A stretch of DNA of 27,838 nucleotides from a virus: positions 1-27,838 of the IMG/VR virus record IMGVR_UViG_3300005826_000031; one strand, 5' to 3'. The notes under the pieces were generated by a model. It did no database searches. It was not told the DNA's origin and saw only the letters and a list, made by a program, of their open reading frames with translations. This document shows, piece by piece, positions 1 to 27,838 of the stretch; positions within the stretch are counted from its first letter, which is position 1; the number at the start of each line of letters is the position of its first letter. The position numbers and the translations under genes are program-made.

Positions 1-438
1 GGCATCGCCCGTCCCAAGAGGCTCGTCACGGACATACTCGGACGAGTAGTCACGATCGAAGTCGCGCGGGAAGATGGCACCAGCCTGAGTTGCGCCCTTG
101 CTCGACCCATACTTGTAGTCGAAGAAGAACACCGCGCCAACAGGAGCCGTCATCGGCTGAACCGACACGATCTCATTGGCAATCAGGTTCGGGAAGACCC
201 GGCGCAGCACCGGGAAAATGAACTTGGTGAAAGAACCGACGTTGATGGTTTTGGTCTCTTCTTCAAGACCCTGGAGCCACTGCGACTCATTCTCCATCAA
301 CATGGCGGTGACGCCGCGGGTATAGGGATTCTCGATCCCCTCCAGCAGCTCCCCCCATTTACCAACAAGCGCCTGGATAAAGCCCTTGTCGGCAATGGAC
401 CTACGGTTCTCGGTCAGCATGAGCTGTCTCGCTTCCAT
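1..438 (-). CDS. Major capsid protein, T4 gp23-like (N-terminal part; cut by window edge)
   Basis: The first 146 codons of a capsid protein are present; the reading frame runs off the left edge. It starts at an ATG with a strong ribosome site (GGAGGAAAGATCG directly before the start). The translated part carries the pattern of T4-type major capsid proteins: an N-terminal helical region (start MEARQLMLTENRR), a MENESQWLQ segment, then PVLRRVFPNLIANEI followed by VQPMTAPVGAVFFFDYKYG. The pair 'R-R-x-x-P-N-L-x-A-x-E/D-I' and 'V-Q-P-M-T-x-P-x-G' is what I recognise from gp23-like proteins. It follows the prohead protease, as expected for the order gp21-gp23. The first 50 residues contain several [L/I]-x-E sites and could be a propeptide removed by that protease. 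Function is well supported; closeness to T4 is not implied. Confidence 0.9.
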   Translation of the reverse strand, partial: MEARQLMLTENRRSIADKGFIQALVGKWGELLEGIENPYTRGVTAMLMENESQWLQGLEEETKTINVGSFTKFIFPVLRRVFPNLIANEIVSVQPMTAPVGAVFFFDYKYGSSKGATQAGAIFPRDFDRDYSSEYVRDEPLGTGDA

Positions 439-458
439 CGATCTTTCCTCCGCGTCCT

Positions 459-2069
459 TTAGTTACTTTGAGTGCCGTTGTCGGGCATCCCTGCAAGGGC
501 ACGGATGTCGCCGAGGTCAGCTCCGAGCCCGTTATAATCAGCACTTCTGCGACCGTTCGCAGAAGATCCGTTACCAACCTCTTTCTCCTCCAAGAACTCG
601 CGCGTCTGGCTGTTCAAGATCCCACGTACGCGGGAACGAGCAGCTTCAACGTCGTCCGTCATCGACGGGCGAGTCCAGGTCTCAGAAAGAAGCCGGTCAA
701 CATCCTCTTTGCTCCCAAACTGACGGCTCTCAGTGAGAGCACGCACCTTGTTCGCATCGGGATGGTTCGCAAGGCGCTGCTCCAGATACACCTGGGCAGC
801 AAGATGTTTGGCCGCTTCGAGCGCCTTTTCAGTCGCTACCCGCTGACGTCCAACCTCCTCACGAAGCTTCTGGACCTCGGCATCACGCTTGGTCTCTTCC
901 TCGTGCTTTGTCTGAACGTCCTCGACGATCGAAGCCAGCGTCTGGTCCATCTCCTTGATGGAACCAAAACGACGGACATCGCCCATCAGTTCACGAACAA
1001 ACGAAGCATCCGGAACATCGTGAAGCTGCTGCTCCAAATGGAAACGATAGCCAGCCTCACGAGCGATCGATGCAAGCTTCTCGTTCTCCGACGAAAGATT
1101 CGCAATCTGCAAATCCTTGTCAGCAAGCTTGCTCTCAAGTCTCTCAATCACATGCTCGCGCTCGCTGACCACCGACTCCACATCCTCAGGAATCACATGA
1201 GGACGAAGAATCGACTTGACCTGCTCAAGAGCAAGCTTCGCGCCGGCAACCGATGGGTCCCCCATCAGCTCCGAGCGAATAGACTCAGCAATCTCTTCTC
1301 TCGTCTTACCCAGAGCTGCTTCGAGCTTCTCTGCAAATTCGGCGCGAAGGTTATCAGTAGCCTCACTTTTGGCCGCCTGAATCTTCTTAGCCCAAATTTC
1401 CGCCGCCTTTAATTCCCACTCACGTTCGGCGTCATCCCAGAGACCCTCGGCAAGCTCTGGGTTCTGAGCTTTGAACTCTGCCCAGCGCGTAGTCGCACCC
1501 ATAGCCACCTCCTGTGGCCTCGGAGCAACTTGCTCCTCAGCCGGTCCAGTGCTCTCAACCGAGACCACCGGGTAAGCTGTCTGCTGAGCAGGCTCAGCGA
1601 CAAAATCAAATGTCATCAGCTTGTAGTCGTCTTGAACGACGTCCTCGCCCTTCATGTTCGGCTTCGTCGTGCCAAACCCGCGAGACGAAACCCCTACGGA
1701 GCCGCCTGCATCGAGAATGGCCTTCAGATTATTGCCCGCATCCGTGCTCAGGATATGAGCTGTGCCGACAACAATGTCGCCTTCCAAGCGCAGATCCGTC
1801 ACAATGTGCGAAACGCGCTTGAGCTGCGTCCGACCATCCATCGGATGATCCAACTCGCCGTACACCTTGTTTTCGGCAAGCTGTTTATTGAGACGCGTTA
1901 ACTCACGCTCCCAAAGGTTATGCGTGTAAAGACGCTTGTTTTCCGTAGGGCGATCGGCGCGAGCGAACTCGCCATGAGCAATATATTTGCCGGGGCCCTG
2001 CGAACTCTCTTCCAGGCGCGTACACCTGAAAGACATTGTATCTACGAGAAGTTGCTTGTTCCCCGACAT
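459..2069 (-). CDS. Prohead maturation protease (T4 gp21-like) with long C-terminal coiled-coil, probable protease-scaffold fusion
   Basis: About 536 aa from the preferred start. Residues 1-170 match the prohead serine protease family (T4 gp21/HK97-type fold): GELDHPMDG with candidate catalytic His75, then AGGSVGVSSRGFG with candidate Ser128/129, then LMTFDFVAEPA. T4 gp21 is only about 210 aa. Here a further ~360 residues follow, rich in Glu, Lys, Ala, Arg and Gln with heptad-like helices (about 190-480), which looks like a scaffold or core protein fused to the protease. I prefer the ATG at 2069 to the in-frame ATG at 2084: it has GGAG nine bases upstream and overlaps the stop of the small upstream gene as TAATG. 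The product would act inside the prohead, cleaving core and capsid proteins at [L/I]-x-E type sites. The protease call is firm; the scaffold role of the tail is inference. Confidence 0.88.
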   Translation of the reverse strand: MSGNKQLLVDTMSFRCTRLEESSQGPGKYIAHGEFARADRPTENKRLYTHNLWERELTRLNKQLAENKVYGELDHPMDGRTQLKRVSHIVTDLRLEGDIVVGTAHILSTDAGNNLKAILDAGGSVGVSSRGFGTTKPNMKGEDVVQDDYKLMTFDFVAEPAQQTAYPVVSVESTGPAEEQVAPRPQEVAMGATTRWAEFKAQNPELAEGLWDDAEREWELKAAEIWAKKIQAAKSEATDNLRAEFAEKLEAALGKTREEIAESIRSELMGDPSVAGAKLALEQVKSILRPHVIPEDVESVVSEREHVIERLESKLADKDLQIANLSSENEKLASIAREAGYRFHLEQQLHDVPDASFVRELMGDVRRFGSIKEMDQTLASIVEDVQTKHEEETKRDAEVQKLREEVGRQRVATEKALEAAKHLAAQVYLEQRLANHPDANKVRALTESRQFGSKEDVDRLLSETWTRPSMTDDVEAARSRVRGILNSQTREFLEEKEVGNGSSANGRRSADYNGLGADLGDIRALAGMPDNGTQSN

Positions 2070-2290
2070 TACCCACGACTCCATCGGAAATTGCCACGGA
2101 ATTCAGATCTGGCTATCTGCGACTGCCCCGGACATGTGTCTAGCTCAAGTCCCAATTCAGATCTCTTCTTCCTACGTTTCGGGAGAGTTGTTGACTTTCC
2201 CGTCACTTCGTTATCCCGTGGCTCAATTCCGAACAGTTCTTTGCGTCCAGACGAATACGCAGTTCGTCGCTTTCTAGGTTCCTCAGTCAT
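2069..2290 (-). CDS. Small basic protein, candidate prohead core component
   Basis: A 73-aa, Arg/Lys-rich hydrophilic protein with no recognisable domain and no membrane segment. Its ATG lies 11 bases after the stop of the acidic gene upstream. Its TAA stop overlaps the preferred start of the protease gene (TAATG), so the two would be translationally coupled. No strong Shine-Dalgarno precedes it. T4 has two small core genes (67 and 68) between portal and protease, so position suggests a head-core role, but I see no sequence match to either. It could also be a spurious frame that only bridges two genes. The tight junctions on both sides are the main support. Confidence 0.55.
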   Translation of the reverse strand: MTEEPRKRRTAYSSGRKELFGIEPRDNEVTGKSTTLPKRRKKRSELGLELDTCPGQSQIARSEFRGNFRWSRG

Positions 2291-2301
2291 CTGACCGAGG
2301 G

Positions 2302-3396
2302 CTAGGTAGGGCGGTTGCCGAACCTCGCACGATGCTCGCGAAGCTGATTGAGGCGAGCACTCACGCTCTCCCCCTTCATCTTCATCTTCTCATCGTCGTC
2401 ATCGTCGTCGTCGTCGTCGTCGTCATCATCGTCATCGTCGTCATCTTCATCATCTTTGGCTTCCATGACCATTTCGGCCAAGGTGCCATCGTACAGCTCG
2501 ACGGCGTCCATAAGATGAAGCGTCATGGAGCGGAACGCTTCCTGCGCATCCTCCAGGGTGACGTCCTCTTCCTCGTCCTCGTAGTGGAACTGGCCATTCT
2601 TGATCGACTTGGCCTTATCCTTCTCGAACGAGACCTTCATCTCGACGATTTCGAGAGCTTCGGCCGCGCTTTCTGCAAGGGCCATCAGATGCTCGTAAAG
2701 ACCATCGACCTCGTAGCTTTCGGCCAGCGGAACGAGGCGGTCACCAAGTAGGATTGCGTTTTCGCCGATGAGGGCGAATCCACGCTCCAGCTCATCCCAC
2801 TGCTCATCAATGAGCGAGCCAGTGATGAGGTCTTCGACTTCCTGCACGAGCTGCGACGCGCGCGACATCGAAGACGACTCGTGCTTCTTGCCCGAGGTGC
2901 GCTTCATGCCAGCGTGAGTATCGGTCGAGGAAGCACCTTCGGCGCGGTCCGGATCCTGACCCTCGTCAGAGGCTTTGCCAAGAACACGCCTTTTCAGCGT
3001 CTTGTAGCCATCATCGATCGAGGCACGAGGATTACCTTCGTAGGCCTCACGGTACTCGCGGTCTTCGCGATAGTTCGGCGCCTTATTGTAAGAGCCGGCG
3101 TTCTTGCCCTTCTTGTTGCCGCCCATGCCGCCAGCGTCGAGGGGCTCGTCGTGGTCGTCCCGATCACTCGGGGCAATCTTCGGACGCGGCTGCATGCCCG
3201 TGCTGTGGCGAGCCCGCTTTTCGACTTCCTTCTCGGAGTCGTCGACCTCGGGGCCGAGCGTGCTGGGGTCCGGCGACGGAATATCGCGCGGATTCTGAGG
3301 AGTATCCACTTCGTGAAGCTCGTTCTCAGAAATGAGCCCAATCTTCTTGAAGTCCTCTTCAATTGTAGAGAGCTGTACGGGATACCTGTGGATCAT
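2302..3396 (-). CDS. Acidic low-complexity protein with 18-Asp run, candidate prohead core/scaffold
   Basis: 364 aa. Start ATG with AGGAG eight bases upstream. The first half (about 30-180) is hydrophilic and low in complexity, rich in Asp, Glu, Pro, Gly, Lys and Arg, and probably disordered. Residues 180-312 look helical (SQLVQEVEDLITGSL, LYEHLMALAESAAEALEIVEM). A stretch of 18 consecutive Asp, flanked by further Asp and Glu, precedes a short basic C-terminus (RLNQLREHRARFGNR). No enzyme motif is visible. Its place between portal and prohead protease matches the core and scaffold genes of T4-type head modules, and strongly acidic internal proteins are common there. The tail ARFGNRPT could be an anchor, but that is a guess. 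Function is unproven. Confidence 0.8.
   Translation of the reverse strand: MIHRYPVQLSTIEEDFKKIGLISENELHEVDTPQNPRDIPSPDPSTLGPEVDDSEKEVEKRARHSTGMQPRPKIAPSDRDDHDEPLDAGGMGGNKKGKNAGSYNKAPNYREDREYREAYEGNPRASIDDGYKTLKRRVLGKASDEGQDPDRAEGASSTDTHAGMKRTSGKKHESSSMSRASQLVQEVEDLITGSLIDEQWDELERGFALIGENAILLGDRLVPLAESYEVDGLYEHLMALAESAAEALEIVEMKVSFEKDKAKSIKNGQFHYEDEEEDVTLEDAQEAFRSMTLHLMDAVELYDGTLAEMVMEAKDDEDDDDDDDDDDDDDDDDDDEKMKMKGESVSARLNQLREHRARFGNRPT
2392..2445. repeat. GAC/GAT trinucleotide tract encoding 18 Asp
   Basis: Eighteen consecutive codons on the minus strand are GAC or GAT (gtc/atc on the plus strand), including seven identical GAC codons in a row. A Glu codon and two more Asp codons lie just beyond. 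Such tracts change length easily by slippage in multiples of one codon, so the Asp run may vary between isolates without breaking the frame. Confidence 0.95.
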
Positions 3397-3460
3397 CGAG
3401 ATTCTCCTGTTCGTCTCGGATGGGGTAATTCCGATCTGGTTCTAAGACACCCCAGGGGCT

Positions 3461-4471
3461 CTATCCGGCCTCGCCGGGGACAGACGTCGTTACCATTCGC
3501 TCCACAAAGGCCCCCGCGACTTCGTAGTCAACCAACGACTCTGCAATCGAATCGTAAATGTGCCCAAGGCACATGACGCACTGCTCATGCTGCATAGCCT
3601 CGGCAACCAACTGCCGAAGCTCCTGCATATCCTCCATCAGGTCTTCTGCAAAGAAGCAGAAGTGCCCAACGACCTCGTCATCCTCCGTCAAGTCATCTAA
3701 ATCAACTGACTCTCGAAACGGAAAATACGAGGACTCAACAGCATGATGCACGGCCTCCAGGCGGTGCGCGAGAACGGACAGATCGGAATCCACCGACTCC
3801 CTGAAATCCTCAAACCTTTCCTCAGGGATCTCGTCGCCCTCATACAAAGGCGCATACCGCGCCTCAAGCTGCGACTCGCGAATTGACTCAATCCTGTCAA
3901 GAACATGACGGGTGATGTCATTGCGCTGCTCGTTATAAACAGCACGCCAAGGACGCTCACCCGCAAGCGCGGCCATCACCTCGGCAACGTAATCGCGCTC
4001 TGAGGACTCCATGCTCTCATAAAGAGAGGTCAGGCTCACCAGCTTGCTTGCAGCAACATCTACATCCTCAGAAAGGATCGAATCAACAATGCTGAAGGTG
4101 TAATCACGAAGGTTTTTCGGATCCGTGATGCTTTCCATCACCGGAACATCCAGCTGTTCCGCTTCGCCAAATTCAAACCCGTCCTTCCCGACGGAGTATG
4201 GAACCTGGAAGTATCGACCGCCTGACGTTCCAACCACGACACGGTCGTCGAACGTCGCAAGTCGTCCTGCGGTTTCCCCTTCGTCCAGATCGAACTTGTG
4301 GGTCTCGTTGAGGACCGCTTCGTCGAGGTACGCCGTGAACTGCTCCATCGAGCCTTCCACGAGCTTCTGCACCGCCTCGACGGGTACGACGGCTTCGTTG
4401 ATGATGTGTTTTTGTGCTGCCACGAGATGATCGGCCTTTGTTTGCGCGATACTAGGGATAGATACGATCAT
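3461..4471 (-). CDS. Acidic helical protein of unknown function, candidate head-core protein
   Basis: 336 aa, strongly acidic and mostly predicted helical, with a possible beta segment around residues 85-105 (FDDRVVVGTSGGRYFQVPYS). It has no signal peptide or membrane span. The C-terminal third holds several cysteines and histidines (VGHFCFF, QHEQCVMCLGHIYD) but no clean zinc site. It lies 22 bases after the portal stop and 64 bases before the Asp-rich gene. I see no clear Shine-Dalgarno before the ATG, so the start is less sure than the frame. I do not recognise the family. Position between portal and protease suggests a capsid assembly or core role, which is inference only. Confidence 0.75.
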   Translation of the reverse strand: MIVSIPSIAQTKADHLVAAQKHIINEAVVPVEAVQKLVEGSMEQFTAYLDEAVLNETHKFDLDEGETAGRLATFDDRVVVGTSGGRYFQVPYSVGKDGFEFGEAEQLDVPVMESITDPKNLRDYTFSIVDSILSEDVDVAASKLVSLTSLYESMESSERDYVAEVMAALAGERPWRAVYNEQRNDITRHVLDRIESIRESQLEARYAPLYEGDEIPEERFEDFRESVDSDLSVLAHRLEAVHHAVESSYFPFRESVDLDDLTEDDEVVGHFCFFAEDLMEDMQELRQLVAEAMQHEQCVMCLGHIYDSIAESLVDYEVAGAFVERMVTTSVPGEAG

Positions 4472-4493
4472 GTGTCAACTTGGTTAGATCGAA

Positions 4494-7442
4494 TTAACCC
4501 CGTGAAGGCATAGACAGCTTCAACTCACCCACGAGTTCGCGTAACTCGCCGAGTCTCCTGCCTAATCCGGTGTTGCTTTCCATAATCTGCTCTAAGCTGT
4601 CTTCCATTCTCTTCTCATGATCACGATTGCCAGATAGCAATTCTTGCTCTGTGATTGGCCGATAATTCGAGGATTGTCTTATTAAAGGCCACATGCGGGA
4701 CAGGCTTGCCGAGTCACGCATGTATTTGCGCAGGTCGTCGGACATCTCGCCGCTCTCGGCCTTCGCTGGCTGTCCACCTTGCATCTGGGCAGCCTGAGCT
4801 TGCTGCTGGAGTTGGATTTGGCCTTGGACAGCCGCCTGCTGCATCTGCTGTTTGCCTTGGACGTCGAGCTGGAGGCCCATGGATTTGGCCTGGACCTCGG
4901 CATCGGCGAGCTGCTCTTGGTGGCGCTCCTTGATGATGTACTCGACTTCGGAGTCGGAGAGCCCGAATATTTTCGATAAGATCCAATGCATGGACACGAA
5001 CTGATTCATCCGACCCGCAAAATCTGCCTTCGCGTTCCGCACCTCAAGCTGGGCCAGCTCGAAGATGGAAGACGGAATCGTCATGTAGATCTCGTAGTCC
5101 ACCCGCGCCGGGTCGATGCCCAGCGACGCCAGATGAACACGAGCGATCTTTTTCAGCCCGTTCCTGATTTCCCGTTGTAAACGAAGGACAGTGCGGGCAA
5201 ACCTCACATCCTCCTGCGATAGCGTACCCTTAGCCCGTGGTGCCTCGCCGCCGAGATACACCTTCGGAATTTTGATCGCCGCAAACAGCTTCGACCGGAA
5301 GTACTCGATGTCCTCCATGTGCTGCCACGCAGGACTTCCAACGACATCGATCTTCGTTTGCTGAACACCTTTGCGCACCGGAACGAAGAAATCTTCGTCC
5401 TGGGAGTTTCGCACACTTACGCCGCTTTGAGGTATCGGATTACCATATGAATCCTTCAGAAGCAGCGCAAAGTTGTGCCACTTCTCGACGGTCATGCAGT
5501 ACATGTCGACCGGCTCGACTTCCTCGACCGAGACGACCTTGTGATTGTTGGGGCCGTCCTCGTCGAGGCACGAGCGCTTAAAGTCAGCGAAGCTCTCATA
5601 GCCAAGCTGGCGATACAGCTTGAGCAACATGTGACGATGCACCGCCTTGACGGACCGACGATTGGCAGAATCGAGCCCCATCAGCAGCGACGTGCCGCCA
5701 TTGATAGCCCGTACAACGCCCTCGGCGCGAATCTTCGGGTTCTCACGAATCAGCGCACGGAGACCCGCGATGAATTCCTCAGGAAATGTGAGGTGCATGC
5801 GCTCACGGGTTTTTGCCGCGCGCTCCTCGTCCTGCCAGAACTCAGTCTTGCCCTTGCTGCGAATCTCGTTGTCGCGAGCATGTTGCTCACTCGCATTGTA
5901 GGCGCGAATGTGTTGAGCCGTATCGTAGAGTCGGTTCAGCTCTGTCGTGCGCCTCCGCTTCTCGGGGCTCTTATTGTACGCAATCAGGTCAAGAGTTCGA
6001 TCAGGAGCATGTTCCTTCGCATGCTCAACAGGATCCATCACATCGAGGTTGCATGGTTCATTGTTGAGACGGTTATGATCTCTATGATGGACATGCTTGC
6101 CATCGATGTCCCAGCCAAGCCCTTCCGCAACAACACGATGAGTGCTCTTATAAGCCTTCGTTTCAGGGCAATACCAACTCTCGTAATTTGAACTAGCGAA
6201 CCTGCGCCGGTACAACGGCATCACAGAATCGCCAGGCTTCAAATCCTCGGCGTTCACATACCGGCAGTCGCGCATCATCACAGGATGGTCGGGCGCCATC
6301 ACCGCATGGCCACCGTCGTCGAACGTGATCTTCAGCGCCCGCCCGTTATCCCTCGTCTTGCCTACCCAAGAGACTTCGCCTGGAACTGGCTTGCCAGTCT
6401 CTCGGTCGATCGAATAGACCCAATGTTTCTTGCCCTCGACGTGCTCCTTCGCCATCTCCTCGATGGTGATGTTCCTCCCATCGAGCAATGGGATATACTC
6501 CCCTTTTCCGACCGGTAAAGGGTTGAATTTAAGATCGAGCTTGCCCGTCTGGCTATTGTAGAATTTTGTCTTTTTGTACTGTTGTCTGATTTTATGAAGA
6601 TACGCTAATGCTTCTTTAGGAGGAAGGTCTCCGACATCGATATAGAAGGCGTAGCGCTGTGGGGCACGCTGGAGGCGGTAGACCATAGCTGCATCTTCCA
6701 GCAACATCAGGCGCTTCCAAATCCAGCGAGCTGGTTCGAAGACGGCCGAGCCGTACATAGCGCGGCGTTGTTTGGAGCGCAGGCGCATATGGACGACTTC
6801 CCAGTCCTCCATGGCTGCGTATTTGTTTTGGCTAGGGGTAGCGGCGGAGGCCATCCGCTGGGTCAATAATTGCTTAAATTCGTCGGGCGAAAATCCGAAG
6901 CGACCTTTGAAGTCTTGGACAAAGCCAAAGAGTTCGCCACGGCGGCCTTCGATACGGCGGATGGTAGGGGGAGGGAGGTGGTTAAGGCCAACGACTCCGT
7001 CCTGGGTAACGAGCATTTCCTCGTAGTCTTGTCCGTACTTAGCTAAGGTTCTAGCGATGGACCAGATTTCTTCATCGATGCGGAGTCTGCGCCAGAAGAG
7101 GTCTTCTAAGATCGTCTGAACGGTCTTGTCGGGGGAGTCGACCCAGACAGCTTTTCCTTGCAAACTCTCTACTTGCGTCGCGTCATCCGCGTAAACATCT
7201 AAGGCAGTTGCGAGGATGGGGTCGTCATCCATTTCCTCATAGTCCACGTATCTCGACATGAGATCGTGTTCAAGCTTGAGGTAGTCACTAAGGACATCAT
7301 ATCCATAGGCTTGGAGGAGATCGAAGCCTGTTTGAGGATAGCTAGAGGCGGTCGAGCCTTTGGCGAGGCTGATGACAATCTGTTCTTTGTCCCAGCGGAG
7401 AAGGTTGCGAACACGGCCTGAGACATTTCCAAAGAATCCCAA
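4494..7442 (-). CDS. Portal protein (T4 gp20-like) interrupted by an intein
   Basis: 982 aa as encoded; about 612 aa after removing residues 310-679. The exteins carry the gp20-like pattern: AFYIDVGDLPPKEALAYL (about 265-282), KKTKFYNSQTGKLDLKFNPL (290-309), then after the intein SQDEDFFVPVRKG, TKIDVVGSP, HMEDIEYFRSKLFAAIKIPK and GTLSQEDVRFARTVLRLQ. This ring protein forms the DNA entry vertex and docks the terminase. The C-terminus is Gln-rich (862-890), then helical. The start appears to be TTG: no ATG lies between the preceding stop and this point, and AAGGA sits nine bases upstream. The intein lies in a conserved stretch, so portal function should depend on splicing. The portal call is strong; the exact start is moderate. 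Confidence 0.92.
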   Translation of the reverse strand: MGFFGNVSGRVRNLLRWDKEQIVISLAKGSTASSYPQTGFDLLQAYGYDVLSDYLKLEHDLMSRYVDYEEMDDDPILATALDVYADDATQVESLQGKAVWVDSPDKTVQTILEDLFWRRLRIDEEIWSIARTLAKYGQDYEEMLVTQDGVVGLNHLPPPTIRRIEGRRGELFGFVQDFKGRFGFSPDEFKQLLTQRMASAATPSQNKYAAMEDWEVVHMRLRSKQRRAMYGSAVFEPARWIWKRLMLLEDAAMVYRLQRAPQRYAFYIDVGDLPPKEALAYLHKIRQQYKKTKFYNSQTGKLDLKFNPLPVGKGEYIPLLDGRNITIEEMAKEHVEGKKHWVYSIDRETGKPVPGEVSWVGKTRDNGRALKITFDDGGHAVMAPDHPVMMRDCRYVNAEDLKPGDSVMPLYRRRFASSNYESWYCPETKAYKSTHRVVAEGLGWDIDGKHVHHRDHNRLNNEPCNLDVMDPVEHAKEHAPDRTLDLIAYNKSPEKRRRTTELNRLYDTAQHIRAYNASEQHARDNEIRSKGKTEFWQDEERAAKTRERMHLTFPEEFIAGLRALIRENPKIRAEGVVRAINGGTSLLMGLDSANRRSVKAVHRHMLLKLYRQLGYESFADFKRSCLDEDGPNNHKVVSVEEVEPVDMYCMTVEKWHNFALLLKDSYGNPIPQSGVSVRNSQDEDFFVPVRKGVQQTKIDVVGSPAWQHMEDIEYFRSKLFAAIKIPKVYLGGEAPRAKGTLSQEDVRFARTVLRLQREIRNGLKKIARVHLASLGIDPARVDYEIYMTIPSSIFELAQLEVRNAKADFAGRMNQFVSMHWILSKIFGLSDSEVEYIIKERHQEQLADAEVQAKSMGLQLDVQGKQQMQQAAVQGQIQLQQQAQAAQMQGGQPAKAESGEMSDDLRKYMRDSASLSRMWPLIRQSSNYRPITEQELLSGNRDHEKRMEDSLEQIMESNTGLGRRLGELRELVGELKLSMPSRG
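5406..6515 (-). other. Intein with HNH endonuclease domain inside the portal gene; atypical N-terminal junction
   Basis: Residues 310-679 (370 aa) separate two portal segments that join naturally as KFNPL/SQDEDFF. Intein blocks are visible: block A around GEYIPLLDGRNITIEEMA, then HWVYSIDRETGKPV and VSWVGKT, block B at HAVMAPDHPVMM, an HNH motif at HVHHRDHNRLNN...CNLDVMDPVEHAKEH (450-478), block F at VDMYCMTVEKWHNFAL, and block G at GVSVRN with +1 Ser680. Aligned on the conserved DG of block A, residue 1 is Pro310, not Cys, Ser or Thr. Block F carries Cys649 where canonical inteins usually have Asp, as in class 3 inteins, but I do not see that class's Trp and Thr. The penultimate residue is Arg, not His. 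It is probably active or recently active, since the domain is complete. Confidence 0.88.
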
Positions 7443-7463
7443 AATCCTAATCCTTTCGAGGAT

Positions 7464-7760
7464 CTACAGCTCGTCTTCGCCGAGGCTGTTCATTGCGACA
7501 CGCATCATCCAACAGAAGCCGCTAGCGATTGCGCCGGCTGCGGCGACATCGACCCAATGCGGGGCACCGGTTCCTGGAGACAAGCCGAGCAGGGCCCAGC
7601 CTACGCCAACGGGAACGGAGAAGCACATGGGGCATTGGATCCAATATCCAAGGCCGGGCACAGGCTTCAGGGTGTCGCGCACTGGTTGAAAAATCTTACC
7701 GGCGACCACGATGTTAGTAACGCCGTACGAAGCAAGTAGAAAGCAGATAAGTCTGATCAT
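7464..7760 (-). CDS. Small membrane protein, DUF1360-like
   Basis: 98 aa with three hydrophobic stretches (about 1-21, 46-61 and 70-88) and a CPMCFSVPVGVGW motif at 43-55. This resembles DUF1360 proteins, short membrane proteins of unknown function in phages and bacteria that share a paired-cysteine CPxC segment followed by a Trp-containing membrane span. It lies 21 bases before the portal gene and just after a strong hairpin. No Shine-Dalgarno is visible before the ATG, so translation may depend on upstream reading or RNA structure. The family assignment is from pattern only. Confidence 0.7.
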   Translation of the reverse strand: MIRLICFLLASYGVTNIVVAGKIFQPVRDTLKPVPGLGYWIQCPMCFSVPVGVGWALLGLSPGTGAPHWVDVAAAGAIASGFCWMMRVAMNSLGEDEL

Positions 7761-7780
7761 TGATTGGCCGTGACAGAAGC

Positions 7781-7806
7781 GCCGAAGGCCCCGAGGGGCC
7801 TCCGGC
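7781..7806. other. Strong GC-rich hairpin between a mini-gene and the DUF1360-like gene
   Basis: The left arm GCCGAAGGCCCC (7781-7792) and right arm GGGGCCTCCGGC (7795-7806) pair at 11 of 12 positions around a very small loop. On the minus-strand transcript it begins at the stop codon of the 19-aa mini-ORF and ends about 20 bases before the next start. No run of U follows on either strand, so it is not a classical terminator. An RNA-processing or mRNA-stabilising element is possible. Confidence 0.7.
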
Positions 7807-7865
7807 TATCGTATGCAGCCGCCTTTGCAGCGACGAACGGATCGCAGAAATCTTTTACGCCTCAT
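7806..7865 (-). CDS. 19-aa highly basic peptide with a Cys pair
   Basis: The reading frame gives MRRKRFLRSVRRCKGGCIR and stops at TAG. Nine of 19 residues are Arg or Lys, and two cysteines sit four residues apart (Cys13 and Cys17). A near-perfect ribosome site (GAAAGGAGGAGCC) is placed directly before the ATG, better than that of most genes nearby. It begins 13 bases after the stop of the upstream gene and ends at the base of a strong hairpin. I do not recognise the peptide. The ribosome site argues for real translation; alternatively it is a leader whose translation affects the hairpin and the gene behind it. Confidence 0.55.
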   Translation of the reverse strand: MRRKRFLRSVRRCKGGCIR

Positions 7866-7878
7866 GGCTCCTCCTTTC

Positions 7879-8220
7879 TCAATTTTTTACATCAAGAATC
7901 TCAGCATTTTCCGTATCTGCTTCGATAGCCTGGACTCTGACAGCCTCTATCGGTATAGGCTCATGCTCACCCAGGTCACCTGGGGCGGGACCTGACTGGC
8001 CTCGCGCATCGACCCATTTTCCTTCGGTGTCGGATGTGAATTTCTTGGCAGAGTTAATGATCAGATCATCAAAGAATGAACGACGAACGACAAGGCTTGG
8101 TGCATCTACCTCAAAAGAAACAAGGTCGTCGGAGACAGGCGAACGATCTTCCACCGTCCTGTTGTCATCCTCGACGACCTTGTCGTTTCCTGGTCTCTCC
8201 CGACTCATCTGAGAGACCAT
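7879..8220 (-). CDS. Hypothetical acidic protein
   Basis: 113 aa, hydrophilic and acidic, without a recognisable domain or membrane segment. The N-terminal third is probably disordered (RERPGNDKVVEDDNRTVED). The middle has a short amphipathic stretch (LVVRRSFFDDLIINSAKKF). A second in-frame ATG at residue 5 is possible and neither start has a strong Shine-Dalgarno. It is followed after 13 bases by the 19-aa basic peptide. Function unknown; membership of the late operon is inferred from orientation and spacing. Confidence 0.6.
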   Translation of the reverse strand: MVSQMSRERPGNDKVVEDDNRTVEDRSPVSDDLVSFEVDAPSLVVRRSFFDDLIINSAKKFTSDTEGKWVDARGQSGPAPGDLGEHEPIPIEAVRVQAIEADTENAEILDVKN

Positions 8221-8266
8221 AACACACCTATCAGATCTGCCTACACAAGCATTGTAGCTATCTTAG

Positions 8267-8575
8267 CTACCAGGCTTCAATGTGGAACGTACCGGTGCCA
8301 CGGACAGCGATACCTCCCTCGTAGCGATCCCAATAGGTTCCTTCTTCACCTGACGGAATATACCCGTGAACATTGGTGCCATCGAAAGAAATTTCGATGT
8401 TGCCACCGACAGCGCGGACACGGATGGAGCCTGACCATCCCTGCTCATTCGCATTATTGGGCTGCGCAAACGCGAACTCCCGATCGGAAAAGTCGCCTGT
8501 CGCGGTCCCTGTGGCATAGAACCGTAGGCTCTTATAATTGCTTGGGAACGGAGCTGGAAATACTGGGGTTGCCAT
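8267..8575 (-). CDS. Small beta-rich protein, possible virion component
   Basis: 102 aa, Gly- and aromatic-rich with alternating hydrophobic residues typical of a beta sandwich (GSIRVRAVGGNIEISFDG, GIAVRGTGTFHIEAW). No cysteines, signal peptide or membrane span. It starts 13 bases after the stop of the holin-like gene and ends 46 bases before the next gene. A longer frame (8263-8610) overlaps it in another phase, but its product is unstructured and begins inside the upstream gene. A minor structural or decoration protein is plausible by composition and place; I cannot assign a family. Confidence 0.65.
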   Translation of the reverse strand: MATPVFPAPFPSNYKSLRFYATGTATGDFSDREFAFAQPNNANEQGWSGSIRVRAVGGNIEISFDGTNVHGYIPSGEEGTYWDRYEGGIAVRGTGTFHIEAW

Positions 8576-8587
8576 TGCTTATGCCTA

Positions 8588-9010
8588 TTACAATCCTGCC
8601 GGAGGAACAACGGGACCTGGGGCAGGCGCTGTTGTTTGTCTAGGAAGGGTTTGCTGTTCTTTGGCGCCTTCGAAGATTTTGGCTTCTACAAGCATGGCCA
8701 GGTGATCGCCTGCCTTCTGCGGAAGCTTCATGGTCTGAAGCTGGCCATTTACGAACTGAAGAACCATTTCAAGCTTCTCTTCGCCTGAAGTTAGGGGTCC
8801 TTCCTTCTTTGCAGCCGTCAAGCTTTTCTGTTCGGCGGCACGAATGCCTTTGAGGATCAGCTCATCGACTTTGTCTTCGTACGTGAGCACTTCTTGCAAG
8901 TCCCACTTACGCGCAGCGAGCTTGAGTGAGCGATTGACGAACACTAAGATTACTGGCGTGATAATCGTAAAGATGAGAGGGATCAGGTTCTCAAGTAAGA
9001 CTTGCCACAT
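8588..9010 (-). CDS. Holin-like protein with one N-terminal membrane segment
   Basis: 140 aa. A membrane span covers about residues 5-26 (ENLIPLIFTIITPVILVFV), followed by an amphipathic helical region with the motif LILKGIRAAEQKSLTAAKKEG and a second helix ending LAMLVEAKIFEG; the Pro-rich C-terminus is probably disordered. The order 'membrane span, then a helix with AAEQ, then a helix with a conserved [LI]xEA[AK]' recalls the holin LLH/superfamily 6 pattern. It starts directly after the TGA of the upstream gene, with AAAAAGGAG eight bases before its ATG. A role in lysis is therefore possible, but no endolysin lies in the window and other single-span phage proteins share this form. Confidence 0.6.
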   Translation of the reverse strand: MWQVLLENLIPLIFTIITPVILVFVNRSLKLAARKWDLQEVLTYEDKVDELILKGIRAAEQKSLTAAKKEGPLTSGEEKLEMVLQFVNGQLQTMKLPQKAGDHLAMLVEAKIFEGAKEQQTLPRQTTAPAPGPVVPPAGL

Positions 9011-9277
9011 TCAGCGACTCCTTTTTCGGACAACGATATCCGGCTGTGGTCGCGCAGGCTCATTCAACATGGACCGATGCCCCCCCTGCGCAGATCGAAC
9101 ATACTGCAAAAGAGCCTTTTGAAAAACCTCGCCTACTGAGCAAGACTCTTCTCTGGCAATCTGGGACACGAGGGCATACGTTCGCACTGGCACCAAGAGA
9201 AAGGTGTACTCATCTTCCCCTGGTTCACCGAGAATGTTTTCAGCCTCTTCTATCGGATCAGCTTTAACCTTCGGCAA
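9011..9277 (-). CDS. Small protein, possible ribbon-helix-helix-like fold
   Basis: 88 aa starting at TTG: an in-frame TGA lies two codons upstream and no ATG is available, while AGGTG stands six bases before. Residues 25-60 have a strand-helix-helix layout (YTFLLVPVRTYALVSQIAREE, then SVGEVFQKALLQYV) like ribbon-helix-helix DNA-binding proteins, but it lacks a firm family signature. The C-terminus is basic (RPQPDIVVRKRSR). Its stop is immediately followed by the start of the holin-like gene. A regulatory role is possible but not shown. Confidence 0.55.
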   Translation of the reverse strand: MPKVKADPIEEAENILGEPGEDEYTFLLVPVRTYALVSQIAREESCSVGEVFQKALLQYVRSAQGGHRSMLNEPARPQPDIVVRKRSR

Positions 9278-9311
9278 GTATCACCTGTTCATATTCATGA
9301 AAATACGGTGT

Positions 9312-10085
9312 TTAGGGAGCCCCTGCCCCTGACAGGAATCCACCTGAACTCGTATGTCCGCCACTGCCTGGAGGCATGGAGCCGCCAGTTCTCTTTGCCG
9401 CGAGAGATCCTGGGTCGCTCAAGTACCACTCGATACCCATTTCGACGAGACGAAGCTCTGAGGGGTCTAGCTGTCCTCGATGAATGTTCGCAGCAGCCAT
9501 GGCCTTCAGCAAGATATGGTGCTTATTAAGCGTCTTGTCAGCATCTATGATCTCCATGGCCTTTTCCCAAATGCGCCATGCAGACTCGGTCCTGAACCCA
9601 AGGCCAGGAGACTTCTTGAAGTCGTAGATTCCACCTTCGCCATGACCGTTGTATTGGAATCCAGGCCCACCGATGGTCGGCCCTCCGGTACGCATTTGAA
9701 TTTGGCCGAAGTTAGGGACCGAGAACCCTCCCCAGGCAGGGTTTGGCGTCGACGAACTACCGCTGGAGAAGTACTCGACTAGCGTTGGTTTTCCGCCGAT
9801 CGTATAGATGCTTTCCCCAGCTCCACCACCATCTCCGCCATTGCCACCGTCTCCGCCTCCGCCTCCGTATCCACCGCCATCCGCGGTGCCAAGCTCGTAG
9901 GAACGAGGCGTACCCATGCGAGACGGATAGAACATGGGGAAGACGACGCGCTCTTTCCTGTTGATACCTTTGCACTCAGGCCGCTTGTCGCCCTTCTTGC
10001 AGCCCTTCCTGCGCTCTCGCGCACGCATCATAGCCTTGCCAAGGTCCACGACATCGAAGCCCACAGATGGCTCGTTAGGCTTCAT
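9312..10085 (-). CDS. Gly-rich protein of unknown function next to the terminase genes
   Basis: 257 aa. Residues 1-60 are basic (RARERRKGCKKGDKRPECKG). Residues 66-90 are almost only Gly and Asp in GGD repeats, encoded by a TCCGCC-type repeat. Residues 100-155 are Gly/Ser/Pro-rich. The C-terminal third has a helical stretch (RIWEKAMEIIDADKTLNKHHILLKAMAAANIHRG) and a short Gly/Ser tail. The start overlaps the stop of the upstream gene as ATGA, so it is coupled to it. I do not recognise it. Flexible low-complexity linkers suggest a structural or adaptor protein more than an enzyme. Confidence 0.7.
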   Translation of the reverse strand: MKPNEPSVGFDVVDLGKAMMRARERRKGCKKGDKRPECKGINRKERVVFPMFYPSRMGTPRSYELGTADGGGYGGGGGDGGNGGDGGGAGESIYTIGGKPTLVEYFSSGSSSTPNPAWGGFSVPNFGQIQMRTGGPTIGGPGFQYNGHGEGGIYDFKKSPGLGFRTESAWRIWEKAMEIIDADKTLNKHHILLKAMAAANIHRGQLDPSELRLVEMGIEWYLSDPGSLAAKRTGGSMPPGSGGHTSSGGFLSGAGAP

Positions 10086-10357
10086 TGGCTCGATTCCTTC
10101 TCCAGCCTCTCTAGTTCACGAAGGGCCATATCGAGGCGGCGGTAGAGGTTACGTAGCTTGACCCTGGCGCCACGAATCTGACCTTTTCCAATCGCGGTTG
10201 ATACCTGCATCATCATCGACGCATTCATCTGCATCATCTGAGCGAGGGCTTTGGTTTTTGACGTGAGTCGTTTGGAAGTTGGGATCGGCGGCTGCCAGCC
10301 CTCTTGGATGAGGTCTGAAAACCTTCGAAAGCCGACGTGATTCTGCTCAGGCATCAT
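10082..10357 (-). CDS. Small helical Met-rich protein coupled to terL
   Basis: 91 aa, mostly helical. The middle is Met-rich (AQMMQMNASMMMQVSTAIGKG) and the C-terminus is a charged helix with heptad-like leucines (VKLRNLYRRLDMALRELERLEKE). The start ATG overlaps the terL stop (TAATGATG) and the stop overlaps the next start (ATGA), so it is translated as part of the terminase operon. No known domain. Its position could suit a packaging accessory or a head completion factor, but that is only context. Confidence 0.7.
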   Translation of the reverse strand: MMPEQNHVGFRRFSDLIQEGWQPPIPTSKRLTSKTKALAQMMQMNASMMMQVSTAIGKGQIRGARVKLRNLYRRLDMALRELERLEKESSQ

Positions 10358-12360
10358 TACCCCTGGATAAACGGCAACATGAAGTCGTCGTCATCGACCA
10401 TATCATGCTGTTCTTGGGTCGCCGGATCGGACGTCTTCGATAGCCCTTTCACGATGCCCATGGGGGGACCGTGATATCTGGTGCTCAAGGTATACACGAT
10501 ACCAGCCAAGGCATCTGAGACGTCCTTCGTTTTGCCTCTGGGGTGATCGACCTTGTTCTTAATGTTGTCTTTTTGGAGTGCGCGCAGTTCACGCAGAAGA
10601 GGCTCGTATTTGTAGAAGTAAACCCTCTCCTCGTAGATCGCCGACTTCAGTGTATCGTACGCATCCATGGGCTTATCAACCGACATCCGCTCTGCCGTCA
10701 TTCCTTTTGACGCGAACTTTTGAAGCGACGCGGCGCTATTGAATTGGTCCATTGTAATAAGTCCAATATGGAACCCATGTTTTTGAAATTGATACACAAT
10801 TCCGCGAATCATCCCATGATCTATCTCGCCGCCAATAGGTGGATTGACCTTCAATAAAAAGTCGACCCAAATGATAGGAGCCGGCTCAACATACTCCTCC
10901 TGGGTCTCCTTGTTGCGACGACGAATCTGCTTGTATCCGAGCACGCACCCGACTGCAATTCCAGTCGAATCCGTATTCAACGAAGGATCGATATGAATAT
11001 GGCGAGAAAGCCCAGGATGATGTTTGGGCTGCCAAGTCACCCCCTTCTCAGCACCGTCGCGAATCTCAACTTGATGAGCTAGTTTCGTCCAATTGATTCC
11101 ACCGCCCTCGGTTTGCACCCACTCCTCTACGCTAAAGGGGTGGTCACGGCTCTCGTCAATGCAGTTGAGAATTCGATCGCGCTGTTGAATGAACGGAGAA
11201 ATTGATACCGTTGCAACCCCAGCAATATCGCGAATCGCGCCATCTAGATCTTCTTCGAAATCACGACGGAAATCGACAGGGACCTCAACGATAACCATAC
11301 CATCTTGAATCTTCGCCTGAACAATGTCGACCTCTTCAGGTCCTAGAATTTTAGACGGCGTCGTGTCATTCCCTACGAGAACATGGAACTTCTTGTCCGA
11401 GAAAACGCCTTCTTTCACATGCCAAACAGCGTAGTCACGAACAAACACCGTCGGATCATCCTTTGACTGCCTGATACGCTTGGCCGTAAAGTCCTCATGC
11501 GTCTTCTTAGAAGATACAATAATCATCATGCCAGGCAGCTTGCCATGTCGCTGGAAACGAGACTTCATACGACGAAGAAGTTGAGAATAAAGGAATTCGG
11601 CACGGTCTTCGACGTCCGCCTTGTTAGGCGCATTCTTCTTCCTCATCGGCGCTAAAAAGTTGCTCTCATCGACGATCGCCCCGAAAATGTTAAGCCCCAA
11701 CACAGCACTGTCTGTCGCCGCACGAGCCGCTACCCAGATATTGCCAGGGAACAAAAGCTCCTTCTTGGTCGGTTTACACTCGAAATGATCCTTGAAATAC
11801 TGACTCGCTTCAATCTTGTTCGCAATGTTCTCGAACACAACCTTGATAGCAAGAGGCTCAGACACGGAAAGAGCGACGAACGAGATGTTCGTTCCCTGAC
11901 CGATACCAAAGCTGCGATGCGGATCACGCATACATGACAGCTCATACAAGACTCTGCACACCGCAATCGAAGCGAAAAACGTTTTGCCGGTGCCAATCGC
12001 CCCTGTCATAATCGCTTCGCGATACCCGCCACTAAACAACTCTTCCAGGTCTTTCAGCAGCTTGGGGAAAAGCACATCACAAGTCTTGCCCAGATAGTAA
12101 GGATCTCTTACGAAGGTCTCAATATCGACAGGCTTTCGCTTGTACTCGCTGTCCTGAAGGACATCCATGATGCGAGTCGGCGGCGTTTCCCCCGACTCCT
12201 CCAGCTCACGAAACGCAGGGTCATCCATCTCGCGAAGGCACAAAAGAGCCGCCTTCTGCTCCTCCCTGGAAAGGCTTGCAAATTCCTTGCGGAGAAGCCC
12301 AGACAGCTCCTCGGGGGTTTGCTCACTATGAAGTCGGCCGCCCAGATCTTTAATCGCCAT
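10357..12360 (-). CDS. terL: Terminase large subunit
   Basis: 667 aa packaging motor. The ATPase domain shows Walker A at 120-127 (GAIGTGKT), Walker B at about 225-232 (IFGAIVDE) and a candidate coupling motif at 281-284 (IVSS). The C-terminal RNase H-like nuclease domain shows HIHIDPSLNTDSTGIAVG with Asp458, LITMDQF with Asp538, and KTKDVSDALAG with Asp613/Asp616 as candidate metal ligands. It cuts concatemeric DNA and drives it into proheads through the portal. The ATG is two bases after the stop of the upstream gene, with CAGGAG before it. No intein is present here. Length is normal for a terL. Confidence 0.95.
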   Translation of the reverse strand: MAIKDLGGRLHSEQTPEELSGLLRKEFASLSREEQKAALLCLREMDDPAFRELEESGETPPTRIMDVLQDSEYKRKPVDIETFVRDPYYLGKTCDVLFPKLLKDLEELFSGGYREAIMTGAIGTGKTFFASIAVCRVLYELSCMRDPHRSFGIGQGTNISFVALSVSEPLAIKVVFENIANKIEASQYFKDHFECKPTKKELLFPGNIWVAARAATDSAVLGLNIFGAIVDESNFLAPMRKKNAPNKADVEDRAEFLYSQLLRRMKSRFQRHGKLPGMMIIVSSKKTHEDFTAKRIRQSKDDPTVFVRDYAVWHVKEGVFSDKKFHVLVGNDTTPSKILGPEEVDIVQAKIQDGMVIVEVPVDFRRDFEEDLDGAIRDIAGVATVSISPFIQQRDRILNCIDESRDHPFSVEEWVQTEGGGINWTKLAHQVEIRDGAEKGVTWQPKHHPGLSRHIHIDPSLNTDSTGIAVGCVLGYKQIRRRNKETQEEYVEPAPIIWVDFLLKVNPPIGGEIDHGMIRGIVYQFQKHGFHIGLITMDQFNSAASLQKFASKGMTAERMSVDKPMDAYDTLKSAIYEERVYFYKYEPLLRELRALQKDNIKNKVDHPRGKTKDVSDALAGIVYTLSTRYHGPPMGIVKGLSKTSDPATQEQHDMVDDDDFMLPFIQG

Positions 12361-12362
12361 AC

Positions 12363-13109
12363 TTACTCCTGGGACGCATCCGAACCGTCATCATCAATCT
12401 TCTCGCGAGCCTCGACATCGATAACAGGCTGCCCTGCCGACGCAGCAGCACTGGCGACCAAATCTCCAGCGTCAATGTGCGCCTTGTTAGCGATAGCCAT
12501 TAGCGTCTCGACAAATCCAAGCACTTTTCTTCGACTGTCCGGATCAGCAATCACTCTACCAACACTGTCATCATATCGATCTGAAATCTGTGCAGCAGAC
12601 GCACCAGTCACCGAAACTTCACCCAACTGGCGAGTCGCCAACCCCAAGTCCATCTTCAAATCCGAAGACTGCTTGAGAATTTTCATCGCATAGAAAATCT
12701 CTCTGCCCGTCGTCGGTAACAACTTATTGATCTTTTCTTCGTTCGACACATCAATCTTGATGCGCTTCATCTGAAGAGCATACAGCTTCTCAAGCTCTTC
12801 CAGCTCCTCTAGCCCCTCAGCCGTTCTCCTGTTCGCGTACTGACGAGCACGATGATTCTGAGCCGTCAGCGCTATCTCGGTCGGAGGGATTGTCTTACGA
12901 TACTCGTCGACCATCTTGCGAACATAGAGATGGGACAAGTCAGTCATCTCGTTCGCATCGTTCTGAACGTATTCAGCAATCTTATGCGAAGACCAACCAA
13001 GGCGTAGCCTTCGATCAACTTCGGCTACACACCTGCAATTTTCAATCTTCTTCGCCTTTGGGAGGTTACGACTTACAGGGCGAATTCGAGGTTTCTTGTC
13101 GTCAGACAC
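12363..13109 (-). CDS. Terminase small subunit candidate
   Basis: 248 aa, directly upstream of terL with a two-base gap. Residues 28-70 look like a helix-turn-helix region (EVDRRLRLGWSSHKIAEYVQ, LYVRKMVDEYRK). A long helical middle follows (GLEELEELEKLYALQMKRIKID, EIFYAMKILKQSSDLKMDLG), and the tail is acidic. This N-terminal DNA-binding plus central oligomerisation layout, with the position next to terL, is what small terminase subunits show; their sequences diverge so much that similarity alone rarely proves it. The start is GTG, with AAAGG ten bases upstream. A 24-bp dyad lies about 80 bases before the start. Moderately sure. Confidence 0.7.
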   Translation of the reverse strand: MSDDKKPRIRPVSRNLPKAKKIENCRCVAEVDRRLRLGWSSHKIAEYVQNDANEMTDLSHLYVRKMVDEYRKTIPPTEIALTAQNHRARQYANRRTAEGLEELEELEKLYALQMKRIKIDVSNEEKINKLLPTTGREIFYAMKILKQSSDLKMDLGLATRQLGEVSVTGASAAQISDRYDDSVGRVIADPDSRRKVLGFVETLMAIANKAHIDAGDLVASAAASAGQPVIDVEAREKIDDDGSDASQE

Positions 13110-13226
13110 CTTGGTTGTACCTTTCGAGATCCAACCAAGATGCTAACGCAAAAGCAACCGACCCACAAAGGTCTGAAACTACTTTCGTTGACCCACGCAA
13201 GTATTTGCGCAGGTATCCAATGATCT
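13110..13226 (-). promoter_or_regulatory. Leader/intergenic region before the packaging operon
   Basis: This 117-base gap separates the last kinase-like gene from the terS candidate. It contains the dyad at 13191-13214 and a smaller inverted repeat GACC...GGTC (about 13160-13173). I could not find a convincing -35/-10 pair for the minus strand here, so a promoter is inferred from the gap and the shared dyad, not seen. Confidence 0.4.
13191..13214. promoter_or_regulatory. 24-bp dyad, probable operator (copy 1)
   Basis: The pattern is ACC-N2-CGCAA-N4-TTGCG-N2-GGT, with all eight arm bases pairing on each side of a four-base spacer (GTAT). A second copy lies at 19975-19998 and a near-identical half-degenerate copy inside the portal gene. 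Its symmetry and length suit a dimeric repressor or activator site. Confidence 0.6.
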
Positions 13227-14471
13227 CTACCCTTTTCTCATCTCCGCAGCGAAGTCGAACTTCTTCCCAAGCGCATTCGACATCAAAACACTAACACCCT
13301 CTGCGATCTTAGCACTCACCGTCCCTTCGCCTCCAATGAATCCACGACGAATTGGGACAAGCACATTCCTTATGTACTCGAACGGACGGTCCAGCACCAG
13401 CTCTGGCTCGTCCTTTAGATGAGCAAACCTGCCCCACATTCCAGCAACATTCGCAGCGGGCACACCTACTTCAACGAGCACCTGCGTCAGAAGAGACGCC
13501 AGCTCATCATTCATTCCCTCAGTTACCTGCCTTGCTGTCGCCAACCACTCATCCTTCTGCCCGTCCGTCATTGATCCGAACAAAAACATCAGCTCATTGC
13601 TGTCCGCAGGCATCGAAGGCTCAGCAGGTTTCCCTGGTGCAGCAGGCTTCCGCCCCCAACCTTCCGACCGCGAACGAAGATACCAATCCGCCGTTTTGGC
13701 AGGATGCGGCCAACACACCTGGGTCGCGTAAAACACAACCACGTCATTCGAGCGGACATAGAACAAATCCGTCAACGTTCTATTCGCCGAAGCCAGTAAC
13801 AAATCTAAAATAATCGCACGGTACATGCTGTGCCTCAGCCGATCCGAAGCAGAAGCCCAGCGATCCTTGTCGGAAACACCTGAAAATGACCAGTACTCCG
13901 CGAAGTTCTTCCCGTTCACCGGCAACATCTGGAGCAGTGCTCCAGTACCGTATGACTCATCAACTTTGATGATCGAAATCCCATAATGCTTGGCAACTCG
14001 TTCGCGAACAGCATCTGAAATCAACGGAACGAGATTGATTTCGCGCGCAGCCACCGGCGCAGCCATGTCCTCCATGCCAAACGCCTTGGCAGCTTCGTAG
14101 AATGCCTGCTGCCGCCTCAGAAGGTCATTATTCTCTGGCGAAAGCGAATATTCCTCCCCCCAGACCTCGTACATTGCGGACCCGCGAATGCCGCCAAGTG
14201 ACAAGAGCCCACTCCGTAGCTCACCCGCCTGTCCACGGTAGCGAACCCATAGATTCCCATGCAGCACGTCGACAACCCGCTCCTCCACATGCTCAATCTC
14301 AACCTGCCGCAAGAAATCCCAAAGAACGGGCTCAGCCATATTCCAGGGGGGATTACTGGTTGAGCCATCAATGCGACGAGTCGGCTCCATCAGCAAAGAC
14401 GACGCATGATAGCTCGGTTCTGCAGCAAGGGCTGCAACGTCGAGATTGGACTGCGCAGCTTCATTCGCCAT
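13227..14471 (-). CDS. Degenerate PI3/4-kinase-like protein (module 3 large protein; probable pseudokinase)
   Basis: 414 aa. It shares with the other two large proteins of this block the helix pattern RQQAFYEAAKAFGMED-x-AAP (120-139), typical of PI3/4-kinase-like and SCO1664/HipA-type folds. It also has the 'catalytic' segment ILDLLLASANRTLTDLFYV, then VVVFYAT (221-250). The residues that should be catalytic are changed: Asp to Asn230, the following Asn to Asp235, and the metal-binding Asp pair to Phe247/Ala249. The C-terminal half is related to the module 1 large protein: NVAGMWGRFAHL...DRPFEYI...RRG, then EGVSVLMSNALGKKFDFAAEM. A Pro/Ala-rich linker covers 270-290. It starts inside the end of the small partner gene (11-base overlap). 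The paralogy is visible; the fold is inference. Confidence 0.7.
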   Translation of the reverse strand: MANEAAQSNLDVAALAAEPSYHASSLLMEPTRRIDGSTSNPPWNMAEPVLWDFLRQVEIEHVEERVVDVLHGNLWVRYRGQAGELRSGLLSLGGIRGSAMYEVWGEEYSLSPENNDLLRRQQAFYEAAKAFGMEDMAAPVAAREINLVPLISDAVRERVAKHYGISIIKVDESYGTGALLQMLPVNGKNFAEYWSFSGVSDKDRWASASDRLRHSMYRAIILDLLLASANRTLTDLFYVRSNDVVVFYATQVCWPHPAKTADWYLRSRSEGWGRKPAAPGKPAEPSMPADSNELMFLFGSMTDGQKDEWLATARQVTEGMNDELASLLTQVLVEVGVPAANVAGMWGRFAHLKDEPELVLDRPFEYIRNVLVPIRRGFIGGEGTVSAKIAEGVSVLMSNALGKKFDFAAEMRKG

Positions 14472-14754
14472 CTAATTCCAACTCCGCTTTCGGAAGAAGC
14501 TCCACAAGGTCGGGCGACTTGCCGATATATTTGAAGGAAGATCTTACATCTGAGACAACAGCAGGATACATGGGCGAATAAGCTCCGCCATAGGTGATCA
14601 TCGCCTCCCTCAAGGAGGCGACACCATCCATTTCAACATCAACAAACGCCTTGGACGGATGCGACTTCCTTACCATGACGCCGCCTTTCTGTTCCCAGGC
14701 CACAGCAACAACTTGATCGTAGGCAGAATTTATTACAAAAAGTACGTTAACCAC
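14461..14754 (-). CDS. Small partner protein of module 3
   Basis: 97 aa. The N-terminus VNVLFVINSAYDQVVAVAWEQKGGVMV is beta-rich and resembles the start of the module 1 partner (QVFAINPNTGEPGSIVGYAWQGQDGVL). The C-terminal half is less alike. It has no cysteine pair, membrane span or enzyme motif. It begins 12 bases after the kinase-like gene of module 2 and overlaps the next gene by 11 bases. Same size class, same position before a large kinase-like gene and a similar N-terminus suggest a third member of the partner family, more diverged than the other two. Confidence 0.6.
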   Translation of the reverse strand: MVNVLFVINSAYDQVVAVAWEQKGGVMVRKSHPSKAFVDVEMDGVASLREAMITYGGAYSPMYPAVVSDVRSSFKYIGKSPDLVELLPKAELELDGE

Positions 14755-14766
14755 AGATCTTCACTT

Positions 14767-15957
14767 TCATTTCTCAAGTTCTTTTCTCATCGCTCTCATG
14801 TCAGCGCGACGCTGTGCAAGATCGAACCTACTGACGCTCTTAACTTTCCTCCGGGCCAGCGTCTTTTCAAGTCCGTGAACAAGCAAGTCGCGAGCATTCT
14901 TCTGCAAATGGAGAGCATCATCCTTCTCAAGGCCAAGAGAGTGATCGTCTTCCACATGCCCACCGGCCGCAAGCCATTCCAGGGTCTTCTTCATGCGCGG
15001 AGGGTAATTTTTACCAACCCCATCCATCTTGTGACGGTAGTCTAATACACCGCCTTCAGCATATGGAGTCATGACACGCTTGAGCGCACCGCTTTGTTGA
15101 CGGGAACTTAAAATCAAATCATGATCGACATCTATCGTGTGGCCTGACGGATGCAATAAAACATTGCCAGAATTTCCGTCGTTGTTCGAAAACAAAACAT
15201 GACGAACAATGCCATGCAGTCGATGCTCACCATCGACATTTTTCAAGTCATCTTCGTTAGCAAGCCAAATTGGAACCGCATCGTGGACATGCTCTTGAAT
15301 ATGCGAATCCTCCCCCATGTGAGCATGCACCGAAGACATTCGATCTCTTATCGAAGCATCCTCCGCTGGCTTCTCTCCAATCCTAACATTGGGACCCATT
15401 CTATCGTCGCCGTGAGCCTTGCCCCCAAACCCGGGAGCCACCATGTGATGCGACCCCATCGCAGCAGCAACAGCATAAACTGCATTGTGCCTAGATGCCC
15501 ATCGATCCGACTGCCAGTTTGGATTAGCTAGCTTTTCGTCTTTTTCGTGGCCTGCGCCAGCATTCTTTAGCGGCTTTACAACAATGCGCTTTTCGCGATC
15601 GTTAGCGCCCGACTCAACTTTTGCAAAGTGAACATTATTGGCCGACCCAGGCGCATGTCGTGTATGGACAGTTTTTGCCCTTGGATGAGTGTAGGCATCC
15701 ACCAAAGAACGATGCCGCTCTGCTGCGGACGGCAAGTCAGGGCGCGTCCGAGAAGCCAAACTTGGCTCCTCATGTTCAAACTCACCCATAACCGCAGGAG
15801 GAGGATCAAAAACCCGCTGCTGAGGTTGCTGCTGCGCCTGCCTAAGCTTAGCAATCGAAGTCCCTGCTATTGTCTCAGCCCTCGCCCTCCTAGCCGGGGC
15901 TTCAAACAGCTTTCCGTGCTCAAGGAGATGGCGAGCCAGGACCCACCGACTTCTCAT
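14767..15957 (-). CDS. PI3/4-kinase-like protein with intact catalytic motifs (module 2 large protein)
   Basis: 396 aa. Candidate motifs in order: nucleotide-binding Lys128 in RIVVKPLKNAG; helix ASRHNAVYAVAAAMG (154-168) ending in VAP; catalytic loop SNNDGNSGNVLL (257-268) with Asp260 and Asn265; metal-binding TIDVDHDL (274-281) with Asp276, Asp278 and Asp280. This order (Lys, N-x-D-x-x-x-G-N, then ID-x-D) is that of PI3/4-kinase-like, HipA-like and related atypical kinases. The N-terminal 120 residues are Gln/Pro/Ala/Arg-rich and probably disordered; the C-terminus is basic and helical. It overlaps the small partner by four bases (ATGA). The substrate could be protein, lipid or a small molecule. 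A phosphotransferase role is inferred from motifs. Confidence 0.65.
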   Translation of the reverse strand: MRSRWVLARHLLEHGKLFEAPARRARAETIAGTSIAKLRQAQQQPQQRVFDPPPAVMGEFEHEEPSLASRTRPDLPSAAERHRSLVDAYTHPRAKTVHTRHAPGSANNVHFAKVESGANDREKRIVVKPLKNAGAGHEKDEKLANPNWQSDRWASRHNAVYAVAAAMGSHHMVAPGFGGKAHGDDRMGPNVRIGEKPAEDASIRDRMSSVHAHMGEDSHIQEHVHDAVPIWLANEDDLKNVDGEHRLHGIVRHVLFSNNDGNSGNVLLHPSGHTIDVDHDLILSSRQQSGALKRVMTPYAEGGVLDYRHKMDGVGKNYPPRMKKTLEWLAAGGHVEDDHSLGLEKDDALHLQKNARDLLVHGLEKTLARRKVKSVSRFDLAQRRADMRAMRKELEK

Positions 15958-16211
15958 CTGATCACCTCAACACGAATTAACGCACTCTGATGAAGTCGCG
16001 TACGAAACCATTCCAAAGGCGATACGCCAACCATGTCAGCTTGAATCGTTACATCTTCGGGGGAAACGGGGATAATCCCATTCCACAAACCATCCACGCG
16101 AACGTCCCCACTCGGATCCTGCCTAACACTCGCGGCGTAATCCTCTACCAACTCTCCGTCGACAATACGAACCTGGTAAATAACCAGACGGCGAAGATCA
16201 GCTTTCGGCAT
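15954..16211 (-). CDS. Small partner protein of module 2
   Basis: 85 aa from the ATG at 16211, preferred over an in-frame ATG at 16235 because GGAG lies seven bases before it; the longer form would add eight residues. Beta-rich N-terminus (LRRLVIYQVRIVDGELVED). The C-terminus VSPLEWFRTRLHQSALIRVEVI matches the module 1 partner (MSPLNMLYASIARSAFFRAEFV) in spacing and key residues (SPL, SA, R-x-E). It overlaps the end of the module 1 large gene by 14 bases and the start of the kinase-like gene by four. Function unknown; tight coupling suggests it acts together with the kinase-like protein. Confidence 0.7.
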   Translation of the reverse strand: MPKADLRRLVIYQVRIVDGELVEDYAASVRQDPSGDVRVDGLWNGIIPVSPEDVTIQADMVGVSPLEWFRTRLHQSALIRVEVIR

Positions 16212-17823
16212 TTGGCGTCTCCAACTTCGGGTCATCCTCGTCCGACTTCATTGACTTCACGAAGTCGAAATCGTGAACCATCGCTTTGGACAGGGTCTTA
16301 TTCACGAACTCCACCACACCCTCTAGCTCAACCTGTTTTTGCCCCGACCGCAATCCAGTTAAAAAAGCAACTGCCATATATGGATCTCTGGCAATATCTT
16401 TTGCATGCGTCTTGGACAACCAGAGTCGTGCAAGAACAGCCGCGACATGGCACGACGGCATGCGCATATCCAACAAAGACCGTGACAATTCAACAGGGCG
16501 ATCAGCTTTAATCATCCGGTCTGTCACTGTATGGGCAATCTGCTCAAATTCGGCAAGTTCCCTATCTGAACCGCGAACCGACAACCTAACGGCCAAATCG
16601 CTCATCAGCATGGGAATTCCAGCCGCAACATCTCCCATGGGGTCACCATAGCTCTTATACGATGAGGAGACGTATTCCTCCGCCTGAGCACGAGGGCAAG
16701 GAACGCTCAGCTCATTCCCCAGTGCAAGCAGCGGATAGCGCGCATCATCGCAGATCGTTAAGTCAAGGAAGCTGCGAGCGCTGTTCCATGCAATAAAATC
16801 CAACAACACAACACGAAGCAGCTCAAGACGCGTACCCGGAGGAACGATGTCCCAGAAATTTTCTGCAAACTCTGACCTCTGCTGATCACTGGAAGTATTC
16901 GAAAAGAAATCAGAAAACCAAGGCTCATCAACCATGGGATGCCAAGAGCCTTTTCTGTATTGCACGGCCGACGGACCGCCGGCCTTGCGTCTCACATCAT
17001 CAGGGCTTTTGCCAGTCTCTCTGGAAACCCATTCGACCATGGCTTCGCGAGCTTCCACGAGCCCATCGGGAAGTACATGATAAAGATCTCCACGCCTATC
17101 TACTCTGCGTACGGTAGGAGGAACTAGCCCGTCAAGCCCACACGACTTTGAGATTTCGTAATAGGCTGCAGCGTGCCGACCATACGCAGGATAGTCACCT
17201 TCCTTAGAAAGGAACTTACCCCAAATTTTAGCCGACGATGGATCGCGAAGTTCATCCATCCAAAGAACGGCATCATATGAACCGGCGACATCATCCTTGA
17301 TGGAGGCCAGCATGATACCTTTGCGATCTCCAACGAACTTCAGCCTTTCAATGAAGCCAGTCTTCAATGAGTGTGTCAGCCGCTTCTCATCGACCCCCCA
17401 GAACACCGGATCGGTAGCATCGACCGTAATCGTCGACACATCTGGGTTAATCGGATTTGTCGGTCGGAGATGCCTGTTCTTCGAGTCGAAGCGCGCCTTT
17501 ACCTCGGATGGAATTGGATCCTTCGGCGTCTTTTCCCGGGACTTCGTTTTCCACGGAATGTCGTGATAAGACACGGCCATCCGGACGGCCGGCTCCTCCT
17601 GCTCAACGGGGGCAGCCTGCTGACCTCCGCCACCCTGCTGATTGTTAATTATTGCATCCGCAGCATTCTGAATCGCATCCGGCGTTAGATTCGCGTATTG
17701 ATCCCCCGGATCAGCCTTCTTCACATAATACGCTTGACGAACGACCTTCGTCTGACCGTCGGCACCTTTCTTTCTCACATTCTTAATGACACGCATCAGA
17801 TGAGGACCGAACGTCATCGCCAT
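16198..17823 (-). CDS. Degenerate PI3/4-kinase-like protein (module 1 large protein; probable pseudokinase)
   Basis: 541 aa, the longest of the three. An N-terminal basic region and Gln/Gly linker (1-80) precede the kinase-like part. Residues 172-187 contain a candidate nucleotide-binding Lys (SIKDDVAG). Residues 215-236 read GRHAAAYYEISKSCGLDGLVPP, which strongly resembles the helix before the P-P-T segment of PI3/4-kinase-like proteins. The catalytic segment is LLDFIAWNSARSFLDLTI then LLALGNEL (340-372). Here the catalytic Asp is Ala349, the following Asn is Asp354, and the metal Asp positions are Ala367, Gly369 and Glu371. The C-terminal region matches module 3 (HVAAVLARLWL...DPYMAV...LRSG, EGVVEFVNKTL...DFDFVKSM). 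It starts two bases after its partner with GGAG upstream. Confidence 0.7.
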   Translation of the reverse strand: MAMTFGPHLMRVIKNVRKKGADGQTKVVRQAYYVKKADPGDQYANLTPDAIQNAADAIINNQQGGGGQQAAPVEQEEPAVRMAVSYHDIPWKTKSREKTPKDPIPSEVKARFDSKNRHLRPTNPINPDVSTITVDATDPVFWGVDEKRLTHSLKTGFIERLKFVGDRKGIMLASIKDDVAGSYDAVLWMDELRDPSSAKIWGKFLSKEGDYPAYGRHAAAYYEISKSCGLDGLVPPTVRRVDRRGDLYHVLPDGLVEAREAMVEWVSRETGKSPDDVRRKAGGPSAVQYRKGSWHPMVDEPWFSDFFSNTSSDQQRSEFAENFWDIVPPGTRLELLRVVLLDFIAWNSARSFLDLTICDDARYPLLALGNELSVPCPRAQAEEYVSSSYKSYGDPMGDVAAGIPMLMSDLAVRLSVRGSDRELAEFEQIAHTVTDRMIKADRPVELSRSLLDMRMPSCHVAAVLARLWLSKTHAKDIARDPYMAVAFLTGLRSGQKQVELEGVVEFVNKTLSKAMVHDFDFVKSMKSDEDDPKLETPNAES

Positions 17824-17825
17824 GG

Positions 17826-18152
17826 CTATGCCTCCACAAATTCCGCGCGGAAGAACGCGCTCCTCGCAATCGATGCATACAGCATGTTCAGCGGAGACAT
17901 GTCAGTGGCAATCGATCCGACCTGAAAAAACGAAGCAGCAACAGGCTCCGAAATTAACGCAGCAACAACGCCAGAGCCTTCCAGCACACCATCCTGACCC
18001 TGCCATGCGTAACCGACAATCGAACCAGGCTCACCCGTATTCGGGTTAATAGCGAAGACCTGAAGCTTTCGACGATCGCCAACAACGTCGCCATCCATGA
18101 CTTCGCCACCCTCGTCACCATGGAGACCGTTCTCGTCCAACATGTCAGACAT
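17826..18152 (-). CDS. Small partner protein of module 1
   Basis: 108 aa. An acidic, probably disordered N-terminus (1-26, with DGDVVGD) is followed by a beta-rich part (RKLQVFAINPNTGEPGSIVGYAW) and a helical C-terminus (MSPLNMLYASIARSAFFRAEFVEA). The C-terminus matches the module 2 partner. GAGG stands before the ATG, and the stop is two bases before the kinase-like gene. It follows the ParB-domain gene by two bases. No known domain, so only family relationship and coupling can be stated. Confidence 0.72.
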   Translation of the reverse strand: MSDMLDENGLHGDEGGEVMDGDVVGDRRKLQVFAINPNTGEPGSIVGYAWQGQDGVLEGSGVVAALISEPVAASFFQVGSIATDMSPLNMLYASIARSAFFRAEFVEA

Positions 18153-18154
18153 TT

Positions 18155-18940
18155 CTAGTTCCTCAGCCGTGCCGCGGCATCCTCGACAGCCTCGGTCAGG
18201 TAGTCATTGATGTCGATGACATTCTGCCTCGAAGCATCCATGATGATCTTCATTGCATCCCGGAGGCGTTCACACATCGCGATGTAGATATGGTCCTTGC
18301 CGCCCCACGAGAAAATAACAAAATTGTAGTCTACCGTCTCCCCGTGCTCAGACATGATCTCAGAGACCACCCGGCCAATATCGCCTGACGTCTTAGACTT
18401 CCGCGCACGACTCTCGAAATCAGCAGCTGCCTCAGGCCCAATACTCCCCCTGAGCCCATCAGACACCTGCTTGATCATTTTCTTAATGCCGTCATCGCTC
18501 GCGTAACCAAGCATTCGGGTCACCTTCTTCCCGTACTTGGCCGCCATGTCATTATAGAGCTTCATCATCTTCTCGGGATTCATGCTCCCGTGAAGCACAT
18601 TGAAACGAACAGCCTGAAACTTACGAATATCTTCTTCCTGCCACTTGTCACCCTGGAGAATGTCAACAGGAATAGATGGCAACCCTAAATCACACGCAGC
18701 AGCAACACGATTGTGCCCTCCTACGATCTCATAATAAGTAGAGCCATCCTCTGATTGAACACGGGCAACGGTGGGAGGATCGATAAACCCGAACTTCTTG
18801 ATGCCTTCCTTGAGCATTTCGAATTCATCGCGAGTCATCTCGTTTGGATTCCACTCAGCTCCCCTCAGGTCACCAGGCGCCATCACCTTTCTATCGATAT
18901 CCAACCCATCACGGACAACCTTGAGGCCGGGATCTTTCAT
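18155..18940 (-). CDS. ParB/Srx N-terminal domain protein
   Basis: 261 aa. Residues 12-95 show the ParB N-terminal fold: VMAPGDLRGAEWNPNEMT, then EEGIKKFGFIDPPTVAR-like spacing with FGFIDPPTVARV (50-61), then YEIVGGHNRVAAACDLGLPSIPVDIL (70-95) with the ParB box II GGHNR at 74-78. Such domains bind CTP in ParB proteins and have been turned into nucleases or ATP-using enzymes in phage and plasmid relatives. No ParB-type central DNA-binding HTH is obvious; the rest is helical (FNVLHGSMNPEKMMKLYNDMAAKYGKK, IYIAMCERLRDAMKIIMDASRQNVIDINDYL). It overlaps the preceding gene by ATGA and leads into the kinase-like modules. A partition role is unlikely without a ParA in view. Confidence 0.8.
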   Translation of the reverse strand: MKDPGLKVVRDGLDIDRKVMAPGDLRGAEWNPNEMTRDEFEMLKEGIKKFGFIDPPTVARVQSEDGSTYYEIVGGHNRVAAACDLGLPSIPVDILQGDKWQEEDIRKFQAVRFNVLHGSMNPEKMMKLYNDMAAKYGKKVTRMLGYASDDGIKKMIKQVSDGLRGSIGPEAAADFESRARKSKTSGDIGRVVSEIMSEHGETVDYNFVIFSWGGKDHIYIAMCERLRDAMKIIMDASRQNVIDINDYLTEAVEDAAARLRN

Positions 18941-19152
18941 GAATCAAGAACTTCCGCAACGGCCATCAGCCTCTCAGCAGCAAGCAAAATCTCGCCACGC
19001 AGCTGATACCTGAATATTTCGATGTTCATGTCGTTCGACGGTATCTCATCGCCCGGAACACCAGCAGATAGCCGCTCATGCCACTCCCCAAGTATCTTAG
19101 TAACTTGTTCGATCTCTGAGCGAAGAGTTTCAGGCCGCATTCTCATCGTCAC
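18937..19152 (-). CDS. Small helical protein of unknown function
   Basis: 71 aa, predicted mostly helical (LRSEIEQVTKILGEWHERLS, FRYQLRGEILLAAERLMAVAEVL). The start is a GTG overlapping the stop of the regulator gene (GTGA); an ATG two codons later is an alternative. The stop overlaps the ParB-domain start (ATGA). No known domain. Overlaps on both sides make translation likely. Confidence 0.65.
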   Translation of the reverse strand: MTMRMRPETLRSEIEQVTKILGEWHERLSAGVPGDEIPSNDMNIEIFRYQLRGEILLAAERLMAVAEVLDS

Positions 19153-19949
19153 GAAACCACCTCCCTGTAAGGGGCATCATTAGTCTTCGATCTTTTTACA
19201 GGAACATTCTTGACGTCATCATCACACAGATATAGTCTCCACATATCCTCAGTGAGCAGCATCATGCGACCCGAGATCATCGCACGCTCAATCTGAACAC
19301 GCGTGTGGCGACGAAGATCCCAGCATCGTTTACATAACCCATCCCCAGAATGTCTCGTGCGTTCACAATCCCCAGACTGACCGCACTGACGACATTGGTC
19401 CAAATCGTAATGAAGAGACCACTTCCTTCTTTCGTCTCTTAAATAGGCGATGATTTCGTTTACCTGATCAAACGTAATCATATATTTGCGAAGACCATAC
19501 CTCTTCCAATTTTGCCCCAAATTATCACGGGCTCTCTGTATCTGGCGCCAGTCGTAGCCTGTGTCCCGCTCAATCTGAAGACGAGTATATGTACCTTGGG
19601 TAGGTGAAAAGCCAAGCTCATAACAGCGACGCTCTATCGCTATTCGGTTCCGCCCTGGCAACTGGTCCATCAGCTCGAATATATTCAGATGGCCAACATT
19701 CTTAACAAGAACAAGATCTTCCTCCTTCCTCCAAGGATAAGTCACCTTGCCAAGTCGACACCCGGCGCGACGCCCCTTCTTCTCCCTGAGCCTTAGCTCA
19801 GTCGCCTTCGTGCGTATCGACTGAACACTCTTTCCTATCCGATTCGCCACCTCAGCATCACGAACAGTACCCCACAGTCGTACCAAGTCCTCCACTTCAT
19901 CTTTAGTCCAGCGATTCCGCTTACCTTTTCTTGAGTCAGAATCCCCCAT
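19149..19949 (-). CDS. SANT/Myb-like and zinc-finger DNA-binding protein, candidate regulator
   Basis: 266 aa. Residues 12-52 (RNRWTKDEVEDLVRLWG...AEVANRIGKSVQSIRTKATEL) and 72-114 (YPWRKEEDLVLVKN...LPGRNRIAIERRCYELGF) look like two SANT/Myb-type DNA-binding repeats with their Trp and 'R-x-x-x-x-x-R-x-x-x-L' helices. Residues 122-170 resemble a MerR-like winged helix (DWRQIQRARDNLGQNWKRYG, ITFDQVNEIIAYL). Residues 186-209 hold a cysteine cluster (Cys186, 189, 195, 206, 209) likely to bind zinc. It is the first gene after the promoter and dyad at 19956-19998, six bases from the -10 box, so the transcript may be leaderless or a later start used. It may control its own operon and the terS dyad; that is inference. 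Confidence 0.75.
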   Translation of the reverse strand: MGDSDSRKGKRNRWTKDEVEDLVRLWGTVRDAEVANRIGKSVQSIRTKATELRLREKKGRRAGCRLGKVTYPWRKEEDLVLVKNVGHLNIFELMDQLPGRNRIAIERRCYELGFSPTQGTYTRLQIERDTGYDWRQIQRARDNLGQNWKRYGLRKYMITFDQVNEIIAYLRDERRKWSLHYDLDQCRQCGQSGDCERTRHSGDGLCKRCWDLRRHTRVQIERAMISGRMMLLTEDMWRLYLCDDDVKNVPVKRSKTNDAPYREVVS

Positions 19950-19955
19950 GGGCGG

Positions 19956-19984
19956 ATTCTATGGCGGATCTTGATCTCGTGCAA
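19956..19984 (-). promoter_or_regulatory. Sigma-70-type promoter for the regulator/ParB/kinase operon
   Basis: On the minus strand a -35 box TTGCAC (19984-19979) is spaced 17 bases from a -10 box TAGAAT (19961-19956). The -10 has five of six consensus bases and the -35 three of six. The -35 box lies inside the right half of the dyad at 19975-19998, as for an operator that blocks polymerase. Transcription would start at or within a few bases of the ATG at 19949. Confidence 0.55.
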
Positions 19985-19998
19985 ATACTTGCGCGGGT
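19975..19998. promoter_or_regulatory. 24-bp dyad overlapping the -35 box, probable operator (copy 2)
   Basis: Same architecture as 13191-13214 in the opposite orientation: ACC-N2-CGCAA-N4-TTGC-N3, with a perfect left arm and a partly degenerate right arm. Read on the minus strand, 18 of 21 aligned bases match copy 1, plus the flanking G before ACC. Confidence 0.6.
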
Positions 19999-20010
19999 CT
20001 AAACGCACAA

Positions 20011-20042
20011 ATCCGTTGCGAAACACCGGGTTCGCAACGGAT
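20011..20042 (-). terminator. Perfect 12-bp hairpin after the 20071-22057 genes, probable terminator
   Basis: Arms ATCCGTTGCGAA (20011-20022) and TTCGCAACGGAT (20031-20042) pair perfectly around an eight-base loop. On the minus-strand transcript it lies about 30 bases after the stop of the last gene of the upstream unit and is followed by the U-rich but broken stretch UUUGUGCGUUU. This suits a Rho-independent terminator of moderate strength. The next promoter begins only about 30 bases further on. Confidence 0.65.
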
Positions 20043-20070
20043 CGTGCTGAAACTACTATGAGACAGTCAG

Positions 20071-20643
20071 CTACGGAAGCTGATCTCGATATCGATCAAG
20101 AAGTTCGATCGTGGCCACCTTGCTACCCGACAAGACTCCAAGGCACGCCGTCCACGCCCACTCGCTCTGAAACTCAGTCGGAGCAAACGTATCTTTCCAG
20201 AATTTGGCGATCTCCTTCTCTCTATCAGAAGCATAAGCCAACATGATGCCCTTATGAGCTGTCGGCATCTGGTCACCCATCATTTTGATGGCCTCAAGCG
20301 CCATCAAATTACACATCGCGATGTACGGACCCTTGTCGCATTTCGTACCCGGCGTCTTTTCCGGATCACCAAGCTCAAACGCTTCGATGCCATTCATTTG
20401 CCTGCCATCAACCATGCGATTGAAGTAGACGGGCTTCCAAAAGGTTATCGCCTCCTCCACCTTGTCCAACGACACGCGGACACGATCAGACAACGCTGGA
20501 TCGCCCTTCATCGAGTGCTGAGCCTGCTGAACTGCCTCGTAAAGGCGAGCCATCTCCTCGATGTCGGTAGGAGGGGCATTCGTCACGGACTGACTCTCGC
20601 CCACGCGACCTACGGGGAAATTATCCATCTGATCACTCATCAT
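20071..20643 (-). CDS. Hypothetical protein of unknown function
   Basis: 190 aa, globular, without cysteine pairs or membrane spans. Helical segments are visible (EEMARLYEAVQQAQHSMKG, IAMCNLMALEAIKMMGDQM). The start overlaps the preceding stop as ATGATG and it is the last gene before the hairpin at 20011-20042. A segment KCDKGPYIAMCNLMALEAIKMM resembles in spacing the IYIAMCERLRDAMKIIMD part of the ParB-domain protein, which could be a shared helical motif or chance. I do not recognise the family. Confidence 0.65.
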   Translation of the reverse strand: MMSDQMDNFPVGRVGESQSVTNAPPTDIEEMARLYEAVQQAQHSMKGDPALSDRVRVSLDKVEEAITFWKPVYFNRMVDGRQMNGIEAFELGDPEKTPGTKCDKGPYIAMCNLMALEAIKMMGDQMPTAHKGIMLAYASDREKEIAKFWKDTFAPTEFQSEWAWTACLGVLSGSKVATIELLDRYRDQLP

Positions 20644-21080
20644 GCTTCTCCAGGAGACCTAACGTTGAACCCATTATCGATGTTCTCAAATTGGCCACAA
20701 CGATAATGATCTGTCATGCGATTAACCTTGTACGCATGAAGCTTTCGCTGCACAGCAACAGCATCAGGAATGCCCGCACTGAGAGCCTCATCCATCGCAA
20801 GGACAACATCCTTCGACGGGTCTCGACCACGAGACCTCGATGCCTTCACTGCGTTATGAACCAGCTTAGCGAGAAGAGGGTACTTTTGATCCATCTTTGC
20901 AAGATGAGCGGAACGACATTCCTCCGCCCTTTTGCATAAATCTAGGCAAACCGACTTACCGCCAAGGTATTCTTCCCCAAACTCAGCAGCCGCCCTGCCT
21001 TGCCCGTAACCATAATACCCGAAGCAGTCCCATCCTTCGACGCGGTCGAGAAGCTTCCTCTTGCGCTTATTGAATCCCAT
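20640..21080 (-). CDS. Cysteine-containing small protein of unknown function
   Basis: 146 aa. A very basic N-terminus (KRKRKLLDR) precedes GWDCFGYYGYGQGRAAAEFGEE and a cluster VCLDLCKRAEECR, so Cys19, Cys45, Cys49 and Cys55 could bind a metal or an Fe-S cluster. The C-terminal half is helical (DVVLAMDEALSAGIPDAVAVQRKLHAYKVNRM). The start overlaps the previous stop by one base (TGATG) and the end overlaps the next start by four. Function unknown; the basic tail and the Cys cluster hint at nucleic-acid contact. Confidence 0.65.
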   Translation of the reverse strand: MGFNKRKRKLLDRVEGWDCFGYYGYGQGRAAAEFGEEYLGGKSVCLDLCKRAEECRSAHLAKMDQKYPLLAKLVHNAVKASRSRGRDPSKDVVLAMDEALSAGIPDAVAVQRKLHAYKVNRMTDHYRCGQFENIDNGFNVRSPGEA

Positions 21081-22057
21081 CAGGCACTCTTCGCAGCTTT
21101 CGCCTCCTCAATCAGGCGCCAAAGCAAATCACGGCCGTGAACAGGTTTCCCTGTATTCGGGTCAACCGCAATCAGCATAATCCCGAGCTTGCGCTCAAGC
21201 TTGCCAAGGAAAGCACTGCGATCCTTTTCTGTATCGCCAGAGAAATCGTTATTCGTCAGGAAGTCTTGACATATCAGATCAAGATTGTGATTGATCTTCT
21301 CTGATTTTGAAACTTTTTTAGCACGATCAAGCGCCGCTTGAATCGTGTCCCACTGATCGTCATAAAATGAGGTTTGAAGCGAATGCATCTCCTCAGGCTT
21401 CGGCAATGGCTTTGAATCCGAAGAAGCTCCAGACCCCCCTGACCCCGAAGACCCAGATCCGGGATGAAGGATGTCAATCCCCTCATTGCCATCCTGAGGA
21501 CGCTCCTCGCCATCATCGCCGCTGCCAGCGATAACCGACTTGGCAGCCTTGATCGCCGTCTTTAACTGCTCGTAAGTGAGCGTGTGAGCCTTGTCGATCC
21601 AAAGGACAACAGACTCACGAGTCGCAAAGCCGGAAAGGAGGTAAACCTTAGAACGACCAAGGGACACAAGGTCCTGAATGACTTCTTCCGGCATCTCTTC
21701 GCTTACCGAAAACCACCAATAAGCATACCTAAGATTCTCGCCTGTACGCTTCCGTAAACCAACTTCGCGCTCACAGTACTCACCGAAGTCAGCGTAGCCC
21801 CATTTCTTGAACAGGCTCTGACGCTCCTCCATGGAACCTTGGCCCGCCATAAGGCCACGATACCCCCCAGGCACGCCGTCATAGACCTCGTACAGGACCC
21901 TGCCAAGGTCCCAATACTTGTTCTCTATCTCCTGAACAAGGCTCCGAGCACGTTCGCGCAGCTGATTCTCAGCCTCCGTGAGCTTCTTATCGTCGACGTC
22001 GTTCGTCGCAATCACTTTTCGCTCAACACCGTTGACTACGCGCAAAGTCGTTTCCAT
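21080..22057 (-). CDS. Hypothetical protein, helical N-terminal domain and Gly/Ser linker
   Basis: 325 aa. Residues 25-170 are helical, with YWDLGRVLYEVYDG, LFKKWGYADFGEYCEREVGL and ENLRYAYWWF. This resembles phage and integrative-element proteins with a helical, probably DNA-binding, 'sFgeYceRElGls.rta' segment. A low-complexity Gly/Ser linker (202-215) joins a C-terminal part that is helical and ends VDPNTGKPVHGRDLLWRLIEEAK. It starts at ATG with GGGGGA upstream, after a 133-base gap. No catalytic motif. I can offer no function beyond possible DNA binding. Confidence 0.65.
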   Translation of the reverse strand: METTLRVVNGVERKVIATNDVDDKKLTEAENQLRERARSLVQEIENKYWDLGRVLYEVYDGVPGGYRGLMAGQGSMEERQSLFKKWGYADFGEYCEREVGLRKRTGENLRYAYWWFSVSEEMPEEVIQDLVSLGRSKVYLLSGFATRESVVLWIDKAHTLTYEQLKTAIKAAKSVIAGSGDDGEERPQDGNEGIDILHPGSGSSGSGGSGASSDSKPLPKPEEMHSLQTSFYDDQWDTIQAALDRAKKVSKSEKINHNLDLICQDFLTNNDFSGDTEKDRSAFLGKLERKLGIMLIAVDPNTGKPVHGRDLLWRLIEEAKAAKSA

Positions 22058-22190
22058 CGAGTCCCCCGTACCGTTGTTTTGAACACCTGGGAAGTCAGGT
22101 CGTCAGGCTTACCACACGCCTTCGTCGGCGCACAGTTTGATCACCTATCAGCAAAGAATCATCAATCGCTAAGCATCCCAAAGGCAAAGA
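22058..22190 (-). promoter_or_regulatory. Intergenic gap upstream of the 22057 gene
   Basis: This 133-base gap is one of the three largest in the window. I see short inverted repeats (CGCC-N6-GGCG near 22115; ACCT-N8-AGGT near 22090) and a GGGGGA ribosome site before the ATG, but no clear -35/-10 pair and no copy of the 24-bp dyad. It may hold a promoter by position only. Confidence 0.3.
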
Positions 22191-22532
22191 CTATTCGCTG
22201 GGATCTTCACCTGCATGGTTGCCAACCTCAGGGAAGAACTCGATCTCTTTCGCTCTAACCTCCGTCAGCTTACTATATTTTCCGAGGCGATTCATTATTT
22301 CACCTGCCACAAAACAGAACGTTCCATGAGAAGCCATCTCATCGCAAATTGCAGCCAGATGGCCATAGGCATTCACTCGAATGCGCGTTGGCCTATCTCC
22401 GCTGTCGGAAAAGATCATAGCGAAAGAAAAGGCATTCCCTCCGTCATTCGTGGTCCCGGAAACGACCCCACCATCAACAAATCCGCCAAGAAAGACATAG
22501 TTATGTCCTCTTGCGCTTATTCTTTTTTTCAT
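22191..22532 (-). CDS. SSB-like OB-fold protein
   Basis: 113 aa from the preferred ATG; an upstream in-frame extension to 22607 would sit inside the RuvC-like gene. The pattern follows single-stranded DNA-binding proteins: HNYVFLGGFVDGGVVSGTT, then NAFSFAMIF, then TRIRVNAYGHLAAICDEMASHGTFCFVAGEI, then KLTEVRAKEIEFFPE. Compare SSB: N-x-V-x-L-x-G, then A-F-x-[LM], then V-x-A-[YF]-G-x-L-A, then [KH]-G-x-x-[VC]-x-V-x-G-x, then EV-x-A-x-x-[IV]-x-F-[LF]. It lies in the recombination cluster, as expected. It is short and lacks an acidic C-terminal tip in the usual form, though it ends GEDPSE. The start overlaps the RuvC-like gene by about 32 bases. Confidence 0.6.
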   Translation of the reverse strand: MKKRISARGHNYVFLGGFVDGGVVSGTTNDGGNAFSFAMIFSDSGDRPTRIRVNAYGHLAAICDEMASHGTFCFVAGEIMNRLGKYSKLTEVRAKEIEFFPEVGNHAGEDPSE

Positions 22533-23118
22533 CGGCATCACACCCCGGCAAGCCAAGAACGCTGTCCCAGCAAAATTTCGCCGCGACGTATGCGTCCATT
22601 TCATCATGAGACGGGAAGCTCAAACCACGCTCCCTAAGTCGGATCTCAATAACATCTTTAACTGATGCACGTCTCATCTTGCCGGAAGCACCGAGGACCT
22701 GACCGTAAGAAACTCTATTGCTGTCCTTGCCCTTCTTGTTTTTTACAGTCTCGTTCTTTCTCTCTATTTTGCCGATGACATGCTTTCGCATCTGGGTTGC
22801 CTCCTTCACTAAGGGGACAATCCCAGTCGCAAGATACAGCTGAACTTTCACGACGCCGTGTATCTCGCCCATAGCAGCCGCCTGCCATTGCTGATTCTTG
22901 GCGGCAGCTTCGATAATCAGATGGTCCGGATTTTGCGCCTTCACAAATCCGACCAACTCTTCAGTGACTGAAATCAGCCTTTTGATCGAAGCCTCAACCC
23001 CGGACACCTTCGGCTGTGGAAATCTTTCGGTATGAATCTTGGGGTCGCCAGCACAGCCATAGAGATAGCAAATGGCGGTCCCTCGCAAGCTCAAATCAAT
23101 ACCGACAACACCCAGCAC
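22501..23118 (-). CDS. RuvC-like Holliday junction resolvase
   Basis: 205 aa. RNase H-like fold signatures: VVGIDLSLRGTAICYL (4-19) with candidate Asp8, LIIEAAAKNQQWQAAAMGEIHGVVK (67-91) with Glu70, and the C-terminal SHDEMDAYVAAKFCWD (170-185) with Asp172/Asp175. The middle has SYGQVLGASGK and a basic stretch (KIERKNETVKNKKGK). These match RuvC-like nucleases of phages, which cut branched DNA before packaging. The start is GTG, with AGGTAGGCCT before it, four bases after the upstream stop. The end overlaps the SSB-like gene. The catalytic assignment is by pattern; phage RuvC-like proteins can differ in substrate. Confidence 0.75.
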   Translation of the reverse strand: MLGVVGIDLSLRGTAICYLYGCAGDPKIHTERFPQPKVSGVEASIKRLISVTEELVGFVKAQNPDHLIIEAAAKNQQWQAAAMGEIHGVVKVQLYLATGIVPLVKEATQMRKHVIGKIERKNETVKNKKGKDSNRVSYGQVLGASGKMRRASVKDVIEIRLRERGLSFPSHDEMDAYVAAKFCWDSVLGLPGCDADEKKNKRKRT

Positions 23119-23122
23119 AGGC

Positions 23123-23458
23123 CTACCTGTTTGAGACTCGTGCCATCGCTACGTTGCTCGTGAGAACAATCGCGGCAAGAATTCGATCCCCATGGTCATC
23201 AATAACTTTCCCGTTGGCGGATATCGGAATACCCATCTCACGGCCGACCTCATCCACTAGCTCGGCTATCTCAAATGCGTGTTCTTTGCCCCAAGGACTA
23301 TCGTACAGAAAGCATTCTGCACACGAAACATAATCATTCGGATCAATACCAATAGCCCACTTGGCCTCTCTTTTCATGCAAACCATACAGAATGGAGTGC
23401 CAGACCCAACCACGATAGGGCGAATCGCCATGCCTTGAATGAGTATAGGAGATCTCAT
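23123..23458 (-). CDS. Small protein with CxxC motifs, possible zinc binding
   Basis: 111 aa. Two cysteine pairs are seen in a zinc-ribbon spacing: FCMVCMKREA and SCAECFLYD. The C-terminal half is helical then beta (FEIAELVDEVGREMGIPI, RILAAIVLTSNVAMARV). The start directly follows the TGA of the nuclease gene with AGAGGAGTGA before the ATG. No enzyme motif. It probably belongs to the same recombination operon. Confidence 0.65.
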   Translation of the reverse strand: MRSPILIQGMAIRPIVVGSGTPFCMVCMKREAKWAIGIDPNDYVSCAECFLYDSPWGKEHAFEIAELVDEVGREMGIPISANGKVIDDHGDRILAAIVLTSNVAMARVSNR

Positions 23459-24352
23459 TCACTCCTCTGAAAAACATTGCTGAGAAACGGTGCAATCACG
23501 GGCTCTCTGACAAGCTATCGTCCCACACGCCACACGAGGAGGCACCTCGCCCGAGCGAAGGCCGAGCCGAATCTCTCCAATGGCCTTCTTGATTCTTCCA
23601 ATAGAACCAGAATCAAATTCTATATCGTGCTCAGCTACTCCCCCGAACCCGAACTGGCCCTTGTTGATGTAGATAATCTTCGATCGCTTGTATCCGGTCA
23701 GCCACATGTAACACTGGACCTGAATCACATGAACGAAGTCAGGGACCTCCTTGTATTTGTAGAAGGTTCTTTCACTGGCACTTTTGAATTCTAGAACTAC
23801 CACATCTGAATCGGTGAACTCATGGGGGTCGCCATCCACCCAGAATCCATCCGGGTGCCCTCCGATTCGGAAGTCATAATCTCCGATCCACTGTTCCACA
23901 TACAAGAACGCATTGCCCCGGACCGTGTAGTCCGGTCGGTTCTGGAACCGAGGAATATCACCAGCAATAGCGCCGCAACGAACGCATACCTCTGGGCGCG
24001 GAACCATGGTCGTTTTGATATGCCCATACTGTTCCCCGCACCAAGTGCATCTCCATTTGCCAATGAGACCACCGGCCGTCGGCATAGCCCTGTTCTGCAT
24101 CACCCAGTGAAGCGCGTGTCCAACCTCGAACACAAGGCCCAGATCAGCGCTAACCCCATCAACCTTGCCAACCTCAAGCTTGCTTCTCAGAACCTCCTCC
24201 CGGGGACATACAGAGCCTATGGAGGATACGCGGAGCCAGTCTGATGCCAGCATCGGCGGCTTCGTTACCGACGGCTGACGTAATCCACGTTCTAGGGCTT
24301 CAACAACGCTTGACGTTTTTTTGTGCCGCCGAATAAGGTCTTCAATCGCCAC
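23459..24352 (-). CDS. Cas4/RecB-like PD-(D/E)XK nuclease with candidate Fe-S cysteines and a zinc-ribbon insertion
   Basis: 297 aa. Nuclease core: His79/His82 region (FEVGHALHW), GGHPDGFW with Asp168, VVVLEFKSAS with Glu188-x-Lys190, and IQVQCYMWL with the Q-x-x-x-Y motif (about 211-215). One early cysteine (Cys49 in SVCPRE) and a C-terminal group (Cys276, 281, 287, 293) fit the layout of Cas4-type 5' exonucleases that hold a 4Fe-4S cluster. A four-Cys zinc-ribbon-like insertion (Cys102, 105, 123, 126) lies between the His motif and the Asp motif. The start is GTG with GAGG seven bases upstream; its first 61 bases overlap the gene before. No cas genes or CRISPR repeats are nearby, so a role in phage recombination is more likely. 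Confidence 0.82.
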   Translation of the reverse strand: MAIEDLIRRHKKTSSVVEALERGLRQPSVTKPPMLASDWLRVSSIGSVCPREEVLRSKLEVGKVDGVSADLGLVFEVGHALHWVMQNRAMPTAGGLIGKWRCTWCGEQYGHIKTTMVPRPEVCVRCGAIAGDIPRFQNRPDYTVRGNAFLYVEQWIGDYDFRIGGHPDGFWVDGDPHEFTDSDVVVLEFKSASERTFYKYKEVPDFVHVIQVQCYMWLTGYKRSKIIYINKGQFGFGGVAEHDIEFDSGSIGRIKKAIGEIRLGLRSGEVPPRVACGTIACQRARDCTVSQQCFSEE

Positions 24353-24630
24353 CAGAAACCTCGATCGCTTTCATTATTTCCAATATCAAACTTTTTCGCT
24401 ACCGCAAGAATATGCTTCTCCGCGAGATCCTCTGCTTCTTCCTTGGTGACCTCGACTCCGCAATCGCTGCATTCGTAAAGACCTCTTTCGTCCGACAGGT
24501 CAAACTCATACGAACAGGTCACACAGAAAAGACTTGCCGACAGCGCACCATTATCAAAGGAGACACCGATCTCAGCTACACCAAGGGCAGGAACGAAGAT
24601 CTTGTCTCGCTGCTCAGCTAGATACGCCAC
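24292..24630 (-). CDS. Zinc-ribbon protein of unknown function
   Basis: 112 aa. CVTCSYEFDL and YECSDCGVEV (about 36-57) form a four-Cys zinc-ribbon. The remaining sequence is acidic helix (TKEEAEDLAEKHILAVAKK) and then basic (FWWRLKTLFGGTKKRQ). The start is GTG, overlapping the previous gene by 17 bases, and the end overlaps the nuclease gene by 61 bases, unusually long for this operon. No known family. Confidence 0.65.
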   Translation of the reverse strand: MAYLAEQRDKIFVPALGVAEIGVSFDNGALSASLFCVTCSYEFDLSDERGLYECSDCGVEVTKEEAEDLAEKHILAVAKKFDIGNNESDRGFWWRLKTLFGGTKKRQALLKP

Positions 24631-24904
24631 TCTGAACCCCGAAGCGAAGCACTACGACATCGCTTGCTGCGTAATCGGCATCATCACCATAAAGAGTCAC
24701 AAGCCCATCCATAACCGAAGCCCTCACATTGTGGCCATATAGCTTTGACACCTTCGTGACCAACAATTTCACGCCACCCCCGCCTCCCACTTCAGATTCA
24801 CGAAATTGAAGCATGCTGTTATCGGCAAGCACTGAAGCCGCTATCCGAACGATCGCATCCAGGTTTTTGTCCACGGGAACGGACCTTCGCCAAAAGGGTT
24901 TCAT
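24614..24904 (-). CDS. Hypothetical protein
   Basis: 96 aa; beta-rich C-terminal half (GGGGGVKLLVTKVSKLY, RASVMDGLVTLYGDDADY, DVVVLRFGVQ). The start overlaps the preceding stop (ATGA) and the end overlaps the zinc-ribbon gene by 17 bases. A short Gly run marks a turn or linker. No recognisable motif. Confidence 0.6.
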   Translation of the reverse strand: MKPFWRRSVPVDKNLDAIVRIAASVLADNSMLQFRESEVGGGGGVKLLVTKVSKLYGHNVRASVMDGLVTLYGDDADYAASDVVVLRFGVQSGVSS

Positions 24905-25152
24905 TCGACAAGCAATTGCTTGTCCCGATCAATGGGACTTACATATACAACCTGCTCACATTCACCCGGATTATCGACGCTGACCTCAAAGCACACCTGC
25001 TTCACGCTGTAGCCGTAGGCATCATCGCCGTCATTGGCCATAATGGTGATGCGAACGCCTGGGAAGCCTGACATCATCGGCATATCCCCAGACCATATGG
25101 TCTTATCCCGAGATCCATAAGATCCGCCCGCGTGCTGAAACCTTGTTTTCAT
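24901..25152 (-). CDS. Hypothetical protein
   Basis: 83 aa, probably beta-rich (PGVRITIMANDGDDAYGYSVKQVCFEVSV). Both ends overlap neighbours as ATGA. No motif or membrane span seen. Included because of the overlaps and the conserved direction. Confidence 0.6.
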   Translation of the reverse strand: MKTRFQHAGGSYGSRDKTIWSGDMPMMSGFPGVRITIMANDGDDAYGYSVKQVCFEVSVDNPGECEQVVYVSPIDRDKQLLVE

Positions 25153-25562
25153 CGTCTCGTCAATCCTCTCTGCTTCAACTCAACGTGGGCATCTTTCCTT
25201 GAACAGGTCAGCCCAGTGATTTTGCTGCCACGAAATTTTCCGCGATAGGCAACCATGTATCGCATGGTATCGAAGAATCTGCAGAAGACGATCTGCAACA
25301 GCCTTCTACTTGATTCGTCGGGCCAATCATCAACATGGTTCCACATGTAAAGGAACAGCTTCTCTGCTGGCTCTTCGACGATATGAACCTTTAGATCACG
25401 AAGACTTAGAACGATAAGCTCGTCGACGTTCTTCGCCATGCCGGGATCCCACATCCCGACAACCGTATCGACGGTAATACTTCGCCGCTTCGCCATGCGA
25501 GCCATCTGCTCCATCGATTCTTCGAGGGCTCCACGGTCCGCGCTGCTCACATCCTCAGCCAC
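25149..25562 (-). CDS. Hypothetical protein
   Basis: 137 aa, mixed alpha/beta. Segments: VDELIVLSLRDLKVHIVEEPAEKLFLYMWNHVDDWPDE, then helix RRLLQIVFCRFFDTMRYMVAY, with a basic end (RKDAHVELKQRGLTRR). The start is GTG, overlapping the upstream nuclease-like gene by eight bases. No known family. The place between two nuclease-like genes suggests a recombination or repair accessory role. Confidence 0.6.
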   Translation of the reverse strand: MAEDVSSADRGALEESMEQMARMAKRRSITVDTVVGMWDPGMAKNVDELIVLSLRDLKVHIVEEPAEKLFLYMWNHVDDWPDESSRRLLQIVFCRFFDTMRYMVAYRGKFRGSKITGLTCSRKDAHVELKQRGLTRR

Positions 25563-25938
25563 TTCGGTACGCCTCCAGCAATTCCTGGACGAATCCGGCA
25601 GGCAGCAACACCCAGTCTCGCGAAACGAACTTAGGTGGGTTGTCTATCTCAATCGAGAGAGCAGGAATCTTGTCATACTGAACAGCCTCTTCAGTGATCT
25701 TTTTCAAATAGTCGATTTTAATACTGATGCTCTTTTTGTCCGTCCTCTTGCACTCAGCAAGTAATTCGACAGCCCGGACATCCCCACGCTTACCCGCAAC
25801 AGCACCAGAACCTGGCTGCCTATAGCCCCCAAGCTTGAACGCTACCCGCTCCTCTTGCTTGATCGACTTTTTGCGCCTCTTCTTCTGCTCGTTGTCGCCC
25901 CGGAAATATGCAGGCAGCTTTGAGTCATCCTCGCTCAA
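25555..25938 (-). CDS. Hjc-like PD-(D/E)XK nuclease, candidate Holliday junction resolvase
   Basis: 127 aa. The pattern PGSGAVAGKRGDVRAVELLAECKRTDKKSISI gives candidate active-site residues Glu30, Asp53, Glu62 and Lys64 (E...GD...ExK), followed by a helix (LKKITEEAVQYDKIPALSIEID) and a final strand (RDWVLLPAG). This order (G-S-G, G-D, E-C-K-x-T-x-x-K-S) is that of archaeal Hjc-like and phage resolvase nucleases. The start is TTG, overlapping the recombinase stop as TTGA, with GAGG seven bases before it. A basic, probably disordered N-terminus (KKRRKKSIKQ) may hold DNA. It may equally be a different branched-DNA nuclease. Confidence 0.7.
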   Translation of the reverse strand: MSEDDSKLPAYFRGDNEQKKRRKKSIKQEERVAFKLGGYRQPGSGAVAGKRGDVRAVELLAECKRTDKKSISIKIDYLKKITEEAVQYDKIPALSIEIDNPPKFVSRDWVLLPAGFVQELLEAYRSG

Positions 25939-27838
25939 AGCGATGCCTCATTCTCCATCACGTCGCTCAAAAGATGATCTAAAAGCTTCAACTTGAAAGC
26001 TTCATATTCAACGTGATTAGTCATCCAATGCTCGATCAAATCAGCCTTGCCCTCGTATTCAAAACCATCGCAAATCGTAGGAGCACGACCTTTTCCGATC
26101 ATAACCAAGCCCGCCTGCTGGCCTAACTTCGCCGCATAATTCTCGTCGGCAACTTCGCCAACACGCTTGTACTCCGTATCCTTCAAAACGAGGATGTACT
26201 CGCCCTCCATCTTTGCGGGGCCGCACTTGTTCTTCTCGTTCCTCAGCTTCATCGTCACGCACTTCGTTCGACCTGTCTCATCCTTCTCATATTTGCCAGG
26301 CGACATGCGCGTTTCCGTGGACGTAGCGAATCCCTGAGCAAACCCTCCTGGGACTGTCTCGGGCGATCCAAACACCAGTCCGACCTTGTGACGTATCTGA
26401 TTGGTAAACCATACCGTCGGCCGCCTTCCGTCGCGCGTAGCTAACGAATTGATGCCGCCCACGAGCTTGCGAAACATCTTCCCGAGCAACCGCGCCTGCT
26501 CGCCCATCGTCGCTTCCGAAGCCGACTTATCCAATTCAGCAATCGGAATCATAAACGCGACAGAATCGATCACGATAATATCAACTGCCCCTGAGCGAAG
26601 CAGCGTATCTGCGATGTCACAAGCCTGCTCGCCAGTCTCGGGCTGAGACAGGACCACGTTATCGACATTCAGGAATCGGGAAGACCAGACATGATCCCAG
26701 ACGCCCTCCACATCGAGCCAGGCAATATTGGTCATTCGGTAATTGCCACAAACGCATGACGGATTCTTTTGCGTGTGGCTTGGAGTCCAGATCGGAAACG
26801 CAGGCGTCCAACAATTGCTGCACATACGCTGAGCGCGACCTGCTGCGCGTAAAAAAGCTGTCGTCTTACTCGAATTGTGGACAATAAACGAATCAGCAAC
26901 AAAATTATTGTACGGGGCAAGCATTTCAACATCATAAGTAGGCTTCAGCCCCTCACTTTCAATGCTGACCACTTCAACTTCATGAGCATAGCCACAACCA
27001 AGCTTACGCTCCTTCGCATGCAACACGCCGTGAGACACTGAATCAATAACAGCCAGATTGGAAAGAGAGTCGTTCAGATGGTTTTCATCGATATGATGAA
27101 CATGCTGTTCTGACCGAAGAAAAACCAACCCATCAAGTTCACCACTGTTTAACCTGTCAACATACTCAGGGAGGCTACACCCATTCATATACGCTTCAAC
27201 AACCGCCCTCGACCTAATAAGCCTGTGATATGTGTAAGATTTTATGTTTTTAGTACGTTCATTGACGGGAGTGACCGTATGTTCGGAAGCATGAGGATGA
27301 TGCTTGACACTAATATATTTTCTCGAAGATGCCGTCACCTTATCTGTGTCAGGTTTGCTTCTCCTGCTGACGGTAACAGTGTCACCAACGCGGATATCAC
27401 CAAGCCTCTTATAGCCAGTTCCAGTAAAGAACTTATGATCGGAAGTCGCCGATATCGTTTCCCCTGTCGAGACCGTGAGTCGAAAACATTCTTTAACCCC
27501 AGACTCAACAACGTTGACAACTCTGTTATGAAAGACCCTTCCGTCATCATCGACGGAAGGAATTAAGAAGTAAGATCCTTCAGTTTCTGGACGACTATAA
27601 TTCCCTTGCCCTCCGACTTCTACTCCATTAAATCGCTCATAGAGCCTTTTTATGGTTCCGCCCTTATGATTCTGTCGCTTATTGTCAGCAGTCCTGACTT
27701 CGTAGCCAATGAAAGTATCTTCGGCCAGGCATGATTTCGGGCCATAAAACAAAGAAATACGACCGACAGGCAAGCCTCCGCCGAGCGTATAGTCAAGGGC
27801 TAACACCCCTGTCGACACACGAGGAACCTCCTTGTACC
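25935..27838 (-). CDS. RecA/UvsX-type recombinase interrupted by an intein (N-terminus reaches the window edge)
   Basis: Homologous-recombination ATPase. Numbering uses the GTG at 27818. STGVLALDYTLGGGLPVGR and FYGPKS precede the intein; SSKTTAFL follows. Then a four-Cys insertion (Cys333, 336, 355, 357), LDVEG (368-372), Walker B VDIIVIDSVA (412-421), MGEQARLLGKM and NQIRHKVGLVFGSPETVPGG (473-492), a close match to the RecA core. The joined P-loop would be GPKSSSKTT, with Ser in place of the second Gly of the bacterial form. The GTG has AAGGAGG eight bases upstream, but the frame stays open to the edge and reads YKEVPR before the STG. RecA-type proteins usually have more residues there, so the true start may be outside. 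Confidence 0.9.
   Translation of the reverse strand, partial: YKEVPRVSTGVLALDYTLGGGLPVGRISLFYGPKSCLAEDTFIGYEVRTADNKRQNHKGGTIKRLYERFNGVEVGGQGNYSRPETEGSYFLIPSVDDDGRVFHNRVVNVVESGVKECFRLTVSTGETISATSDHKFFTGTGYKRLGDIRVGDTVTVSRRSKPDTDKVTASSRKYISVKHHPHASEHTVTPVNERTKNIKSYTYHRLIRSRAVVEAYMNGCSLPEYVDRLNSGELDGLVFLRSEQHVHHIDENHLNDSLSNLAVIDSVSHGVLHAKERKLGCGYAHEVEVVSIESEGLKPTYDVEMLAPYNNFVADSFIVHNSSKTTAFLRAAGRAQRMCSNCWTPAFPIWTPSHTQKNPSCVCGNYRMTNIAWLDVEGVWDHVWSSRFLNVDNVVLSQPETGEQACDIADTLLRSGAVDIIVIDSVAFMIPIAELDKSASEATMGEQARLLGKMFRKLVGGINSLATRDGRRPTVWFTNQIRHKVGLVFGSPETVPGGFAQGFATSTETRMSPGKYEKDETGRTKCVTMKLRNEKNKCGPAKMEGEYILVLKDTEYKRVGEVADENYAAKLGQQAGLVMIGKGRAPTICDGFEYEGKADLIEHWMTNHVEYEAFKLKLLDHLLSDVMENEASL
26874..27731 (-). 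other. Canonical intein with HNH endonuclease, inserted in the recombinase P-loop
   Basis: Residues 30-315 (286 aa). Cys30 begins block A (CLAEDTFIGYEV). Block B is ETISATSDHKFFTGTGYKRL with Thr and His. A HNH motif lies at HVHHIDENHLNDSLSNLAVIDSVSHGVLHA (239-268). Block F is PTYDVEMLAPYNNFVADS. Block G ends FIVHN with Asn315, followed by +1 Ser316. All class 1 key residues are present, so it should splice. It interrupts the ATP-binding loop between the two Ser of GPKS/SSKTT, so the recombinase cannot bind ATP unless the intein leaves. The HNH core resembles that of the portal intein (both have HVHH-x-D-x-N/H-x-L-N and C/S-N-L), which suggests related homing enzymes. Confidence 0.92.

Follow-up and report, generated by a model that had tools for sequence, protein, structure and literature searches.

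In a stretch of viral DNA of 27,838 nucleotides, referred to here as the window, six adjacent genes on the minus strand encode three small proteins (S1–S3) and three large proteins related to PI3/4-kinases (L1–L3). Judged from the residues present, L2 is the only one of the window's three large proteins with an intact active site. L1 and L3 are predicted pseudokinases. S1-L1 and S2-L3 arose by duplication of a single pair of a small and a large gene. L2-S3 is nested within the second of these pairs, and its two genes can be absent together. Our preferred reading, which is tentative and stays somewhat short of probable, is a conserved phage cassette in which a kinase is accompanied by small adaptors and regulated by pseudokinases, with a tie to packaging.

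Gene order and duplication history

All six open reading frames of the preliminary description were confirmed, as was their position, with a ParB-domain gene on one side and the terminase genes on the other. Upstream of the block lie the ParB-like gene, a gene for a 71 aa protein and the gene of a D5-like regulator.

19979–19994, minus strand: palindrome, second copy, at the operon start, 41–49 bases ahead of the D5-like regulator gene
19149–19949, minus strand: DNA-binding regulator, D5-like, with which the operon opens (phrog_323, E 5e-13)
18155–18940, minus strand: gene with a ParB-like nuclease domain, immediately upstream of S1 (phrog_26387, E 7.7e-47)
17826–18152, minus strand: S1, small protein, 108 aa, paralogue of S2
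16198–17823, minus strand: L1, predicted PI4K-II-fold pseudokinase, 541 aa, homologous to L3
15954–16211, minus strand: S2, small protein, 85 aa, paralogue of S1
14767–15957, minus strand: L2, PI3/4-kinase-like protein, 396 aa, active site predicted to be intact
14461–14754, minus strand: S3, small protein, 97 aa, unrelated to S1 and S2
13227–14471, minus strand: L3, predicted PI4K-II-fold pseudokinase, 414 aa, with structure model
13195–13210, minus strand: palindrome GCGCAAATACTTGCGT, a candidate operator lying upstream of terS
12363–13109, minus strand: putative TerS, so labelled from its position before TerL in relatives; otherwise a weak match to phrog_35167
10357–12360, minus strand: TerL, 35–36% identity over 84% of its length to Vibrio phage terminases

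S1 and L1 are separated by a gap of 2 bases and L2 and S3 by a gap of 12, and the remaining junctions are overlaps of 14 (L1/S2), 4 (S2/L2) and 11 bases (S3/L3). The earlier figure of at most 14 bases was thus exact, the L1/S2 overlap being the largest. S2 starts at 16211 and not at 16235, in agreement with the relatives.

S1 and S2 are related with a profile E-value of 2.8e-13, and the C-terminal pattern SPL...S...R-x-E that they had been said to share is real. Similarity among the small proteins, which had been set as a check, extends to these two; S3 resembles neither of them, even with profiles of 9–10 sequences. A comparison of S1, S2 and S3 with the sequences of solved structures, HipS included, gave no significant match. 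Among the large proteins, L1 is a full-length homologue of L3 (profile E 4e-22). It also contains a conserved N-terminal motif of ~45 aa, present only in L1 proteins, and a Pro/Gln-rich linker. L2 is related to L1 and L3 at the superfamily level only (profile E 0.0006–0.002).

The close relative L087, a 42 kb fragment whose L2 could be located elsewhere, retains S1-L1-S2-L3 and lacks exactly L2 and S3. The start/stop overlap of S2 is formed with L2 in the window and with L3 in L087. Because exactly these two genes are missing, two pairs of a small and a large gene with a nested L2-S3 are the better reading of the gene row. The preliminary description had proposed repeated duplication of one pair; the duplication holds for S1/S2 and L1/L3, but not in the form of three equivalent copies, and the modules S2-L2 and S3-L3 that it had drawn give way to S1-L1, S2-L3 and the nested L2-S3. 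In the tree, the L1 and L3 clades are already separate before the phages radiated.

The kinase fold and its active sites

The structure model of L3 (pLDDT 83, pTM 0.87) superimposes on PI4K IIbeta with a Z-score of 21.5 and an rmsd of 3.3 for 265 aligned residues. Fam20 (Z about 14–15) and CtkA follow PI4K-II in the match list; HipA and HipT are absent among the structural matches listed. The model of L2 is of middling quality (pLDDT 67) and matches PI4K IIalpha with a Z-score of 13.5. Sequence identity in the structural alignments of L3 and L2 to PI4K-II amounts to 8–10%. The proposal that the large proteins are PI3/4-kinase-like is supported by these models for L3 and L2 and by homology to L3 for L1. 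In phage polyvalent proteins the kinase domain is of the Ser/Thr/Tyr type and lacks its C-terminal subdomain (PMC5512222); we rejected this class, because the L3 model aligns with PI4K-II over both lobes. The Pfam family PF00454 matches eight of nine L2 proteins (best E 2.8e-4), with a best score of 21.3 bits that does not reach the gathering score of 27.1. For L1 and L3 its best E-value is 0.0046, and the gathering score is missed as well. The top match of the L1 profile among PDB sequences is the pseudokinase FAM20A, at a non-significant E-value of 2.

The ATP-binding lysine, the catalytic aspartate, the metal-binding asparagine and the DFG-type aspartate of L2 (K128, D260, N265 and D278) are invariant in all nine genomes, and the site is complete even in very diverged ones. 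The kinase motifs N-x-D-x3-GN and D-x-D, noted earlier, are indeed found, within the window in L2 only. The helix R-[HQ]-x-A-x-Y-x6-G described as common to the large proteins is present, with a spacing of 7 instead of 6 residues to the glycine in L1. No αC glutamate is evident in L2 (RHxAxY).

L1 of the window is devoid of all four active-site residues, and L3 has neither the catalytic nor the DFG-type aspartate. In the related phages the metal-binding asparagine is lost in 20 of 20 L1 and L3 proteins and the DFG-type aspartate in nine of ten L1 and nine of ten L3 proteins. The catalytic aspartate is missing in two of ten L1 proteins compared with nine of ten L3 proteins. Since catalytic residues are lost to varying degrees, the metal-binding asparagine in every case, we classify L1 and L3 as pseudokinases by sequence.

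Conservation and the palindromic box

Relatives were found via the terminase first and then via family alignments. Of ten related contigs from large uncultured phages, nine keep the six-gene order, and all six proteins are conserved in other genomes. In the two genome pairs compared, all six are under purifying selection, with weak constraint on S3 in one pair. Computable dN/dS values range from 0.05 to 0.16 for L1 and L3 compared with 0.12 to 0.34 for L2; the pseudokinases are under stronger constraint than L2. A tblastn search with L1, L2 and L3 of 50,697 phage records gave no match, single-sequence pattern scans of IMG/VR with L1–L3 found none, and alignments of L3 and L2 detected no relatives in bacterial and archaeal genome contigs. 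PHROGs, NCBIfam and PADLOC yielded nothing useful for the six proteins, and PADLOC defence-gene models had 0 matches to nine proteins at E-values up to 1. In relatives with a TerL identity of 50% or less, the gap between ParB and TerS holds a DNA polymerase or large unrelated proteins. We therefore rejected the idea that the cassette is a diverged form of that content.

The palindrome upstream of terS, a box of the form GCGCAA-N4-TTGCGC, is present in all ten cassette genomes and in the clade fragment L090; no locus that lacks the cassette has it at this position. It covaries in L089 and L090. Its copy at the operon start is found at the same position, with at most one mismatch, in eight of the nine genomes that include the operon start. 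Gene position and this shared box suggest a link to packaging.

Possible roles of the cassette and comparison with known systems

We propose the following mechanism. L2 would transfer phosphate, with a protein a likelier acceptor than a lipid. By binding to L2 or to the substrates of L2, L1 and L3 would serve as scaffolds or allosteric activators; S1 and S2, translationally coupled to them, would be their partners, and S3 would pair with L2. The palindromic box would govern the production of this set along with that of the packaging genes, and the set would act in DNA packaging or late host takeover. In its most specific form, two dedicated pseudokinases and three small adaptors control a single active kinase of the PI4K-II fold, and the box in common with the terminase couples a phosphorylation switch to DNA packaging; this form we consider rather unlikely. 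The pseudokinase Fam20A binds and activates the kinase Fam20C (PMC4421793), and this pair may serve by analogy as a precedent for the mechanism, Fam20 being a fold neighbour here. As in that pair, a paralogue with lost active-site residues is encoded beside an active-looking kinase. L087 has both pseudokinases without L2, so they either have another role in its absence or this phage is decaying.

The stronger constraint on the dead proteins means that a structural role fits at least as well. The kinase fold would then have been co-opted as a scaffold of the head or the packaging machine, with catalysis by L2 secondary or vestigial. The location directly before terS and terL, the box in common with them and the retention of the pseudokinases without L2 in L087 agree with this, as does the haloarchaeal myovirus HSTV-2, whose PI4K-like gene 16 lies between the capsid protein and the tail sheath. 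A pure scaffold, however, would not need the full active site that L2 keeps in nine of nine genomes; HSTV-2 gene 16 retains catalytic motifs, too, and the operon opens with genes for a DNA-binding regulator and a ParB-like protein instead of head genes. On balance a structural or packaging accessory appears possible but doubtful. A lipid kinase that phosphorylates phosphoinositides in host membranes is very improbable: PI4K type II, the closest solved fold, is a lipid kinase, but the fold is silent on the substrate, the next matches Fam20 and CtkA are protein kinases, and phosphatidylinositol is scarce or absent in most bacteria.

It is also improbable that the genes form a HipBST-like toxin-antitoxin or host-shutoff set, in which kinase toxins phosphorylate a host protein and are each restrained by a small protein. 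A translationally coupled small gene directly before a kinase-like gene does recall HipS before HipT (PMC10627512, PMC9325769). Two of the three large proteins are nevertheless dead by sequence, L2 followed by S3 is the order of kinase and then small gene, and no HipB-type repressor opens a module. Moreover, neither PADLOC nor the comparison of the small proteins with solved HipS or anything else gave a match, and the order is strictly conserved in the packaging region and not patchy. Slightly less probable still are three equivalent tandem pairs, as read in the preliminary description, with S3 and L2 diverged past recognition. Small and large genes do alternate, and L2 belongs to the kinase superfamily of L1 and L3 (E 0.0006), but S3 shows no profile similarity to S1 and S2 although these still match each other, and the absence in L087 pairs L2 with S3 and not S2 with L2.

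Research on pseudokinases has dealt almost exclusively with eukaryotes, and there is hardly any experimental work on bacterial ones (PMC12599244); we found no description of phage pseudokinases of the PI4K-II fold in the open-access literature. This compact phage set has active-looking and dead members side by side and offers one natural case without the active-looking member. Its ten diverged versions make the stepwise loss of catalytic residues traceable. The cassette would make it simple to test how two paired enzymes become an enzyme and its regulator, and through it a phosphorylation step in phage packaging or in the takeover of the host may come to light.

With human PI4K type II the cassette has in common the overall fold of L3 and L2 and, in L2, the motifs G-S-x-N..KP..N-x-D..D-x-D in the same order; it differs in that L1 and L3 lack the catalytic set and that the phage genes share one operon with small partner genes. 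The 'phosphatidylinositol kinase' genes of haloarchaeal myoviruses (HSTV-2 gene 16, HRTV-11, HCTV-6; PF00454 E 1.5e-5) also encode a PI3/4-kinase-like protein in the virion gene cluster of a tailed virus, and the fold search with L3 found a halovirus member of this kind. These are single genes, however, with an intact catalytic motif and no pseudokinase paralogues annotated adjacent to them. L1 of the most diverged phage matches the αC region of the bacterial PI3/4K-like SCO1664 family (TIGR03843) at an E-value of 0.0023, although far below the curated cut-off; we know of no multi-gene kinase/pseudokinase set in that family. HipBST shares the small gene before the kinase gene, whereas the cassette is without HipB, has dead kinases and shows no sequence link to it. 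Fam20C/Fam20A likewise combine an active kinase with a dead relative that has lost active-site residues (PMC4421793, PMC5413348), but are secretory, eukaryotic and without small partner genes.

Gene order in the window and its relatives

The preliminary description of this virus record (27.8 kb) had placed three tandem pairs of a small and a kinase-like gene in one row. The positions of the six ORFs were borne out, and the spacing at their junctions runs from -14 to +12 bases. We refer to the small proteins as S1 to S3, to the large ones as L1 to L3 and to all six genes as the cassette.

Cassette and surrounding features
17826-18152, minus strand: S1
16198-17823, minus strand: L1
15954-16211, minus strand: S2
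14767-15957, minus strand: L2
14461-14754, minus strand: S3
13227-14471, minus strand: L3
18155-18940: ParB-like gene (phrog_26387), upstream of the six ORFs
71-aa gene, upstream together with the ParB-like gene and the D5-like regulator
19149-19949: D5-like regulator, upstream of the six ORFs
Putative small terminase subunit TerS (named by position) and large terminase subunit TerL, downstream of the six ORFs, 117 bases further on
13195-13210: palindromic box before terS
19979-19994: palindromic box before the D5-like regulator

No match to L1, L2 or L3 was found among 50,697 phage genomes. In IMG/VR, relatives were reached via the terminase first and via family alignments second, giving nine further distinct genomes with cassette genes (L007, L087, L088, L089, L091, L094, L161, L165 and L166; contigs of 25 to 200 kb). 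The order S1-L1-S2-L2-S3-L3 is present in nine of the ten genomes, the window included, and start/stop overlaps are usual. Each of the nine records, searched as a whole, yielded two L-type genes, and eight also yielded one L2; all six records checked have two S-type genes and one S3. The tenth genome, L087, is the one most closely related to the window (TerL 85%). Its gene order is S1-L1-S2-L3 with a TAATG overlap of S2 and L3, and neither L2 (whole-record search) nor S3 was found in it. An eleventh clade member, L090, ends before L3. Other phages with the same terminase type have ParB, a TerS-like gene and TerL either next to one another or with unrelated genes, e.g. DNA polymerase, in between. 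It seems that genes have been gained repeatedly in the ParB-TerS gap.

The portal (4494-7442) and UvsX-like recombinase (25935-27818) genes of the window each contain an in-frame HNH-endonuclease segment, probably an intein. The L087 terminase (8430-10040) appears to have an intein-like insert at its Walker A motif, and TerL matches were longer than expected in L030, L094 and L120-L122. Locus L008 encodes a 1808-aa protein without a Pfam match (616-6042) in its ParB-TerS gap, between ParB and DNA polymerase.

Fold, paralogy and active sites of the large proteins

L1 is paralogous to L3 over the full length (profile E 4e-22; Smith-Waterman z 17.8). By sequence-only comparison L2 was not detectable against either; nine-sequence profiles aligned it collinearly with L1/L3 across the αC helix and the catalytic region (E = 0.0006 against L3 and 0.0023 against L1+L3). 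Matches to PF00454 (PI3/4-kinase), all below the curated cut-off, were obtained for eight of nine L2 proteins (best E 2.8e-4) and three of 20 L1/L3 proteins (best E 0.0046). The L3 structure model (20 sequences, pLDDT 83, pTM 0.87) matched PI4K type II beta with Z = 21.5 over 265 residues, followed by Fam20 (Z about 15), CtkA (13.6) and actin-fragmin kinase (13). For L2, a model built from 9 sequences (pLDDT 67, pTM 0.68) matched PI4K IIalpha with Z = 13.5. Given these profile alignments, PF00454 matches and model matches to PI4K type II, the kinase assignment proposed earlier for the large proteins holds. In L1 proteins only, residues 1-46 (window 17686-17823) carry a conserved motif, LxRVxKxVxR...VxQAFHVKKAxPGDxYA, ahead of a variable linker rich in Pro and Gln; the motif might serve as a docking peptide.

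Among the small proteins, S1 is a homologue of S2 (E 2.8e-13), and S3 is unrelated to both. In a joint tree the L1 proteins fall into one group and the L3 proteins into another, so their duplication is older than the radiation of these phages. Since L087 groups with the window at 100%, its lack of L2-S3 is most simply the loss of one unit. For all these reasons the cassette reads as a pair S1-L1 and a pair S2-L3, the latter enclosing L2-S3. L2 itself may have been inserted or may be a much diverged third copy.

Active-site residues were read from alignments of nine L2, ten L1 and ten L3 proteins. All nine L2 proteins have a glycine-containing loop, mostly GS-x-N, the ATP lysine in [AVSL]-K-P (K128), the catalytic Asp (D260), the metal-binding Asn (N265) and the DFG-type Asp (D278). 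The metal Asn is missing from all ten L1 proteins, and the lysine and the DFG-type Asp are each missing from nine of the ten; the catalytic Asp of L1 is kept in eight of ten and gone in the window copy. L3 lacks the catalytic Asp (9/10), the metal Asn (10/10) and the DFG-type Asp (9/10). The least eroded copies, L1 of L165 and L3 of L089 (Lys, Asp, Asp in both), suggest that active ancestors lost catalytic residues repeatedly. Computable dN/dS values, a rough measure from two pairs only with dS saturated in several comparisons, were 0.05-0.16 for L1 and L3 versus 0.12-0.34 for L2 and 0.13-0.69 for S3. Because they are retained and constrained despite eroded sites, L1 and L3 fit the definition of pseudokinases, their inactivity being predicted from sequence.

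A palindromic box shared with the terminase genes

The palindrome RCGCAA-N4-TTGCGY occurs in the L3-TerS gap of all ten genomes, counting the covarying form ACGAAA-N4-TTTCGT of L089, which is also found in L090. It is followed by a promoter-like sequence, as judged by eye. Of the nine genomes containing the start of the D5-like regulator, eight have this box again 41-49 bases ahead of that gene, with no more than one mismatch (three mismatches in L161); 3% of random 280-base stretches had such a site. None was found upstream of TerS in any locus without the cassette. The box is probably an operator, and its positions place the cassette last in an operon whose opening box is also that of the terminase operon.

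Possible function and comparison with known systems

PI3/4K-like genes of tailed viruses are already known as annotations. One is the PI4K-like gene 16 of the haloarchaeal myovirus HSTV-2 (L179, 10647-12119), which has an intact catalytic motif and is retained in related haloviruses. In open-access papers we found no description of a phage with an active-looking kinase, two pseudokinase paralogues and small partners.

We favour a model in which L2, paired with S3, would act as a kinase, regulated or scaffolded by the pseudokinases L1 (with S1) and L3 (with S2). The fold, the paralogy, the state of the active sites and the operon layout are results of the analysis; from them we infer complex formation, kinase activity, a substrate and a tie to packaging. 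The chief alternative gives the cassette proteins a structural role, which is consistent with the strongest constraint falling on the dead members L1 and L3, with their persistence without L2 in L087, and with the position of the HSTV-2 gene between capsid and tail sheath genes. A toxin system like HipBST, where a small gene also precedes a kinase gene, is less likely. The favoured arrangement of a kinase with pseudokinase partners would work like Fam20C/Fam20A, in which the dead partner, Fam20A, binds the live kinase and activates it (PMC4421793).
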